Shown here one piece after another: positions 1 to 64,000 of a stretch of 64,000 bases of DNA (the first letter of the stretch is position 1; every line of letters starts with the position of its first letter). The position numbers and the translations under genes were made by a program. The notes beneath the pieces were generated by a model. The model did no database searches and was not told the origin of the DNA. It saw only the letters and a program-made list of their open reading frames with translations. The stretch is from Rheinheimera pacifica (GTDB lineage Bacteria; Pseudomonadota; Gammaproteobacteria; Enterobacterales; Alteromonadaceae). Location: NCBI RefSeq assembly GCF_900108485.1, contig NZ_FNXF01000006.1, positions 124,001 to 188,000 on the forward strand. Direction: 5' to 3'.

Positions 1-1178
1 ATGCAGGCTGTGATGTTATCGATATCGGTATGACCGGCACAGAAGAAGTGTATTTTGCCACTTTTCATCTGCAGGTAGATGGTGGCATTGAAGTGACCGC
101 CAGCCATAATCCTATTGATTATAACGGCATGAAGCTGGTGCAAAGTGGCGCCCGGCCAATTAGTGGCGACAGTGGTTTGTTTGCTATTCAGCAACTGGCC
201 GAGCAGGGTGAATTTCAGCAAGTGGAAAAAAAGGGCACTTACACCAAACAATCGGTATTGGATGCCTACATTGAACATTTGCTTGGTTATATCGATTTGG
301 CCAATATTAAACCGCTGCGTATTGTTGCCAACTCTGGTAACGGGGCTGCCGGCCATGTGATCGATGCGTTGGAACAAGCTTTTGCCCGGCTAAAGGTACC
401 GGTTAGCTTTATTAAGGTGCATCATCAGCCGGATGCGACTTTTCCAAATGGTATCCCTAACCCGCTGCTGGTAGAAAACCGTGCCGATACCCGTGCTGCG
501 GTGCTGGAGCATAAAGCCGACTTTGGTATTGCCTGGGACGGCGATTTTGACCGCTGCTTCCTGTTTGACGAGCGTGGCCAGTTTATCGAGGGCTACTATA
601 TTGTTGGTTTACTGGCCGAGGCTTTTTTACAAAAGCATGCCGGCGCCAGTGTGATCCACGACCCGCGGTTAACCTGGAATACCATTGACTTGGCTATTCA
701 GGCCGGCGGTAAACCCATACAGTCAAAAACCGGCCACGCCTTTATAAAAGAGCGGATGCGTCTGGAAGATGCTGTATATGGCGGCGAAATGAGTGCGCAC
801 CATTATTTCCGTGATTTCGCTTATTGTGACAGCGGTATGATCCCCTGGTTGTTGGTAGCAGAGCTAATTTGCCTCAAAGCACAGCCGTTATCCCAACTAG
901 TGAATGAACGTATTGCCGCATTTCCGTCGTCAGGCGAAATTAACTTTACGCTTAATGATCCTAAAGCTGCTATTGAGCGGGTACTGCAACATTATATTGC
1001 CGGGGCGCTGGTGGTTGACCGCACCGACGGTATCAGCCTTGAATTTGCCGACTGGCGTTTTAACCTGCGCAGCTCGAATACCGAGCCGGTAGTGCGGCTA
1101 AACGTGGAAAGCCGTGCCGATGTGGCATTGATGAGCTATTACACAGAGCAAATAAGTAATTTGCTGGTGGCATCATGA
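1..1178 (+). CDS. manB: Phosphomannomutase/phosphoglucomutase, CpsG/ManB family (5' end cut by window)
   Basis: Interconverts hexose-6-phosphate and hexose-1-phosphate, most likely mannose, feeding GDP-mannose for the polysaccharide made by the genes that follow. The reading frame is open from base 3, so the start lies outside the window; 391 residues are visible against about 456 in E. coli CpsG. Seen: the phosphoserine loop TASHNP with its Ser codon at 102-104, the metal loop DGDFDR at 537-554, the sugar-binding stretch [13 protein letters not shown], and the phosphate-binding RSSNTEP near the C-terminus. Its stop overlaps the next gene (ATGA), so it is in the exopolysaccharide operon. Mannose rather than glucose specificity is inferred from closeness to CpsG; no partner GDP-mannose pyrophosphorylase is in view and may lie upstream. 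Confidence 0.92.
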
Positions 1179-2299
1179 AGATCCTGATAAATCATTTGTT
1201 GGAGCCGGCAAACCGTATTTCCGGCATCAGCAAGTATTTATTCTCGTTACTGGCCGAATTGCTGAAATCCGAGCAGCACCAGTATGTGCTGCTTACCTCC
1301 TGGTCGGAGGAATGTTTGCCGGTAGCGCTGCGCAATCCGGGGTTAACTGTGGTATCGGTACCCTATATTGAGTCTACGCCACGCAACCTGTTACGCCAGC
1401 TTTGGTTAGTACCGCAGCAGATGAAACAACATCAGGCCGATGCCGAATTTAACTGCAACCCCTTAGGTGGTTTTATCGGCAGCTGGCCCAGGGTTACCGT
1501 AACGCATGATCTGTATTTCAATGTATCACCGGCATCTTACAAGCGGCATCATCGTTTATGGTGGCAGTTGTTTTATCCGCTGACGTGCCGCAGCGCCAGC
1601 AAGATTATCTGTGTATCGCAAAATACCTGTAATGATGTGGCGCGTTACTATCCGCAATTTGCCGATAAAACGGTCGTTATTGGTGAAGGGCCTTGCCTGC
1701 CAATACCGGAAAATATCGACAGTGATGTCCAAAAACGTCAGAGTTTTGGCCTTTTTGTGGCCAATGTCTCGCCAAATAAAGGCGCCGATACTCTGGTAAG
1801 GGCGCTGGGGCTGCTGCGCCATAGCGGGCGCAGTATTGAGGTTAAACATGTGGGCGCCGACACTCAGGGCAATTTTGCCCGCTTTGTTGCTGCAATACCA
1901 CATGGGGCGGCACCGGTTTCACTGGGTTACCTAAGTGATGGCCAGCTTAGTGAGCTATATAGCCGGGCGCGGTTTCTGGCGTTTCCGTCACGTTACGAAG
2001 GCTTTGGTTTACCTGTTGTTGAAGCCCAGGCCCACGGCACGCCAGTGATTGCGGCAGATATTCCGGTACTGCGTGAGGTGGCCGGAGATGGTGCGCTGTT
2101 TTTTGCCCCCGAAGATGGTGCGGCTCTGGCCGAGCATATGTATGCATTGTTGCATGATGATGCGCTATTCAGTGCGCTGTCAGTTAAAGCCCTGCAAAAT
2201 CAGCAGCGTTTTAACTGGCCTAAAGCTGCCCGCCAAACCGAACAGGTATTTGAGCAGCTCGGTTGCGACAGTCTGGCAGCGCAAAGCCAGTTAAACTAA
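1175..2299 (+). CDS. Glycosyltransferase family 4
   Basis: Retaining GT-B glycosyltransferase predicted to add one sugar to the lipid-linked repeat unit at the cytoplasmic face of the inner membrane. The 374-residue protein has an N-terminal acceptor half with the glycine-rich [11 protein letters not shown] stretch and a C-terminal Glycos_transf_1 half from about residue 185. The family EX7E motif lies in [20 protein letters not shown], followed by the usual [11 protein letters not shown] segment. The start ATG overlaps the stop of the phosphomannomutase gene by four bases, which indicates translational coupling. Donor sugar and linkage cannot be read from the sequence. Confidence 0.9.
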
Positions 2300-2313
2300 T
2301 TTAAGGTGCAATT

Positions 2314-3537
2314 ATGACTTACAAAACCACTTTTTTTTCCGTGCACCCTATTGACCCTTTTGGCAGCAAAGTAGGGGGTATTGAAACCCATGTACGGCAA
2401 CTATTGAAATACTGCCCGGCCGGTATGCGGCTGATTTTGATTGGTGTAGACGACAGTGGTAAACGTAAACTGGGTGAGCTGATCGAAGTAGAAATGTTTG
2501 GTGGCCGTTTTCTGTTTATGCCAATAATGCATTGTCATCAGGGTGAAGTAAATGCAGCAGCCAAATCACTATTTCAGTCTACGACATTAAGATTCTTCGT
2601 TAATTTTATCCGTTATAGCTCGCGGATTAAGGCGCTGGCAAAAGAGATGCCAAGCAGCTTCGATATCCAGCGTTATGAGTTCGCCTGGTTGTGCCGTTTA
2701 TATGGTTTTGACTATGTGTTAACTACTCATGGCGATGCAAATCCGGATCAGCCAATGGATTCTTTACTCAGCCGTTACTGGTTTTTGCACAAGTTTAATG
2801 AAAAACATGCTGTACGCAGTGCCCGCCATGTGTATTCAGTCAATCAGCAGCAAACTGACCGCATCCGCCGCGACTATCCGGAAGTGGCCACAAAAACCGA
2901 TTTTATGACAGTAAGCGTGGATGATCAGTTGTTTAAACCCACCGTTTACCCGGATTTGCAAGGGCCGTTAAAAATTGCTTTTGTGGGCCGGCTCGACACC
3001 TTTAAACGCCCGGGCATGATGTTTAACGTTATTGCTGAGCTGGCAAAGCGCACTGATAACCAGGTTGAATTTCATTACGTGGGTGCCGCTAAGCCACAGA
3101 GCTTTGCCGAGTTTGCCGCCATAGCACCGCTGACAGTCTGCCACGGCTTTAAAACTTCAGCGAAGGTGGCGCAGCTTTGGCAGGGCTGGCATATGGGCAT
3201 TGTTACCTCGGTATTTGAAGGTATGCCAGTTTATGTGCTTGAAGCATTGTGTGCAGGGCGCCCGGTTTGCTCGGTTAACCTGCCGCAGTTATCACTGGTA
3301 ATAGACAACAATATTAATGGTGTGCTGCTGGAGCAAAACAACGACTCAGCCGAACTGGTACAACAACTGGCGCAGCAGATGCTTGCTACCTGGCAACGTA
3401 TGCGTAATGGCCAGATACAGCCAGAGCAGGTTAATCAAAAGGTTGCACCTTATAAGGCCAGTAATCAGATGAGAGTGTTGTTTGATAAACATGCTCAGTT
3501 GCAAAGCCGCTCAGCAGGGCTGGTTGCTCAAAGCTAA
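2314..3537 (+). CDS. Glycosyltransferase family 4
   Basis: Second GT-B transferase of the locus, 407 residues. The N-terminal GGIETHVRQLL segment is typical of GT4 enzymes; the donor half begins near residue 220 (IAFVGRLDTFKRP) and has the EX7E motif in FEGMPVYVLEALCAGRPV. It lies 14 bp after the first transferase, probably in the same transcript. Only two non-priming transferases are visible here, so either the repeat unit is short or further transferases lie upstream of the window. Substrate unknown. Confidence 0.9.
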   Translation: MTYKTTFFSVHPIDPFGSKVGGIETHVRQLLKYCPAGMRLILIGVDDSGKRKLGELIEVEMFGGRFLFMPIMHCHQGEVNAAAKSLFQSTTLRFFVNFIRYSSRIKALAKEMPSSFDIQRYEFAWLCRLYGFDYVLTTHGDANPDQPMDSLLSRYWFLHKFNEKHAVRSARHVYSVNQQQTDRIRRDYPEVATKTDFMTVSVDDQLFKPTVYPDLQGPLKIAFVGRLDTFKRPGMMFNVIAELAKRTDNQVEFHYVGAAKPQSFAEFAAIAPLTVCHGFKTSAKVAQLWQGWHMGIVTSVFEGMPVYVLEALCAGRPVCSVNLPQLSLVIDNNINGVLLEQNNDSAELVQQLAQQMLATWQRMRNGQIQPEQVNQKVAPYKASNQMRVLFDKHAQLQSRSAGLVAQS

Positions 3538-3576
3538 GCACAAATCCGCTAAATAAACCGTTACAGGAATATTGTT

Positions 3577-4698
3577 ATGTTATCGCGCAGACAGTTTGTA
3601 CAGAGCCTGCTTGGGCTTGGTGTGGTGGCAGCAATGCCAGCCTGCCTGGCAAAGCCTGCAACAACACTGCCAGGCAACAGCACAACAGCAGCGTTACTGC
3701 CAGGTACAGAGGTGACATCGCTCAACCAGATTGCCAGTGCCGCAGGGCGCTTATTTGGTAGCGCCTTTGATATGGCATCAATTAACGATCCGCAGTACGG
3801 CAGTTTGCTTAAACATCATTGCGGTATATTGACCACAGATTATCAGTTTAAATTTGGCACCTTAAGGTGGCGCGAAAGTGAGATCAGTTACAGCAAAACA
3901 GATCAGTTAATGGCCTTTGCCCGTGCAGCAGGCATACCGGTACGGGGCCATACATTGATTTGGAACGAGTGGAACCCGGACTGGCTGAAGCAGGCATCCG
4001 ACAGCCGGGTAGCATATTGGCTCGATCGGCATATTGAAGAGGTGGTTGGCCGCTATGCCGGACAATTTCATTCCTGGGATGTGATAAACGAGCCGATGTG
4101 GCCGGGCCATAACCGCGAATCTGGTTTACGCGCAGGGCCCTGGTTACGCGCAATGGGGCCAGATTACATAAAGCGCGCTTTTGATGTTACTGCGCGTACC
4201 GATCCTGCGGCAAAGCGGGTGCTAAATGAAGCCTGGCTGGATCGCGCCGATCATTGGGGCCGCGGCCTGCGCTCTGCCTTTTTGCCATTGCTGGATAAGC
4301 TGCTTGATCAAGGGACACCTATTGACGCTATTGGCCTGCAGTGCCATCTGGCACCGGGCAACCTGGACATGGACGCATTTTTGCAGTTAGTTGAACAGTT
4401 AAAGCAACGCCAGTTGCCGGTTTATATTACTGAGCTTGATGTGAATGATCAGAGCTTTGTCGATGATGAAACCCAAAGGGATCAGCAGGTTGCCAGTACA
4501 TACCGGGATTTTTTACAGGAAGTCCTGCAAAACCCAATAATAGAAATGGTACAAACCTGGCAATTAAGTGACAAATACTCGTTTTATCAGGGCCGGCAGG
4601 AACGGTTGGTAAGAGTATTACCTTTTGACCGCGATATGCGTGCCAAACCGGCGTATCAGGCGCTGGCAACAACGCTGGCTATACCGCGCCATGGCTGA
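3577..4698 (+). CDS. Tat-exported GH10-family glycoside hydrolase with altered glycone subsite
   Basis: 373 residues. The N-terminus MLSRRQFVQS followed by a hydrophobic run is a twin-arginine signal, with likely cleavage near ACLA-KP, so the enzyme should act in the periplasm. The GH10 barrel is recognisable: RGHTLIWNEWNPDWL, the acid/base WDVINEP (Glu172) and the nucleophile ITELDVN (Glu286). Two conserved substrate-contact motifs are changed: the usual TPENxMK reads TTDYQFK (87-92), and the usual W-H-x-Q reads WNEW (His replaced by Asn130). The gene sits inside an exopolysaccharide operon rather than next to xylan genes. I infer trimming or release of the nascent polymer rather than xylan digestion. 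Family assignment is solid; substrate is open. Confidence 0.85.
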   Translation: MLSRRQFVQSLLGLGVVAAMPACLAKPATTLPGNSTTAALLPGTEVTSLNQIASAAGRLFGSAFDMASINDPQYGSLLKHHCGILTTDYQFKFGTLRWRESEISYSKTDQLMAFARAAGIPVRGHTLIWNEWNPDWLKQASDSRVAYWLDRHIEEVVGRYAGQFHSWDVINEPMWPGHNRESGLRAGPWLRAMGPDYIKRAFDVTARTDPAAKRVLNEAWLDRADHWGRGLRSAFLPLLDKLLDQGTPIDAIGLQCHLAPGNLDMDAFLQLVEQLKQRQLPVYITELDVNDQSFVDDETQRDQQVASTYRDFLQEVLQNPIIEMVQTWQLSDKYSFYQGRQERLVRVLPFDRDMRAKPAYQALATTLAIPRHG

Positions 4699-5740
4699 AA
4701 TGCTCGCTAAACCTTTGCCAAAGCCGCATTATCCACATATCGCCCTGGCCAGGGGGCTTAGTATAGTGCTGGTTGCCTTTGGCCACAGTGCACTGGCAGA
4801 TATGCATGCCGCAACAGATGCGTTGGGTGTGGTCAGAATGCCGTTTTTCTTTTTGCTGGCCGGGCTGTTTTTCAGCTCGCAGCCTAATATCTTGCACTAC
4901 AGCAGACAAAAAAGTATTGCGCTTTTAACGCCGTATTTTTTTGTTTTAACGGCTATAGGTATTAAGCAGTGGCTGTCGGGAGGCGATTTTGCTGCCTATA
5001 TGGCCGGTGTACTGTACGGCAACGGCCAAACCATTGCCTGGACACCGCTATGGTTTTTACCGCATTTGTTTTTACTCTATACCTCGGCGGCACTGTTGTT
5101 GCGCCCCGGCGGCTTTACTGCGTTAAAACGCACTCAGCAGTTTAGTCTTGTTTTGGTGTGGCTGGTACTCTCAGGCGTGGTGCTGGGCTACTTTCAGCCG
5201 CAGTTTTCGCAATCAACATCGTTGCTGTTACGCAGTGGCCTGCCGTGGGGCGCGGATTTTTTACCGCTGTCGCTGGGCTATTTTACGCTGGGGTATTTGC
5301 TGAAACAGCAGTTTACCCAGGCTCGTTTTAGCCCGTTACTGCTGCTAATGCTGACGGGGTTATTTGCAGTATTGGTATTTGCCTTCAGCGCAGCTGTCGA
5401 TTTTAATTTGCGTTTATATACGCCGCCGCTTTGGTTGCCATTTATTATAGTTACCGGCTGCTTTATGTTGCTGCAGTGGTCTTTACTGTTTAGCAAGCTG
5501 CCACTGCTAAGCGATGCTTTTATTCTGTGCGGCCGTTACAGCCTGTATATTCTGATCTTTCATGTGTTTTTGCAGCAAGTGTTGCAACGTCTGGCAGGTT
5601 CGGGCGGGGTATTATTACAGCTGGCAATTTTGCTCGGCAGCATAGTGTTGTCGATTGCTGCGGGCTGGTTTATCCGTCGGGTAGTGTTATTGCGCTACTG
5701 TTTTGAACCCGGTGTCGTTCGTGTTAAGGCTGCCAGATAA
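4691..5740 (+). CDS. Acyltransferase family 3 membrane protein
   Basis: 349-residue polytopic protein with about ten membrane segments, of the family that transfers acetyl or other acyl groups to surface polysaccharides. Seen: the N-terminal LARGLSIVLVAFGHSAL segment, whose Arg and His match the family's catalytic region, then MPFFFLLAGLFF. I chose the ATG at 4691, which overlaps the end of the GH10 gene by eight bases; an in-frame start at 4625 would overlap it by 74 bases. Inferred role: O-acylation of the exopolysaccharide repeat unit. OpgC-like glucan modification is an alternative but less likely in this setting. Confidence 0.83.
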   Translation: MAEMLAKPLPKPHYPHIALARGLSIVLVAFGHSALADMHAATDALGVVRMPFFFLLAGLFFSSQPNILHYSRQKSIALLTPYFFVLTAIGIKQWLSGGDFAAYMAGVLYGNGQTIAWTPLWFLPHLFLLYTSAALLLRPGGFTALKRTQQFSLVLVWLVLSGVVLGYFQPQFSQSTSLLLRSGLPWGADFLPLSLGYFTLGYLLKQQFTQARFSPLLLLMLTGLFAVLVFAFSAAVDFNLRLYTPPLWLPFIIVTGCFMLLQWSLLFSKLPLLSDAFILCGRYSLYILIFHVFLQQVLQRLAGSGGVLLQLAILLGSIVLSIAAGWFIRRVVLLRYCFEPGVVRVKAAR

Positions 5741-7176
5741 TGTTGTTGTCTAATACGCTTAAATATTTACCCTCCCAGGTGCTGGCGCCGCTGTCGCAAT
5801 TTCTGTCCATTATTTTGTGGACGTACTTTGGTGATGAAAAGCTAATTGGTTATATCACGTTAATCACAGCGTTTCAGGAGCTGGCGATGGCGATGTTTGT
5901 CAATTGGTGGATGCACTACGCCATGCGCGAGTACGGCACTTTTAAACAACAGAATAATCTGCCGGCATTCTGGCAAAGTTCGCGCAGTGTTATCGCTATT
6001 TCGTCTGTACTGATGGTTATTGCCGCGCTGATAAATCTGCTGCTATTTATTGACCAGGCTGCCAGTTTAACAACCTGTATATTAGTGGCGCTTTATGCCA
6101 TGTTCAGGGCCAGCAATAATTTTAACGCTGCTATTGCGTCGCTGGAGCAGCAAATAGTGCGCTATTCCATTCTTACCACTGTGGGGCCTTTTGTCGGGCT
6201 TTTTATTGGTGTAGCTTTGTTGCAGCAATTTGGTGCTGATCCAATTTATCCGCTGCTGGGTTATGTGCTGGGCGAAATGCTGGCCAGTATTCTGGCATAC
6301 CGGCGCAGCAGTGCGAGCTGGCGGCATTGGTCTGTTAACCGCAGCACTGTGCTGCAGGCGTTGCACTATGGTTTTCCGATGATAGGTTCGGCCTTGTTTG
6401 CCTGGCTTATTCTGCAATACCCACGTTATTTTATTGCCAGCAGCATGAGCCTGGAACAAGCCGGCCTGTATGCGGTCGGCGTTGGTCTTGGCCTGCGTAT
6501 TGCTTCGTTGATCACCATGATGGTGACTCCCGCTGCGTTACCCTTATTGTTTAAACTGGTACATGAAAAAGGAGAGCCGGCAGCTGTGGCGCAGCTGCAG
6601 CAAAACCTGCTGTTGTTGCTGTTGGTGTTGTTACCGGGCTTAGTGGGCTTATATGCAGTAATGCCGGTGCTTATTCCGCTGTTGGTGGAACAGCGGTTTG
6701 TTGATGCAGCCTTACTGGTTATGCCATGGGCATTGCTGGCCGGGGGTATTGAGGCGATTAAAAACGGTTATTTAAACCATTACTTTTTTATTCGCAAACG
6801 CACCGGTGCCATTTTGGGCTACGATGCGGCTATGGCGTTGACCGCTGTAGTGCTAAGTTACTTTCTGGTCAGCGCTATGGGTATTAAAGGCGGCGCTATG
6901 GCCAGTACAATGGCGTTAGCACTGGGTATTACTGTTATTGGCTTGTGGCTGCTGCTCACTAAACGTGTAACGCTGCCTTACCTGAGTATTATAAAAATGC
7001 TGCTGGCGGTAGGCGTGATGTATCTGCTGGTACAAAAAGTGGATGCAGCGCAGCCTTTAACGTCACTATTGCTGAAAATTGGCGTCGGAGCTTTATCCTA
7101 TATTGCCGTGATGTTGTTGTTGTTTCGTGCTGACGTGGCCGGGTTTATCCGCCAGCGTCAGTCAGGAGCCGGTTAA
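5740..7176 (+). CDS. Polysaccharide flippase (Wzx-like, MOP superfamily)
   Basis: 478-residue integral membrane protein with roughly twelve to fourteen hydrophobic segments spread over its whole length, as expected for lipid-linked oligosaccharide flippases. No short catalytic signature exists for this family; the call rests on topology, length, weak family-like stretches such as LKYLPSQVLAPLSQFLSI, and position between the transferases and a polymerase-like gene. Its ATG shares one base with the stop of the acyltransferase gene (TAATG). Predicted to move undecaprenyl-pyrophosphate-linked repeat units to the periplasmic face. Confidence 0.8.
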   Translation: MLLSNTLKYLPSQVLAPLSQFLSIILWTYFGDEKLIGYITLITAFQELAMAMFVNWWMHYAMREYGTFKQQNNLPAFWQSSRSVIAISSVLMVIAALINLLLFIDQAASLTTCILVALYAMFRASNNFNAAIASLEQQIVRYSILTTVGPFVGLFIGVALLQQFGADPIYPLLGYVLGEMLASILAYRRSSASWRHWSVNRSTVLQALHYGFPMIGSALFAWLILQYPRYFIASSMSLEQAGLYAVGVGLGLRIASLITMMVTPAALPLLFKLVHEKGEPAAVAQLQQNLLLLLLVLLPGLVGLYAVMPVLIPLLVEQRFVDAALLVMPWALLAGGIEAIKNGYLNHYFFIRKRTGAILGYDAAMALTAVVLSYFLVSAMGIKGGAMASTMALALGITVIGLWLLLTKRVTLPYLSIIKMLLAVGVMYLLVQKVDAAQPLTSLLLKIGVGALSYIAVMLLLFRADVAGFIRQRQSGAG

Positions 7177-7178
7177 CT

Positions 7179-8444
7179 ATGCAAAGGCAAATGCCGGCAC
7201 TGAGTTTTATGCTGCTGTTGCTTGCAATAGTGGCGCTGTTTAGTTTGTCGGGCAATGTATTGTATCAGGCCGGTATCTTTTATGATTCGCCGGGTGGCAA
7301 TCCGTTGCACAAAATTCACCCGTCGTTTTATCTGCTGTTATTGTCGCTGGCCAGCTGGACGCTGTATCAGGGCGGGGTGGCGCAACTGTATTATTTGTTT
7401 ACTGTACGCAGCCACTTTCTGCTTTTTGGCGCGGCATTGTGTTTATTACTGCACGATGTGTTGCTGGGACGGCCCCTATCGTCGGCTATTGTAAGTTATG
7501 TCAGCGCTGCGTTATTTGTTTTACTGCTAAAGGCGCTTAGCCCGGGCCGGCTGCTGCAACTGAGATCGTGGTTATTGCTGTTGTTGTCGGCCAATGCCCT
7601 GGTAGGCATGTATGAATATGCCGGTGGTGGTTTAATTGCACCTCTGGTGCTGACTGATGCTGCCAGCGGTGAGGTGATTGACACCTCAGAGTGGGGGCAA
7701 ATCCGCTCCGCCGGCTTGCTTGGTCATCCGTTAATCAGCACTATGTTAAGTGGCTTTTATCTGGTGTGTTATGTTACCAGAGCACTGTTTGCCAGAGTGA
7801 GTTTAGCTGAGAGTGCAACGGCTTTGCTGTTATTAACTGCGTTGCCGTTATTTGGCGGGCGTGGCTCTATTCTGGCGGCGGTAATAGTTATTTTGCTATT
7901 GCTCATCCTCAAAGCTGTGCAAAGTATGCAGCGGCGCATGCTGACCCAGCGGGCGTTGTTGTATTTGTTGTCATCGTTATTGTTACTGCCGTTACTGTTT
8001 TATCTGGCGTACAGCATTGGTTTACTTGAACCGGTGCTTAGCCGGCTCGAAGATGATCAGGGCAGTGCATCCACCCGGTTGATTGCGATTGAGTTAATGC
8101 TGGATACGTCCTGGCTGAACCTGCTGCTGGGGGATATTGATCGCAGTTTGTCGGGTAAAGTGCTGCTGTTTGGCTCGCGCTATGGCATTGAAATAGGCTG
8201 GATTGCGTTACTGCTTACTTATGGCGCAGTGCTATCGGCGTTGTTACTGTATGCAGTATATTATTGCCTGCAGCAGTTATATCAGCGCTTGTCGCCGTTA
8301 TTACTGTTTCCATGGCTATATGCTTTTATCGCCTGGAGCTCTGGCACCGGTATATCAGGCAAAACCATTATGCTCAGTGCTGCCCTGATCATGACAGTGT
8401 TGCTATTTTGTGATCTGAGCAGCAAAACACCTGCCAAAAGTTGA
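7179..8444 (+). CDS. O-antigen ligase/polymerase-like membrane protein (Wzy-type)
   Basis: 421-residue protein made almost entirely of leucine-rich membrane segments, with one longer soluble loop around residues 285-330 (SRLEDDQGSASTRLIAIEL). That layout and the gene's place two bases after the flippase gene suit a Wzy polymerase that joins repeat units in the periplasm. The GGRGS segment (about 227-231) resembles arginine-containing motifs in O-antigen polymerase/ligase family loops. Sequence signatures of Wzy proteins are weak, so a role as ligase or another EPS membrane protein cannot be excluded. Confidence 0.72.
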   Translation: MQRQMPALSFMLLLLAIVALFSLSGNVLYQAGIFYDSPGGNPLHKIHPSFYLLLLSLASWTLYQGGVAQLYYLFTVRSHFLLFGAALCLLLHDVLLGRPLSSAIVSYVSAALFVLLLKALSPGRLLQLRSWLLLLLSANALVGMYEYAGGGLIAPLVLTDAASGEVIDTSEWGQIRSAGLLGHPLISTMLSGFYLVCYVTRALFARVSLAESATALLLLTALPLFGGRGSILAAVIVILLLLILKAVQSMQRRMLTQRALLYLLSSLLLLPLLFYLAYSIGLLEPVLSRLEDDQGSASTRLIAIELMLDTSWLNLLLGDIDRSLSGKVLLFGSRYGIEIGWIALLLTYGAVLSALLLYAVYYCLQQLYQRLSPLLLFPWLYAFIAWSSGTGISGKTIMLSAALIMTVLLFCDLSSKTPAKS

Positions 8445-8655
8445 ACTAATAGCATGCCGTGACTGAATGAAAAGTGAACCAATCTATTAATAAAGTATTA
8501 ATTACGGGTGAATTTTTCTAACTTAACGGGTTATAAATGTTCGTTTGTAACAGGCAACACAGACGCAGTAGTTTAGTAAGAATAGCAAAGTGAATAGCCA
8601 GCCGTACCGGCTTGTGACTTTTGCTTTCTACAACAGCGAATGCGGAGCACCAGAG
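8445..8655 (+). other. 211-bp gap dividing the exopolysaccharide locus
   Basis: The only sizeable non-coding gap in the locus. It is AT-rich around 8480-8550 and has a TATAAA hexamer at 8532-8537, but no good -35 at standard spacing. The GC-poor sequence and the change from polymer-assembly to export genes suggest a promoter here, but I cannot place it firmly. No terminator hairpin with a T-run is visible. Confidence 0.35.
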
Positions 8656-10053
8656 ATGACTAATTCAATCTTACGTTATGAGCAACCAGGCTCATCAGTG
8701 GTATACCGTTTTATTGATCTGATGATTTTGTGCGGCGTGTTTCTCGCCAGTATGCATCTGTACGGTGTACCTCTTGATAAAGACTATTTGATATTGCTCA
8801 GCGTTTCGCTGGCAATATATTCCTACCTGGCCGAATCAGTGCAGCTTTACCGCTCGTGGCGGGCGGGCAGGTTTTCCCACATGCTGATGCATGTTGCCAC
8901 TATTCACACTGTGTCATTCTTATTAATTGTCGCCGGTTTGTTTTTGTTAAAAGAAGCCGAGAGCTTTTCGCGTCTGGCCTTAGTGAGCTGGTACCTCGGT
9001 GGCTTAATGGTGCTGGTGTTATGGCGGGTATCGGCCCGGGCAATAAAAACCTGGCGCCGTAAACGTGGTTTAAGCCTGCAGCAGGTGGCCATTATAGGGT
9101 TAACCCCGTCTGGGTTAGCACTGCATAACGAAATCGAACAACACTTTGAACTGGGTTTTAACTGTATCGGCTTTTTTGATGATCGTCCGCCAGAGCGTGT
9201 GGATGACCTGCCAACAGAGTCGCTGCTGGGCAGCGTGGAAGATGCAGTAGAAATGGCCCGCGCCGGCAAACTGGTAAAAATTTATATCTGTTTACCTATG
9301 ATGGCCGAAAAACGCATTGCAGACATTATCAGCCGTTTGGGAGACACCACTTCTGATGTGTTGATAGTACCGGATTTCTTGTTTAAAAACCTGATGCATG
9401 CCCGTATTGGTAATGTCGGCAGCATTGATACTATCAGTGTGTTTGAGTCACCTATGTTTGGTTTTCAGAGCTTTTACAAGCGTAGTTTCGATATACTGTT
9501 CAGCGGCACTGTGCTGTTACTTATTTCGCCGCTGCTGCTGATGATTGCCGCAGCCATTAAGCTCACGTCCAAAGGGCCGGTATTGTTTCGTCAGGATCGT
9601 TATGGCCTGGACGGTAAGAGAATTGGTGTATATAAATTCCGCTCGATGAAAGTGATGGAAAATGGCGGCGCAGTAACGCAGGCCAAACGCAATGATAGCC
9701 GTGTGACTGCTGTAGGTGCCTTTTTACGTCGTACTTCGCTGGATGAGCTACCGCAGTTTTTCAACGTACTGCTGGGAGAAATGTCGGTTGTCGGGCCAAG
9801 ACCTCATGCGGTGGCGCACAATGAAGAGTACCGCAAGCAGGTAGCTTATTACATGTTACGCCACAAAGTGCGTCCTGGTATTACCGGTTGGGCACAGATC
9901 AACGGCTGGCGCGGCGAAACCGACACACTGGAAAAAATGGAAATGCGGGTAAAATACGATCTGGATTACATTCGCAACTGGTCATTGTTTTTTGATGTGC
10001 GGATTGTGTTTAAGACGGTATTTAAAGGCTTTGTTGATAAAAATGCGTACTAA
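8656..10053 (+). CDS. Undecaprenyl-phosphate sugar phosphotransferase (WcaJ/EpsE-like priming enzyme)
   Basis: Starts repeat-unit synthesis by moving a sugar phosphate, usually glucose-1-phosphate, onto undecaprenyl phosphate. The 465-residue protein has four to five N-terminal membrane segments, a nucleotide-binding-like middle domain (VAIIGLTPSG, then GFFDDRPPE), and a C-terminal bacterial sugar transferase domain from about residue 280. Motifs seen: KRSFDILFSG, GPVLFRQDRYG, YKFRSMK, TSLDELPQFFNVL and VGPRPHA. I chose ATG 8656, which has GGAG eight bases upstream, over an in-frame GTG at 8590 that lacks a good ribosome site and adds an unlikely N-terminus. It follows a 211-bp gap and may head a second transcript of the locus. 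Confidence 0.93.
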   Translation: MTNSILRYEQPGSSVVYRFIDLMILCGVFLASMHLYGVPLDKDYLILLSVSLAIYSYLAESVQLYRSWRAGRFSHMLMHVATIHTVSFLLIVAGLFLLKEAESFSRLALVSWYLGGLMVLVLWRVSARAIKTWRRKRGLSLQQVAIIGLTPSGLALHNEIEQHFELGFNCIGFFDDRPPERVDDLPTESLLGSVEDAVEMARAGKLVKIYICLPMMAEKRIADIISRLGDTTSDVLIVPDFLFKNLMHARIGNVGSIDTISVFESPMFGFQSFYKRSFDILFSGTVLLLISPLLLMIAAAIKLTSKGPVLFRQDRYGLDGKRIGVYKFRSMKVMENGGAVTQAKRNDSRVTAVGAFLRRTSLDELPQFFNVLLGEMSVVGPRPHAVAHNEEYRKQVAYYMLRHKVRPGITGWAQINGWRGETDTLEKMEMRVKYDLDYIRNWSLFFDVRIVFKTVFKGFVDKNAY

Positions 10054-10064
10054 CAGGAAGACAG

Positions 10065-11264
10065 ATGTACTGTAATGTGATCTTGTGTCGATCAGTGCTG
10101 GCGGTGATGTTGTTTGGCAGTATAGATGTATCTGCACAGGAGCTGGTACGCAATGCCATCAGAACTGAGTCTGGCATTGATTTTATTCCGGAGCTGCGTT
10201 TTGAGCTGCGCCATGATGACAATATTGCCAATGCACCCGAGGCTGAGCGCAGCAGCTGGATTTCGTTGTTAACGCCTAAGCTGACTGCGCAGTTGTTATC
10301 GGGCCCCAATGAGTATCAGGCTGCACTGGAGCTGGCATCGGGTAGCTATCTTAGCAGCAGTGATGATAGCTACCTGGATTGGAATTTCAGCACAGCAGCG
10401 TTAGTGGAATTGTCGGACCGGCACCGGTTTGACGTTAAAGGCCGTTACGCTGCCGCACACGAAGCCAGAGGTACCGGCATTACTGAAGGGCAGGGTAACA
10501 ACCTTACAGAACCGGCTGATTTGCGCCTGTTGAGTGTACAAGGCGCCTATGAATATGGTGCCAAAAGCAGCCGTACCCGGTTGCGTTTACTCACTGCGTA
10601 CTACGATAAAGATTACCGCAACTACGAAGCGCTGACACAGTTTCGTACTTACCACAGTATCAAACTGGGCACCGAGCTGTATTACAACACTGGTGCCAAT
10701 ACCCGCCTTATCACTGAAATCAGCCGTTTACACACCCGGTATGATAATACCGATATCAGCGGCAGCCGGGATAGCGACACCATGAATTACCGTTTAGGCG
10801 CCCGCTGGCAACCCAGTGAGCTGACCTCAGCAGAGCTGCGGTTAGGCTACCAGAACCGGCAGTTTGATAACCCGCAGCGGCAGGATTTCTCTGGTCTCGC
10901 ATGGGAGATGGCGGTGCAGTGGGCGCCACTGAGCTACTCACGTTTTAATCTCAGTACTGGCCGACAATCAAAAGAGCCTGATACACAGGGTGATTTTGTT
11001 AAAGAAACCCATTACAGCCTGTTCTGGAATCACCAGTGGCAGCCGTTGTTCAGCAGCAGCCTTGGCGTACGACGGACAAACGATGATTACACCGGCTTTG
11101 ACCGGCGTGACAGGCTAACCAGTTACCAATTAAGTGGTAAATACTCGCTGTTACCGCAGTTGTTGCTTAATGCCGGTATCCGGCTACACCGTAACAATTC
11201 TTCGCAGGCAAACATTGAATTTGACAAAAATGAAGTGTTTTTTGCTGTGCAGCTCGCGTTATGA
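10065..11264 (+). CDS. Outer-membrane beta-barrel protein of exopolysaccharide export (EpsL/BBP2-like)
   Basis: 399 residues with an N-terminal signal peptide ending near DVSAQE, then a long chain of alternating short amphipathic strands. Typical barrel segments are LRFELRHDDNIANA, RHRFDVKGRYAAAHEARG and YRLGARWQPSELTSAELRLG, and the C-terminus EVFFAVQLAL has the end of an outer-membrane strand. Such barrels are regular members of EPS clusters. It overlaps the next gene, a short Wza-like protein with no outer-membrane helix, so the barrel may supply the outer-membrane exit pore. Family call is from pattern, not alignment. Confidence 0.78.
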   Translation: MYCNVILCRSVLAVMLFGSIDVSAQELVRNAIRTESGIDFIPELRFELRHDDNIANAPEAERSSWISLLTPKLTAQLLSGPNEYQAALELASGSYLSSSDDSYLDWNFSTAALVELSDRHRFDVKGRYAAAHEARGTGITEGQGNNLTEPADLRLLSVQGAYEYGAKSSRTRLRLLTAYYDKDYRNYEALTQFRTYHSIKLGTELYYNTGANTRLITEISRLHTRYDNTDISGSRDSDTMNYRLGARWQPSELTSAELRLGYQNRQFDNPQRQDFSGLAWEMAVQWAPLSYSRFNLSTGRQSKEPDTQGDFVKETHYSLFWNHQWQPLFSSSLGVRRTNDDYTGFDRRDRLTSYQLSGKYSLLPQLLLNAGIRLHRNNSSQANIEFDKNEVFFAVQLAL

Positions 11265-11272
11265 GGATCAAG

Positions 11273-11794
11273 ATGTCAAATCGTGTTATTGCCGCCGTAT
11301 TATTCTGTTTGTTTATTGGCTGGCCATTAAGTGCACAAGAACAGTATGTGCTGGGGCCTGGTGATCTTATCGTGATTAAGGTGTATGGGCAGGAAGATCT
11401 GGAGTTGCAAACCCGGCTGACCGATAGCGGCACAATAAACTATCCGTTTCTGGGTAAATTACAGCTGAGTGGCAGAAGCATCAAACAGGTTGAAGCATTA
11501 ATTTATCAGGGCCTTAAAGGCGACTATCTGGTTGAACCTAACGTCTTTGTTGGCATGGTGGAATACCGGCCGTTTTATATTCACGGTGAAGTAAAACAGC
11601 CGGGTGCTTACCCATATCAACCGGGTATGACGGTAAACCAGGCTATTGCGTTGGCCGGTGGCATGACTGAGCGGGCATCCAGAGAGAAAATCCGCATTTC
11701 ACGTGAAGGTGACAAAAACCAGAATGAAAGCGGCAGCCTGAGCAGCCGTATTCTGGCAGGTGATACTATTACTATCGAACAGAGATTTTTCTGA
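11273..11794 (+). CDS. Short polysaccharide export protein (Wza-like OPX, Poly_export/SLBB)
   Basis: Periplasmic export protein of about 173 residues. A signal peptide ends at LSAQE with no lipobox cysteine. The Poly_export domain begins at YVLGPGDLIVIKVYGQEDL and an SLBB-type domain follows (FYIHGEVKQPGAYPYQPGM). It stops about 200 residues short of E. coli Wza and lacks its later domains and C-terminal outer-membrane helix, so it is unlikely to form the outer-membrane channel by itself. Start 11273 is preferred because GAGG lies six bases upstream; ATG 11261 would overlap the barrel gene's stop and is also possible. Confidence 0.87.
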   Translation: MSNRVIAAVLFCLFIGWPLSAQEQYVLGPGDLIVIKVYGQEDLELQTRLTDSGTINYPFLGKLQLSGRSIKQVEALIYQGLKGDYLVEPNVFVGMVEYRPFYIHGEVKQPGAYPYQPGMTVNQAIALAGGMTERASREKIRISREGDKNQNESGSLSSRILAGDTITIEQRFF

Positions 11795-11796
11795 TT

Positions 11797-13959
11797 ATGG
11801 CTGTATATTCGAGTGAAAAACCGCTGGCATCCGGTGAACAATTAGTTGATGTCAGTAAGCTGTTTGGCGTAATTGGCCGTTTTAAATGGCGCATATTAAT
11901 ACTGGCTATTAGCAGTGCGATTTTAGCTGCCAGTATCGCGCAACACATGACACCAATATACCGCTCTACTGCCACCTTGCTGATTGAAGCGCAGCAGGCC
12001 AGAGCAATTAAAATTGAAGAGGTTTATGGTTTTAATTCGGCTCAGCAGGAATATTACCTGACGCAGTTTGAAATTTTGAAATCACGCTCTATTGCAGAAC
12101 GGGTGTTTAATGAGCTGTCGCTGGCAGGGCACCCGGCACTGCAGGGCAAACCCTCATTTAGCAATAAAGCTAAGGCCTATATTAAATCACTGTTGAGCCC
12201 GCCGGCATCGGCATCGGTTGACACTGAACTAAGCAGCGCTTTAACGCATAAGCGCCGGCTGGACAAATTTAGTAGCGGTATTCAAATTGACCCGGTACGG
12301 AAAACCCAACTGGTAAACCTGAGCTATCAGTCGTCTGATCCACGCCTGGCACAGGCTGTGGCCAATGCTATTGGCGAGGCATATATTTCCAGCCAGCTTG
12401 ATGCCAGATTAGGTATAACGCAAAAAGCCAGCAGTTGGCTGGGTGGCCGTATTGGTGAGCTGCGTGAGCGCTTAGAGCAATCAGAAACCCGGCTTGAAGC
12501 CTTTCGTGCACAACATAATCTGGTTGATGTAGAAGGCGTAACAGCGCTGGATGCCCGTGAGCTGGAACGGCTGAACGAAGAGCTGACAGATGCGCGCTCG
12601 AAAAAAGCTAAAGCCGAAGGTTTTTTAGCATTGGTGCGTCAGTTTGATCAGCACGATGTATCGGGCCTGGAAAGCCTGCCTGAAATCACCTCGCACCCGT
12701 CGGTACAAAACGTTAAGCGTGAGGTTATGGCGGTAGAGCGTAAGTATTCTGAACTTAATAAGGTGTACGGGCCTAAACACCCGAAAATGATTGCCGTACA
12801 AGCAGAACTGCTAACGGTAAATAACAGCCTGCGCCAGCAAATAAACCGCCTTATTGAAGGTATCGAAAAAGAAGCGCAAAGCGCTGAAAGACGTTTGTCT
12901 TCGCTGGAGCAGCAATTTAGCCGCACCAAAACAGCGTTTTCCAGCCTGGGTTCGGTTGAATCAGATTACCGCCGTTTACAGCGCGAAGTAGAAACCAATC
13001 AGCTATTGTTTGACAGCTTTTTTGCCCGGCAAAAAGAAACCGAAGTGACCGGCGACTTTGACGCCCCGATCGCCCGTTTTACTGATCGGGCTGTATTACC
13101 GTCAGAGCCGGTTAAGCCGAATAAAAAGCTGATTGTTATGCTGACCTTTATCTCGACCTTGTTGCTTGGCGCCATCATCGCCTTGCTACAGGATATGCTG
13201 AACGATACCGTTAAAAATACTGCTGATATAGAGCAGGCACTGGCCCAATGCGCGCTTGGTTATTTGCCTAAAGGCCTTAAAAAGAAAAACGATCAACAGC
13301 GCAGTCTGGCGTATTTTGATCCGAAACAGCGCCGTTACAGTGAGTCGGTGCGTAATATCCGTACGGCCTTATCATTAATGGCGCTGGATAAACCACTCCA
13401 GGTCATTGAAATTACCTCATCCCAGCCACAGGAAGGTAAAACCACCGTGAGTATCAATCTGGCGTTTGCTTTTGCTGCGCTGGAGCGGGTGTTGTTAATT
13501 GATGCCGATTTGCGCAAACCTTCAGTGGGATCACGGTTTAATTTGCCACTGTACCAAAGTGGTTTAGCCAATATATTATCCCGCACCGCAACACTGGACG
13601 AATGTATTGTTAAAGACGTGCAGGAAGGGGTTGATATAATGCCTGCTGGCGCCATACCATTAAACCCAATGGAGTTGCTGGCCGGTCACGGCTTGCAAAG
13701 CTTGCTGACTGAGCTAAAAGGGCGCTACGACAAAATTATTATTGATACTGCGCCGGTGCAGGCGGTTAGCGATCCATTGCTGGTAGCACCGCACGCCGAT
13801 GCCGTGGTGCTGGTGGTAAAAGCAGATCACACCCGCATTCCGCTGGTACAGCATACGCTGGGGCAATTACATCAGGCACATGCCCGGGTGTATGGCGTTG
13901 TGCTTAATCAGATGAAAATGAATAAAGCCGAGCCTTATTATGCTAACTATGGTGTGTAA
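11797..13959 (+). CDS. Polysaccharide co-polymerase and tyrosine autokinase (Wzc-like BY-kinase)
   Basis: 720-residue inner-membrane protein controlling chain length and export. Order: Wzz domain with a first membrane segment near residue 30, a long periplasmic coiled-coil region (about 200-390, rich in Glu/Lys/Arg), a second membrane segment near 445-465, then the cytoplasmic kinase. Seen in the kinase: Walker A QPQEGKTTVS (about 545), Walker A' VLLIDADLRKP (about 570) and Walker B KIIIDTAPV (about 648). The C-terminal tyrosine cluster is small, EPYYANYGV, with three Tyr. The cognate phosphatase is probably the PHP protein encoded just downstream. Confidence 0.93.
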   Translation: MAVYSSEKPLASGEQLVDVSKLFGVIGRFKWRILILAISSAILAASIAQHMTPIYRSTATLLIEAQQARAIKIEEVYGFNSAQQEYYLTQFEILKSRSIAERVFNELSLAGHPALQGKPSFSNKAKAYIKSLLSPPASASVDTELSSALTHKRRLDKFSSGIQIDPVRKTQLVNLSYQSSDPRLAQAVANAIGEAYISSQLDARLGITQKASSWLGGRIGELRERLEQSETRLEAFRAQHNLVDVEGVTALDARELERLNEELTDARSKKAKAEGFLALVRQFDQHDVSGLESLPEITSHPSVQNVKREVMAVERKYSELNKVYGPKHPKMIAVQAELLTVNNSLRQQINRLIEGIEKEAQSAERRLSSLEQQFSRTKTAFSSLGSVESDYRRLQREVETNQLLFDSFFARQKETEVTGDFDAPIARFTDRAVLPSEPVKPNKKLIVMLTFISTLLLGAIIALLQDMLNDTVKNTADIEQALAQCALGYLPKGLKKKNDQQRSLAYFDPKQRRYSESVRNIRTALSLMALDKPLQVIEITSSQPQEGKTTVSINLAFAFAALERVLLIDADLRKPSVGSRFNLPLYQSGLANILSRTATLDECIVKDVQEGVDIMPAGAIPLNPMELLAGHGLQSLLTELKGRYDKIIIDTAPVQAVSDPLLVAPHADAVVLVVKADHTRIPLVQHTLGQLHQAHARVYGVVLNQMKMNKAEPYYANYGV

Positions 13960-13985
13960 ACCCGTTACCGGCAGGCGGTATGATT

Positions 13986-14729
13986 ATGTTTGATCTGCAT
14001 AACCATATATTGCCCGGCGTTGATGATGGCGCCAAAGATATGGCCGAAGCGCTGGCTTTGCTGCAACTGGCACAGCAGCAGGGCATAAGCCATATGCTGG
14101 CTACCCCGCACCTGCATGCCGGACGTTATAACAACAGTGCAGCCTCGATAACTGAAGCCATAACAGCGCTGCAACAGGCAGCAAGTGCTGCAGGTATTAA
14201 CATAACACTGGCAGCAGCTGCCGAGGTAAGGATCGGTGCGGAAATATTGCCCCTGATAGAACAGCAACAAATGCCTTTTATTGGCCGTTATCAGGGTAAT
14301 AAGGTGTTATTACTGGAGTTGCCGCACAGTCATATTCCGGCAGGTAGCGATAAACTTTTGGCATGGCTGGCACGGCACGATATTACAGTGATGCTGGCGC
14401 ACCCTGAACGAAACCGCGATTTGCTGGCAGCACCAGACAAAATTAAGCCATTTATTAAAGCCGGTTGCCTGTTTCAGTTAACCGCCGCGGCGCTTGACGG
14501 TGATATGGGCGCTGATGTTAAAGCCCTGGCCGGGCAGTGGTTAAAGCAGGGGCTTTATCATGTTATTGCCAGCGATGCTCACTCTGTTAAACGCCGCCCG
14601 CCTAAATTACAGCAGGCATACCAGCACAGTTGCCAAATGGTTGGTGAAGAACAAGCCCGGCAATTATGTATGCTTAACCCGGCGCAATTGGCCGGGCCGG
14701 TGTTTAGCGCCGGTATGCTGCTTAATTAA
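13986..14729 (+). CDS. PHP-domain protein tyrosine phosphatase (CapC/YwqE-like)
   Basis: Predicted manganese-dependent phosphatase that removes phosphate from the neighbouring tyrosine kinase. About 247 residues with the full set of PHP metal motifs: DLHNHILPGVDDGA, TPHLHAGRY, LELPHSHIP, LAHPERNRDL and IASDAHSVKRRPPKL. Such phosphatases replace the low-molecular-weight Wzb phosphatase in many EPS clusters. ATG 13986 sits eight bases after AGGCGG; ATG 13980 is only two bases from it and is less likely. The gene ends three bases from the convergent gene that follows, and no terminator fits between them. Confidence 0.9.
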   Translation: MFDLHNHILPGVDDGAKDMAEALALLQLAQQQGISHMLATPHLHAGRYNNSAASITEAITALQQAASAAGINITLAAAAEVRIGAEILPLIEQQQMPFIGRYQGNKVLLLELPHSHIPAGSDKLLAWLARHDITVMLAHPERNRDLLAAPDKIKPFIKAGCLFQLTAAALDGDMGADVKALAGQWLKQGLYHVIASDAHSVKRRPPKLQQAYQHSCQMVGEEQARQLCMLNPAQLAGPVFSAGMLLN

Positions 14730-14732
14730 AAA

Positions 14733-15956
14733 TCAAAAACACGTTTCCAGGCTTTGCAGCAGGTTGTAGTTATCGTCTGCCAGCCACAGGCTGCGCCATT
14801 TATCAAATGTCAGGCAGGGGTGTGAAGTACCAAGCAATACTATGTCGCCTACCTGAGGCTGCACGGTATTGTCGTAGCGCCAGAAAGCATGCTGATCCAT
14901 GACTTTACTGGTTTCACACTGGCTGAGTTTGTCGCTGAGCAATTGCCCATTACGGTAGATAGCAATGGCCTGGGGCAGGCCGGCGTCAAAGGCAGCATCG
15001 CGTTTACCAAACCCCAGCACTGCCAGCCCCGGCTCTGGCAGGGATTGCACATAAGCCGCCAGCTCAAGCGCGTTTTGTAAGTTTCCGTCTAAGCGGCAGG
15101 CCGTATTACTGCGGGCCAAAACCTGTTGTTGTGCCTGCTGGTAAATACCGAGATCATGGCTGATATAGCAACCCGGACGCAGCACTATCTGCATGGTATC
15201 GGGTAAGGTGGCTTTTTTCAGCTCTGCAGCCACTATGTCATACCAAACCGAGCCGGCGCCGCTGATCAGCGCTCTGGGGTATTGCAGCAGTTGTTGTCTG
15301 AACAGGGCTTTAGCCAGCGCCGCCGCCTGTTGCACAAACTGGCGCACAGTGCGTGCGGTGTCCGTGCTTTTAATGACTCCTTCGTAAAACTCTATGCCTG
15401 CCAGGCTCAGCCCCGGCAACGTTGCCAGCTGTTGTGCCAGTTCAACAGCCTGCTGGTTAGTGCGACAACCGCATCTTCCGCCAGGTACGCCTAACTCTAT
15501 TAACACTGGTAAGCATAGGTTTTCGGCGCTGAAAAAGTCTGACAGTGCGCTGGCGTTATCAATATTGTCGATACAGACATAAATTTCGTTGCCGCTGGCA
15601 AGCAGTGCGGCAATAACCGCCATATTCGCTTTACCCACCAGTTGATTGGCCAGGATCAGCCGCCTGCCACCGGCTTGCACGGCTACCTGCGCCTGATAAG
15701 ACGTTGCCACGGTAATACCCCAGGCCCCTGCAGCCAGTTGCTGCTGAAATAGCCAGGGCGTCATGCTGGTTTTACCATGAGGAGCCAATAGCACTCCGCT
15801 GGTATCGGCAAAGTTTTGCATCCACTGCAGGTTATGCAGCAGCGCACTGTGTTTGAGAATAACAGCCGGCAGGCAGATATCCTGTTGCAACAAGTTTAAA
15901 TGCTGTTGGTCAGCCAGTGGGCTGGCAGACTTTTGCGGTATATTTTGGTACTTCAT
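14733..15956 (-). CDS. PLP-dependent D-serine dehydratase/D-threonine aldolase-like enzyme (fold III)
   Basis: 407 residues. The N-terminal alanine-racemase-type barrel contains the PLP lysine in LLAPHGKTSMTPWL, and the small C-terminal domain ends with GTSHPCLTFDKW. In this family a zinc ion is held by an H-x-C pair in D-serine dehydratases and an H-x-D pair in D-threonine aldolases; the HPC seen here favours deamination or dehydration of a D-hydroxy or other D-amino acid. It is transcribed divergently from the RpiR regulator gene and shares its operator region. RidA, encoded nearby, would remove the reactive enamine/imine such an enzyme releases. Exact substrate unknown. Confidence 0.84.
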   Translation of the reverse strand: MKYQNIPQKSASPLADQQHLNLLQQDICLPAVILKHSALLHNLQWMQNFADTSGVLLAPHGKTSMTPWLFQQQLAAGAWGITVATSYQAQVAVQAGGRRLILANQLVGKANMAVIAALLASGNEIYVCIDNIDNASALSDFFSAENLCLPVLIELGVPGGRCGCRTNQQAVELAQQLATLPGLSLAGIEFYEGVIKSTDTARTVRQFVQQAAALAKALFRQQLLQYPRALISGAGSVWYDIVAAELKKATLPDTMQIVLRPGCYISHDLGIYQQAQQQVLARSNTACRLDGNLQNALELAAYVQSLPEPGLAVLGFGKRDAAFDAGLPQAIAIYRNGQLLSDKLSQCETSKVMDQHAFWRYDNTVQPQVGDIVLLGTSHPCLTFDKWRSLWLADDNYNLLQSLETCF

Positions 15957-16050
15957 AACATTGTGCTCTTGGCTTGTTAATATTTATATCGCTTTAATGT
16001 TGGTAAATTACTGTAATAAAGCCATATTGATATTTACTTTTATGTTGCTT

Positions 16051-16065
16051 TGGTACAAAGTACCT
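16051..16065. promoter_or_regulatory. Candidate RpiR-type operator, site 1 (GGTAC-AAA-GTACC)
   Basis: The core palindrome GGTACAAAGTACC occupies 16052-16064, in the divergent region between the D-amino-acid enzyme and the regulator gene. It has five-base arms and a three-base spacer, and shares the pattern TGKTAC-N3-GTAMCA with three other sites at 16097, 23592 and 23697. Assignment to the local RpiR protein is inference. Confidence 0.6.
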
Positions 16066-16096
16066 TTAAGTTAGGTTTAAATATTACTTTAGCAAA

Positions 16097-16111
16097 GGTT
16101 ACTGAGTAACA
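16097..16111. promoter_or_regulatory. Candidate RpiR-type operator, site 2 (GTTAC-TGA-GTAAC)
   Basis: The perfect palindrome GTTACTGAGTAAC occupies 16098-16110, ending 11 bases before the regulator's start codon. Its position fits autorepression. Centres of sites 1 and 2 are 46 bp apart. Confidence 0.6.
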
Positions 16112-16121
16112 CCATAAGCAA

Positions 16122-16997
16122 ATGGATAAAACGATGAGTTATGAAATAGATGTTCTGTCACGTATCTCAGAGCGCTTTGTCGAAATGAGTGAATCTGAAC
16201 AAAGAGTGGCTCAGGTCATACTGGATAATGTGAAAGCTGCCAGTGAAATGAGCATTGCCAGGCTATCTGAAAGTGCTGGTGTTAGCCAGGCAACGGTCAC
16301 CCGTTTTGCCCGCACGGTAGATTGTAAAGATGTGCGTCAGCTTAAGGTTAAACTGGCGCAATCCTTAGCGGTAGGGCAACGCTTTGTGGAAGAAACGCCC
16401 GATCTGGATGGTATTCAGGGTGTGTACGAAGCCATTAAAAATACGCTGGACTTAAGCCGCAAGTTATTGGTAGAGGCTGATATAAAACTGGCGGTCAGCT
16501 ATTTACAAAATGCGCGGATGATTTTCTGTATTGGTATGGGTGGGGGCTCGTCTATTGGTTCACAGGAACTGCAATACCGCTTGTTCCGCTTTGGCATGCC
16601 GGTATGCAGTTATCAGGATGGTTTATTAACACGTATGGTAGCGGCGGCGGTTGAACCGCAAGATGTTGTTGTGGCTATTTCGTTAACCGGTAACACCGGT
16701 GAGATTATCGACTCAGCCGCTATTGCCCGTCAGTATGGTGCCAGAGTCATTGCTATTACCAAGCCTGGTTCACAACTTGCCGCCAATGCCGACATTGTGC
16801 TGGGTTTGCAGGCGCCGGAAACCGATTTTATCTACAAACCTTCCGCATCCCGTTATGCCATGCTGGCCATTATTGATGTGCTGGCAACCGAAGTGGCCAA
16901 GCTGAATAAACGCAAATCGCGTGACAAATTGCGCCGGGTAAAACTATCGCTCGACAGCCATCGCGGCGGTGATGACCGTCAGCCCCTGGGAGATTAA
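16122..16997 (+). CDS. RpiR/MurR-family transcriptional regulator (HTH plus SIS domain)
   Basis: 291 residues. The N-terminal HTH-6 domain includes ARLSESAGVSQATVTRFART; the C-terminal SIS domain starts near residue 125 (FCIGMGGGSSIGSQELQYR) and has the sugar-phosphate loop ISLTGNTGEI. SIS domains in this family bind phosphorylated sugars or their metabolites. The protein is clearly a paralogue of HexR encoded at 58083-58940, sharing the KLAQSLA linker. Two palindromes lie just upstream of its start, so it probably controls itself, the divergent D-amino-acid enzyme, and the GH20/TonB pair, whose promoter region carries the same palindrome. ATG 16134 is an alternative start. Repressor or activator role is not decided by the sequence. 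Confidence 0.9.
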   Translation: MDKTMSYEIDVLSRISERFVEMSESEQRVAQVILDNVKAASEMSIARLSESAGVSQATVTRFARTVDCKDVRQLKVKLAQSLAVGQRFVEETPDLDGIQGVYEAIKNTLDLSRKLLVEADIKLAVSYLQNARMIFCIGMGGGSSIGSQELQYRLFRFGMPVCSYQDGLLTRMVAAAVEPQDVVVAISLTGNTGEIIDSAAIARQYGARVIAITKPGSQLAANADIVLGLQAPETDFIYKPSASRYAMLAIIDVLATEVAKLNKRKSRDKLRRVKLSLDSHRGGDDRQPLGD

Positions 16998-17003
16998 TTA
17001 GCA

Positions 17004-17396
17004 ATGACTATAAAGCGTTATGGTGTGGATGAAAGTACCGGCACCGGCGGGCAGAAACTGCCGTTTGCCAAAGCGGTGGAGGCAGCAGGCTGGTTGTATG
17101 TGTCGGGCCAGACACCGATGCGTAATGGCGAGGTAGTGGAGGGCGGCATTGTCGAGCAATCTGAGCTGGCGCTGCAAAATTGCCTGGATATTATGCAGCA
17201 GGCGGGCTACAGCCTTTGTGATGTGGTGCATGTAAAGGTGTACCTTACTGATGCACGGTATTTCAGCAGTTTTAATCAGGTGTTTCGCCGGGTGTTCAGC
17301 GAGGCGCCACCGGCACGGATCTGTGCGGTGGCCGATTTGGTGGTTGACTGCAAAGTAGAAGTTGACCTGACATGCTATCGCGCTAACAGAGCCTGA
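17004..17396 (+). CDS. RidA-family enamine/imine deaminase
   Basis: 130-residue YjgF/YER057c/UK114-family protein. Hydrolyses reactive 2-aminoacrylate-type enamines or imines released by PLP enzymes. Seen: the N-terminal YVSGQTPMRNGEV segment and the C-terminal PPARICAVADLVVDCKVEVD block, whose Arg is the conserved substrate-binding residue. It starts six bases after the regulator gene, with GGGAGA as ribosome site, and is one base from the symporter gene, so the four genes 16122-20357 form an operon. Its presence supports D-amino-acid breakdown by the neighbouring PLP enzyme. Confidence 0.93.
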   Translation: MTIKRYGVDESTGTGGQKLPFAKAVEAAGWLYVSGQTPMRNGEVVEGGIVEQSELALQNCLDIMQQAGYSLCDVVHVKVYLTDARYFSSFNQVFRRVFSEAPPARICAVADLVVDCKVEVDLTCYRANRA

Positions 17397-17397
17397 G

Positions 17398-18885
17398 ATG
17401 AATAGCAGCCTGTTTTTGCTGGGGTTTGGCCTGTATCTGTTGCTGATGATAACTATAAGTTATCTGGTTTCACGCAAACAGCATAGCAGCGAAGACTTTT
17501 TGCTGGCAGGGCGCAATGTGTCTGGTGGTCTGACATTTGGCACCACTGTCGCCACTATGATTGGTACCGGCACCAGTATGGGGGCAGTAGGCTATGCCTA
17601 TCAGCATGGCTGGGGCGGTATGTTGTATGGAGTCGGTGGTGCAGTTGGCATTTTATTAACAGCCTGGTTATTTGCTCCGCTCAGGCGTATGCGTTTTATG
17701 ACCATGAGTGAAGAGCTGAGTTATTACGCCGGGGCCAACTTTGGGGTTAAACACTGCAGTGCGGTAATGATTTTTCTGGCGTCACTGGGCTGGATGGGCG
17801 CACATATTATTGGTGGTGCGCTGTATTTGTCCTGGGCAACAGGGCTGGAACTTTTTTATAGCAAGCTATTAATTGCTATGGCATTTACCTTGTATGTGAT
17901 GATAGGCGGTTACCGCGCTGTGGTGTGGACAGACAGCCTGATGGCATTGATATTATTTGCCGGCTTTTTGCTGATGAGCTATGCCGCTGTGCAGGCTGCA
18001 GGTGGTGTTATGGCGCTGGGTACAGCTGTTGCCTCGGCCAGGCAACAGGGAATGATGCAGCAGTTGCCGCTGTTGCCGGCAATTTCACTGGCCGCTGTTG
18101 TTACTGTGGGGGTGCTGGCAACACCTTCGTTTCGTCAGCGCATCTATGCTGCCCGCAGTATTAGCACTGTGCGGCGATCTTTTATTTTCTCCGGTGCACT
18201 GTATCTGGTTTTTGCCGCACTGCCGGCGGTGATTGGTATAGCGGCATTTTCACTGGCACCACAACTTGAGAATCACCAGTTTGCTTTTACTACTGTAGCC
18301 GTGCTGGTATTACCCGCGTCTCTGGCGATGCTGGTGCTGCTCGCCGGGCTTTCTGCCACGCTGTCGTCGGCCAGCTCTGATGCTATTGCGGCAGTATCGG
18401 TGCTGATCCGTGATTTTTATCAGGCAATCACCGGTGCTATGCCGCCGCCGGATAAAGCCATTTTATATGCCCGTTTATCGGTGCTGCTGGTGTCTGGTGT
18501 GGCCTTGCTACTGGCGTTGTTATCAGATGATTTGATCCGCTATATCAGCAATATGATTGCGACACTGATGTCCGGCATGTTTGTGGTGGCAATACTGGGC
18601 CGGTTCTGGCCGCGGCTTAACTGGCAGGGGGCCTTAGCCGCTATGCTGGGAGCTGTTATCACGTCATTGCTGTTGATCAGCCAGTCAGAATGGCAGGCTT
18701 ACTGGGGCAACCCCTGTTTACCGGCCGTCGCCTGTGCCATGTCGGCAGCTATAGCTGTAAGCCTGCTAACTCCCCGGTGCCGTATCAGCCGGGCTGAGGC
18801 GCTGAAACTTATCAGTGCGCAACGTGAAGAATATCAAACTGTCACTGAAACATTCCCGCAGGGATCGCTGCCTGAGCGGCAATAA
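17398..18885 (+). CDS. Sodium:solute symporter (SSS family)
   Basis: 495-residue inner-membrane transporter with about thirteen hydrophobic segments. Seen: the family N-terminus LLMITISYLVSRKQHSSEDF, the glycine-rich GRNVSGG followed by TTVATMIGTGTSMGAVGYAY, and GYRAVVWTDSLMALI, which matches the SSS signature region. It is predicted to bring the island's substrate, perhaps an amino acid, peptide or sugar-peptide conjugate, across the inner membrane with sodium. Substrate cannot be read from sequence; the operon context with RidA and an M81 enzyme favours an amino-acid derivative. Confidence 0.9.
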   Translation: MNSSLFLLGFGLYLLLMITISYLVSRKQHSSEDFLLAGRNVSGGLTFGTTVATMIGTGTSMGAVGYAYQHGWGGMLYGVGGAVGILLTAWLFAPLRRMRFMTMSEELSYYAGANFGVKHCSAVMIFLASLGWMGAHIIGGALYLSWATGLELFYSKLLIAMAFTLYVMIGGYRAVVWTDSLMALILFAGFLLMSYAAVQAAGGVMALGTAVASARQQGMMQQLPLLPAISLAAVVTVGVLATPSFRQRIYAARSISTVRRSFIFSGALYLVFAALPAVIGIAAFSLAPQLENHQFAFTTVAVLVLPASLAMLVLLAGLSATLSSASSDAIAAVSVLIRDFYQAITGAMPPPDKAILYARLSVLLVSGVALLLALLSDDLIRYISNMIATLMSGMFVVAILGRFWPRLNWQGALAAMLGAVITSLLLISQSEWQAYWGNPCLPAVACAMSAAIAVSLLTPRCRISRAEALKLISAQREEYQTVTETFPQGSLPERQ

Positions 18886-18899
18886 ATCATCGAGGAACT

Positions 18900-20357
18900 A
18901 TGCGTATTTTTACGGCGTCTCTGGCCACTGAAACCAATACTTTCTCTCCAATGTATACTGATGTACACAGCTTTTATCAAAGTTTTTATGCGGCGCCAGG
19001 CCAGCATCCGGCCACACCTACGCTGTGCAGTGCACCGTTAATTGCGTGTCGTGAATATGCTCAGGCACATGCCGGTACTGAAATAATAGAGGGTAGCTGT
19101 GCCTGGGCAGAGCCTGGTGGTTTACTTAACCGCCAGTCGTACGAGCTACTGCGGGATGAAATATTGCTGCAACTGCGCGAGGCGATGCCGGTGCAGGCGG
19201 TGGTGCTGGGTTTGCATGGTGCTATGGTGGCACAGGGATATGACGATTGCGAAGGAGATTTACTACAACGTGTCCGTGCTATTGCCGGGCCGGAGGTGAT
19301 TATAGGCGCTACATTGGATCCGCATAGCCATTTAACGCCAGAGCGGCTGCAGGCAGCTAATTTGTTAATTGCATTCAAAGAGTTTCCACATCTTGATTTT
19401 ATGCAGTGCGCGCGTGAGCTGGTACAACTTGCTGTCGCCGCAGAGCAGCGGCAGATAACACCCTGCATGAGCAGTTTTGACTGCCGGATGATAGATGTGT
19501 TGCCTACCAGCCATGAACCGATGAAGTCGTTTATTGCTAAGGTGCGGCAGGTGGAGCAACAGCCTGGCGTGTTGTCTGTTTCGGTGATCCACGGCTTTAT
19601 GGCGGGCGATGTGCCGGATATGGGGTCGCGCTTACTGGTGATCACCGATAACCAGCCACAACTTGGCCAGCAATTGGCACGACAGCTTGGTCTGGAGCTG
19701 TTTTCATTTCGTGGCAAAACCTTGCCGGAGTTTCATAGTATTGATGCAGCACTGGATTTAGCCCAGCAATGCAGCGAGGGTACTACAGTGCTGGCAGATG
19801 TCTGGGACAACCCGGGCGGTGGTGTTGCCGGAGACGGCACCCTGATATTGCAGCAGATCATTGCACGCGGGCTAACAGGGGTTGCGGTAGGCACCATTTG
19901 GGATCCTATGGCCGTAAAGCTGTGTTTTGCCGCAGGAGAGGGCGCGGTAATAACCCTGCGTTTTGGTGGTAAAAGCTGTGCCACAGCCGGGGCGCCAATA
20001 GACAAAGAAGTTAAGGTTGTCAGGCTAAAGGCAAATGCACAGCAGCAGTTTGCTGATAGCAATGTGCCTATGGGTGATTGCGCCTTGATTGCCTTTGACG
20101 ATATTGAGGTCATTTTAAACAGCAACCGTTGCCAGTCATTTGACCCGAGTTTATTCCAAGCCCTGGGTATAGCGCCGCAGCAGTGCAGGTTGTTACTGGT
20201 AAAATCCACCAATCATTTTTACCAGGGCTTTGCGCCGCTGGCCGCGCAAATTTTGTATGTGGATGCTGGCGCCCCATACCCCAGCGATCCTAAGCGTAAT
20301 GGCTATCGCAAACTGTGCCGGCCACTGTGGCCCATTACAGAGCTGCCGTTTGACTAG
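18900..20357 (+). CDS. M81-family metallohydrolase (MlrC/microcystinase C-like)
   Basis: 485 residues, the usual length of this family. Seen: the N-terminal IFTASLATETNTFSP, the metal-binding GATLDPHSHLTPERL, VIHGFMAGDVPDMGSR, and DVWDNPGGGVAGDGT in the C-terminal MlrC domain. The founding member cleaves linear microcystin breakdown peptides containing D-amino acids and the Adda residue; most homologues have unknown substrates. No signal peptide is visible, so it acts in the cytoplasm on what the symporter brings in. GAGGAA precedes the ATG. It ends 16 bases from the convergent GH20 gene. Confidence 0.9.
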   Translation: MRIFTASLATETNTFSPMYTDVHSFYQSFYAAPGQHPATPTLCSAPLIACREYAQAHAGTEIIEGSCAWAEPGGLLNRQSYELLRDEILLQLREAMPVQAVVLGLHGAMVAQGYDDCEGDLLQRVRAIAGPEVIIGATLDPHSHLTPERLQAANLLIAFKEFPHLDFMQCARELVQLAVAAEQRQITPCMSSFDCRMIDVLPTSHEPMKSFIAKVRQVEQQPGVLSVSVIHGFMAGDVPDMGSRLLVITDNQPQLGQQLARQLGLELFSFRGKTLPEFHSIDAALDLAQQCSEGTTVLADVWDNPGGGVAGDGTLILQQIIARGLTGVAVGTIWDPMAVKLCFAAGEGAVITLRFGGKSCATAGAPIDKEVKVVRLKANAQQQFADSNVPMGDCALIAFDDIEVILNSNRCQSFDPSLFQALGIAPQQCRLLLVKSTNHFYQGFAPLAAQILYVDAGAPYPSDPKRNGYRKLCRPLWPITELPFD

Positions 20358-20373
20358 GCTTATATTTACTAAG

Positions 20374-23300
20374 CTATAGCTGTATCCGCTCAATACAGCC
20401 GCACTGCTGTATCGTGACATAGAGTGTGCTGTTATCCGGGCTCAGGCTGACATTAGTTGGCAGAGCATGGTTCAGGCGGTATTCCTGCCGGATACGGCCT
20501 TCGTTATCCAGCTTTACCACTGTACCTTTACCGTAGCGGGCAATATACAAACTGCCTTTACTATCAAAACGCATACCATCAAGGCCAAAATCACTGAATT
20601 GGGCAAACAGGTGTTTATCGCTCAGCGAGTTATCGGCATTGATGCGAAAACGCCATACTTTGCGCTGGATACTTTCATTAATGTATAAAAATTGCTGATC
20701 GGGGCTTACGGCAATACCGTTGGTTGTGCCCATATTGCTATATAGCAACTGGCTGGAGCCGTCAGTATCTATGCGCCAAAGCTGCCCGCTGCTATTGGCC
20801 CAGTCAGGATCGCTGGCAAAGATAACGCCGCTTTGCATAATGGCCAGATCATTAGGCTGATGCATGGCTTTATTGTGCGCGTATACCTCAAGCTTACCTT
20901 GTGCGTAACGCAGAATATTATGGCCGGTGTAATCGGCAATAAACATGGCTCCGCTATATAAGCTACCACTTGGGCCAAACACGATACCGTTACCTGTGCT
21001 GCCCTGTGGCAGGGTTAGATATAAACTGGCTTGGCCGTCCGGTGTCACTTTGCCAATGGTTCCGCCATCAGTAGCGGTGCTGTTAATAGCGCTGTCGTGG
21101 CCAAAGTTAACTGCATAAAGGTTACCGAGGCTGTCAACTGCAGGGCCCTCAGCCGCGGCGCTAAAGGTGTTCGCCGGTACCCAGACCTGGCTGTGCGGGG
21201 CATAGTCAAACAACTGCTGCAATGGGCGGTGCAGCGCAATAATCATTTCCTGCGAAATAGTACCAGCCTGTTGTAGTTGTCGGGCTATTTGCTGTCGCAC
21301 AACATTCTCTAGCGGTGTTTGTGAGCTAATACTGTTAAGCAGCAACAGCCCCGACTGACACAGTGCACTGATCTGCTGCAGCTCAGGTATATAAGGCTTT
21401 AGCTTTGTATACTGTGGCGCCGCGGCAGCTGTTATAACAGTAGCGGCCGCAGCCTGCCATTGTTGTAATTGCTGAATGAGCCAGGTTGTATCTAAAGCTT
21501 GCTGTTGTTTCAGCCAGCGTTGTAATACCTGCGAAAACTGATGCAGCTGTGGGTTTTCGGCGGGCAAAAAATCTACTAACTGATTTAGCGCAGCCGCTTT
21601 ATGGTAAAGGCCGGCAGCTGATTTCTGGTGCAACCGGTGGTAATAATGTGCGGGTTCCAATATCTGTGCCAGATGCTCAAGGCTGCCGGCATAATCAGCG
21701 GCTAAAAAAGTAAAGCCCGCGCGCTGTTGCTGTATATGCTGCAGGCTGCCTTCTGCTGTTAACTGCTGGCTAATACGTTGCATGCGCTGGTGCAGGCTGG
21801 CTTCATCGCGGATTACTGCGCTTGACCATAAACGTTCAGCTACAGCAAAGCCATTGGGCCAGAGCCGGATATCAATATTATCCGGTGTCACCAGCTCGGC
21901 CCATAAGGTAATTTCACCACCCAGAATGTTTGCGCGCATAGCGTCGTTAACATGGATCGGTTGCAGGCTAAAGGGCAGAGCGGTTGCCGCGCTTTGCTGT
22001 AATGCCAATGCCTGGCCGTTAACCAGATAGGGCGCATTACCCGTGACAAGCTGCCCCGACAGCGTTGCGCCTAACTGCAGCTGAGCACTTAGCGGCCCCA
22101 TCCAGCTGTCAACAGTAAAGGTGAGTGTGTTGGCATTCAGAACAAGATCATTGAGCATTACTGCTTTGCGCCCACTAAATTCAATTGCCCCTTTAACAGC
22201 GCCATCATTAAAGCTAAGCAGCAGTAACTTACCGGAAATAGCATTGCCGCGCAGGCGGTCGAAGCTAAACTGCCAGGCAGACCATTGTTGTAGCTTGGTC
22301 AGATCTGGTGCTGCTGTTGCTTGCGGTAGCGGATCATTGCGATAGTGATAACCGGCAAACTGAGGCTGATCAAGATAATAGCCGGTTGATAATATCGCTT
22401 TATGCCCGGCGGCTGCAGCTTGATACAAAGATTCGGTGCCACGCCAGGACTGAATCAGCACGGAGTTTGGTACATTGCTGTCCAGCACTTCATCCCAGCC
22501 AATCATATTGCGGCCCAGTTGCTGCAAAATCTGCTGTAAACGGCGGTTGAAATAAGCCTGCAGTGCCGGCGCACCATCAAGCTGTTGTTGCTGCATAAAG
22601 GCCACAATATGCGGCGTAGCCAGCCAGTGCTCGCTTAGCACCTCATCACCACCAATATGCAGATAAGGATCGGGAAATACATCGGCGACTTCAGCCAGCA
22701 ACTGGCGCAAAAACGGATAAAGTTGCTCATTTGTCGGGTCCAGCACTGCCGGATGCACGCCCCAATGCTGCTCTGGCTCCGTGGCGCCGGGCTGGCTCAT
22801 AAACTCAGGGTAGGCTGCTCCAAGTGCAGTAGTATGGCCGGGTAAGTCAATTTCGGGTACCACCCTGATACCGCGCTCTGCTGCATAAGTTACCAGTTGT
22901 TTTAGCTCTGTCTGAGTATAAAAGCCGTCAGCGCCGCCAATTTGTTGCAGTTTAGGGAAGTGCTTTGATTCAAAGCGCCAGCCCTGATCGTCGGTTAAAT
23001 GCAGGTGTAAAACATTAAGTTTGGCTGTCGCCATAATATCTATCTGTCGTTTTAACACCGCCAGCGGTAAAAAGCGCCGCGCCGGGTCCAGCAACAAACC
23101 ACGCCAGCTAAAACGCGGCTGATCTTTAATACTAACTGCGGCAATTTTGCCGTTATCAGCCAGCTGCAGCAGCGTTTCCAAGCCACGCACAATACCGGTT
23201 TCTGTTGCCGCACTGAGCATAATCTCTGTTTTAGTGACACGCAGATAATACTGCTCTGCCATATCCGGCTGAGGGACGGCGCCAGTTGCCGCAGGTAGGC

Positions 23301-23574
23301 CGGTAAGTTGTAGTTGCAAATTTGCAGCGGGCAAAGGCGGAATGGCAAAACCGGCTGTTTGGCTTAAACGGGCAGTAAAACGTTCAGCTGCTGCCTGTAG
23401 CATCGGGTTATCTGGTGGCACTTCTATTGTTAGCCCCAGCCTGAGATCAAAGTACCCTTCAGCTTGCTCAATCTCGGCGGGATAGGGCAATAATGCCACC
23501 GCAGCAAGGCTATTTTTAGCACACAACGGCATACTGCTTAACAACAACAGGGCATAGCAACAGATTAAACGCAT
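20374..23574 (-). CDS. Secreted GH20 beta-N-acetylhexosaminidase fused to an SMP-30/gluconolactonase-like propeller
   Basis: 1066 residues from ATG 23574. Order: signal peptide (MRLICCYALLLLSSMPLCA), GH20b domain (about 25-150), GH20 barrel with catalytic pair HIGGDEV (Asp310-Glu311), an inserted strand-rich segment of about 115 residues (420-535), the barrel end (GGEITLWAELV, AVAERLW), a helical linker, then a six-bladed SMP-30-like domain (about 796-1066; QPNDLAIMQSG, NGIAVSPDQQF, GLDGMRFDSKGSLY). GH20 removes terminal GlcNAc or GalNAc. The longer frame begins at a TTG (23619), with an in-frame ATG at 23607, but those starts would put the palindrome 23592-23606 inside the gene. Transcribed divergently from the TonB receptor. 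Confidence 0.88.
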   Translation of the reverse strand: MRLICCYALLLLSSMPLCAKNSLAAVALLPYPAEIEQAEGYFDLRLGLTIEVPPDNPMLQAAAERFTARLSQTAGFAIPPLPAANLQLQLTGLPAATGAVPQPDMAEQYYLRVTKTEIMLSAATETGIVRGLETLLQLADNGKIAAVSIKDQPRFSWRGLLLDPARRFLPLAVLKRQIDIMATAKLNVLHLHLTDDQGWRFESKHFPKLQQIGGADGFYTQTELKQLVTYAAERGIRVVPEIDLPGHTTALGAAYPEFMSQPGATEPEQHWGVHPAVLDPTNEQLYPFLRQLLAEVADVFPDPYLHIGGDEVLSEHWLATPHIVAFMQQQQLDGAPALQAYFNRRLQQILQQLGRNMIGWDEVLDSNVPNSVLIQSWRGTESLYQAAAAGHKAILSTGYYLDQPQFAGYHYRNDPLPQATAAPDLTKLQQWSAWQFSFDRLRGNAISGKLLLLSFNDGAVKGAIEFSGRKAVMLNDLVLNANTLTFTVDSWMGPLSAQLQLGATLSGQLVTGNAPYLVNGQALALQQSAATALPFSLQPIHVNDAMRANILGGEITLWAELVTPDNIDIRLWPNGFAVAERLWSSAVIRDEASLHQRMQRISQQLTAEGSLQHIQQQRAGFTFLAADYAGSLEHLAQILEPAHYYHRLHQKSAAGLYHKAAALNQLVDFLPAENPQLHQFSQVLQRWLKQQQALDTTWLIQQLQQWQAAAATVITAAAAPQYTKLKPYIPELQQISALCQSGLLLLNSISSQTPLENVVRQQIARQLQQAGTISQEMIIALHRPLQQLFDYAPHSQVWVPANTFSAAAEGPAVDSLGNLYAVNFGHDSAINSTATDGGTIGKVTPDGQASLYLTLPQGSTGNGIVFGPSGSLYSGAMFIADYTGHNILRYAQGKLEVYAHNKAMHQPNDLAIMQSGVIFASDPDWANSSGQLWRIDTDGSSQLLYSNMGTTNGIAVSPDQQFLYINESIQRKVWRFRINADNSLSDKHLFAQFSDFGLDGMRFDSKGSLYIARYGKGTVVKLDNEGRIRQEYRLNHALPTNVSLSPDNSTLYVTIQQCGCIERIQL

Positions 23575-23591
23575 AACACAGATCACTTTAT

Positions 23592-23606
23592 TGTTACTTG
23601 GTAACA
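23592..23606. promoter_or_regulatory. Candidate RpiR-type operator, site 3 (TGTTAC-TTG-GTAACA)
   Basis: A perfect 15-bp palindrome with six-base arms and a three-base spacer, 17 bases upstream of the preferred GH20 start. It has the same geometry as the HexR site (TGTAAT-N3-ATTACA), but with different arms. Confidence 0.62.
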
Positions 23607-23696
23607 TATTAATAAGCAATAAAGAAGTGCTTGTCTAGAATTCAATGCTATATAAGGTAGTTTTTTCATCAAATTATGTTTACTTTTTAATCTTCG

Positions 23697-23711
23697 TGGT
23701 ACAAAGTAACA
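23697..23711. promoter_or_regulatory. Candidate RpiR-type operator, site 4 (TGGTAC-AAA-GTAACA)
   Basis: A near-perfect palindrome about 135 bp upstream of the TonB receptor start. One half is as in site 1 and the other as in site 3, which is what joins the two spellings into one motif. The rest of the 23620-23844 region is AT-rich, with no promoter I can place with confidence. Confidence 0.6.
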
Positions 23712-23844
23712 TCAGAGCCTGGCATATTTGGTAGTAATGACGGCTTTAAACAGGAAGAGCAAGGTAAGTGCATCACGGCTTAGTCGGCGCTAACGCGATT
23801 GACAGGTTGCATGGATTACAACAAGAACAGAAGAGACTTAAACT

Positions 23845-26800
23845 ATGTCTGAATTACTGAGCGATAATTACAAGTATAGTAGCAAACAAAACCGGTTAAG
23901 CCTGGCTATTACTGCCGCTTTGCTGGGTATAAGCCCATGCTGGCTTGCTGCGCAGGCTTTGCCTGAAAATGACAGCGGTGTCATTGCTGCACAGGCAACT
24001 GAGCCGGTAGAGGTTATTGAAGTAAAAGGCATGCGCAGCAGCCTTAATAACGCCCAGAACCTGAAGCGTTATGCAGATACCGTTAAAGACGTTATCACTG
24101 CCACTGATATAGGTGCACTACCGGATAAATCAGTTACTGAAGCCTTACAACGTGTGCCCGGTGTGACTATTGAGCGCTTTGCTTCTTCTGACGATCCAAA
24201 GCACTATGCCGATGAAGGTACCGGCGTGCTGGTGCGTGGCCTGGATCGTGTGCGCTCTGAAGTCAACGGCCGTGGTGCTTTTAGTGCCAACCCATGGGGG
24301 GGGCTGAGCTATGAAGACTTCCCGGCAGAATTGCTCGGCTCAGTAGAAGTGGTAAAAAACCAGACTGCAGATCTGATCTCCGGTGGTATTGCCGGTACGG
24401 TTAATCTGATCACCCGCAAGCCGTTTGATTCTGATAAACAGTTATTATCTGTTAATGCCAAAGCGAACTATGGCGATTTTCGCGAAGAGGTTACGCCGTC
24501 GTTCTCTGCGCTGTTTTCTGATAGCTGGGAAACCAAAGCCGGTAAATTTGGTTTTCTGATTGCCGGTTCTAAATCGGAATATAAATCACGTGGTGATGGT
24601 ATTGGTTTAGGTAATTTCCATTCCCGCGGTGACTCTTTTATCCCAACCACTGATGAGTGGGGCGGTATTACCGGTGTTGATCCTGATTCACCGGTTGATG
24701 GCCCGGCACTGCCTGGGCAACCTGCTGGCAGTGTCTGGCACGTACCGGTAGCTATTCACATGAGTACGGCCGAAAATGATCGCAAGCGCACCGGCTTTAC
24801 CACCTCTTTGCAGTGGGCGAATACCGATAACACCATAGTGGCCACCTTAGAGCACATTAATTCTAAAGCCTCGTTAGAGTGGAATGAGCGGCAAATTGGC
24901 CAGGCTGCGCAAGGTTTCAGAGGTTTTATGGGTTCGTCGCAAAACTGGCGGGACGATGCAGCCAACGGCCATCCGTTAACAGTAGAAAACGGTTATGTCA
25001 CTTCAGGTGTTGCGCTTGGTGTTAGCCCTGAAACGCCGTTTTTCTATCGCAGCCGCTGGAACTACAATGAAAATACCGTTGAAGACACCTCATTTAACCT
25101 GAAGTTAAAACCGACAGACCGCTTAGCACTGAGTTTTGATTATCAGCGCATAGACTCTGAGAAAGTGGTACACAACTACAGTATGTCAGGCCAGACGCGC
25201 GGTAATCATGTGCATGTGGTATCACCCTATTTCCTGGACATGCGCGGTTCCCGCCCAACTGTTGAGTTTCTCAGCGATAATATTCTGACCCCGGGCTGGT
25301 CGCCGAATCAGGATTGGAACGGGCCGGTGCCGAATTTATTTCTGGGCAGTGGTATGGAGCAGGAAGAGCACAATACCGCCAAAGCGAACAGCTTTAAGTT
25401 TGACCTCAGTTATGAGCTGGATGGTGTTTTTACGGTTATTAAAACCGGGGCTTATTACACCGATAAAGACTTAACCGTGCGCGATACAGCTTATGAAGGC
25501 TGGTCTGCTATTGGTACTCCCTGGGATATGAATGATCGTAATGCCGCGGCTGCCGTGAACCGGCCCGAGTTGTTTGAGCGGGTGGATTTTTCAGATTACT
25601 ACAATGGTAATGTGCTGATAGGTAATGTTAATAACTTTTTGTTCCCGCGGATGGATCTGGTGAGAAACTATGCTAACTCATTACGCCAGGGTTGCCAGGA
25701 GGGCTGGCACAACGCTACGCTAAGTGCGGCTAATAACGGCGTTTGCACCGGTACCTATGTGCCTTATACCGACAAACCTAACCGCGTTGAAGGGCCATTT
25801 GCTGCGCATAACATCAGTTCATCGAATGAAAAGCGTACCGAGTTTTATCTGCGCGGTGATTTCGAGTTTGCGGAGCTGGATATTCCGGTAAAGGGTAACA
25901 TTGGTTTGCGCTACGTTAGTTACGAGTTGGAATCTACCGGCGCCTTTGTACAGCCGTTAACCAGTAAACGGGGTGAGCCCGGCACATCGCTTAACAATGT
26001 AATGCAGCAAGCAGAGTACCGGCGCTATTATGATCTTGCGTCCGGTGAATCGCAGTTGAGTACGGTAAAAGGCACCGATTACGACACCGTATTACCGAGC
26101 TTAAACCTGAACTTTGGTATAACCGATGACGTAGTCGTGCGCTTTGGTGCGTCAAAAGGTTTGTATTACCCAAGCCTGGTAGATGCCCGTAATATCAGCC
26201 TGCTCGATTTAGACTACACCCGTCGCCTGCAAACCCCGGGACAAGATCAGGATGAAGTTAATAACCCGGTGGTGGGGCTGGATGATATCGAAGTAACAGC
26301 ATTGGCGGGCAACCCGTATCTGGAGCCGGAAGAGTCAATTAATCTGGATTTAACGGCAGAATGGTATTTTGCACCGGCCGGATTTTTGAATCTGGGCGTC
26401 TTCCACAAAAAGCTGGATAACATTATCCGCAACCGGCAATTTGATCTTGATATTGCCTACAACGGCCAAAGTTACGATGTATCGGCTTATGGCCCGGCTA
26501 ACACCGGCTCAGGCTCTATCCGCGGCGTTGAATTTTCGTACTCGCAGTTCTATGACATGTTGCCAGGCGCATGGAGCGGTTTGGGTTTACAGTTTAACTA
26601 CACCTATATCGACCAGAGTGGCCTGGAAGATCCTAACTCTGTGTCAGAGGGAACGTTGGGCTTTGATGAAAATGGTAACCGCATAGCAGACAACCGTAAT
26701 ACCTTCCGTGTATTTGGTGGTTTGCCGCTGCAAGGCTATTCCGATCAGAATATGAACATCGTTGGTATGTACGAATATAACGACATTTCATTCCGGCTGG

Positions 26801-27063
26801 CTTATACCTGGCGCTCTGAGTACCTGCTGACGCTGCGTGAATCTGAAGAGTATGTGCCAGCCTATGCCAAAGCATCCGGCATGATGGACGCCAGCTTGTA
26901 CTACAGCATTAACGAGAACTGGAAAATTGGTATTGAAGGCAGTAACTTGCTGAAAACTGAAACTAAAACCCAGTATCAAATGAATCAGGCGGGGGATAGA
27001 ACAGATGCACTGAGCTTTACCACTGATCGTCGTTATGCGCTAAGCGTGCGGGCTGTTTTTTAA
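23845..27063 (+). CDS. TonB-dependent outer-membrane receptor (Xanthomonas/Caulobacter-type)
   Basis: 1072 residues. An extended signal peptide covers about the first 38 residues, followed by a TonB-box-like VEVIEVKGMR (about 56-65) and the plug domain with DIGALPDKSVTEALQRVPGV and GTVNLITRKPF. The long C-terminal part is a 22-strand barrel ending in an aromatic residue (SVRAVF). Members of this subfamily import oligosaccharides and other large carbon sources. Divergent to the GH20 gene and sharing a candidate operator region, it is the likely outer-membrane entry for the island's substrate, perhaps an N-acetylhexosamine-containing glycan or glycopeptide. Confidence 0.92.
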   Translation: MSELLSDNYKYSSKQNRLSLAITAALLGISPCWLAAQALPENDSGVIAAQATEPVEVIEVKGMRSSLNNAQNLKRYADTVKDVITATDIGALPDKSVTEALQRVPGVTIERFASSDDPKHYADEGTGVLVRGLDRVRSEVNGRGAFSANPWGGLSYEDFPAELLGSVEVVKNQTADLISGGIAGTVNLITRKPFDSDKQLLSVNAKANYGDFREEVTPSFSALFSDSWETKAGKFGFLIAGSKSEYKSRGDGIGLGNFHSRGDSFIPTTDEWGGITGVDPDSPVDGPALPGQPAGSVWHVPVAIHMSTAENDRKRTGFTTSLQWANTDNTIVATLEHINSKASLEWNERQIGQAAQGFRGFMGSSQNWRDDAANGHPLTVENGYVTSGVALGVSPETPFFYRSRWNYNENTVEDTSFNLKLKPTDRLALSFDYQRIDSEKVVHNYSMSGQTRGNHVHVVSPYFLDMRGSRPTVEFLSDNILTPGWSPNQDWNGPVPNLFLGSGMEQEEHNTAKANSFKFDLSYELDGVFTVIKTGAYYTDKDLTVRDTAYEGWSAIGTPWDMNDRNAAAAVNRPELFERVDFSDYYNGNVLIGNVNNFLFPRMDLVRNYANSLRQGCQEGWHNATLSAANNGVCTGTYVPYTDKPNRVEGPFAAHNISSSNEKRTEFYLRGDFEFAELDIPVKGNIGLRYVSYELESTGAFVQPLTSKRGEPGTSLNNVMQQAEYRRYYDLASGESQLSTVKGTDYDTVLPSLNLNFGITDDVVVRFGASKGLYYPSLVDARNISLLDLDYTRRLQTPGQDQDEVNNPVVGLDDIEVTALAGNPYLEPEESINLDLTAEWYFAPAGFLNLGVFHKKLDNIIRNRQFDLDIAYNGQSYDVSAYGPANTGSGSIRGVEFSYSQFYDMLPGAWSGLGLQFNYTYIDQSGLEDPNSVSEGTLGFDENGNRIADNRNTFRVFGGLPLQGYSDQNMNIVGMYEYNDISFRLAYTWRSEYLLTLRESEEYVPAYAKASGMMDASLYYSINENWKIGIEGSNLLKTETKTQYQMNQAGDRTDALSFTTDRRYALSVRAVF

Positions 27064-27094
27064 TGGCCAACGGTTTTATTGACTAAGTTAACCA

Positions 27095-27157
27095 CGGGTG
27101 ATTATTACTGCTTCTCCCGGCCTTAGCCTGCTGCAGGGCTAAGATAATAATCACCCG
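27095..27157. repeat. 63-nt nested inverted repeat between convergent genes
   Basis: The outer arms CGGGTGATTATTA (27095-27107) and TAATAATCACCCG (27145-27157) are perfect complements of 13 bp. An inner stem pairs CTTAGCC (27122-27128) with GGCTAAG (27137-27143). There is no T-run, so it is not a standard intrinsic terminator, but its place between convergent stops suggests transcript-end processing or blocking. Its right arm enters the last codons of the downstream gene. Confidence 0.75.
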
Positions 27158-27972
27158 TCCACCAGCGTATTTTTACTGCGGGTTTTATACTGCAGCCCTT
27201 GCCCCAACAGCCGAAAGTATTGCAGCCATAAGCCGGCAAGTTCAGTGCTAAGCGCATCGTCCGGATATACCCCCATTTCGGCGGCTTTACTTTTTAGCGT
27301 ACCCGCCACCAGAAAACTGTTCTTCAGGCTTTGCATTTGCAGCACCTTTTCAAAGGCTCTGGCCGCCATTTCCTCCGGCATAGCCAGGTATAAACGGTTT
27401 TGCGCTGCGTCTAAAGTACGGCAATGATTAAAAAAATCGCTGCTACTGTTGTCATCAGCGGATAAGAACAGTTTTTTATAGGCTGCATCCAGTAACGAAT
27501 TGAAATAATGCGGAATTATCGTTTTATGCTGTAGCCAGCAGCGGCTGGAAAATTGGTTACGCGTAGCGCTATGGCCAAACATTTTACTGGCAATATAGTG
27601 ATCAAAGGCATGAAACCATTCATGTGCCAGGCTGCCGCCACCAGCGTTTTTGGCAAGTGCCAGAATACGCCCCTGCGGTTGGTAATGCGCACATACTCCC
27701 GGCTGGCCGCCAATGCCAAAAGTCAGCGCTAAGCTGCCATTTAGCGATATTACCTCTGGCGGTACCTGCAACAATTGTTGTAAATCGCAAAAGGCATCGA
27801 AAAATAAATTTGCCGCCAGTTGCAGTTCATCAGCTGTTACCCAGCGGCCAATATGAATGCTGTTAAAACCAAAAATCTTCAGCAGATCGGCAAAGCTAAC
27901 GTCGGCACCACCGCGATGTGGCGGGCCATTACGGTAGTACTGACGCTGAATACGGGGCACGGAATGAGTCAT
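27151..27972 (-). CDS. CLCA_X-like protein with LPD1-type putative zinc-metallopeptidase domain
   Basis: 273 residues, no signal peptide, function unknown. Residues about 40-135 match my memory of the LPD1 domain (large polyvalent-protein-associated domain 1): GRWVTADELQLAANLFFDA, then SLNGSLALTFGIGG, AHYQPQGRILALAK and SLAHEWFHAFDHY. The HEWFH is an HExxH zinc-site signature. LPD1 is mostly known as one module in giant phage and conjugative-element proteins; here it is nearly the whole protein in a plain chromosomal setting with no phage genes around. The name CLCA_X is used for similar Alteromonadales proteins. Peptidase activity is inferred only from the motif. Confidence 0.72.
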   Translation of the reverse strand: MTHSVPRIQRQYYRNGPPHRGGADVSFADLLKIFGFNSIHIGRWVTADELQLAANLFFDAFCDLQQLLQVPPEVISLNGSLALTFGIGGQPGVCAHYQPQGRILALAKNAGGGSLAHEWFHAFDHYIASKMFGHSATRNQFSSRCWLQHKTIIPHYFNSLLDAAYKKLFLSADDNSSSDFFNHCRTLDAAQNRLYLAMPEEMAARAFEKVLQMQSLKNSFLVAGTLKSKAAEMGVYPDDALSTELAGLWLQYFRLLGQGLQYKTRSKNTLVDG

Positions 27973-28136
27973 GTGCTGATGATAGCGACAATTCGCTGTT
28001 GGCGAAATACTGGGTGTTGTTCAAACCGGCGGTAAAAACTGGTGTTTAGTCGCAGCAGTGTTGTCAGTACATTGCCAAGCAGGCAGAGCCAAGGTAGTTT
28101 GCCGCTATAACAATATATAAAAATCATGGGAGCAAC

Positions 28137-30818
28137 ATGCGCAGTAACATCCATCGGACATTTATTTTCAGTACTATTGTTGCGGCTTTGGGCAGTAGCT
28201 TTGCCGCTTCGGCATTGCCGGAGTTTCCTGGCAGCCAGTACAACCACAGCGTGCCCGACATACAACAGGTGCTGGGCTATAAACTGGGTAGCCGTATCTC
28301 AGAGCCGGCGGCCATAAGGCAATATTTTACTACCCTGGCCGCGCAATATCCGCAGCAGCTAAAGCTGGTGCCATATGGTGAAAGCTGGCAGGGGCGGCAG
28401 CTGTTTTATGTAGTTATAGGCTCTGAGCAGAATATTGCCCGTTTAGACCAGCTGGAACAAAATATGCGCAAACTGGCAGATCCGGTTAATACCAGCGAAG
28501 CGGACGCCAAAGCCCTGATTGAACAACAACCGGCATCGGTGTGGATTGCCAATACCTTGCACGGTAATGAATTAAGCCCGGCAGAATCGTCAATGGCGCT
28601 GGCCTGGCATTTACTGGCCGACCAAAGTGAGTTTACCCGCAATATTCTCGCTAACACCCTGGTATATATTGATCCGCTGCAAAACCCGGATGGCCATCAT
28701 CGTTTTGTCAGCCGCTATTACGCTACTGCCGGTATGGAGCATTCTGACGATCGTTTATCTGCTGAGCAAAACGAGCCCTGGCCCAATGGCCGCAGTAATC
28801 ATTATTTGTTTGATATGAACCGCGATTGGATCAGCTTAACCCAGCCGGAAAACCGTGGCCGGGTTAGGGCGCTGCAAAACACCTATCCGCTGTTATACGT
28901 TGATTCGCACGAAATGGGCGGCGACATGACGTACTACTTCAGCCCGGAAGCCGAGCCTTATAACCCGCATATTCAGCAGGCTCAGCGTGAAGTATTAAAT
29001 TGGGTGGGGCAAAACAATGCCAAATGGTTTGACCGCTTTGGCTACCATTATTTTACCCGCGAGATTTTTGATGCATTTTATCCGGGTTACGGCGCCAGCT
29101 GGCCGTTGTATCAGGGCAGTATTGCCATGACCTATGAAATGGCTTCTGCCCGTGGCCATCACTATCGCCGCAGTGATGGCACAGTAGTTACTTTTGCCGA
29201 TGGTATTCAGCGTAACTTTGTTGCTTTTATGGCCACGCTGGAAACCGCCAGCCAACGGGCCAAACCCTTGCTGCAGCGGTTTTATCAGTACCGTAAAGAT
29301 GCCGTGGCACAAGGTAGCAAAGCCAAAACCCGCAGCTATATTTTTCCGGCCAGCCGCGATAAAGCCGGGCATCAGCGTTTAACGGCATTACTGACAGAAC
29401 AGGGCATAGCCGTAACGCAGGCCACAAAAGCATTCAGTGCCTGTGGTAAGGATTACCAAAGCGGCGCTTATGTTATCGACAGCGCTCAGAGCACTTATCA
29501 TTTACTGCGTACCTTGCTTGATGCCGATGTACCGATGGACCAGCCATTTATTAAGCAGCAGGAGGCGCTGCGGGCAAATAACTTACCGGATCAGATATAC
29601 GATGTAACGGCCTGGTCATTGCCGCTGATGTTTAATCTGGACATGAATGAATGCCGCGCCAGCGTAAAAGTAGAAGGCGTTAGGGTAACTGAGCAGCGTA
29701 TCTTGCCCGGCAGCCTGGCCCGGCCAGATGCGACATACGGCTTTATTGTGCCCTGGGATGGTATGGACGCCGCCCGTTTTGCCGCCGCTGCGTTAAAAGC
29801 CGGTGTGGTTATGCGTAGCAGTGACTTGCCTTTTACTCATCAAAACGGTACGCGTTACCCATCCGGCAGTTTAATTATTGCCAGGGCGGATAATAATACT
29901 GAGCTTAATCAAACGCTTGAAAAACTTTCTGCAAAAAGTGGTGCTGTACTGCAAGGTGTAGACAGCAGTTGGCATACCGATGGGCCTAATGCCGGCTCTG
30001 CCAATATGGTACGGCTGCAACCGGTAAAAGTCGCCATGTTATGGGATGAACCCGCCAGCAGTTTAAGTGCTGGCAGTGCCCGTTTTGTGCTGGAGCGCGA
30101 GCTTGGGCAACCGGTAACGGCTATCCGGCCGGCGCAATTAAAACAGGCTGATTTAAGCCGGTACCAGGTATTGGTATTACCGGCCACTGCCGGTGGCAGT
30201 TACCAGCAGGCGCTGGGGGAAGCCGGTTATAACAATATCCGCCACTGGACAGAGCGCGGTGGGGTACTGATCACCCTGGGTAACGCCACTAACTTTGTCT
30301 TAAGCGGTGAAGCGCCAATGCTGGCCAGTAAGCGGGAATACAAAGCCGGTGAAGAGCCAGCAACCGACGGAAAGGATAAAGAGCAGGTTGCCGGCACAGT
30401 GCTAAATACCGAGCAATACCAGCAAATGGTTAAAGCAAAGCAGGCAAGGCCGGACTGGGTGCCGGGTTTTCTGGCAAAAGCAGAGGTGGATCAGTCGCAC
30501 TGGTTAACGGCAGGCTTACCGGCCAGCGTTAATACAGTGTATGTCGGTAATGAAATTTATCAGCCGCTGGCAATAAACCACGGCCGCAACTTGCTGAAAT
30601 TTGCTGGCGCCGATGAAGTTAAAGCCAGTGGTTTTGTCTGGCAGGATAACCAGCAGCAGATAGCGCACAAACCCTTATTAATGTGGGCACCACAAGGTGA
30701 CGGTATGGTGATAAGTTTTACCCAGGAGCCCAACTATCGTGCTTATGTGAATGGCTTGCATATTGCGCTGGCTAATGCGGTATTGCTGGCGCCGGCACAT
30801 AGCGGCGCTGTGCGTTAA
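28137..30818 (+). CDS. M14-family zinc carboxypeptidase with C-terminal amidotransferase-like domain
   Basis: 893 residues, signal peptide ending near AASA-LPEF, so exported. The zinc ligands are HGNE (His142, Glu145) and YVDSHEMGG (His258); the general-base Glu is Glu334 in AMTYEMASARG. YIDPLQNPDGHHRF is also typical of the family. The second half (from about residue 660) contains VLVLPATAGGSYQQ and ERGGVLITLGNATNFVL, resembling a class I glutamine-amidotransferase-like fold with no nucleophile cysteine that I can identify. GGGAGC precedes the ATG. The role is presumably breakdown of peptides in the periplasm or outside the cell. Confidence 0.9.
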   Translation: MRSNIHRTFIFSTIVAALGSSFAASALPEFPGSQYNHSVPDIQQVLGYKLGSRISEPAAIRQYFTTLAAQYPQQLKLVPYGESWQGRQLFYVVIGSEQNIARLDQLEQNMRKLADPVNTSEADAKALIEQQPASVWIANTLHGNELSPAESSMALAWHLLADQSEFTRNILANTLVYIDPLQNPDGHHRFVSRYYATAGMEHSDDRLSAEQNEPWPNGRSNHYLFDMNRDWISLTQPENRGRVRALQNTYPLLYVDSHEMGGDMTYYFSPEAEPYNPHIQQAQREVLNWVGQNNAKWFDRFGYHYFTREIFDAFYPGYGASWPLYQGSIAMTYEMASARGHHYRRSDGTVVTFADGIQRNFVAFMATLETASQRAKPLLQRFYQYRKDAVAQGSKAKTRSYIFPASRDKAGHQRLTALLTEQGIAVTQATKAFSACGKDYQSGAYVIDSAQSTYHLLRTLLDADVPMDQPFIKQQEALRANNLPDQIYDVTAWSLPLMFNLDMNECRASVKVEGVRVTEQRILPGSLARPDATYGFIVPWDGMDAARFAAAALKAGVVMRSSDLPFTHQNGTRYPSGSLIIARADNNTELNQTLEKLSAKSGAVLQGVDSSWHTDGPNAGSANMVRLQPVKVAMLWDEPASSLSAGSARFVLERELGQPVTAIRPAQLKQADLSRYQVLVLPATAGGSYQQALGEAGYNNIRHWTERGGVLITLGNATNFVLSGEAPMLASKREYKAGEEPATDGKDKEQVAGTVLNTEQYQQMVKAKQARPDWVPGFLAKAEVDQSHWLTAGLPASVNTVYVGNEIYQPLAINHGRNLLKFAGADEVKASGFVWQDNQQQIAHKPLLMWAPQGDGMVISFTQEPNYRAYVNGLHIALANAVLLAPAHSGAVR

Positions 30819-30822
30819 AACG

Positions 30823-31347
30823 TTATTTATTATCTGCCGCAGGTAAGCTTTGCCTGCGGCTTCTGATATAACCCACCAGATTACTGCTTAAAAATGCCAG
30901 TTCCATTAACACGGCTACCGGCGAGCCCACCAGCAGGTTATGGATAATCCAGGCTGTGGCGCCCACCGCCATCAGTGCCCGTACCAGCAACACATTTTTC
31001 TGAAAACTGCCAACAGTACCTACTACTGCCGCCAGATAAGGCAGCAGATTAACCGGGTTGCTATAGCTAAGCACAATCAGCAAGGTGGAGAGTGCCAGAA
31101 AACAGTACATCCAGCGCTGGCGCGGGCTTATTGCCGCTACCAGAAAGCGCACCGCGGTTAAACCAACAAACAATGCCGCTTCGTACTGGCCCAGCACGGC
31201 AAAATGGCTGGCATTAAGCAGGGCAGAGACAAACCAGAATTTCAGCATACTGGCCCTGTCATAGCGCTGAAACGCCACAATGCCACTGATAAAGGCCATA
31301 GCGGCTAAACATTGAGACAAAGCAAAACTGAGGGTTATGTCTGGCAA
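30823..31347 (-). CDS. YgjV-family inner-membrane protein
   Basis: 174 residues with about five membrane segments, matching the YgjV family (AFISGIVAFQRYDR, LNASHFAVLGQYEAALF, RALMAVGATAWIIHNLLVGSP). Function is not known for the family. The frame opens with TTG at 31347; the first internal ATG (31299) would remove part of the first membrane segment, so a non-ATG start is likely. The gene's last codons form a hairpin (arms 30836-30843 and 30853-30860) that could serve as a weak transcription stop for either converging gene. Confidence 0.8.
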   Translation of the reverse strand: MPDITLSFALSQCLAAMAFISGIVAFQRYDRASMLKFWFVSALLNASHFAVLGQYEAALFVGLTAVRFLVAAISPRQRWMYCFLALSTLLIVLSYSNPVNLLPYLAAVVGTVGSFQKNVLLVRALMAVGATAWIIHNLLVGSPVAVLMELAFLSSNLVGYIRSRRQSLPAADNK

Positions 31348-31398
31348 AGAGGTGACTCTGTGTTTCCGAACAAGGTGGCTATAGTACCGAATTTAACC

Positions 31399-31421
31399 GC
31401 CATCTGCCTGTCGCAGATGGC
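31399..31421 (-). terminator. Hairpin downstream of selO
   Basis: Arms GCCATCTGC (31399-31407) and GCAGATGGC (31413-31421) form a 9-bp perfect stem with a five-base loop, 11 bases after the selO stop on the minus strand. The T-run expected of a strong intrinsic terminator is missing, so it may only stabilise the 3' end. Confidence 0.45.
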
Positions 31422-31432
31422 ATAAGTTATAA

Positions 31433-32902
31433 TCAGGTGCCGCAAAAAGTATTCTTAATAAGCTGTTGTGGCTGCGGTGGCAAGGCAAAGTCAGCATTAT
31501 CGTCTGACAAGGTGTAGGGCGTAGCCAGTGCTTTGTGTAGGCGGTTAAACAGCGTTAAATCGGCTTGCTCTGTCGCCTGTGTAATAGCGGCAGCAACTAA
31601 GTGGTTGCGCGCTATAAGCGCCGGATTGGTATTATCCATTTGCTGGCTTACCTGCAGCGGATCAATACCCTGTGCAGCAAGGCGTTGTTGCCATTTTGCT
31701 GTCCAATCGGCCCAACCTTGTTTGTCTGCAAATAACGCTGCGGCACCGGCAGCTGCGTTGCTTACCGAGCGGCTGAGCAAACGAAAGCTCTGGCTGAAAT
31801 CGGCGTTATTTGCGCTCATCAGGTTAAGCAAATCACGGATTAACACTTCGTCAGTGTCGGTTGCAGTGACAATACCAATTTTCGCCGCCATCAGGCGCAG
31901 AAATTCGGTTTCGTTTTGGCCGTTAAAACCTTGCAATACCTCTGTGGCCAGCTCTACCGCGTGCTCTGGTTGTTCAGTTAGCAGCGGCAGCAGGGTTTCA
32001 GCAAAACGTGCCAGGTTCCAGCTGGCAATGCGTGGCTGGTTGCCCCAGGCGTAACGGCCTTGCGTATCAATAAAGCTATATACCTGCGCCGGATTAAAGC
32101 TGTCCATAAAAGCACAGGGGCCGTAATCGATGGTTTCGCCGGCAATGCTCATATTGTCGGTATTCATTACACCATGAATAAACCCCAGGCTCATCCATCT
32201 GGCAACCAGTTTTGCCTGAGCTGCAACCACCGCAGCAAGTAAAGCCAGATAAGGGTTTGCCTCGCTGGCGCAGGCCGGGTAGTGGCGGTTAATCACATAG
32301 TCGGCAAAGGTTTTCAGCTGGCCATGATCGCCTCTGGCAGCCAGATACTGAAAACTGCCAATACGGATATGGCTGCTGGCCACCCGGGTAAGTATTGCAC
32401 CGGGCTCTGCGGTTTCGCGCTGCACAAAGTCACCGGTTAATACTGCAGCCAGTGCGCGGGTAGTGGGCACACCCAGCGCATACATTGCCTCACTGACTAA
32501 ATATTCCCGTAGTACCGGCCCCAGTGGTGAGCGGCCATCGCCACGGCGTGAAAACGGTGTTTGGCCGGCGCCTTTAAGTTGTATGTCAAAGCGCTGATTA
32601 TCCGCGTTGATAACTTCTGCCAGTAGTAAAGCCCGGCCATCGCCCAATTGTGGTACAAAATGGCCAAACTGATGGCCGGCATAAGCATGTGCCAGCGGGC
32701 TGGCCCAATCTGGCACTATGTTGCCGCTAAATACGGCAAGACCGTCGTCAGAGTGCCAATATTGTTTAGGTAAACGCAGCTGTGTTGCCAGTTCAGCATT
32801 AAACGCCAGCCATTGTGGGGCAGAAACCGGTGTAGGTGTGCAGGGCAGCGAAAACGGCGCACCAAGGGCTGCCAGGCTGTGCTGAGTATTAAAACTGTTC
32901 AT
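31433..32902 (-). CDS. selO: Protein adenylyltransferase SelO (YdiU)
   Basis: 489 residues, full length for the family. SelO has a pseudokinase fold and transfers AMP to Ser, Thr or Tyr of target proteins, linked in E. coli to oxidative stress. Seen: QFGHFVPQLGDGRALLLAEV, LKGAGQTPFSRRGDGRSPLG, REYLVSEAMYALGVPTTRAL and the metal-binding HGVMNTDNMSIAGETIDYGP with its Asp residues. The C-terminus is NTFCGT, with a Cys where many homologues end in Cys/Sec-Ser-Ser. It runs divergently from the Mrp operon. Confidence 0.93.
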   Translation of the reverse strand: MNSFNTQHSLAALGAPFSLPCTPTPVSAPQWLAFNAELATQLRLPKQYWHSDDGLAVFSGNIVPDWASPLAHAYAGHQFGHFVPQLGDGRALLLAEVINADNQRFDIQLKGAGQTPFSRRGDGRSPLGPVLREYLVSEAMYALGVPTTRALAAVLTGDFVQRETAEPGAILTRVASSHIRIGSFQYLAARGDHGQLKTFADYVINRHYPACASEANPYLALLAAVVAAQAKLVARWMSLGFIHGVMNTDNMSIAGETIDYGPCAFMDSFNPAQVYSFIDTQGRYAWGNQPRIASWNLARFAETLLPLLTEQPEHAVELATEVLQGFNGQNETEFLRLMAAKIGIVTATDTDEVLIRDLLNLMSANNADFSQSFRLLSRSVSNAAAGAAALFADKQGWADWTAKWQQRLAAQGIDPLQVSQQMDNTNPALIARNHLVAAAITQATEQADLTLFNRLHKALATPYTLSDDNADFALPPQPQQLIKNTFCGT

Positions 32903-32987
32903 AGCAAATACTTCGCTTTAACGACGATTGTCGCTACAGTGTACACGAAGTTGATAACGCACTACAGCGCCAGTCATGGCCGTTTTT

Positions 32988-33016
32988 TTGAACTTTTCTA
33001 TACTATTCAATACTAT
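32988..33016 (+). promoter_or_regulatory. Promoter of the Mrp operon
   Basis: The -35 TTGAAC (32988-32993) and the -10 TACTAT (33011-33016) are separated by 17 bases and lie 30 bases upstream of the first Mrp gene, whose ribosome site is GGGAG. Confidence 0.6.
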
Positions 33017-33045
33017 TACCTCAGTAATTTTATTCGGGAGTTTGC

Positions 33046-33558
33046 ATGATATTGCAGCAGGGCGGGTCAATTTTTATCCGTTATAGCGCTCTAAGTGGCG
33101 TATTTGCGCTGTGCTGGGCGGCGTTGACCGGAGGGCGTGGCTGGTGGTTTTTTCTGCCGCTGTGTTTACTGCTACTGCTGTGGTGCTATTGGGCTAAATT
33201 AAGCCTGCCGCCGGTTCGGTTTAAGGCCGTGCCGGGTTTTTTACTGTTTTTTAGCAGGCAGCTAATACTGGGTGCCTGGGATGTTGCGTGGCGCGCACTG
33301 GCACCGTCACCAAGGTTAGCACCGCAGTGGCAACCTTATGCCATAAGTCTGGCCCAACCTGCCAGCCAGCGTTTGCTGGCCAGTATGGTAAGCCTGTTGC
33401 CTGGTACCTGCGCGGTAAATATCGAAACAGGTCAGCCGGATGTTTTGCTGTTGCATGTGCTGGATGGCGATGCCAACTGGCGCAGTGGTGTCGCTGCGCT
33501 GGAGCAACAACTGACTTTGCTGCTGTGTGATGAACCTGTGCACGGACAGGTGCCATGA
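33046..33558 (+). CDS. mnhE: Mrp-type cation/proton antiporter subunit E
   Basis: 170-residue membrane protein and first gene of the eight-gene antiporter operon. Two or three hydrophobic segments in the first half (SGVFALCWAALTGGRGWWFF, PLCLLLLLWCYWAK) are followed by the MnhE domain pattern FFSRQLILGAWDVAWRALAP and LLASMVSLLPGTCAVNIE. Its stop overlaps the start of subunit F (ATGA). MrpE is needed for stable assembly of the Mrp complex in known systems. Confidence 0.9.
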   Translation: MILQQGGSIFIRYSALSGVFALCWAALTGGRGWWFFLPLCLLLLLWCYWAKLSLPPVRFKAVPGFLLFFSRQLILGAWDVAWRALAPSPRLAPQWQPYAISLAQPASQRLLASMVSLLPGTCAVNIETGQPDVLLLHVLDGDANWRSGVAALEQQLTLLLCDEPVHGQVP

Positions 33559-33833
33559 TCGCCTTGGCAGTAGCATTATTACTTACCATGGTGCTGGGTC
33601 TATGGCGGGTAATAAAGGGACCGGCTTTGTTAGACCGGCTATTGTCAGTGCAATTATTCGGTACTACCGGCGTAGCCTTGTGTTTAGTATTGGCACAGGC
33701 ACTTGGCGTCAGTGCACTGCGTGATGTGGCGCTGGTACTGGCCGTGTTGGCTGCCGCAGCACCGGCGGCATTGGTGCAACGCTTAAAGCAGCAAAAAATA
33801 GCACAACCGCCATCTTCTGAGGATAATCCATGA
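33555..33833 (+). CDS. mnhF: Mrp-type cation/proton antiporter subunit F
   Basis: 92-residue protein with three membrane segments; LWRVIKGPALLDRLLSVQLF matches the MrpF/MnhF signature in which the RxxxGPxxxDR pattern is conserved. Overlaps both neighbours by four bases. In known Mrp complexes subunit F packs next to E and G in the module linked to sodium movement. Confidence 0.9.
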   Translation: MIALAVALLLTMVLGLWRVIKGPALLDRLLSVQLFGTTGVALCLVLAQALGVSALRDVALVLAVLAAAAPAALVQRLKQQKIAQPPSSEDNP

Positions 33834-34141
33834 TCGATAGCACAGGGCAGTTATCCACTCTGAGTATGGTACTTAGTAGCCTGTTGTTAATGGTGGGCTT
33901 ATTTTTCTTTATTGCCGGTAGTATCGGCATGCTGCGCTTTCCCGATAGCTTCAGCCGTTTGCATGCCGTTACCAAAGCTGACTCGTTAGGCCTGGGATCA
34001 ATCGTTGCCGGGCTGATGTTTTATGGTGAGCTGTGGCAAAACCTGCTGTTGTTGCTGATCTGGTTACTGGTGCTGGCGTCGGGCTCGGTATCGTGTCAGC
34101 TATTAGCCCGCTTTGCTAAAACCCAGCAGGATAAAACATGA
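33830..34141 (+). CDS. mnhG: Mrp-type cation/proton antiporter subunit G
   Basis: 103 residues, three membrane segments. FFFIAGSIGMLRFPDSFSRL followed by HAVTKADSLGLG is the MrpG/MnhG signature. Overlaps subunit F and the next gene by four bases each. Its central segment LRFPDxxxRLHAxTKxxxxG is highly conserved in the family, so this call is firm. Confidence 0.93.
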   Translation: MIDSTGQLSTLSMVLSSLLLMVGLFFFIAGSIGMLRFPDSFSRLHAVTKADSLGLGSIVAGLMFYGELWQNLLLLLIWLLVLASGSVSCQLLARFAKTQQDKT

Positions 34142-35088
34142 GCCTGTTGTTATTTGATGCCACCTTATGCCTGTTGCTGTTGGTACTGGCGCTGGCCAGT
34201 ATATTAAGTCGTCAATTAGTTCACGGGGTAATACTGTATATTGCTTTTGGTCTGATGATGGCGCTGGCCTGGGCCAGACTGGCCACACCCGACTTAGCGC
34301 TGGCCGAAGCGGCTATTGGTGCCGGCCTGACCGGTGCTTTGTGTTTTTCTGCATTGGCCCGCCAACAGCTGCACCTTCCAGTTGTCCTTAGCTGGCCACA
34401 ACGGCTGTGGCCGGCAGTATTTGTGCTACTGATGCTCGGTGGCGTACTGGCGGCGTTGTTGCAGTTGCCGCCCACAGCCAGCCCGCTGGTTGATGTAGCG
34501 CAGGCCGAGCTTATCAACAGTGGTGTCAGCCACCCGGTTACAGCAGTGCTGCTGAACTTTCGCAGTTGGGATACCTTACTGGAGTTAGTTGTATTGCTGC
34601 TGGCATTGTTAGGGGCTTTGCAGGTCGCCCCTGCTGCTAAAGCAACAACCAGTTGGCCGCTTAGCCTTAGTTGGAGCCGGTTACTGGCACCTATGGTGAT
34701 TTTACTGGCCGGTTATCTGCTGTGGGCCGGCGCCAGCCAACCTGGGGGCGCATTTCAGGCCGGTGCCTTACTGGCTGCCGGTGCTGTGGTGCTGCGGCTT
34801 AATCACCAGCTTAACTGGTTACGCTGGAGCAACTTTTGGATCAGGCTGCTGATTGTCTCGGGGGTATCGGCTTTTGTGCTGGCGGCGTTACTGGCTATGT
34901 TGTTAACGACGGACAATACAGACGTAATCTGGCTACGTTGGCCGCCACAACTGGCCGGAGGCTTTATTTTGCTGGTTGAATTGTTTGCTACCCTGGCCAT
35001 AGCGCTAACACTCACCTTACTGGTGGTGGGAGAACCCGCTGCAGCCGAACAGGCGCAGCAAAATAGCGGCGGGGAAGCGCATGACTGA
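34138..35088 (+). CDS. DUF4040-MnhB fusion subunit of the Mrp-type antiporter
   Basis: 316 residues. The N-terminal part (about 1-75) is a DUF4040/MrpA-C-terminal-like domain (HGVILYIAFGLMMALAWAR, then PDLALAEAAIGAGLTGAL); the C-terminal part (from about 180) is an MnhB domain with LLAGYLLWAGASQPGGAFQAG. In standard Mrp operons the DUF4040-like segment is the tail of the very large MrpA and MnhB is separate. Here the large NuoL-like part of MrpA is absent and the tail is joined to subunit B, an arrangement also met in membrane-bound hydrogenase modules. Overlaps subunits G (4 bp) and C (8 bp). Confidence 0.85.
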   Translation: MSLLLFDATLCLLLLVLALASILSRQLVHGVILYIAFGLMMALAWARLATPDLALAEAAIGAGLTGALCFSALARQQLHLPVVLSWPQRLWPAVFVLLMLGGVLAALLQLPPTASPLVDVAQAELINSGVSHPVTAVLLNFRSWDTLLELVVLLLALLGALQVAPAAKATTSWPLSLSWSRLLAPMVILLAGYLLWAGASQPGGAFQAGALLAAGAVVLRLNHQLNWLRWSNFWIRLLIVSGVSAFVLAALLAMLLTTDNTDVIWLRWPPQLAGGFILLVELFATLAIALTLTLLVVGEPAAAEQAQQNSGGEAHD

Positions 35089-35407
35089 TCTGAGCCCGCA
35101 ACTGCTGTTGTATATCGGCACTGCTGCCGGTCTGTTCGCCATAGGCTTATATGGTTTTATCGTCGGGCCGCAAACACTGCGGCGTATTTTAGCGCTGAAT
35201 ATTATCGGCGCCGGTATTTTTATGCTGATGGTTGTGCTGGCGTATCGCGGGCTGGCTGATGGCGCGGCCGATCCGGTATTACAGGCGCTGATCTTAACCG
35301 GCCTGGTAGTCGCCGTTAGTGCAACGGCTTTTGCACTGGCGCTGTTGGCGCGATTAAAGCAGGCCAGGCCGGGTCAGTACAGGCCTGAGCAGGAGCCAGG
35401 GCCATGA
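35081..35407 (+). CDS. mnhC: Mrp-type antiporter subunit C (NuoK-like)
   Basis: 108 residues with three membrane segments, of the MnhC/NuoK family. Seen: AIGLYGFIVGPQTLRRILALN and IIGAGIFMLMVVLAYR, then DPVLQALILTGLVVAVSATA, which is the family's most conserved stretch. It starts eight bases inside the DUF4040-MnhB gene and overlaps the next gene by four bases. NuoK-like subunits carry membrane glutamates in complex I; none is obvious at the same places here, as in other MrpC proteins. Confidence 0.9.
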   Translation: MTDLSPQLLLYIGTAAGLFAIGLYGFIVGPQTLRRILALNIIGAGIFMLMVVLAYRGLADGAADPVLQALILTGLVVAVSATAFALALLARLKQARPGQYRPEQEPGP

Positions 35408-36822
35408 TGGTATTGTTGCTGGTGCTGCCGTTAGTTGGCGCCTTATTAATGCTGCTTTGGCCAAAGATTGCGCCGTTACTGACACTGCTCACAGCTACTA
35501 TCTGCAGCCTGGCTGCGTTGCAGTTATTGTTGCAGGTAAGTGAGCAGGGCAGCCAGCAGATATTGCTGGCAGGCTGGCCGTCGGGGTTGGCTATTAGCCT
35601 TGAGGCTAACAGCTTAAGCTGCTTACTTATTTTACTGACCACGGTGTTGCAGTTGCTGGTGGCTTTATATGCCTTTGCAACTTACCGGCGCGATAAACTC
35701 GGTACCGGTTTTTGGCCGCTTAGCAGCCTGTTGCAACTGGGCTTAACCTCGCTTTGGTTGTCGCGGGATTTATTTAACCTCTATGTTTGTCTGGAGTTGC
35801 TTGGCCTGGTAGCGGTAGCGCTGGTCAGCTTGTCGGGCGATAAAGCTATTAAACCGGCGCTGAATTATCTGTTGTTATCTTTGTTCGGTTCGCTGTGTTA
35901 TTTGCTGGGTGTGGCAATGCTGTATGGCGCTTATGGTGTGCTGGATATCAGCGCTTTGGCGCTGCAGTGGCAGACTAATATACTCAGTACTGCAGCACTG
36001 CTGCTGATGACATTGGGTTTAATGTTAAAAGCTGCACTTTGGCCATTGCATGGCTGGCTACCGGCGGCGCATGGTGCGGCACCGGCACCGGTAAGTGCCT
36101 TGTTATCGGCCTTGGTAGTAAAAGGCCCGTTGTTTATCCTGTGTTTGTTATGGCTGCAATTGGCAAGTGCACCACAAGCTGTGGCAATAGCGCCGTTGTT
36201 TACCGGTTGTGGTTTAGCGGCCTTGCTGCTTGGCGGTGTGTCGGCGCTGCGTACGCCTTTTGCCAAAAATATGGTGGCCTATTCCACCGTAGCACAGCTG
36301 GGTTATGCCATGCTGGCGCTTGGCTTATTACTGCGTTTTAACCAGCCGTTATTTGCTGCAGCACTGTGGTTATTTGTGCTGGCGCATGCGCTGGCCAAAG
36401 CGGCCTGCTTTTTGGCAATAGGTGAGATAACTGCAACCTTAGGTGGGAAACGGCTAAACACATTAAAAGGTGCCAGCCAGACAATGCCGTTGGCCATGTT
36501 TGCTTTTGCCGTAGCCGGTGGCAGTTTAATCGGCTTGCCGCCCAGCGGCGGTTTTCTGGCTAAGTGGGCGTTGTTGCAAGGGTTATGGTTACAAGGCGAT
36601 CAGCTGCTCTGGTTGCTGGCGATAGTATTGGCAACCTTACTCTCTGCCGCTTATGTATTTCGGGTAGTGGTGCTGGCATTTGATCGGGCCGATCCGGTGG
36701 CGCCGGATTTTGCGCCGCGTATTTTGCCACAATGGTTAGCCTTATTGCCGGCGCTGGCTGTGTGGGCTATGGCACTGTACAGCGAGCCACTGCTGCGGTT
36801 GTTAAAACAGGAGGGGTTATGA
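35404..36822 (+). CDS. mnhD: Proton-conducting antiporter subunit D, copy 1 (NuoL/M/N-like)
   Basis: 472-residue polytopic protein of the complex I antiporter-like family. Seen: the TM5 glutamate in FNLYVCLELLGLVAVAL, the TM7 lysine with the broken helix in LMLKAALWPLHGWLPAAH followed by APAPVSALLSALVVKGPLF, and MVAYSTVAQLGYAMLALGL. It keeps both residues needed for proton movement. It overlaps subunit C and copy 2 on either side, so all are co-translated. Confidence 0.92.
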   Translation: MMVLLLVLPLVGALLMLLWPKIAPLLTLLTATICSLAALQLLLQVSEQGSQQILLAGWPSGLAISLEANSLSCLLILLTTVLQLLVALYAFATYRRDKLGTGFWPLSSLLQLGLTSLWLSRDLFNLYVCLELLGLVAVALVSLSGDKAIKPALNYLLLSLFGSLCYLLGVAMLYGAYGVLDISALALQWQTNILSTAALLLMTLGLMLKAALWPLHGWLPAAHGAAPAPVSALLSALVVKGPLFILCLLWLQLASAPQAVAIAPLFTGCGLAALLLGGVSALRTPFAKNMVAYSTVAQLGYAMLALGLLLRFNQPLFAAALWLFVLAHALAKAACFLAIGEITATLGGKRLNTLKGASQTMPLAMFAFAVAGGSLIGLPPSGGFLAKWALLQGLWLQGDQLLWLLAIVLATLLSAAYVFRVVVLAFDRADPVAPDFAPRILPQWLALLPALAVWAMALYSEPLLRLLKQEGL

Positions 36823-38327
36823 GCCCGTTTTGGCAACAATATTTACCACTTGCCATTATTCTGAGTTCGTTATTACCCGGGCTGATTATTTTTACCCTGA
36901 AAGAAACTCAGGTGAAGTTGCGTATTAGCCTGAACCTGTTTGGCGTAGGCGTAAAGCTGTTGCTGGTATTGTTAATGTGGCAGGCAGTAAAAGCCGGCCA
37001 GCAGTTTTATTTTAGTTTGCCATTTTTACCAGGCGCCGATTTAGTGCTACAGGGCGATGCCTTGTCACTGCTGTTTGTGGTGCTGTCTTCCGTGCTTTGG
37101 CTGGCTACCACCATTTATGCCATTGGTTACCTCGAGCACTCGCCACTGCGTTCGCGCTTTTTTGGTTATTTCAGCCTCTGTGTCAGCGCTACGGTTGGTC
37201 TGGCGCTGGCCGGTAATCTGGTTACTTTTTTATTGTTTTATGAACTGCTGACGCTGGCGACTTTTCCGCTGGTGGTGCATCGCGGTACGGCACAGTCACT
37301 GGCAGCCGGGCGCAAGTATCTGGCGTATACCCTTGGCGGTGGCGTAATACTGATGCTGGGTGTGGCACTGCTGCATTCACTGGTGCAAAGCCCGCTATTC
37401 ACCCCTGGCGGCTATGTTACAGCCGTTGTCAGTGGTAATGAGGGGCTGTTAAAACTGGCCTTTGCGTTAATGATAGCGGGGTTGGGGGTAAAAGCAGCCT
37501 TATTGCCACTACATGGCTGGCTGCCACAGGCAATGGTAGCACCTGCGCCGGTCAGCGCCTTATTGCATGCAGTAGCAGTAGTTAAAGCCGGTGCTTTTGG
37601 CATTATCCGGCTGGTGTACGATGTTTTTGGCGTAGAGAGCATGCACGCACTGCAACTGGCGCAGCCGTTAATGCTGTTGGCAGCCGCTACAATATTGTAT
37701 GGCTCCTGGCGCGCGCTCTCGCAGCAGGATATTAAGCGGCGGCTGGCGTACTCTACTATTAGTCAGGTGTCTTACATTACGCTGGGTGTGGCAATGCTGG
37801 GGCCGTTGGCGGCGGTAGGTGGCCTGGTGCATTTGGTGCATCAGGGCGTAATGAAAATCACGTTGTTTTTTTGTGCCGGTAACTTTGCCGAAACCTTAGG
37901 TATTCATAAAGTTCGTCAGTTAAATGGTGTCGGGCGGCGTATGCCAGTAACGGCTATGGCTTTTACGCTGGGAGCCTTGGGTATGATCGGCATACCGCCC
38001 ACCGCTGGTTTTATCAGCAAATGGTATTTGGGGCTGGGGGCGGCAGAAGTAGAGCAAAACTGGCTTATTCTGGTATTTGCGCTATCGGGTTTGCTTAACG
38101 CAGCTTATTTTTTACCGCTGGTGTACCGCATGTGGTTTTTACCGCAAAGCATGCCCTGGCCGCAAGAACAGCAGTTATCAAACCGGTTTGAAACACACTG
38201 GATGTTACTAACACCCGCCGTTTTTACCGCTGTGCTACTGTTGCTGATGGGTTTGTTTGCCAGCACTGAATTGAGCCCGCTAAGCTGGGCGGAACTAATA
38301 GTAGAGCGGGAGTTTCGCCATGATTGA
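36819..38327 (+). CDS. Proton-conducting antiporter subunit D, copy 2 (NuoL/M-like)
   Basis: 502 residues from ATG 36819, which overlaps the previous stop by four bases; an in-frame start at 36732 would overlap copy 1 by 91 bases. Key residues present: the TM5 Glu in FLLFYELLTLATFPLVVH, the TM7 Lys in GVKAALLPLHGWLPQAM, APAPVSALLHAVAVVKAGAF, and the TM12 region KWYLGLGAAE. Closest in feel to NuoM/MrpD. Presence of three such subunits in one operon instead of MrpA plus MrpD is unusual. Confidence 0.9.
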   Translation: MSPFWQQYLPLAIILSSLLPGLIIFTLKETQVKLRISLNLFGVGVKLLLVLLMWQAVKAGQQFYFSLPFLPGADLVLQGDALSLLFVVLSSVLWLATTIYAIGYLEHSPLRSRFFGYFSLCVSATVGLALAGNLVTFLLFYELLTLATFPLVVHRGTAQSLAAGRKYLAYTLGGGVILMLGVALLHSLVQSPLFTPGGYVTAVVSGNEGLLKLAFALMIAGLGVKAALLPLHGWLPQAMVAPAPVSALLHAVAVVKAGAFGIIRLVYDVFGVESMHALQLAQPLMLLAAATILYGSWRALSQQDIKRRLAYSTISQVSYITLGVAMLGPLAAVGGLVHLVHQGVMKITLFFCAGNFAETLGIHKVRQLNGVGRRMPVTAMAFTLGALGMIGIPPTAGFISKWYLGLGAAEVEQNWLILVFALSGLLNAAYFLPLVYRMWFLPQSMPWPQEQQLSNRFETHWMLLTPAVFTAVLLLLMGLFASTELSPLSWAELIVEREFRHD

Positions 38328-39852
38328 CCTAAGCAACTGGCTGTGGCCCGGCGCTGGGTTGGGCTTAGGTGATGAGTTTACCCGGCCCTGGTGGTATTTC
38401 AGTTTACTGTTATGGTTGCTGGTTGGCGGGTTTAGCCTGTTGTCGCAGCGGCATGATCCGCGCGCTGGGCGCTATTGGCTGTTTTTTGTGTTGTGTTTTG
38501 CCGGCAATATGCTGTTAATCGCCGCTCTGGACGCGGTCAGTTTTTACCTTGGCTTTAGCTTGCTCAGTTTGTCGGCCTATGGCCTGGTGATCCACAGCGG
38601 TACCGCAAAAGCCAGACGCGCCGGCAGGCTGTATTTGCAACTGGCGGTGCTGGGCGAAATTCTGCTGTTCTGCGGTTTACTGCTACGTGCCTCTGCTGCC
38701 GGTGGGCGGTTTGACTGGCATAGCTGGCAGGCTGTGCCACTGGAACCGCTGAGCTTAACCTTATTGCTGCTGGGGCTGGGTTTAAAAGCTGGCTTTTGTC
38801 CACTGCACTGGTGGCTGCCACAAGCCCACCCTGTGGCACCGGCACCGGCCAGCGCGCTGTTATCCGGCGTAATGATTAAAGCCGGCTTGCTCGGTATGCT
38901 GATGTTTTTACCCGCCACTGATGCCCTAATGCAGCAGTGGGCGCCAGTATTGTTAGTTACCGGCCTGATCTCAGCTTTTTATGGCGTATTGGCAGGCTTA
39001 CTGTACACGCAGCCAAAAGTCATTCTGGCTTACTCTTCCGTTAGCCAAATGGGTTATTTATTGCTGCTGTTTGCGCTGCTGAGTTTAACCGGCGTAGCAG
39101 CATTGCCGGTATTGCTGGCCTATGTAGTACACCACGGCATGGCAAAAAGTAGTTTGTTTTTATATGCCGGTATGGCTGGCGAAGCCGCGGGGCGCATTTG
39201 GCGCCAGGCGTTGTTTTGGCTGGCTGCACTATCTATGATGGCACTGCCGCTCAGCAGCGGCGCTCTGGTAAAAACCGGCCTGAAAACCCAATTGGCAGCG
39301 GCCAATTTACCCGCCTGGTTGGATATTGGCGTGCTTAGCCTGCTTTTAACAGCAGGTGCTGTGCTTACGGCGTTACTGTTATTGCATTTGGCGGCACAGC
39401 TGCGCGCAGCTAATAACAAGCAAAGCAACCATACTGTTAAAGCTTCTGCTGCTAATAGTGCCGGGCGCTGGGCATTGCTTATGGCATTAGTCAGCGCACT
39501 TTGGGTACTGCCATGGTTTATTGTGCAACAGTGGCAACTGGCCTGGCCAACACTGGCCCAACACACCGGGTTGATATGGCCCTTACTGTTGGCACTGCTA
39601 CTCCGGTGGTTATGGTATAAATTCAGCAGGCAGCTGCCGGCACACTGGTACAACCGTAACGCCCCGGCGCTGTATTACTCGTTAAAGTTAAAGCGGTTAT
39701 ATCAACCTGTCAGCCAACCGCAACGGCACTGGCCAACTATTACATTACGCCCGCTGGAGCGGCGCATAAACCGCGCTCTGGCATTACCCGTAGTGCCATT
39801 TACAGCATTGGTTTGCTGCGTATTATTTGGAGTGCTGCTTTTAACCTGGTAA
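38320..39852 (+). CDS. Antiporter-like subunit, copy 3, lacking the TM5 glutamate
   Basis: 510 residues, NuoL/M/N-like, overlapping copy 2 by eight bases and closing the operon. The TM7 lysine (LGLKAGFCPLHWWLPQAH) and the second lysine (VMIKAG) are kept. At TM5, where the other two copies have Glu, the aligned segment FYLGFSLLSLSAYGLVIH has Ser80 (codon 38557-38559). The Glu-Lys pair that gates proton passage in this family is therefore broken here. The C-terminal 130 residues are long and partly basic (LKLKRLYQPVSQPQRHW). It may have a structural or regulatory role instead of forming a full proton path. Confidence 0.87.
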   Translation: MIDLSNWLWPGAGLGLGDEFTRPWWYFSLLLWLLVGGFSLLSQRHDPRAGRYWLFFVLCFAGNMLLIAALDAVSFYLGFSLLSLSAYGLVIHSGTAKARRAGRLYLQLAVLGEILLFCGLLLRASAAGGRFDWHSWQAVPLEPLSLTLLLLGLGLKAGFCPLHWWLPQAHPVAPAPASALLSGVMIKAGLLGMLMFLPATDALMQQWAPVLLVTGLISAFYGVLAGLLYTQPKVILAYSSVSQMGYLLLLFALLSLTGVAALPVLLAYVVHHGMAKSSLFLYAGMAGEAAGRIWRQALFWLAALSMMALPLSSGALVKTGLKTQLAAANLPAWLDIGVLSLLLTAGAVLTALLLLHLAAQLRAANNKQSNHTVKASAANSAGRWALLMALVSALWVLPWFIVQQWQLAWPTLAQHTGLIWPLLLALLLRWLWYKFSRQLPAHWYNRNAPALYYSLKLKRLYQPVSQPQRHWPTITLRPLERRINRALALPVVPFTALVCCVLFGVLLLTW

Positions 39853-39910
39853 CACAGAGTGGGAAAGGGACGAGCAATTTCAGGCATAAAAAGTACTATT
39901 CAGTCGGTGT

Positions 39911-39937
39911 AGATGTTAGTTGCGGGCGCCGGATTTG
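39911..39937 (-). pseudogene. Decayed partial copy of the initiator tRNA 3' end
   Basis: The 27 bases here match 40017-40043 at 24 positions. That stretch of the intact tRNA covers its CCA end, the 3' acceptor strand and part of the T arm, plus six bases of downstream flank. A short GACCTTC match follows after a gap. The rest of the tRNA is not recognisable. This looks like the remains of a second tandem initiator tRNA gene; an old attachment-site scar is the other reading, but no integrase lies nearby. The sequence from 39853 to 39910 shows nothing I can name. Confidence 0.45.
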
Positions 39938-39990
39938 TAGACCTTCACCCCGCGGCTATAAAAAGGAGCCCAAGGGCGAATAACAGGCAC

Positions 39991-40013
39991 AAAAAAACCT
40001 ACGTTTAAGTAGG
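39991..40013 (-). terminator. Intrinsic terminator of the initiator tRNA gene
   Basis: Read on the minus strand, CCTAC pairs with GTAGG around the loop TTAAAC and is followed by seven T residues. It lies 10 bases after the CCA end of the tRNA. Confidence 0.75.
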
Positions 40014-40022
40014 CTTAGGTGT

Positions 40023-40099
<77 letters not shown>

Positions 40100-40117
40100 T
40101 CCGTCATTGCGGGGCGC

Positions 40118-40146
40118 ATCTTAGTGTTTTTAACAAAGCCATGCAA
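40118..40146 (-). promoter_or_regulatory. Promoter of the initiator tRNA gene
   Basis: On the minus strand TTGCAT (-35, 40141-40146) and TAAGAT (-10, 40118-40123) are exactly 17 bases apart. The bases after the -10 are GCGCCCC, a GC-rich discriminator typical of stable-RNA promoters under stringent control. Confidence 0.75.
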
Positions 40147-40264
40147 GCCTTTATCTGCTTTTATTTTTAAGATGTGGCTTAACTGCTGCTTTGTTAAACA
40201 AAGCGCTGTTTTAAGCGGCAATTTGGCGCTATTGCAAAAACTCAAACGGATAAATAGCACATTC

Positions 40265-40273
40265 TGCTATACT
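40265..40273 (+). promoter_or_regulatory. Extended -10 promoter of rlmL
   Basis: TGCTATACT is a TGn-extended -10 element, 31 bases upstream of the rlmL ATG. No good -35 is seen at the proper distance, as is common with extended -10 promoters. Confidence 0.45.
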
Positions 40274-40304
40274 GACGGCCATTTTTGATAGGGGTTTGGG
40301 TAGC

Positions 40305-42419
40305 ATGCTGGAATTCTGGGCGTTAACGTCTAAAGGGGTAGAAGAGTTGTTGGCGGATGAAATTCGCCAGCAAGGTGGCGAAGTGTTGAAAGTTAGCATG
40401 GGCGTGGTACGCTTTAAAGCAGAACTGCGCACCGGGTATCAATTATGTTTATGGTCGCGCCTGGCTACCCGTATTTTGCGTTTAATACAGTCTGAGCCGG
40501 TTACGGCTGACAGTGATATTTACCAGATTGCGCAGAAAATTGACTGGCCACAGCAGATGTCACTGCGTAATACGTTGGCAGTTGACTGTGTTGGTAAACA
40601 CCCGAAAATAGACAATACCCAGTTTGGCGCTATCCGCTTAAAAGACGCCATTGTTGATCAGTTCCGTGAAGAAACCGGCCACCGCCCGGATGTTGACCGA
40701 ATGGATCCCGATGTACGCTTTCAAGTGCGGTTAGATAAAGCGCATTTTCACTTTTTACAGGATTTCTCTGGTCCATCTTTGCACCAGCGCGGTTACCGTG
40801 CCGGTCAGGGCGAAGCGCCATTAAAAGAACATTTAGCTGCGGCGCTGTTAAAGCGTTCCGGCTGGCAGGTGGAACAGCCTTTGTTTGACCCGTTTTGCGG
40901 CAGCGGCACTATAGTGCTGGAAGCAGCATTAATTGCGCTGAATAAAGCGCCGGGTTTAAGCCGCGAAAAATTTGCCTTTGAAGGCTGGCCGGGCCATCGC
41001 GATGCAGTTTGGCAGCAGCTAAAGCAAGACGCCAAAGCGGCAGAGCGGGCAATGCCGGCTACCGTGCAGTTTTGGGGTTCTGACTTTGATGAACGCAATT
41101 TAGCCAAAGCGAAGCAAAATGCAGCCCGTGCCGGTGTTGCCGCATACGTGCAATTTGATTATGCCGATGCCACAGCGTTAAAAGCGCCGGTAACCAGTGT
41201 GCCGGGCGTTATTGTTACCAACCCGCCTTATGGCGAGCGGTTGGGTGATTTACCCTCATTAATTCCGCTATACAGTAAATTTTCATTGGCGTTAAAACAG
41301 CATTATCAAGGCTGGCGCTTAGCCATTATTACTTCCAACACCGATTTGCTGCGGGCGCTGCGCTTATCAAAAAGCAAAAGCTATAAATTTACCAATGGTC
41401 CGCTGGATTGTGATTTCACTCTGTTTGATTTAACCGAAAAGCAAGTAGCAGTAAGCTCTGATGCGCCGGCGCTGTTTTTTAGTGAAAGCAGCTCTTTTGG
41501 CAATCGCTTAGCGAAGAACTTAAAGCAATTGCAAAAGTGGGCGAAAAAAGAAGGCCTTAGCTGCTACCGTTTATATGATGCCGATATTCCGGAATATAAC
41601 GTAGCGGTAGATTGGTACGATGGCGAAGTGGTGGTGCATGAATATGCCGCACCGGCGACGGTTGATGAGCAGGTATCGCAAAAACGCTTATTCGATGTGG
41701 TAAACCAGGTACCGCAAGTACTGGGTATCAGCTCAGATAAAATGATTTTAAAGGTACGTGAAAAACAAAAGGGCAGCTCGCAGTATCAGGCGTTAAATAA
41801 AGCCGGACAGTATAAAGAGGTGAGCGAATACGGCGCTAAGTTTTTAGTGAATCTGCGAGATTATCTCGATACCGGTTTGTTTTTAGATCATCGCATTACA
41901 CGGCGGATGATCCAGCAGCAGGCCAAAGGCAAAACCGTACTAAACCTGTTTGCCTATACCGGCAGTGCTTCGGTGCATGCTGCTATTGGCGGCGCTGCCA
42001 GTGTAACTACGGTAGATATGTCGAACACTTATTTAGACTGGGCTAAGCGTAATTTTACCATTAACGGTTTAACCGGTAAGCAGTACCAGTTTGAGCAAGC
42101 CGATTGCTTACAATGGCTAAGCCGCTGCCGTGCTCAGTTCGATTTAATTTTTGTTGACCCGCCAACTTTTTCTAACTCGAAGCGGATGCAGGACAGCTGG
42201 GATGTACAGCGCGATCACGTTAATTTACTTAATATGCTAACGGCGCGGCTGACACCAGGCGGCAAAGTGATTTTCTCTAACAATAAGCGCCGTTTTAAAA
42301 TTGATACCCAGGCACTTAATGATGCCGGCTGGCAGGTTAAAGATATCTCGGCGGCAACTTTGCCGGAAGATTATAAGCGTAACCCGAATATTCACGTTTG
42401 TTTTGAGTTAACGCGCTAA
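40305..42419 (+). CDS. rlmL: Bifunctional 23S rRNA methyltransferase RlmKL
   Basis: 704 residues. Methylates 23S rRNA at G2445 (m2G, N-terminal RlmL half) and G2069 (m7G, C-terminal RlmK half). Order: THUMP domain (about 45-155), first methyltransferase with DPFCGSGTIVLEAALIA and catalytic TNPPYGERLG, then the second with NLFAYTGSASVHAAIGGA and FVDPPTFSNSKRM. The fused form of full length is usual in gammaproteobacteria. ATG 40305 is chosen over TTG 40296, because AGGGG lies at good distance and known homologues begin near this residue. Confidence 0.96.
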   Translation: MLEFWALTSKGVEELLADEIRQQGGEVLKVSMGVVRFKAELRTGYQLCLWSRLATRILRLIQSEPVTADSDIYQIAQKIDWPQQMSLRNTLAVDCVGKHPKIDNTQFGAIRLKDAIVDQFREETGHRPDVDRMDPDVRFQVRLDKAHFHFLQDFSGPSLHQRGYRAGQGEAPLKEHLAAALLKRSGWQVEQPLFDPFCGSGTIVLEAALIALNKAPGLSREKFAFEGWPGHRDAVWQQLKQDAKAAERAMPATVQFWGSDFDERNLAKAKQNAARAGVAAYVQFDYADATALKAPVTSVPGVIVTNPPYGERLGDLPSLIPLYSKFSLALKQHYQGWRLAIITSNTDLLRALRLSKSKSYKFTNGPLDCDFTLFDLTEKQVAVSSDAPALFFSESSSFGNRLAKNLKQLQKWAKKEGLSCYRLYDADIPEYNVAVDWYDGEVVVHEYAAPATVDEQVSQKRLFDVVNQVPQVLGISSDKMILKVREKQKGSSQYQALNKAGQYKEVSEYGAKFLVNLRDYLDTGLFLDHRITRRMIQQQAKGKTVLNLFAYTGSASVHAAIGGAASVTTVDMSNTYLDWAKRNFTINGLTGKQYQFEQADCLQWLSRCRAQFDLIFVDPPTFSNSKRMQDSWDVQRDHVNLLNMLTARLTPGGKVIFSNNKRRFKIDTQALNDAGWQVKDISAATLPEDYKRNPNIHVCFELTR

Positions 42420-42423
42420 TAGT

Positions 42424-42669
42424 ATGAATAGCATGCACCCGGCATTAACCTTATACAGTACCTGGGGCTGTCATCTATGTGATGAAGCTGAGCAGTTATT
42501 ACTGCAAGCAGGCCTTGCGGGCCGGTTTAAGGTTACCGATATTGTTGATGACGAGCAGGCCTTTGCGCGTTACCGCTTGATGATCCCGGTATTGTGCCGG
42601 GGCGATAACGAATTATGCTGGCCCTTTGATGCGGACCAGCTGGCAACATGGCTTAAGGATGTACAGTAG
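42424..42669 (+). CDS. Glutaredoxin-like thiol protein (DUF836)
   Basis: 81 residues with a thioredoxin-type fold pattern: LTLYSTWGCHLCDEAEQLL has a CxxC motif (CHLC), then RYRLMIPVLCRGD contains the cis-proline region. The family is small and its substrate is not known to me. It lies four bases after rlmL and shares one base with uup, so all three are probably one transcript; the same order is seen in related genera. Confidence 0.85.
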   Translation: MNSMHPALTLYSTWGCHLCDEAEQLLLQAGLAGRFKVTDIVDDEQAFARYRLMIPVLCRGDNELCWPFDADQLATWLKDVQ

Positions 42670-44570
42670 TGGAATTATTACGTTTTCAGCAGGCATGTTT
42701 AGCCTTTGGCACTAACCCGATATTGGATCATGTCGACTTTAGCTTATTCAGCGGCGAGCGCGTATGTTTAGTCGGTCGCAACGGCGCCGGTAAATCGTCA
42801 ATGCTAAAATTGCTGACCGGACAGCAAAATCTGGATGATGGCCAGATAGTGGTGAATACCGGAGTAGTATTAAGCCGGTTAGAGCAAGATCCGCCGGCAA
42901 AAATGGATGTGAAAATTGCCGATTTTATCCGTGAAGGTGCCGGTGATTTAGCCCAAATAGCGCAGCAGTTTTATACTCTGTCAGAAAACTTAGACGGCGC
43001 TTCAGATGCCGACTATCGGCTGTTTGAGAAATTACAAAGCGAAATGGATACCCGCGACGGCTGGGGGCTGGAATCCCGTGTTGCTGATTTATGCCAGCAG
43101 TTTGACATGAACCCGGATGCCAGTTTAGCGACGTTATCCGGTGGCTGGTTGCGTAAAGCGGCTCTGGCACGGGCTTTGGCCGCCAGGCCGGATATTTTGT
43201 TACTGGATGAGCCAACTAATCATTTGGATGTCGCGGCTATCCAGTGGCTGGAGCAGTTTTTACTAAATTTCTCCGGTGCCATCATTTTTATCTCGCACGA
43301 CAGGGCTTTTATCCGTGCCCTGGCTACCCGCATTATTGATCTGGACCGTGGTTTGTTAACCTCACACCCGGGCAATTATCAGGAATACCTGGATCGCAAA
43401 CAAAAAATGCTCGAAGACGAGCAGCAGCACAATGCATTGTTTGATAAAAAGCTGGCAGAAGAAGAAGTATGGATCCGTCAGGGCATTAAAGCACGACGTA
43501 CCCGTAACGAAGGCCGGGTAAGAGCACTTAAAGCGCTGCGACGTGAGCGGGCAGAGCGGGTAGAAACCTTAGGCAAGGTCGATTTTAATATCGAGCAGGC
43601 CGATCGCTCCGGCAAGCTGGTATTTGAAACTAAAGCCATAAGCTGTGGCTTTAATGGCAAAACCGTTATAGACAAGCTTGATCTATTGGTAATGCGCGGT
43701 GATCGCATCGCGTTGGTTGGGCCAAACGGTGTCGGTAAATCAACCCTGATTAAGCTGTTATTGGGTGACTATAAACACGACAGTGGCGAGATTAAGCGCG
43801 GTACCAATATTGAGGTAGCCTATTTTGATCAGCATCGCATTGCTCTGGATTTAGAAGCCACAGTGCAGGACAACGTATCTGAGGGTAAACAGGAAATTAC
43901 TCAAAATGGTAAAAGCCGCCATGTGCTTAGCTACCTGCAGGACTTTTTATTCCCGCCGGCACGGGCCCGAACTCCGGTGAAAGCCTTATCCGGCGGTGAG
44001 AAAAACCGCCTGTTGCTGGCCAAATTGTTTGCCAGGCCAAGTAACTTGCTGATCCTCGATGAACCGACCAACGATCTGGATGTAGAAACATTAGAGCTGC
44101 TGGAAGATATTTTGCAGCAGTACCAAGGTACAGTCTTACTCGTAAGCCATGACCGGGAATTTGTCAATAATACCGTTACCAGCTCACTGCTGTTTGCCGG
44201 CGAGGGGCGTATTATTGAAATTGCCGGTGGTTATGATGACGTTATTGCTTACCAGCAACGTATGCAAACGCCTGCTGCGACAGCACAAAAAGTGACAAAA
44301 CCATCACAGAGCGTAACAGAAGAAATACCAGCGCAGGCTTCTGTTAGCAGTGCTAAGAAGTTATCATACAAAGAGCAACGTGAACTGGAACAACTGCCTG
44401 CCTTGCTGGAACAGCTTGAAACAGAGCTTGAAGCGTTACAGCAGAAAGTAAATGACGCTGAGTTTTTTAAGCAAAGTGCAGAGCAAACGCAAACCACGTT
44501 GAACCAACTGCAGCAGATCGAGTCGAAGCTGGCGCAAGCGTATGCACGCTGGGAAGAATTAGACGCATAA
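42669..44570 (+). CDS. uup: ABC-F ATPase Uup
   Basis: 633 residues, no membrane segments. Two ATPase halves: Walker A GRNGAGKSS and GPNGVGKST; ABC signatures LSGGWLRKAALARAL and LSGGEKNRLLLAKLF; Walker B LLLDEPTNHLD and LILDEPTNDLD. The link between halves is charged (KARRTRNEGRVRALKALR), and a C-terminal coiled coil (about 550-633, rich in Gln/Glu/Leu) matches the Uup DNA-binding tail. ABC-F proteins act on ribosomes; Uup is also tied to transposon excision and replication/recombination intermediates. Start is GTG 42669, sharing a base with the preceding stop. Confidence 0.95.
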   Translation: MELLRFQQACLAFGTNPILDHVDFSLFSGERVCLVGRNGAGKSSMLKLLTGQQNLDDGQIVVNTGVVLSRLEQDPPAKMDVKIADFIREGAGDLAQIAQQFYTLSENLDGASDADYRLFEKLQSEMDTRDGWGLESRVADLCQQFDMNPDASLATLSGGWLRKAALARALAARPDILLLDEPTNHLDVAAIQWLEQFLLNFSGAIIFISHDRAFIRALATRIIDLDRGLLTSHPGNYQEYLDRKQKMLEDEQQHNALFDKKLAEEEVWIRQGIKARRTRNEGRVRALKALRRERAERVETLGKVDFNIEQADRSGKLVFETKAISCGFNGKTVIDKLDLLVMRGDRIALVGPNGVGKSTLIKLLLGDYKHDSGEIKRGTNIEVAYFDQHRIALDLEATVQDNVSEGKQEITQNGKSRHVLSYLQDFLFPPARARTPVKALSGGEKNRLLLAKLFARPSNLLILDEPTNDLDVETLELLEDILQQYQGTVLLVSHDREFVNNTVTSSLLFAGEGRIIEIAGGYDDVIAYQQRMQTPAATAQKVTKPSQSVTEEIPAQASVSSAKKLSYKEQRELEQLPALLEQLETELEALQQKVNDAEFFKQSAEQTQTTLNQLQQIESKLAQAYARWEELDA

Positions 44571-44597
44571 GAATTGAAGTATATTTAGGGGCTCCGA

Positions 44598-46346
44598 ATG
44601 AAGTTATCACGCATCAGTCTGGCGATATTGCCGCTGTTAAGTCTGTGTTCTGTACAAGCGGCCGTTTATAACGTCGTTGAGATTGGTGAAGTAAGCGAAG
44701 TCAAATCAACCTATGCTGCGGCTATTAATGATAGCGGGCATGCAGTATTTAATGGGGCTATTCGCCTGCAAACCGGTACGAGCTCTTCGGGTTTACCAAT
44801 CTATGATTATCAGTATTTTAATTTCCCTATTAATTTAGATGCAATTGATTTTGAAGATGAAGATGTTCAGGCGTTTTTTACTGACGAGCAGTTAGCCGAT
44901 GTTACTAATGGTAATATCAACAATACTATTCTGAATATCCTGTTAAATCGCAACCCTGCCGGCCAACCAATAGGTAATACCATTAGTTACCTGAAAACAG
45001 GTAACTTAGCGCCAGAAAATATACTACTGCGCGATAGTACAGAGCCGACACGGGGCAACAGTGAGTACTTGTACGATATTAACAATGCCGGCATTGCAGT
45101 GGGTGTTGCGGGGACTACTTTTACCTTGGAAAGCTTTACACCGACTTCAGAAGATGGTGAGGAAGAGGAAGTTCAAGATCTTTGGGTTCCCGCAGCGTCT
45201 TATCAATTGGGAGTGGTAGTACAAAATGGTCAGGTTAGAACTATTGATGCACCATATCAGGAATTAGGCGGCGGTTATACCGTTGCTATGACTATTAGTG
45301 ATAGTGGTTTAATCGCTGGTTTTGGCAGCAGCGGCATGACGGATGCGGCTAAAGAAGCAGTTGAAACGGCTTGTACCGGAGCAAGCCAGCCCGTAGCTAC
45401 TTGTTTATATAACAGAGCTGTTGCGGGAAGTTATCTGCAACGCGGCATGGTATGGCAGTTACAAGCTGATGGCAGTGTGGCTGCGCCTGAGATATTAGGT
45501 TTTTTAGGTAATAAAAATACGGGAACTGCTTTCGATGGTGAAGGCGTCAATGCAATAACTTATTTTAGCGTTGCTAACGATGTAAATGATAACGGCATTG
45601 TGGTAGGCCGTTCTCTGTATAGTGACTCAGATAGAACGCAGCGGGTAAGGTTAAATAATGGCCAGGTTGTTGATCAGATTGTCCGGGCACAGCATGCCAG
45701 TTTATATGTTGAAGATCAGGTATTACCGTTGGTTGACCCGCTTGAGTGGTCTATCAGTGATGCTGTGGCCGTTAATAATAATAACATTATTATTGGTTAT
45801 GGCCAAAAAGTGATTAACAGCGCTGCGCGCAACAAAATGTTTTACCACGACTACAACGCAGGGCAAACCCGTTTTGTTGATGGCTTTTTCTCCAGTTCAA
45901 CAACACAGCCAAAAGCTATCAATGACAGTAATCAGGTGGTAGGGCAAGCTGAAGTTATTTTAGGTGGTACGACCACTCGCAGGCGGCATGGTTTTATTTA
46001 CGATATTACCGCTGACAGCTTTACTGATTTGAATACATTAATTGGCTGTAATTCGCCTTACACCGTGGTTGATGCAACCGATATCAATAACAATGGCGAT
46101 ATTCTGGCAACAGCGCTGACAATGAAAGAGCGTAAAGATTTGCTGGGTGAGGTCGTAGTTGATGCGCAAGGCAACCCTCTAAAGGAAGAGCTGGCGGTGG
46201 TAGTTAAACTGCAGCCAGTAGCCAATGGCGAACCGGAAGATTGTGCATCAGAGCAAACAAAATATGAGCGTAAAGGCGGTGCAGCTGGTTTTGGCTGGTT
46301 AACATTAAGTGCAGCGTTCATTTGGTGGCGTCGGCGTAAAGTTTAA
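44598..46346 (+). CDS. DUF3466-family exported protein with GlyGly-CTERM anchor
   Basis: 582 residues. A signal peptide (ISLAILPLLSLCSVQA) is followed by a repeat-rich extracellular body with several NDSGxxV/NDNGIVVG-type segments (AAINDSGHAVFNG, NDVNDNGIVVGRS, AINDSNQVVGQA), as in predicted propeller-like DUF3466 proteins. The C-terminus is a GlyGly-CTERM signal: GGAAGFGWLTLSAAFIWW then RRRK, which is processed by rhombosortase in species that have it. Function unknown. It lies between uup and rmf, as in other Alteromonadales. Confidence 0.87.
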   Translation: MKLSRISLAILPLLSLCSVQAAVYNVVEIGEVSEVKSTYAAAINDSGHAVFNGAIRLQTGTSSSGLPIYDYQYFNFPINLDAIDFEDEDVQAFFTDEQLADVTNGNINNTILNILLNRNPAGQPIGNTISYLKTGNLAPENILLRDSTEPTRGNSEYLYDINNAGIAVGVAGTTFTLESFTPTSEDGEEEEVQDLWVPAASYQLGVVVQNGQVRTIDAPYQELGGGYTVAMTISDSGLIAGFGSSGMTDAAKEAVETACTGASQPVATCLYNRAVAGSYLQRGMVWQLQADGSVAAPEILGFLGNKNTGTAFDGEGVNAITYFSVANDVNDNGIVVGRSLYSDSDRTQRVRLNNGQVVDQIVRAQHASLYVEDQVLPLVDPLEWSISDAVAVNNNNIIIGYGQKVINSAARNKMFYHDYNAGQTRFVDGFFSSSTTQPKAINDSNQVVGQAEVILGGTTTRRRHGFIYDITADSFTDLNTLIGCNSPYTVVDATDINNNGDILATALTMKERKDLLGEVVVDAQGNPLKEELAVVVKLQPVANGEPEDCASEQTKYERKGGAAGFGWLTLSAAFIWWRRRKV

Positions 46347-46353
46347 CGTGAAT

Positions 46354-46379
46354 AAAAAGCTGCTTCGGCAGCTTTTTTT
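46354..46379 (+). terminator. Intrinsic terminator after the DUF3466 gene
   Basis: AAAAAGCTGC and GCAGCTTTTTTT surround a TTCG loop, a classic stable tetraloop hairpin with a T-run, starting eight bases after the stop. The following 235 bases up to rmf are AT-rich leader sequence in which I cannot place a promoter with confidence. Confidence 0.9.
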
Positions 46380-46614
46380 ATGTCGGTGGGGTTGTTGCAG
46401 CTTTATAGTTATAAAAGCTAGCTGCTTAGTGTAATTCGATATAAATAAATCTGTCATCAAATCTTAAACAACTTCAGCTTGTTAGTCCTTGTCAAGCTTT
46501 TAATCTGTCCATTTCAGATTGAACCTTTTATCGCTGTCGACTATCAATTAAAGGGTAATCGCAAACTCATTTGTGATTATTTTTATCAAATAAAAAGTTG
46601 AGGAAGACTGCCGT

Positions 46615-46797
46615 ATGAAAAGACAAAAACGTGATCGTCTGGAACGTGCTCATGCTCAAGGTTATCGTGCCGGTGTAACCGGACGGTCAAAAGAAATTTG
46701 CCCTTATCAAGGTTTAGATACGCGCTCACAATGGTTAGGAGGCTGGCGCGAAGCCATCGAAGATCGCAATGTTGGGCTGTTTAATAAAGGTCAGTAA
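46615..46797 (+). CDS. rmf: Ribosome modulation factor
   Basis: 60-residue basic protein that joins 70S ribosomes into inactive 100S dimers in stationary phase. The sequence follows the RMF pattern throughout: KRQKRDRLERAHAQGYRAG, GRSKEICPYQ, RSQWLGGWREAIEDR. It has its own long upstream region (46380-46614), consistent with growth-phase control, and the ribosome site AGGA ten bases before the ATG. It converges on fabA with a shared terminator. Confidence 0.97.
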   Translation: MKRQKRDRLERAHAQGYRAGVTGRSKEICPYQGLDTRSQWLGGWREAIEDRNVGLFNKGQ

Positions 46798-46821
46798 TTT
46801 TTCCCGATAAGCCCAGGCATT

Positions 46822-46856
46822 AAAAAAGCCCCGTCAGGATAACTTGCGGGGCTTTT
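46822..46856. terminator. Bidirectional intrinsic terminator between rmf and fabA
   Basis: AAAAAAGCCCCG and CGGGGCTTTT form a hairpin with A-run and T-run on the two sides, so it can stop transcripts from both rmf and the convergent fabA. Confidence 0.88.
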
Positions 46857-46876
46857 AGCATTAAGCATGATGTATA

Positions 46877-47389
46877 TTAAAAACTGGATGTATCCTGAAA
46901 CAAACCGACTTTAAGATCGGTTGCTGCATAAATGTCACGGCCATCAACACTTACCACACCGTCGCCAATGCCCATATAGAGTTTGCGTTTGATTACACGC
47001 TTCATATTAATGGTGTAAGTCACTTTTTTGGCTGTAGGCAGCACCTGGCCGGTAAATTTTACTTCACCTACGCCCAGGGCACGGCCTTTTCCCGGGCCGC
47101 CACACCAGCCTAAGAAGAAGCCGACAAGTTGCCACATGGCATCAAGCCCCAGGCAACCTGGCATTACCGGATCGCCTTTAAAGTGACAGGCAAAAAACCA
47201 CAGGTCTGGTGTAATATCCAACTCAGCAATGATCTGGCCTTTACCATACAGGCCACCTTCTTCTGAAATGTGGATAATACGGTCCATCATCAGCATATTG
47301 TCAGAGGGTAGCTGGCTATTGCCTTCACCAAACAGCTCGCCGTTGCCACAGGCGATCAAATCTTCTTTTGTAAAGCTATTCTTAGTCAT
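46877..47389 (-). CDS. fabA: 3-hydroxydecanoyl-ACP dehydratase/isomerase
   Basis: 170 residues. Dehydrates 3-hydroxyacyl-ACP and isomerises trans-2- to cis-3-decenoyl-ACP, the branch point of anaerobic unsaturated fatty acid synthesis. The catalytic His69 and Asp83 lie in [20 protein letters not shown]; the [13 protein letters not shown] segment is also typical. Length and all motifs are standard. A FabR-like palindrome sits upstream of the start at 47425-47442. Confidence 0.97.
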
Positions 47390-47424
47390 GTATGTTTAAT
47401 CCGTTGAAAATACCGGGCCACTTT

Positions 47425-47442
47425 AGCGAACACTTGTACGCC
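47425..47442. promoter_or_regulatory. Candidate FabR operator upstream of fabA
   Basis: Read on the minus strand, GGCGTACAAGTGTTCGCT forms an imperfect palindrome (GCGTACA-AG-TGTTCGC, one mismatch per half) 36 bases before the fabA start. It resembles the FabR sites I remember from enterobacterial fabA and fabB promoters. Confidence 0.5.
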
Positions 47443-47534
47443 AAACAAGTCCGATTTGTATTAAGTCTTAATTTTACGCATCAAGCAGTTAACTGCCTGA
47501 GTGTATGACAGTGTTATTGCCAAAGAGTGACATC

Positions 47535-47792
47535 ATGACAAATTCGAGTGGAAAAGCGCTGACCAATGCAGAAAAACAACTGCGGTATCGTGAACGGCAA
47601 AAGCAATCCGGTAAAAAAGAGCTACGCGGGTATCTCACTCCGGAGGCCTTAAGTTGCTATCAGGAAATTCAGCAAAAAACCGAGTGGAGCGACAGTGTCT
47701 TACTCAGCAACGCTATACGGTTGATGTATGCGGCGCATAAATGCGGCCAGGTAGGTATTTTAAACAGCTGGCTCACCGAGCATAAGCGTTAA
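47535..47792 (+). CDS. Small basic protein, possible ribbon-helix-helix type
   Basis: 85 residues, not firmly recognised. A basic N-terminal stretch (AEKQLRYRERQKQSGKKE) leads to one predicted strand (LRGYLTP) and two helices (EALSCYQEIQQKT, SDSVLLSNAIRLMYAAHK), the layout of small ribbon-helix-helix DNA-binding proteins. ATG 47535 is preferred; an upstream in-frame ATG at 47505 adds ten residues. It stands alone on the + strand between fabA (divergent) and the pterin-fold gene. No toxin partner is visible next to it. Confidence 0.6.
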   Translation: MTNSSGKALTNAEKQLRYRERQKQSGKKELRGYLTPEALSCYQEIQQKTEWSDSVLLSNAIRLMYAAHKCGQVGILNSWLTEHKR

Positions 47793-47870
47793 AATACCCG
47801 GCCTGAGGTGTTGCTGCATTGCGTTCAGCGGTATAATGCCGGCAATCCAGTTAGTAATTGAGAGCCACTG

Positions 47871-48728
47871 ATGATTTTGTTTGTAAGGGATCTGACCGTT
47901 ATTGATTTTTCTTACCTGTGTCAAAAGCGTGGCATGTTGGGCGAGAGTTATATTGTTGATGTAGAGCTGCATGGCGGCCTGGACCAGACCTCTATGGTGC
48001 TGGATTTTGGCAAGGTTAAAAAAGTTATTAAGCATGCTATTGATCAGCTGATTGATCATAAGCTGGCTGTGCCAGAATTATCGGCTGCCGTAAAACTGCG
48101 AAATGCCAAAGGGCTGCAGCAACTGAGCTTTGAAAGTAACCGTGGCCATATTCAGATGGCAGCGCCGGCCGAGGCTATTGTTGCCATTAAGGCTGATGCC
48201 ATAAACCTGCAAACCGTAACTGAGTTCTTACAGCACAGTATTAAGCCACTGTTACCGGCAAATATTGATAAACTAATATTTACCTTGCGAGCAGAAACTG
48301 TCAGTGGCTTTTTCTATCATTACAGCCATGGTTTAAAGAAGCACGATGGCAATTGCCAGCGTATTGCCCATGGGCATCGCTCAACCATTCAGATATATGC
48401 TGACGGTATGTTAACACCGCGGCTGAATAAATACTGGTGCGAGCGCTGGCAGGATATTTATCTTGGGTCTGCGGAAGACTTATGTAATGCAGATGTTTTA
48501 CAGCATCTTACTGCCGGTGCGGATGACTATAGTTTCTGTTATCAGGCTGCGCAAGGTTGGTTTGAGCTGACCATACCCAAAGCCCATTGTGAAATTGTAC
48601 CCTGTGATACTACTGTAGAATGTCTGGCAGAGTATATCGCAGCAGAATTAAAGCAACTGGATAACACCAGGCAATATAAGGTCGTAGCTTATGAAGGTGT
48701 GGGTAAAGGCGCTATCGCTGTTAGCTAG
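47871..48728 (+). CDS. Tandem 6-pyruvoyl-tetrahydropterin synthase-fold protein (QueD/PTPS-like)
   Basis: 285 residues, twice the usual length. The first T-fold domain has MVLDFGKVKKVIKHAIDQLI then DHKL, a standard PTPS stretch, but where the zinc HGH motif should be it reads RGMLGESY, so its metal site is lost. The second domain keeps FFYHYSHGLKKH and CQRIAHGHRSTIQIY, supplying the likely zinc ligands and catalytic Cys. One active and one degenerate repeat are therefore fused. Activity in queuosine or pterin synthesis is possible but not shown. The next gene begins 38 bases inside its end. Confidence 0.78.
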   Translation: MILFVRDLTVIDFSYLCQKRGMLGESYIVDVELHGGLDQTSMVLDFGKVKKVIKHAIDQLIDHKLAVPELSAAVKLRNAKGLQQLSFESNRGHIQMAAPAEAIVAIKADAINLQTVTEFLQHSIKPLLPANIDKLIFTLRAETVSGFFYHYSHGLKKHDGNCQRIAHGHRSTIQIYADGMLTPRLNKYWCERWQDIYLGSAEDLCNADVLQHLTAGADDYSFCYQAAQGWFELTIPKAHCEIVPCDTTVECLAEYIAAELKQLDNTRQYKVVAYEGVGKGAIAVS

Positions 48729-49503
48729 TGTCAGCTTTGCATTGTTCGCTCAGCCCGCTATAGAGCTGGAAGGGCAGTTAACTCAGGGCAGTTTGCTGCG
48801 TGGTAAGGCTGCGGTAGGGAGTAAAGTATTTTTTAATGACATTGAACTGCCACTAAGCAGCGATGGTCGTTTTGTGTTTGGTATTGGCCGGGATGCACCT
48901 CTTAAGCATCAGCTTACCGTGCAGCTCAATGGCGAAAAGTATATCAAGCCGTTAACCTTTACTGCGCGCCAGTATGATATTCAGCATGTTAACGGTGTGG
49001 CACAAAAGTACGTTACACCACCTGCAGAGGTAACCGAACGGATCCGCCGTGACAACCAGCAGGTGCGTGCCGTACGTGAAACGGTATCCGGCCTGCCGTT
49101 TATCTTTGATACTCCTATAATGCCGGCCAAAGGCCGCATTTCCGGTGTTTATGGCAGCCAGCGTGTATTTAACGGTGAGCCGCGAAATCCGCATTACGGC
49201 CTTGATGTTGCAGCACCTGTTGGTGCGCCTGTTGTCGCGCCGTTAAGTGGTAAAGTATTGTTAGCTGCAGACTTATACTATTCAGGCTTAACACTGATCA
49301 TTGATCATGGTTTTGGCATCAGTTCTACCTTTATGCATTTAAGCCGCTTTGACGTTGCAGTTGGCGATAATATTGAGCAAGGGCAAAAAATTGCTGAAGT
49401 AGGGGCGACCGGGAGAGTAACCGGCCCGCACCTGGATTGGCGGATTAACTGGCAGCAGGAACGGCTGGACCCTGCGCTGCTGCCAGGTTTGAAGTTACCT
49501 TAA
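48691..49503 (+). CDS. M23-family (LytM-type) zinc peptidase, exported
   Basis: 270 residues with signal peptide (SLLASVSFALFAQPA). The C-terminal peptidase domain has the first zinc ligands in HYGLDVAAPVGAPV and the H-x-H of GPHLDWRINW, with STFMHLSRFDV between; all metal ligands appear present, so it may be an active murein endopeptidase. It overlaps the pterin-fold gene by 38 bases. Its stop codon overlaps that of the convergent M61 gene in the four bases TTAA. Confidence 0.9.
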   Translation: MKVWVKALSLLASVSFALFAQPAIELEGQLTQGSLLRGKAAVGSKVFFNDIELPLSSDGRFVFGIGRDAPLKHQLTVQLNGEKYIKPLTFTARQYDIQHVNGVAQKYVTPPAEVTERIRRDNQQVRAVRETVSGLPFIFDTPIMPAKGRISGVYGSQRVFNGEPRNPHYGLDVAAPVGAPVVAPLSGKVLLAADLYYSGLTLIIDHGFGISSTFMHLSRFDVAVGDNIEQGQKIAEVGATGRVTGPHLDWRINWQQERLDPALLPGLKLP

Positions 49504-51278
49504 CCAGGCAGCGCTTGCTGCAGCCAACTATCGCACTGCGCTTGCTCAGCCACAGTAAGCACCGCAACCTGTTGTTGCGCGGCATTTAACGTCAGTTGGC
49601 TTTGCAGTAAACGATCTTTCCGATAAAAATGCAGAGTTAACGTGCTGCCCTCAGGGTAACGCTTTAACAGCTGTGGCAAGCTGGTAGGGCTGATTTTACG
49701 GTTATCCAGGGCTAGCAGCTGATCTCCGCTCATTAAACCGGCCTGATGCGCGCTGCCGCCATGGTAAACCTGGGTTAATTGCAACAGGCCATTTAGCGGT
49801 TTAGTTTGGGCGCCAATAAAGGGTAAATTTTCAACACTGGCTTCACCTCCGAAATCATCACCATGTTGCATCGGCCGTATTGTTAACGTCAGGCCAAGTG
49901 TCGGCAATAATTCTGCAAGGGGCAGTGCTGCAGCTTGTGTCAGCCATTTATCACTTTCTGTGGCAAGTTCAGCAAAGCCAAGCTCTGTCAAAACTTTGTG
50001 CAGCGCATTATCTGGCGTACCTGACACCAGATAGCGTTGCCATAACTGGCGCACAACGTCATCCAGTGAGCTATTGCAGCTGCGCAGACTGGCATCCAGA
50101 CATAAAGCCAGTAAGGCCCCTTTGGCATAATAACTGACTACGGCATTTACTGCGTTCTCATCTTGCTTATAAAACTTGGTCCAGGCAGTAAAGCTGCTGT
50201 CTATAAGGCTTTGCTGGCTGTCGCTTGGGTTACGTGTAACTCTTGAAATGGCTTTTTCCAGCGTTTTAATATAGGTTTTGCTGTCAATTAAGCCGGCACG
50301 TACTAACGCTAAATCATCATAATAAGAGGTAAACCCTTCATATAGCCAAAGTTGGCGGGTGTATTGCTCTGCTGTTAGCTGATACTGCTGAAAAACAGCA
50401 GGTTTTAAGCGCTTAACCCACCAGGTATGAAAGTATTCATGGCTGCAAAGTGCCAGCAGGTTCTGGTAGTTTTCATCTACCTGGGGTTGTTCCGGTGCTG
50501 GCAAATCAAAACGGCTGCACAGTAGTAAAGTAGAGTTCAGATGTTCCAAGCCACCGTAACCATCTTCTGTTACCCACAGCAAAAACCAGTAGCTGGTTAA
50601 ATCTGCCGGCAAACTGCCAAATACGTTAACCTGCTGCTGGCAAATCCGGGTTAAATCGGCGGTAAAGCGGCCAAGGTTGGTCAGGTTATCACCGGTAACG
50701 ACCAGATAATGGCTGATCCCCTCAATGACAAACTCGGTAAGGGTAAATTTACCCAGCAGAATGGGGCTGTCGATAAGCACCTGATAATTAGCCGCGCTAT
50801 ATTCACCAAAACCAAGAAAATCTGTGCCCTGGCTCCGGCTTAAACCGGTAGCTACCTGCCAGTCCTCAATAACGCGTGACTGGGGTTTACTGATATTAAC
50901 CCGATGCGGCAAGGCTTCCAGCGTATTGACGCTTAAACACAGGCTGGCCGGGTTTAACACCGCTACTTCATCATCAATGTAAGCGGCCCGGACGGATAAA
51001 TCGTAAGCATAGAGCTGATAACTAACCGTCACTGGGCTGTCGTTACACTGTAATTGCCAGCGCTGTTTATCCAGTTGTCGCAGCTGTAGTACGCCGGATT
51101 TATCGCGGGCTGTTATTGCGACAATATTGCGGGCAAAATCACGAATCATATAGCTGCCGGGGATCCAGGCAGGAAGCATCAGTTCATGTACCGGTGAGCT
51201 GGGAGTAAAACTGAGCGTTACAGATATCAGATGCGCGCTGACATCGGTTATATCAAGCTGGTACTTCACAGATTTCAT
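49500..51278 (-). CDS. M61-family glycyl-aminopeptidase-like protein with PDZ domain
   Basis: 592 residues, no clear signal peptide. The N-terminal beta domain has LMLPAWIPGSYMIRDFARNI, typical of M61. The catalytic centre is HEYFHTWWVKRLKP with the downstream Glu in LWLYEGFTSYYDDLAL, a full HExxH-plus-E zinc site. A PDZ domain follows (about 490-560: LTQVYHGGSAHQAGLMSGDQL). The family removes N-terminal glycine or alanine from peptides in the few cases studied. Confidence 0.92.
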   Translation of the reverse strand: MKSVKYQLDITDVSAHLISVTLSFTPSSPVHELMLPAWIPGSYMIRDFARNIVAITARDKSGVLQLRQLDKQRWQLQCNDSPVTVSYQLYAYDLSVRAAYIDDEVAVLNPASLCLSVNTLEALPHRVNISKPQSRVIEDWQVATGLSRSQGTDFLGFGEYSAANYQVLIDSPILLGKFTLTEFVIEGISHYLVVTGDNLTNLGRFTADLTRICQQQVNVFGSLPADLTSYWFLLWVTEDGYGGLEHLNSTLLLCSRFDLPAPEQPQVDENYQNLLALCSHEYFHTWWVKRLKPAVFQQYQLTAEQYTRQLWLYEGFTSYYDDLALVRAGLIDSKTYIKTLEKAISRVTRNPSDSQQSLIDSSFTAWTKFYKQDENAVNAVVSYYAKGALLALCLDASLRSCNSSLDDVVRQLWQRYLVSGTPDNALHKVLTELGFAELATESDKWLTQAAALPLAELLPTLGLTLTIRPMQHGDDFGGEASVENLPFIGAQTKPLNGLLQLTQVYHGGSAHQAGLMSGDQLLALDNRKISPTSLPQLLKRYPEGSTLTLHFYRKDRLLQSQLTLNAAQQQVAVLTVAEQAQCDSWLQQALPG

Positions 51279-51379
51279 AGTATTACTCTTTTTGTAGGTA
51301 AAAGGTTTACCCTTTGCCTACAGCGTTGTGGCGTATTAAGCTGACTATTATGCCGCTAAAACCGAATAAGGAAAATGAC

Positions 51380-51730
51380 ATGGCAACAGAAACGGTATTC
51401 AGTAAAATTATTCGCCGCGAGGCACAAGCCGATATTTTGTATCAGGACGAGCTGGTTACCGCATTTCGCGATATCCGCCCGCGTGCACCGGTGCATATTT
51501 TATTAGTACCTAACCAGCTTATTCCAACCGTTAATGATGTTGAACCAAAGCATGAAGCTGCGCTTGGCCGGCTGTTTACCGTAGCACGTAAACTGGCTGC
51601 AGAGCATGGTATTGCTGACAAAGGCTACCGGCTGATTATGAACTGTAACGCCCATGGCGGGCAGGAGGTTTATCATATTCATTTGCACCTGGTTGGCGGC
51701 AGGGCACTTGGCCCAATGTTAAGCCGGTAG
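51380..51730 (+). CDS. hinT: HIT-family nucleotide hydrolase (HinT-like)
   Basis: 116 residues from ATG 51380, which has AAGGA upstream; an in-frame ATG at 51314 would add an unlikely basic extension. HinT proteins hydrolyse AMP-lysine and other purine phosphoramidates. Seen: [31 protein letters not shown], and the histidine triad in [11 protein letters not shown]. Full length for the family. Confidence 0.93.
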
Positions 51731-51777
51731 CTAAAGCAGTAAGCGGGCAGCCGGATACGTATTTGTGTGCGATACTG

Positions 51778-51805
51778 TTGCAATTGGGTGTGGCTCTTAT
51801 AGAAT
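51778..51805 (+). promoter_or_regulatory. Promoter of the acyl-CoA thioesterase gene
   Basis: The -35 TTGCAA (51778-51783) and the -10 TAGAAT (51800-51805) are 16 bases apart, 35 bases upstream of the ATG. Confidence 0.5.
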
Positions 51806-51840
51806 CGCCGCGTCTTTCACTGCTATAACTGAGTATTGCT

Positions 51841-52239
51841 ATGAGTAACGAAGCGTTAATTGCCAAACGGATGGAACATGCGGTAACAAGGGTCACTAAA
51901 ACAGTATTTCCCGGCCGGACTAATCACCATAACACCTTATTTGGCGGCGAAGCGCTGGCCTGGATGGATGAAGCGGCTTTTATTGCGGCCACACGCTTTT
52001 GTCGCAAACCTCTGGTTACTGTCAGCTCAGACCGGGTAGATTTTAAAGAGTCTATTCCGGCCGGCACTATTATTGAACTGGTTGCCCGGGTTGAGCACAT
52101 TGGCCGTACCAGTATTCGTGTACATGTCGATATTTTTGTGGAGCATATGTATAACGATGATCAGCATAAAGCGATTTCCGGCAACTTTACTTTTGTTGCT
52201 TTAGGGCCGGATCGCAAACCCACACCGGTGCTGGGCTGA
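51841..52239 (+). CDS. Acyl-CoA thioesterase, hotdog fold (YciA-like)
   Basis: 132 residues. Hydrolyses acyl-CoA to free acid and CoA. Seen: NHHNTLFGGEALAWMDEAA, the hotdog helix with the catalytic Asp region; then VTVSSDRVDFKESIPAGTII, the central strand-turn motif of the YciA/ACOT family. Stand-alone gene with its own promoter. Chain-length preference cannot be predicted. Confidence 0.9.
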   Translation: MSNEALIAKRMEHAVTRVTKTVFPGRTNHHNTLFGGEALAWMDEAAFIAATRFCRKPLVTVSSDRVDFKESIPAGTIIELVARVEHIGRTSIRVHVDIFVEHMYNDDQHKAISGNFTFVALGPDRKPTPVLG

Positions 52240-52372
52240 ATCGCCAGGTTGCCTGGCTAAATGGCTAATATAATGCGATTAATACATATGCAAACACGGC
52301 CAGTGAACGGGGATTTTGGCTACCATTTAGTTATAATCGGGCTATTACCTTCTTGGCCTGCGGGTTATTGTT

Positions 52373-53455
52373 TTGTATAAGTTATTTGAAGATCGTACCC
52401 GCCAGTTCTGGATACTGCATACATTAGGCTGGCTGGGTTTTGCCATCGTCAATTATCTCGGCTCTCTGATCCAGGAAACGCGCGATGCTTACCTGATTAT
52501 CGTTGCGCTGGACTCTTATATTGGCTGGTTAATTACCATACCTCTGCGCTACGCTTATCAACGCGCCTGGTTCTGGACGCCCTGGAAAATGATCATAACC
52601 GTATTGCTGCTGGCATTTTTTGTTGCCGCAATATGGACTACGGTGCGTAACTTTAACTATTGGGAAATATATCGCCACGGCGCGCGGCCAGACGACTGGC
52701 TAAAGTATATCCGTGATACACCGGTGGCGTTTTATGTCATGTTAAGCTGGAGTGGTTTGTATTTCGGTATTAAGTACTATCAAACATTACAGCAAGAGAA
52801 ACAAAAGTCACTGACAGCAACCAACAAAGCGCATGAAGCACAGCTGAAAATGCTGCGTTATCAGCTTAATCCGCATTTTTTGTTTAATACCCTCAATGCT
52901 ATCTCAACACTGGTGTTAATTAATGAAGCCGATACTGCCAATAAAATGGTGACCAGGCTTAGTGACTTTTTGCGCTATTCATTGTACAAAGATCCTATTA
53001 ACAAGGTACCGCTGGAGCAAGAGGTATATGCCGCTCGTTTGTATCTTGAGATTGAAAAGGTGCGCTTCTCCGAGCGTTTGTCTGTTATATTCGATCTTGA
53101 GCCAGGGACAGAGAAAGCGCTGGTACCCAGTTTAATTTTGCAGCCGCTAATTGAAAATGCTATTAAGTATGCGGTAGCCAGCCAAATTAATGGCGGTGAA
53201 ATAGCCATTACGGCGAAAAAGTTTGGCCATGATTTATTGCTGGAAGTAGCTGATAACGGGCCGGGTATGACCATTACCAATGGTTTGCCCAAAAGCAGTG
53301 ACAGTGGGGTTGGTCTGGTGAACACCAAAGAGCGTTTATCTGCACTGTACGACAATAACTTTGCTCTGGTTTTAACGCATAATCAGCCACAGGGCTTAAA
53401 AGTAAATATCAGAATTCCATTACAACTAGAAAAAACGGAACAGGAACATGCTTAA
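52373..53455 (+). CDS. Sensor histidine kinase, LytS/AlgZ type
   Basis: 360 residues with four N-terminal membrane segments (about 15-130), then a His_kinase domain with the phospho-acceptor His168 in QLNPHFLFNTLNAIS, and an ATPase domain with LIENAIKYAV and ADNGPGM. The frame opens with TTG at 52373; no ATG precedes the first membrane segment, so a TTG start seems real, implying low translation. It overlaps its response regulator by eight bases. Signal not known. Confidence 0.9.
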   Translation: MYKLFEDRTRQFWILHTLGWLGFAIVNYLGSLIQETRDAYLIIVALDSYIGWLITIPLRYAYQRAWFWTPWKMIITVLLLAFFVAAIWTTVRNFNYWEIYRHGARPDDWLKYIRDTPVAFYVMLSWSGLYFGIKYYQTLQQEKQKSLTATNKAHEAQLKMLRYQLNPHFLFNTLNAISTLVLINEADTANKMVTRLSDFLRYSLYKDPINKVPLEQEVYAARLYLEIEKVRFSERLSVIFDLEPGTEKALVPSLILQPLIENAIKYAVASQINGGEIAITAKKFGHDLLLEVADNGPGMTITNGLPKSSDSGVGLVNTKERLSALYDNNFALVLTHNQPQGLKVNIRIPLQLEKTEQEHA

Positions 53456-54266
53456 GGTAATAGTAGTTGATGATGAACCTTTAGCCCGCAAGGGAATGAT
53501 GGTGCGGTTACGGGAGTTTCCTGAGCTGGAAGTTATCGCCGAATGTACCAATGGCCAGCAAGCCATTGACAGTATCAGTCAGCTAACGCCGGATCTGGTT
53601 TTTCTGGACGTTGAAATGCCAGGCATGGACGGTTTTGCAGTGCTGAAGCAATTACAGGCGCAAAATGCGGTTTTACCTTACATTGTTTTTGTTACAGCGT
53701 ATGACCACTATGCTTACAGCGCTTTTGAAGTCAGTGCGCTGGACTATGTGTTAAAGCCGGTTGAACCTGAGCGTTTAAAACAGGCAGTAGAAAAGGTCCT
53801 GAAAATATATCAGGCACAGGACACGCAAAGACATAAAGGTCAGTTGGCAGAGGCTGTAGCAAAACTTACCGGAGACGACACCGGTAATATCCTGCAACGG
53901 CTGGATAATGCTCAGCCGGTGGTAAATGACCGTTTCCCGGATGCGATCAGCATTAAAGACAGCGGCGAAATTACCCGGGTGCCGGTAGCTGCCATTGAGT
54001 GGGTTGACGCTGCCGGCGACTACATGTGTATTCATACCCGTGACGGGCAAACGCATATTTTACGCCGTACCATGAAAGAGCTTGAGCAGGAACTGGATCC
54101 CAAGTTGTTTGTACGGGTACATCGCTCTGCTATCGTAAACGTGCACACCATTGCCAAATTACAGATGCTGGCCAATGGTGAGCATCAGTTAATGTTAACC
54201 AACGGCCAGGCCGTTAAAGTAAGCCGTAGCTATAAAGACCGGGTAAAACAGGTTTTTAATCAGTAG
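53448..54266 (+). CDS. LytTR-family response regulator
   Basis: 272 residues. The receiver domain has acidic Asp8-Asp9, phospho-acceptor Asp54 in LVFLDVEMPGMDGF, and the conserved Lys of DYVLKPVEPERL. The C-terminal LytTR DNA-binding domain (about 165-270) includes IEWVDAAGDYMCIHT and LFVRVHRSAIVNVHTI. It forms a two-gene unit with the kinase. The targets are not visible here. Confidence 0.93.
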   Translation: MLKVIVVDDEPLARKGMMVRLREFPELEVIAECTNGQQAIDSISQLTPDLVFLDVEMPGMDGFAVLKQLQAQNAVLPYIVFVTAYDHYAYSAFEVSALDYVLKPVEPERLKQAVEKVLKIYQAQDTQRHKGQLAEAVAKLTGDDTGNILQRLDNAQPVVNDRFPDAISIKDSGEITRVPVAAIEWVDAAGDYMCIHTRDGQTHILRRTMKELEQELDPKLFVRVHRSAIVNVHTIAKLQMLANGEHQLMLTNGQAVKVSRSYKDRVKQVFNQ

Positions 54267-54286
54267 TACGTTGTTATCTGGCATGC

Positions 54287-55276
54287 TTAATCGCTGGCAA
54301 TAGTTTGTTGCCAGCGCACCAGATAAGGGTCTATCTGCTTTTTCTTCGCACCGGTTTGAGCCATAGGGTATAACACCGCCTGTTGGTTTATTTCACCTGC
54401 CATCATTAAATTAGCCCCCAACACCAGTTGCTCTATGGCATAAGCTCCCAGTTTAGTTGCCAGAATTCTGTCTGCCCCCACAGGTGAGCCTCCGCGCTGG
54501 ATATGGCCAAGAATACAAGCCCGGCATTCAATGCCCAAAGCAGTGCTAAGCGCTTCTGCCAGTGCGGTGGTGCCGCCTGGGTAACTGTTTTCTGCAACAA
54601 CAATAATATAACTGCTTTTGCCACGTAGTAGTTGTGCGCGCTGCACCGGCGCTATCAGCGTTTTTAAATCTTCAGGTTGCAGGGCGCCGAACTCCGGGCA
54701 AATTATCTGTTCAGCTCCCCCGGCGATACCCGCAGACAAGGTAATATAGCCAGAGTGTCGGCCCATCAGCTCAACCAAAAATATCCGCTCAAATGCATCG
54801 GCGGTATCGCGGATTTTATCTATTGCATCTAGTGCAGTATCTATAGCGGTAGCAAAACCAATGGTGTAATCGGTGCCATCTACATCATTATCAATCGTGC
54901 CAGGCACGCCGATGATTTGGCCATGATAATGCTCCGCTATGGCTAATGCGCCACGAAAACTGCCATCACCACCGATAACCACCAGCGCATCCAGTTGCAA
55001 ACGTTGTAATGCCTCTGCGGCTTGTTTTGCACCTTCCGGGGTATGTAATGCTTTGCAGCGGGCGCTTTTTAAGATGGTACCGCCATGCTGAATAATATTC
55101 TGTACATGCTGCGGCAGCAGTGTTTGGTAATCATCGTCAAGTAAACCATTAAATCCATGACGAAAACCAATAATATCGATATTGTATGCCGCGCCGGTGA
55201 GAACAATAGCGCGGATTGCAGCATTCATCCCCGGCGCATCGCCACCGGAGGTTAATACACCAACACGTTTAATCAT
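54287..55276 (-). CDS. pfkA: ATP-dependent 6-phosphofructokinase
   Basis: 329 residues. Phosphorylates fructose-6-phosphate in glycolysis. Seen: GVLTSGGDAPGMNAAIRAIV, VIGGDGSFRGA, and GVPGTIDNDVDGTDYTIGF. The Gly before TIDND and the Gly in GGDGS mark the ATP-using type; pyrophosphate-dependent enzymes have Lys and Asp at those places. MGRHSGYI and HIQRGGSPVGADR are also standard. It ends 20 bases from the convergent response-regulator gene. Confidence 0.95.
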   Translation of the reverse strand: MIKRVGVLTSGGDAPGMNAAIRAIVLTGAAYNIDIIGFRHGFNGLLDDDYQTLLPQHVQNIIQHGGTILKSARCKALHTPEGAKQAAEALQRLQLDALVVIGGDGSFRGALAIAEHYHGQIIGVPGTIDNDVDGTDYTIGFATAIDTALDAIDKIRDTADAFERIFLVELMGRHSGYITLSAGIAGGAEQIICPEFGALQPEDLKTLIAPVQRAQLLRGKSSYIIVVAENSYPGGTTALAEALSTALGIECRACILGHIQRGGSPVGADRILATKLGAYAIEQLVLGANLMMAGEINQQAVLYPMAQTGAKKKQIDPYLVRWQQTIASD

Positions 55277-55485
55277 CGTTTATCTCTGTTTGCAGCTAAC
55301 ATGTTGCTCAGTATAGGGTGTTAAAGTCCGGACCGTGTTTGATATAGCGCAATAGTTAGTGTGTTAGTCGATATAACAGTACCAGGCTAAAGACAGCAAC
55401 AGGTAAAATAAGCGAAAATAGCGCCTCTCTGCGCAGATATACTCTGCAACGCCTGCCACTTTGTTTATTACATTGGATCTGCATC

Positions 55486-56457
55486 ATGCATCAAATTACA
55501 GGTAAAAGCCTGGTTGGGTTATTGTTAGCCTTAACCACTGCTGTTTTATGGGGCATTTTGCCTATCGCATTAAAGATTTTGCTCGATGTGTTAACAGCGA
55601 ATACCATAACGCTAATCCGTTTTTTGGCCGCTGCTGTTATCGTTGGTATTTGGCTGGGCGCGCGGGGCAAGTTGCCCAAAGCCGCTTTACTCCTTAGGCC
55701 CAATATAGCAAAACTGATGCTGATTGCTGTAGTGGGTTTGCTGTCTAACTACATTATGTATTTAAGTGGCCTGAATTACCTCAGTGCAGAAACCGCGCAA
55801 GTGGTTATTCAGCTGGCACCATTTTTAATGATGATAGGCGGCGTCTTTATATTTAAAGAGCGTTTGTTACTGTGGCAAAAAGCCGGTGCGGTTATTCTGG
55901 TTGCGGGTTTGCTGCTGTTTTTTAATGAGCGCCTGGTGCAACTGATATTGCAAGCGGGCACCGAAACGCTTGGCGTGTTGCTGGTGATTGCTGCAGCGGT
56001 AACCTGGGCGGCCTATGCTCTGGCACAAAAACAATTACTGGTGCATTACACTTCAAAGCAAATTATGTATTTACTCTATGTAGCCGGCACTATTGCTTTT
56101 ATGCCGGTATCCGATTTTACACCGCTGTTAACGATGACAGGCCTGCACTGGCTGCTGCTTATCTTTTGCTGTTTAAATACCGTAGTGGCCTACGGTGCTT
56201 TTGCTGAAGCCTTGCATCACTGGGAGGCGTCTAAAGTCAGTGCAGTATTGGCCGTAACACCCCTGTTTACTATTTTGTTTGCGAATATTGTGGGCTGGCT
56301 GTTTCCTGCCTATTTAGCAGCACAACAACTTAACTTTTGGTCCTGGCTTGGCGCAGCGCTGGTGGTAGTGGGCTCAGCATTAACCGCGCTGGCACCGCAA
56401 TTTGTGCAATATCATAGCGCACGTAAAATACGTAAGCTGCAACGCGATGTGTTTTAA
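55486..56457 (+). CDS. EamA/DMT-family transporter
   Basis: 323 residues, ten membrane segments in two EamA repeats (LTTAVLWGILPIALKILLD; then VIAAAVTWAAYALAQKQLL). The family exports or imports small metabolites such as amino acids; substrate unknown. The 209 bases upstream (55277-55485) hold no feature I can name. Confidence 0.88.
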   Translation: MHQITGKSLVGLLLALTTAVLWGILPIALKILLDVLTANTITLIRFLAAAVIVGIWLGARGKLPKAALLLRPNIAKLMLIAVVGLLSNYIMYLSGLNYLSAETAQVVIQLAPFLMMIGGVFIFKERLLLWQKAGAVILVAGLLLFFNERLVQLILQAGTETLGVLLVIAAAVTWAAYALAQKQLLVHYTSKQIMYLLYVAGTIAFMPVSDFTPLLTMTGLHWLLLIFCCLNTVVAYGAFAEALHHWEASKVSAVLAVTPLFTILFANIVGWLFPAYLAAQQLNFWSWLGAALVVVGSALTALAPQFVQYHSARKIRKLQRDVF

Positions 56458-56472
56458 ATAGCTGGCAGCAAA

Positions 56473-56492
56473 AAGGGCTCGAATGAGCCCTT
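56473..56492 (-). terminator. Intrinsic terminator of pykA
   Basis: On the minus strand AAGGGCTC pairs with GAGCCCTT around an ATTC loop and is followed by further T residues, 19 bases after the pykA stop. On the + strand it follows the transporter gene but has a poor T-run. Confidence 0.75.
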
Positions 56493-56511
56493 CGTATTAG
56501 TGGCGCACGTA

Positions 56512-57948
56512 CTATTTTACCTGCACAATTCTGCAGGTATTAGAGGCACCGATAGTTTCCATAACATCACCGTGTGTCATGATAACCAAGTCGCCACTTT
56601 TTAAACCTGCTTTGACTTTTACCGCTTCAATGGCCGCATCGGCCAGTGATTGCCCTTGTAACGCTGTGCTGTCAAAAAACGCCGGATAAACACCGCGGTA
56701 CAACGCCATTTTGTTCAGCGTTTTGGTATGGCGCGACAAAGCGTAAATAGGTTGTGGCGAAGTAATACGTGACATCAGCTTGGCAGTATAGCCAGACTCT
56801 GTCAGCGTAATAATGGCTTTAATGCCTTCGAGGTGGTTGGCAGCATACATAGCAGACAGTGCAATGGTTTCGCTTATTTCAGTGAAGGTCACATCCATAC
56901 GATGCTTGGAAATTTGTACGCTTGGGTGTTTTTCCGCACCGTCACATACCCGGGCCATCGCCCGCACGGTTTCAGTCGGGTATTTACCGGCCGCCGTTTC
57001 AGCTGACAACATAACAGCATCTGTACCATCCAGCACAGCGTTAGCTACGTCCATTACTTCAGCACGGGTTGGCATTGGGCTTTCAATCATGCTTTCCATC
57101 ATCTGGGTTGCAGTGATCACCACACGATTTAACTGACGCGAACGGGCAATAATACGTTTTTGCTGGCCAACCAGCTCAGCATCGCCAATTTCAACACCCA
57201 AATCACCCCGGGCAACCATTACCGCATCAGAAGCGCGGATAATGTCATCCAGCGTTTCATTATCAGCTACCGCTTCAGCGCGTTCTATTTTTGCCATAAT
57301 ACGGGCTTCAGAACCCGCTGCCAGCGCTAAATCACGGGCTAAGCGTAAGTCATCGCCACAGCGTGGGAAAGATACCGCCAGATAATCAACGTCAATTTCT
57401 GCTGCGGTAATAATATCGCGTTTGTCTTTATCGGTCAGAGCAGGGGCTGTTAAACCACCGCCCTGGCGGTTAATACCTTTATTGTTACTTAACTTACCAC
57501 CAACAGTGACGGTAGTATAAACTTTAGCGCCTTCCACTCTGTCTACTGCTAACTGAATGCGGCCATCGTCTAACAGCAGTAAATCACCGGCTTTTACATC
57601 CTGCGGTAACTCTTTATAGTCGATACCTACCTGATGCTCATCACCTTCGCCTTTAGGCAATTCTGCATCCAATATATACGGCATGCCTTCTTCAAGTATT
57701 ACCGCACCATTTTTAAAGGTAGAAACGCGAATTTTAGGGCCCTGTAAATCGCCTAAAATAGCAACGTGTGCGCCCAGCGCTTCAGCTGCGGCACGCACCA
57801 TACTGGCACGTTCGCGGTGATCATCAGCACTGCCATGCGAGAAGTTCAGACGGAATACGGTTGCACCAGCCTTGATCAGTTTTTCAATAGATAGCTGTGT
57901 ATTGGTGGCGGGGCCTAGCGTCGCGACGATTTTAGTTCTTCTGTGCAT
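56512..57948 (-). CDS. pykA: Pyruvate kinase (PykA type)
   Basis: 478 residues. Makes pyruvate and ATP from phosphoenolpyruvate and ADP. Seen: [28 protein letters not shown], the active-site [44 protein letters not shown], and [13 protein letters not shown]. Length and position next to hexR point to PykA. A perfect HexR-type site lies upstream, overlapping the predicted -35, so repression by HexR is likely. Confidence 0.96.
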
Positions 57949-57977
57949 GGTTATTTCCTGCTTGTTGCAAAGAGGGT

Positions 57978-58005
57978 GTAATAGCTTGCTGTTAGTTTAA
58001 TGTAA
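57978..58005 (-). promoter_or_regulatory. Predicted pykA promoter
   Basis: On the minus strand TTACAT (-35, 58000-58005) and TATTAC (-10, 57978-57983) are 16 bases apart; the -35 overlaps the HexR site at 58001-58015. Confidence 0.45.
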
Positions 58006-58015
58006 TTTAATTACA
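58001..58015. promoter_or_regulatory. HexR operator upstream of pykA
   Basis: TGTAATTTAATTACA, a palindrome with six-base arms around a three-base centre, matches the HexR consensus known from Shewanella and related bacteria. Confidence 0.85.
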
Positions 58016-58050
58016 GAATACAGCAAAGCAATGAAGAAAAATTACAGGTT

Positions 58051-58076
58051 GGTGCAGTTGCCGACACAACTGCACC
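58051..58076 (-). terminator. Hairpin terminator after hexR
   Basis: Arms GGTGCAGTTG and CAACTGCACC form a perfect 10-bp stem with a six-base loop, seven bases past the hexR stop. On the minus strand a short T-run follows only after some ten bases, so termination may be partial. Confidence 0.6.
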
Positions 58077-58082
58077 GGATTG

Positions 58083-58940
58083 TCAGTTGTTGAAATCTTT
58101 TTTGTCGAAGCGGGAGCCACGCAAGCTGTCTTTGACTTTTTTCAGGTTCTCACGGAATTTACTACCGCGGCGCAGCGTAAAGCCGGTGGCCAGAATGTCT
58201 ATTAGCACCAACTGCGCTACGCGTGACGCCATGGGCATATACATATCGGTATCTTCCGGCACGTCCAGCGATAATACAAGCGTACATTCTTTTGCCAGCG
58301 GGCTGTCATAAGCGGTAACACCAATAACAGTAGCGTCATTTTCACGTGCTATAGCAGCAATATCACACAGGTTTTTCGTGCGGCCTGTATGGCTGATGCA
58401 TACCACAACATCACCTTCAGCACTGTTTATAGCACTCATTCGCTGCATCACAATGTCGTCAAAACACACTACTGGCACATTAAAGCGGAAGAATTTATTC
58501 TGCGCGTCATGCGCTACAGAGGCAGAAGCGCCTAAACCGAAAAAAGAAATTTTCTTTGCCTGTGTCAGCACATCAACCGCACGGTTTATTGTGTTAATAT
58601 CAACACGTTGCCTTGCTGTATCCAGTGCAGCCATAGTAGATTCAAAGATTTTAGCGGTATAAGCTTCAGGGCCGTCTTCTTCTTCTACATGGCGGTTTAC
58701 ATAAGGTGTGCCATTGGCCAGGCTTTGGGCTAAATGCAGTTTAAAATCAGGAAAGCCCTTGGTGTCCAGCCTGCGACAAAAACGGTTAACAGTGGGTTCG
58801 CTGACATCAGCCATTTTAGCCAAGGCCGCTATACTACTATGTATAGTTGTTTGTGGGTTAGCCAGAATTACATCGGCTACTTTACGTTCCGATTTACTAA
58901 AACTGTTTACGCTATTGACTATTTTTTCCAGCACGTTCAT
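58083..58940 (-). CDS. hexR: Central-carbon regulator HexR (RpiR family)
   Basis: 285 residues. The HTH-6 domain has IAALAKMADVSEPTVNRFCR and KLHLAQSLANGTPYVNRHV; the SIS domain begins near residue 125 (ISFFGLGASASVAHDAQNKF) with VCISHTGRTKNLCDIA. HexR senses 2-keto-3-deoxy-6-phosphogluconate and controls zwf, edd, pykA and other sugar genes. Here it sits between pykA and zwf, both with matching operators. AGGA lies eight bases before its ATG. Confidence 0.95.
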   Translation of the reverse strand: MNVLEKIVNSVNSFSKSERKVADVILANPQTTIHSSIAALAKMADVSEPTVNRFCRRLDTKGFPDFKLHLAQSLANGTPYVNRHVEEEDGPEAYTAKIFESTMAALDTARQRVDINTINRAVDVLTQAKKISFFGLGASASVAHDAQNKFFRFNVPVVCFDDIVMQRMSAINSAEGDVVVCISHTGRTKNLCDIAAIARENDATVIGVTAYDSPLAKECTLVLSLDVPEDTDMYMPMASRVAQLVLIDILATGFTLRRGSKFRENLKKVKDSLRGSRFDKKDFNN

Positions 58941-58954
58941 CCGGCAATTCCTGG

Positions 58955-58983
58955 CTTATAATTAGGCTGATACAGGTTTGTAA
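58955..58983 (-). promoter_or_regulatory. Predicted hexR promoter
   Basis: On the minus strand TTACAA (-35, 58978-58983) and TATAAG (-10, 58955-58960) are exactly 17 bases apart, 14 bases upstream of the ATG. A half HexR site (TGTAAT, + strand) overlaps the -35. Confidence 0.55.
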
Positions 58984-59099
58984 TACAGGGTGTAGCCCGT
59001 CAGGGCGGTGGTCAAAATAGTACTAAATTTACTACAAAACCACAGATCCGTTGCTAAGGCTGCCTTATTATATAAGAATAGTCAAAACATTACGTAATC

Positions 59100-59114
59100 T
59101 GTAATTTAATTACA
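59100..59114. promoter_or_regulatory. HexR operator upstream of zwf
   Basis: TGTAATTTAATTACA, identical to the site in front of pykA, ending 10 bases before the zwf -35. Confidence 0.85.
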
Positions 59115-59124
59115 AGATATCTGG

Positions 59125-59153
59125 TTTACAACCCCGTTATGCTGCGCTAGTAT
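59125..59153 (+). promoter_or_regulatory. Predicted promoter of zwf-pgl-edd-glk
   Basis: The -35 TTTACA (59125-59130) and the -10 TAGTAT (59148-59153) are 17 bases apart, between the HexR site and the zwf start. Confidence 0.6.
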
Positions 59154-59195
59154 GGCCGAAGTGTTGTAAAATTACATCTAAATCAAGGGTCAGTT

Positions 59196-60665
59196 ATGAC
59201 GGCAACAGCACAAAATTCAGCGTGTGATTTAATTCTGTTTGGCACTAAAGGTGATTTGGCGCGGCGTAAGCTGTTACCGGCAATGTATCAGTTAGAAAAA
59301 GCTGATTTACTCTGCCCTGAATCACGCATTATCGGCGTTGCCCGTGATGAAATGTCGACAGAAGCTTATGCTGAGCTGGTGTTAACCAATCTGAACAAAT
59401 TCCTCAAAGAACCGCTGGACAATGAAATATGGCAGCGTTTGCAGCAAAAACTGGTATACGTGCAGTTAGATCTGGCAAACGAGCAAGACTACAAAAAGCT
59501 CTCAGCGGTTACTGACATAAATAAGCGGGTCCCGGTAAGTTACTTCGCTACGCCACCGTCGTTATTTGGCTCTATCTGTAAAGGCTTAGCAGTAGCAGGG
59601 CTGGCAGAAGAGCCCGCACGTGTGGTGCTGGAAAAACCCATCGGCCACGACTTAGCCTCTTCTAAAGTGATCAATGATCAGGTAGCTGAGTTTTATAAAG
59701 AAAGCCAAATTTATCGTATTGACCATTATCTGGGCAAAGAAACCGTACTTAACCTGTTAGCGCTGCGTTTTGCTAACGCTATTTTTGCCGGTAACTGGGA
59801 TCATAATTCTATTGATCATGTGCAAATAACGGTTGCAGAAGAAGTCGGTGTAGAAGGGCGCTGGAGCTACTACGACGATGCAGGGCAAATGCGCGACATG
59901 GTACAGAACCACCTGTTACAGGTACTGACATTGATAGCGATGGAGCCGCCGGCCCGTTTGGACGCCGACAGTATTCGTGACGAAAAGCTAAAAGTACTTA
60001 AAGCACTACGCCGCATTGATATCAGTAATATTCAGGAAAAAACTGTGCGCGGCCAGTACGGCAGTGGCTTTGTTGCCGGTAAAGCAGCGCCCGGTTATCT
60101 GGAAGAAGAGGGCGCCAGGCCAAACAGTAAAACCGAAACCTTTGTTGCTATTAAGGTAGATATTGATAACTGGCGTTGGGCTGGGGTGCCGTTCTACCTG
60201 CGTACCGGTAAGCGTATGGCATCTAAGTTAAGTGAAGTGGTGATTTGCTTTAAACCGCAGCCGCATAATATTTTTCATGCTACTTACAACCAGTTACCGG
60301 CTAATAAACTGATTATTCGTTTGCAGCCGGACGAAGGCGTGGAAATTCAGGTACTGAATAAAATACCTGGCCTGGGCGAAAATATGCGCCTGCAGGAAAG
60401 TAAACTTGATTTAAGCTTTGACGAAACCTTTAAATCGCAGCGCATTGCCGATGCTTATGAGCGGTTGTTACTGGAAGCCATGCTGGGTAACCAGTATTTG
60501 TTTGTACGCCGCGATGAAGTTGAACATGCCTGGAAATGGGTCGATGGTATTCTTAATGCGTGGAAAACCAGCAATGAGCCGCCAAAAACGTATCAGGCAG
60601 GCAGTTGGGGGCCGGTTGCAGCTATTTCTATGCTAGCCCGTGACGAGCGCAACTGGGAAGAATAA
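59196..60665 (+). CDS. zwf: Glucose-6-phosphate 1-dehydrogenase
   Basis: 489 residues. Oxidises glucose-6-phosphate to 6-phosphogluconolactone with NADP. Seen: the nucleotide loop LILFGTKGDLARRKLLPAM, the active-site RIDHYLGKETVLNLLALRF, and FYLRTGKRM. The family's dinucleotide loop usually reads GAsGDLa; here it is GTKGDLA. First gene of the operon under HexR control, four bases... the next gene begins three bases after its stop. Confidence 0.97.
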   Translation: MTATAQNSACDLILFGTKGDLARRKLLPAMYQLEKADLLCPESRIIGVARDEMSTEAYAELVLTNLNKFLKEPLDNEIWQRLQQKLVYVQLDLANEQDYKKLSAVTDINKRVPVSYFATPPSLFGSICKGLAVAGLAEEPARVVLEKPIGHDLASSKVINDQVAEFYKESQIYRIDHYLGKETVLNLLALRFANAIFAGNWDHNSIDHVQITVAEEVGVEGRWSYYDDAGQMRDMVQNHLLQVLTLIAMEPPARLDADSIRDEKLKVLKALRRIDISNIQEKTVRGQYGSGFVAGKAAPGYLEEEGARPNSKTETFVAIKVDIDNWRWAGVPFYLRTGKRMASKLSEVVICFKPQPHNIFHATYNQLPANKLIIRLQPDEGVEIQVLNKIPGLGENMRLQESKLDLSFDETFKSQRIADAYERLLLEAMLGNQYLFVRRDEVEHAWKWVDGILNAWKTSNEPPKTYQAGSWGPVAAISMLARDERNWEE

Positions 60666-60668
60666 GCC

Positions 60669-61361
60669 ATGATGCAACTAACACAATTTAGCAATACCAG
60701 TGCCCTTAATGACGCTTTCGCCAGCCGGTTAGTCAGCATTTTACAGCAGGCTATTGCTGAGCGCGGCGAAGCGTATTTAGTGGTATCCGGCGGCAAAACG
60801 CCTCAGGCACTGTTTAATACCTTAAGCCAGGTTGATTTAGCCTGGGACAAGGTTACGGTGCTACTGGCCGACGATCGCTGGCTGGATGCTCATCAAACGG
60901 ATTCTAACGAGCGTTTGGTTAAGGCCACATTGTTACAAAATAACGCTAAGGCAGCCCGTTTCATCAGCTTATATGCCAATGTAGCATCAGCGTTTGACGG
61001 TGTTGCCCAGGTGCTGCCACGTATTACGCCGTTGCCAACCTTTGATGCCGTAATACTTGGTATGGGGGAGGATGGCCATACTGCATCATTATTCCCGTGC
61101 AGTGAACAAATTAAGCATGGCCTGGCTGACAACGCCCCTGCGGTATTAGCGGTGCAACCGCAAACCGCGCCTTATCAGCGTATGTCGTTAAGCCTGCCAC
61201 GGCTGCTAAACAGCCGTAATATCTTTTTGCATCTGGTTGGCAGCAATAAACTCGCGGTACTGAACAAGGCTATGGCAGAGCAGGATGTGCTTGCCATGCC
61301 GATCCGTGCCTTTTTACACCATCCTGTAGCGCAAGTTACGGTGATGTACACCGAAAACTAG
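60669..61361 (+). CDS. pgl: 6-phosphogluconolactonase
   Basis: 230 residues, glucosamine-6-phosphate isomerase-like fold. Hydrolyses the lactone made by Zwf to 6-phosphogluconate. Seen: LVVSGGKTPQALFNTL, LLADDRWLD, and the active-site GMGEDGHTASLFP. Three bases after zwf; ATG 60672 is an equally possible start one codon later. Belongs to the short DevB type and not the beta-propeller type of E. coli. Confidence 0.95.
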   Translation: MMQLTQFSNTSALNDAFASRLVSILQQAIAERGEAYLVVSGGKTPQALFNTLSQVDLAWDKVTVLLADDRWLDAHQTDSNERLVKATLLQNNAKAARFISLYANVASAFDGVAQVLPRITPLPTFDAVILGMGEDGHTASLFPCSEQIKHGLADNAPAVLAVQPQTAPYQRMSLSLPRLLNSRNIFLHLVGSNKLAVLNKAMAEQDVLAMPIRAFLHHPVAQVTVMYTEN

Positions 61362-61370
61362 GGGATAGTC

Positions 61371-63203
61371 ATGGATCCTGTGATTCAGAAAGTAACGGAC
61401 AGAATTATTGCCCGCAGTACACGCAGCCGCGATATTTATCTGCAACGGCTGGAAAAAGCCCGCTTAAAAGGCCCGCACCGGGGGGTATTAAGCTGTGGTA
61501 ACCTCGCACATGGTTTTGCTGCCTGCGATAAGCAGGAAAAAGGCGATTTACGCAGCCTGACCAAAGCAAACATTGGTATTGTATCGTCTTACAACGACAT
61601 GCTGTCGGCGCACCAGCCGTATGAACATTATCCGGCAATTATTAAACAGGCGGTAAAAGAGGTTGGCAGCGTGGCGCAATTTGCCGGTGGCGTGCCGGCA
61701 ATGTGTGATGGCGTAACCCAGGGCCAGCCGGGTATGGAGCTTAGCCTGTTAAGCCGTGACATTATTGCAATGTCAGCAGCAGTAGGCTTATCGCACAATA
61801 TGTTTGACGGCGGTTTGATGCTGGGCATTTGCGATAAAATTGTACCAGGCTTATTTATGGCTGCCCTGAGCTTTGGCCACCTGCCGTTTGTATTTGTACC
61901 AGCAGGCCCTATGCCTTCAGGTATTCCGAACAAAGAAAAAGCCCGCATACGCCAGTTATATGCTGAAGGTAAAGTCGGTAAAGAAGAGTTGCTGGCGGCT
62001 GAATCGGCCTCTTATCACTCTGCCGGTACCTGTACTTTCTATGGCACCGCTAACTCCAATCAGTTAGTGGTTGAAATTATGGGCCTGCACCTACCGGGTG
62101 CGTCTTTTGTCAATCCGGGCACAGAACTGCGTGACGAGTTAACCAAGGCTGCGGCACGGCAGGTTACCCGCTTAACAGACTTAGGCACAGATTACCTGCC
62201 AGTAGGTAAATTGGTCGACGCCAAAGCTATAGTGAACGGTATTGTCGGCCTGTTGGCTACCGGTGGTTCAACTAATCACACTATGCATTTAATTGCTATG
62301 GCACGAGCGGCGGGTTTTATCGTCAATTGGGATGATTTTGCCGAGCTATCTGCGGCAACACCATTGCTAACCCGTATTTACCCCAATGGCCAGGCCGATA
62401 TTAACCACTTCCAGCATGCTGGTGGTATGGCACTGTTAATCCGCGAATTACTGGACGCCGGTTTATTGCACGAAGATGTGCAAACTGTTGCAGGCCCCGG
62501 GTTACGCCGTTATACCCAGCAACCTGTGATGCAAGACGGCAAGCTGGTATGGGTGGATGCACCGCAAACATCGCTTGATCCGGATGTATTGGCAACAGTG
62601 AAAAAACCCTTTAAAGCTCATGGTGGCCTTGAAGTGTTATCTGGCAATGTTGGCCGTGGCGTGATTAAAACCTCTGCACTGCGTGAAGGTACCGAGATTG
62701 TTAAAGCGCCTGCGGTGGTATTTTCCAGCCAGCACGAGCTGGATGCAGCCTTTAAAGCCGGTGACTTAAACAAAGATTGTATAGTTGTTGTACGGTTTCA
62801 GGGGCCTAAAGCCTGTGGTATGCCAGAGCTGCATAAGCTGACACCTCCACTGGGAGTGTTACAGGATCGCGGCTTTAAAGTGGCATTGGTAACCGATGGC
62901 CGTATGTCAGGTGCATCGGGTAAAGTACCTGCCGCTATTCATGTGACACCAGAGGCGGTTGATGGCGGCAATATCGCCCGTATTAAAACCGGCGATATGA
63001 TGCTGGTAGACGGCAACACTGGCCGGCTTGAAGTGCTGGTATCCGATGCCGAGCTGGCTGCCCGTGACGTTGCCACTATGGATATGGCTGACAGTTACTA
63101 CGGCATGGGCCGTGAAATGTTCGGTGCGCTGCGCAGTCAGTTAACCGGCGCAGAGCAGGGCGCCTGCAGCTTGTTTACCACCGAGGAGCACCTGCATGGC
63201 TAA
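61371..63203 (+). CDS. edd: 6-phosphogluconate dehydratase
   Basis: 610 residues of the IlvD/Edd family. Makes 2-keto-3-deoxy-6-phosphogluconate, the Entner-Doudoroff key step. Seen: cysteines that hold the iron-sulfur cluster in [38 protein letters not shown] and [14 protein letters not shown], and [18 protein letters not shown] near the end. Length fits Edd and not IlvD. Its stop lies eight bases inside glk. Confidence 0.96.
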
Positions 63204-64000
63204 GTTGCCTACCCACGCTATTGTTGCTGATATCGGTGGCACCAACGCCCGTTTTAGCCGGGTTGAGCTTGCCAGCCTGGTGCTGGACAAGGTTGCTGTT
63301 TATCCCTGTGCAGAATTTGCGACTTTGGCTGATGCATTAATACATTATCAGCAGCAACAAGGTTTAACGGACATTAAGCACGTGGCTATTGCTATAGCTT
63401 GCCCGGTAACCAGTGATCAGATCAGTATGACCAATTTTCACTGGCGCTTTTCCGTTAAAGCCATGCAGCAGCAGCTGGGTCTTGAAGCGCTGCAGGTAAT
63501 GAATGACTTTACCGCTGTGGCCATGTGTTTGCCGGCGTTAACAGCGGCACAAAGAGTGAAAATAGGCCCCGGCGAAATTCAGCACGGTAAACCTATGGCT
63601 GTGCTCGGCGCAGGTACCGGCCTGGGTGTTGCACATTTGCTGCCGGTAAATGATCAGTTTATTCCGTTGCCAGGCGAGGGCGGCCATGTAGATTGGGCTG
63701 CTCAAACCGAGCAGGAATGGTTTATTCAGCAAATGCTGGCCAAAGAATATGGCCATGTGTCACCCGAACGATTGTTATCCGGCCCGGGGTTGGAAGCCAT
63801 TTATAAAGCACTGGCTTTGTATCGCCAACAGGTTACTGAGCCACTCAGTGCCGCTGAGATTGCCAAACAAGCCCTGACAGGCGAATGTGCATTAGCCCGC
63901 GATACGGTGCTGCAGTTTTTTGCCAGTTTAGGCAGTGTAGCCGGTGATCTGGCGCTGACGCTCAGCACCTTTGGTGGTGTTTATATTGCTGGCGGTATAG
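63196..64000 (+). CDS. glk: Glucokinase (3' end cut by window)
   Basis: 268 residues visible of about 320. Phosphorylates glucose with ATP to feed Zwf. Seen: the phosphate loop [15 protein letters not shown], the substrate-binding [30 protein letters not shown], and [17 protein letters not shown]. The ATG overlaps the edd stop by eight bases, so it is co-translated. The frame is open to the window edge. An eda gene would be expected next. Confidence 0.95.

Follow-up and report, generated by a model that had tools for sequence, protein, structure and literature searches.

The closest described counterpart of the locus studied here is the ong cluster of Pseudoalteromonas prydzensis ACAM 620, in which OngR, described genetically in 2022, represses ongOT-1 and, as a separate operon, ongCRBD, and in which GlcNAc1A relieves this repression (PMC9537276). 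By RT-qPCR, ongIT-kdgK-ongA of the same bacterium is not under OngR (PMC9537276). The main text of that paper describes no operator for OngR, and we found no earlier report of one in the literature searched, which was largely without subscription papers and supplements. For the regulator HexR, TGTAATTAAATTACA is a predicted site in V. parahaemolyticus (PMC11906056), and similar sites are seen in the DNA analysed here; for HexR of Pseudomonas, PMC5489143 gives the consensus TTGT-N7-8-ACAA.

We analysed a stretch of 64,000 nucleotides from Rheinheimera pacifica (contig NZ_FNXF01000006.1, positions 124,001 to 188,000; hereafter the window). It holds an island that matches the published ong cluster in domains and synteny (TBDR, DSD, RpiR, RidA, SSS and GH20):

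14733..15956, minus strand: ongC, DSD1/D-threonine-aldolase-like PLP enzyme (Pfam Ala_racemase_N and D-ser_dehydrat), predicted GlcN1A deaminase, assigned by synteny
16134..16997, plus strand: ongR, predicted MurR/RpiR repressor (HTH_6 and SIS), assigned by alignment
17004..17396, plus strand: ongD, RidA-family protein
17398..18885, plus strand: ongIT, sodium:solute symporter
18900..20357, plus strand: mlrC-like M81 zinc hydrolase in the place of ongB, predicted GlcNAc1A deacetylase
20374..23574, minus strand: ongA, GH20 beta-N-acetylhexosaminidase fused to an SMP-30/gluconolactonase domain
23845..27063, plus strand: ongOT, TonB-dependent receptor

The ongR reading frame opens at 16122, and the start that relatives share (MSYEID) falls at 16134. 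As in P. prydzensis, the RpiR gene lies inside the cluster beside ongC, with ongD (RidA), ongIT (SSS), ongA (GH20) and the TonB receptor gene as neighbours. Unlike in P. prydzensis, mlrC replaces ongB, ongA is fused to SMP-30, and kdgK is outside the cluster (PMC9537276), with a homologue elsewhere in the genome (G000 C33:115789, 39%). An AA10 LPMO gene is also present in the genome (G000 C32:156148, E=2e-44). We identify the island as the Rheinheimera version of the ong cluster for C1-oxidised chitin (GlcNAc1A). The preliminary description had read it as D-amino-acid catabolism, a reading that we rejected because the matching P. prydzensis genes break down GlcNAc1A (PMC9537276), through a pathway that resembles D-amino-acid catabolism. 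Its regulator, previously taken for an uncharacterised HexR paralogue, corresponds instead to OngR (PMC9537276). Its place in the MurR/RpiR family rests on the HTH_6 and SIS domains and on a tree of 100 regulators with HexR; among NCBIfam models, that of the HexR subfamily fits it best, at 207.6 bits, below the cut-off of 296.

The two divergent regions of the island carry five 15-bp palindromes, which are very likely OngR operators that repress both directions of each region. Mismatches are counted against TGKTAC-N3-GTAMCA:

15946..15960, minus strand: predicted operator O1, TGTTATGAAGTACCA on the minus strand (TGGTACTTCATAACA as listed at 15946), 1 mismatch, overlapping the ongC ATG
16051..16065, plus strand: predicted operator O2, TGGTACAAAGTACCT, 1 mismatch, 105 bp from O1
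16097..16111, plus strand: predicted operator O3, GGTTACTGAGTAACA, 1 mismatch, 46 bp past O2 and immediately 5' of ongR
23592..23606, plus strand: predicted operator O4, TGTTACTTGGTAACA, 0 mismatches, 18 bp away from the ongA (GH20) ATG, counted to its first base
23697..23711, plus strand: predicted operator O5, TGGTACAAAGTAACA, 0 mismatches, 105 bp from O4

Four of these (O2 to O5) had been noted at the same coordinates in the preliminary description and all are real; O1 had been overlooked. The 105-bp distance is exact in both pairs (15946/16051 and 23592/23697), with 16097 standing outside them. At up to two mismatches to the consensus, the window contains 23 matches compared to 7.3 in dinucleotide shuffles. 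At up to one mismatch, the genome contains 34 sites in 4.46 Mb, a rate at which 0.003 sites are expected in the two intergenic regions (432 bp; P = 5e-12 for at least four), and none of 5000 single-base shuffles of these regions reached the observed five. The palindromes are real and occur far above chance. That they sit only in the two divergent regions nearly holds: 5 of the 34 genome sites belong to the island and 29 lie elsewhere, 27 of them within ORFs, one in the gap separating two convergent genes and the last, a weak site, at a distance of 216 bp from a start. One of the 29 is found at window position 54058. None of them points convincingly to a wider regulon in the Rheinheimera genome, and no exact TGnTA-N5-TAnCA match was present in the examined surroundings of the kdgK homologue and of the LPMO gene. 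A role as RNA hairpins or terminators, in place of protein sites, is highly improbable; O2 does score as terminator-like (a 5-pair stem with a loop of 3), but its stem is short, the palindromes are placed at starts or upstream of them, the second divergent region has no terminator-like site, and the arm sequences are fixed within each clade.

The preliminary description had proposed the palindromes as operators of the local RpiR protein with joint control of both divergent regions, and we judge both proposals supported: far outside the genus, too, the palindromes are kept where the regulator is, and the half-site shifts with the recognition helix. The consensus TGKTAC-N3-GTAMCA is correct locally, but is only the local form of a palindrome family, TGnTA(C/G/A)-N3. 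Across 100 related loci (80 named and 20 others), TGnTA-N5-TAnCA is found 165 times in the 65.8 kb that lie upstream of cluster genes, as against 7 times in the 222 kb of remaining intergenic DNA and 30 times in 1.70 Mb of coding sequence; the motif is concentrated 5' of cluster genes and is not equally common in other intergenic DNA. At least one match is present in 88 of the 100 loci, though we acknowledge that the 12 loci with no exact match count against an operator of OngR. When the half-site TGKTAC was permuted (360 permutations), the true one came out on top in the 80 named loci, where it has 40 exact sites against a mean of 0.84. Within the genus, the exact O4/O5 pair (105 bp) is found in all 11 ongR-positive genomes and in 0 of 20 genomes that lack ongR. 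A TGKTAC site with at most one mismatch is present in 15 of 18 OngR-type loci versus 0 of 12 loci of paralogues at 36-41% identity, presumed to be HexR. O1 is present in 16 of 19 mlrC-type loci and lacking in three from Alkalimonas; part of it codes for protein, and its conservation may in part be at that level.

These data also bear on whether the palindromes belong to a regulator other than OngR, such as HexR or a local activator, with ongR a mere neighbour. HexR shares the 15-bp geometry, and hexR is 42 kb away in the window. However, the only HexR-type sites in the window (at most one mismatch), at 58001 and 59100, are TGTAATTTAATTACA and lie beside this separate hexR gene; their arms differ from those of the palindromes, which bears out the earlier suggestion of a HexR-like geometry with different arms. 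Genus genomes that have a HexR-level paralogue but lack ongR also lack the site pair, and the arms vary with the OngR recognition helix. We therefore regard assignment to another regulator as very improbable.

In the eight Pseudoalteromonas-type loci, a palindrome is found before ongOT or ongC in all eight and before ongIT in none, which fits the RT-qPCR result placing ongIT-kdgK-ongA outside OngR control (PMC9537276). In five of the eight, the sites present lie before ongOT and not directly before ongC, which sits badly with the report of ongCRBD as a separate operon repressed by OngR (PMC9537276). For four of the eight, OngB was compared to PpOngB, giving 916 bits for locus L166, by sequence a close relative of P. 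prydzensis, and 572-583 bits for L162, L165 and L169. The gene ongA, reported to be outside OngR control in P. prydzensis (PMC9537276), carries a site in the Rheinheimera island, and this also counts against the operator reading.

In Rheinheimera and its kin, O1 and O2 are 105 bp apart in 15 of 16 loci (106 bp in one), O2 and O3 are 46 bp apart in 15 of 16 (O3 is unmatched in one), and the O4-O5 length is 105 bp in 15 of 18. Over the same loci, identity of the DNA between sites drops to 47% (O1-O2) and 34% (O4-O5); the spacing is constrained while the DNA between the sites diverges. Overall, 57 of 90 same-region pairs are spaced by 105-108 bp, and another class, in other lineages, is spaced by 32-33 bp and includes pairs in several Pseudoalteromonas-type loci. 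Because a sigma-70 promoter scan matched nothing in either divergent region, promoter positions are taken only from a conserved TTTACTTTT element, which was missing from those loci of Zobellella and Enterobacteriaceae that were inspected:

16033..16042, plus strand: conserved TTTACTTTTA element, starting 18 bp 5' of O2, possible -35 region
23679..23689, plus strand: conserved TTTACTTTTTA element, starting 18 bp 5' of O5, possible -35 region

In the mechanism that we propose, OngR dimers would bind 15-bp sites of the form TGnTAC-N3-GTAnCA. Each divergent region has one such site at or just 5' of the start of the leftward gene (ongC, ongA), and its partner, exactly 105 bp away, would lie over the putative rightward promoter (of ongR-ongD-ongIT-mlrC and of ongOT). 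Occupation of both sites would repress transcription both ways, perhaps with a dimer of dimers holding some ten helical turns of DNA in a loop. Repression would last until a pathway intermediate, which may be GlcNAc1A, GlcN1A or KDG/KDPG, occupies the SIS domain. Direct binding by OngR, the loop and the identity of the effector are the steps that we infer. The same operators could act without a loop, the paired sites working independently by promoter occlusion and the 105 bp being inherited from promoter architecture, and we give this somewhat less than an even chance. A steric role for each site alone is plausible, the 32-33-bp pairs of other lineages are in tandem, and looping by an RpiR protein is itself only proposed in PMC12713135. 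Independent action is harder to reconcile with exactly 105 bp occurring twice, in separate regions of one genome, with a spacing that stays fixed over DNA of as little as 34-47% identity, and with spacings of 105 bp in Zobellella and 107-108 bp in Vibrionaceae.

Position 6 of the half-site tracks one residue of the recognition helix. Gln-Phe regulators have C there in 87 of their 88 half-sites, Glu-Phe regulators have G in 77 and C in 14 of 104, and for two Gln-Leu regulators it is A or T. This correlation between helix and operator is confounded by phylogeny and could go back to just one change in the tree.

The island also departs from the described cluster in its enzymes. Among 80 loci, ongB is present in 59 and mlrC in 19, with both together in none, and ongB (a D-aminoacylase-like GlcNAc1A deacetylase) has no match in the Rheinheimera genome at E<=1e-5, whereas all four positive-control genomes match. 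The M81/MlrC zinc hydrolase that replaces it is probably an alternative GlcNAc1A deacetylase. It belongs to the same M81 family as the MlrC microcystinase (PDB 7ylq; E=8e-113), and keeps the zinc ligands E39, D167 and H169 and the PH.D histidine H191 (also printed H196) of that enzyme (PMC9982164) as E11, D140, H142 and H164, as do 28 of 28 subfamily members examined. In contrast, L, A and T stand in place of the MlrC general base E70 and the substrate-contacting W59 and F67 (PMC9982164), respectively, the Leu at the E70 position recurring in all 28, and the enzyme scores 392 bits with the microcystinase model, for which the cut-off is 999. At eight loci of this subfamily in other classes of the phylum, RpiR is always present and RidA and/or DSD in six; the gammaproteobacterial motif is absent from 14 of 14 MlrC loci of other genomes. 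No prior report linking MlrC to GlcNAc1A was found in the same literature search, with its limited access to subscription papers and supplements. If our assignment is true, the M81/MlrC enzyme would represent a new type of carbohydrate de-N-acetylase, unrelated to OngB.

The full picture, in which OngR is a looping repressor with paired sites about ten helical turns apart, its operator alphabet follows one helix residue across the gammaproteobacteria, and OngB is swapped for an M81/MlrC enzyme in Rheinheimera, Arsukibacterium and Alkalimonas, is one that we hold tentatively, at slightly short of an even chance. OngR represses a marine pathway of chitin oxidation that was described only recently, and the predicted operator family makes its regulon predictable in many genera, while the spacing classes of 105-108 bp and 32-33 bp offer a direct test of DNA looping by RpiR repressors. 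Compared to the Pseudoalteromonas form of the cluster, that of Rheinheimera has a predicted operator of its own at ongA and site pairs 105 rather than 32-33 bp apart. The KDPG-responsive HexR is likewise of the RpiR family (39% identity) and has a 15-bp palindrome with an N3 centre, but its arms are TGTAAT instead of TGGTAC/TGTTAC and it is a central-carbon regulator, whereas OngR serves a single local pathway. RccR of Pseudomonas, another RpiR regulator, has a 15-bp site (TGTAGT/ACTACA) of the same geometry with other arms and is already a precedent for arm change with the geometry retained; it differs in recognising, in addition, a 28-bp form whose linker is longer, and in governing pyruvate metabolism, the glyoxylate shunt and gluconeogenesis (PMC5489143). 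V. vulnificus NanR and E. coli MurR resemble OngR in being RpiR repressors whose sites are paired, with about 107 bp spanned by the two regions of NanR and a MurR tetramer being proposed to bridge two sites, although their paired sites are adjacent (17 bp apart for MurR) and they serve other pathways (PMC12713135).

A check of the window sequence finds the four palindromes that the preliminary description had reported under the motif TGKTAC-N3-GTAMCA (O2 to O5, at 16051, 16097, 23592 and 23697), so that observation is real, and a fifth (O1, 15946-15960) spans the ATG of the leftward gene ongC. The surrounding island has two divergent intergenic regions and the following genes, assigned by Pfam and NCBIfam and named after the ong cluster of Pseudoalteromonas prydzensis (PMC9537276).

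Genes of the island
First from left, minus strand: DSD-type PLP enzyme (ongC, predicted GlcN1A deaminase)
Second from left, plus strand: RpiR regulator (ongR)
Third from left, plus strand: RidA (ongD)
Fourth from left, plus strand: sodium:solute symporter (ongIT)
18900-20357, plus strand: M81/MlrC metallohydrolase (mlrC)
20374-23574, minus strand: GH20 fused to SMP-30 (ongA)
Last, at the right end, plus strand: TonB receptor (ongOT)

The nearest named loci place the window in the Rheinheimera/Arsukibacterium group. An AA10 LPMO is also encoded in the R. pacifica genome, and the SMP-30/gluconolactonase domain, C-terminal on OngA (a fusion also present in L136 and absent from L071 and L101), could plausibly open the LPMO-made 1,5-lactone. 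An exopolysaccharide/capsule export cluster adjoins the island at 8590-14729 (sugar transferase, beta-barrel porin, polysaccharide export, Wzz/tyrosine kinase and CpsB/CapC).

With up to two mismatches the motif occurs 23 times in the window against 7.3 in shuffles. Across the whole genome, at up to one mismatch, it occurs at 34 places against 30 for the reversed control and is thus at background outside the island, where 27 of 29 places fall within ORFs. The genome rate predicts 0.003 sites for the two divergent regions, which contain at least four. Loci from relatives were collected with regulator alignment A1 (the best 80, plus 20 further loci). Among the best 80, TGKTAC ranked first of 360 half-site permutations, both for exact sites (40, mean 0.84; the second-best, with 26, is a near copy) and with one mismatch (95, mean 14.8). 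Over all 100 loci, the generalised form TGnTA-N5-TAnCA was counted 165 times in the 65.8 kb that precede cluster genes, against 7 times in 222 kb of the remaining intergenic sequence and 30 times in 1.70 Mb of coding sequence; the counts are not independent because the loci share descent. At least one such site is present in 88 loci, and 12 have no exact match. Co-occurrence of regulator and motif had been proposed as a check, and the exact O4/O5 pair is present in all 11 of the 31 genomes of the genus that carry ongR and in none of the other 20; since the pair sits inside the island, this demonstrates conservation with the island rather than independent co-occurrence. One genome (G050; loci L170 and L171) encodes two OngR-like regulators, one within an ong cluster, the other next to a TonB receptor, with palindromes near both.

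The operator arms vary by lineage, being mostly TGGTAC/TGTTAC in Rheinheimera, Alkalimonas, Zobellella and Enterobacteriaceae, TGATAG/TGTTAG in Vibrionaceae and TGTTAA/TGTTAC in Pseudoalteromonas-type loci. With the ongC-start half-sites left out, 87 of 88 have C at position 6 where the regulator has Gln after the helix Ser and a later Phe; where it has Glu, 77 of 104 have G and 14 have C. Two Gln-Leu regulators go with A or T. The regulator tree allows a single change, so this link between helix and operator is a correlation and not proof. The argument that OngR shares its site geometry with HexR holds within this one window, as TGTAATTTAATTACA sites at 58001 and 59100 flank hexR (58110-58940; 39% identity between the proteins) on both sides and provide a built-in comparison. 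By eye, CRP-like TGTG..-N6-TCACT-type sequences lie near OngR sites in Vibrionaceae loci (e.g., L088 and L101), and none was seen in the window.

Distances between sites of one region fall into classes, with 57 of 90 pairs at 105-108 bp, 8 at 32-33 bp and 11 in a 151-bp class that represents O1-O3 of Rheinheimera and kin. In the window O1-O2 and O4-O5 are both 105 bp. Of the 16 mlrC-type loci (of 19) in which both sites were found, 15 have O1-O2 at 105 bp and one has it at 106 bp; the remaining three, from Alkalimonas, were dropped because the search did not find the first site in them. For O4-O5 the distance is 105 bp in 15 of 18 loci and 106-107 bp in three (the contig of the 19th stops short). 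The intervening DNA falls to 47% (O1-O2) and 34% (O4-O5) identity, and this constant length despite diverged sequence argues for constraint on phase and distance. Zobellella also has 105 bp, to a partner with one mismatch, and in Enterobacteriaceae the partner of the ongC-start site is weak (two mismatches, at 106 bp in three loci). As the DNA helix has 10.5 bp per turn, 105 bp is ten turns, so the preferred mechanism is a putative loop in which an OngR tetramer would bridge the paired sites. For the RpiR proteins NanR and MurR, tetramers and paired sites have been described (PMC12713135).

Each of O2 and O5 is preceded by a TTTACTTTT element that begins 18 bp before it. The element is similarly placed in Alkalimonas and at several Pseudoalteromonas-type ongOT promoters, and we take it to belong to the rightward promoter. 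It was not seen in the Zobellella and Enterobacteriaceae loci inspected, and promoter consensus scans of both divergent regions gave no match.

In other lineages OngB, the known GlcNAc1A deacetylase, is encoded between ongR and ongD or adjoining. Among the best 80 loci, 59 have OngB, 19 MlrC (L064-L082; Rheinheimera, Arsukibacterium, Alkalimonas and close MAGs), none both and two neither. An OngB search of 23 genomes gave no full-length match in the 16 mlrC-type genomes (short weak matches in two) and matches at E<1e-160 in all four positive controls; the other three were without ongR. MlrC has a strong match in 22 of 398 genomes of the phylum, R. pacifica included, and 14 of the other 21 loci were fetched, all from other classes save L219 (same class). 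All eight fetched at 56-60% identity (of 14) have an OngR-like RpiR gene within ~9 kb, six with RidA and/or DSD homologues (L212 and L216 have only RpiR) and two with kdgK; none of the six fetched at ≤48% (of seven) has this RpiR gene, and an OngB homologue is present in one of them (L219). In the window protein the MlrC zinc ligands are conserved, Leu stands for the microcystinase general base E70, and W59 and F67 are not kept (residues from PMC9982164), a pattern shared by all 28 members of the subfamily that were examined. In the window, L064-L082 and L210-L217 the MlrC-like hydrolase takes the place of OngB, with Leu at the general-base position and a TPTLC motif. We infer that the subfamily may deacetylate GlcNAc1A or a similar N-acetyl-amino sugar acid. 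Genus g75 contains both mlrC-type (L070-L072, L075-L077, L224; OngR identity 95-96%) and ongB-type clusters (L175, L176; 46-47%), which suggests horizontal exchange.

In P. prydzensis, OngR represses ongOT-1 and ongCRBD and GlcNAc1A relieves this, as shown by deletion and RT-qPCR (PMC9537276); the main text of that report has no match for palindrom, footprint, binding site or EMSA. In eight Pseudoalteromonas-type loci (L162-L169, the genus judged by gene order and by L166, with an OngB closely related to that of P. prydzensis) palindromes precede ongOT or ongC and none precedes ongIT; L166 has one exact palindrome and an imperfect copy 32 bp off before ongC. This placement matches OngR control of ongC and ongOT, not of ongIT-kdgK-ongA, though five loci (L162-L164, L167, L168) have no site directly before ongC, which counts against the match. 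The preliminary reading, in which one RpiR regulator would control both divergent regions, was essentially right, but both the regulator and the pathway have known counterparts: MlrC aside, the island has the genes of the P. prydzensis cluster for C1-oxidised chitin (PMC9537276) without kdgK and ongB. So far as literature searches reach, what is new is the OngR operator family with its paired spacing, the probable inclusion of ongA among OngR targets here, and the apparent replacement of ongB by mlrC.
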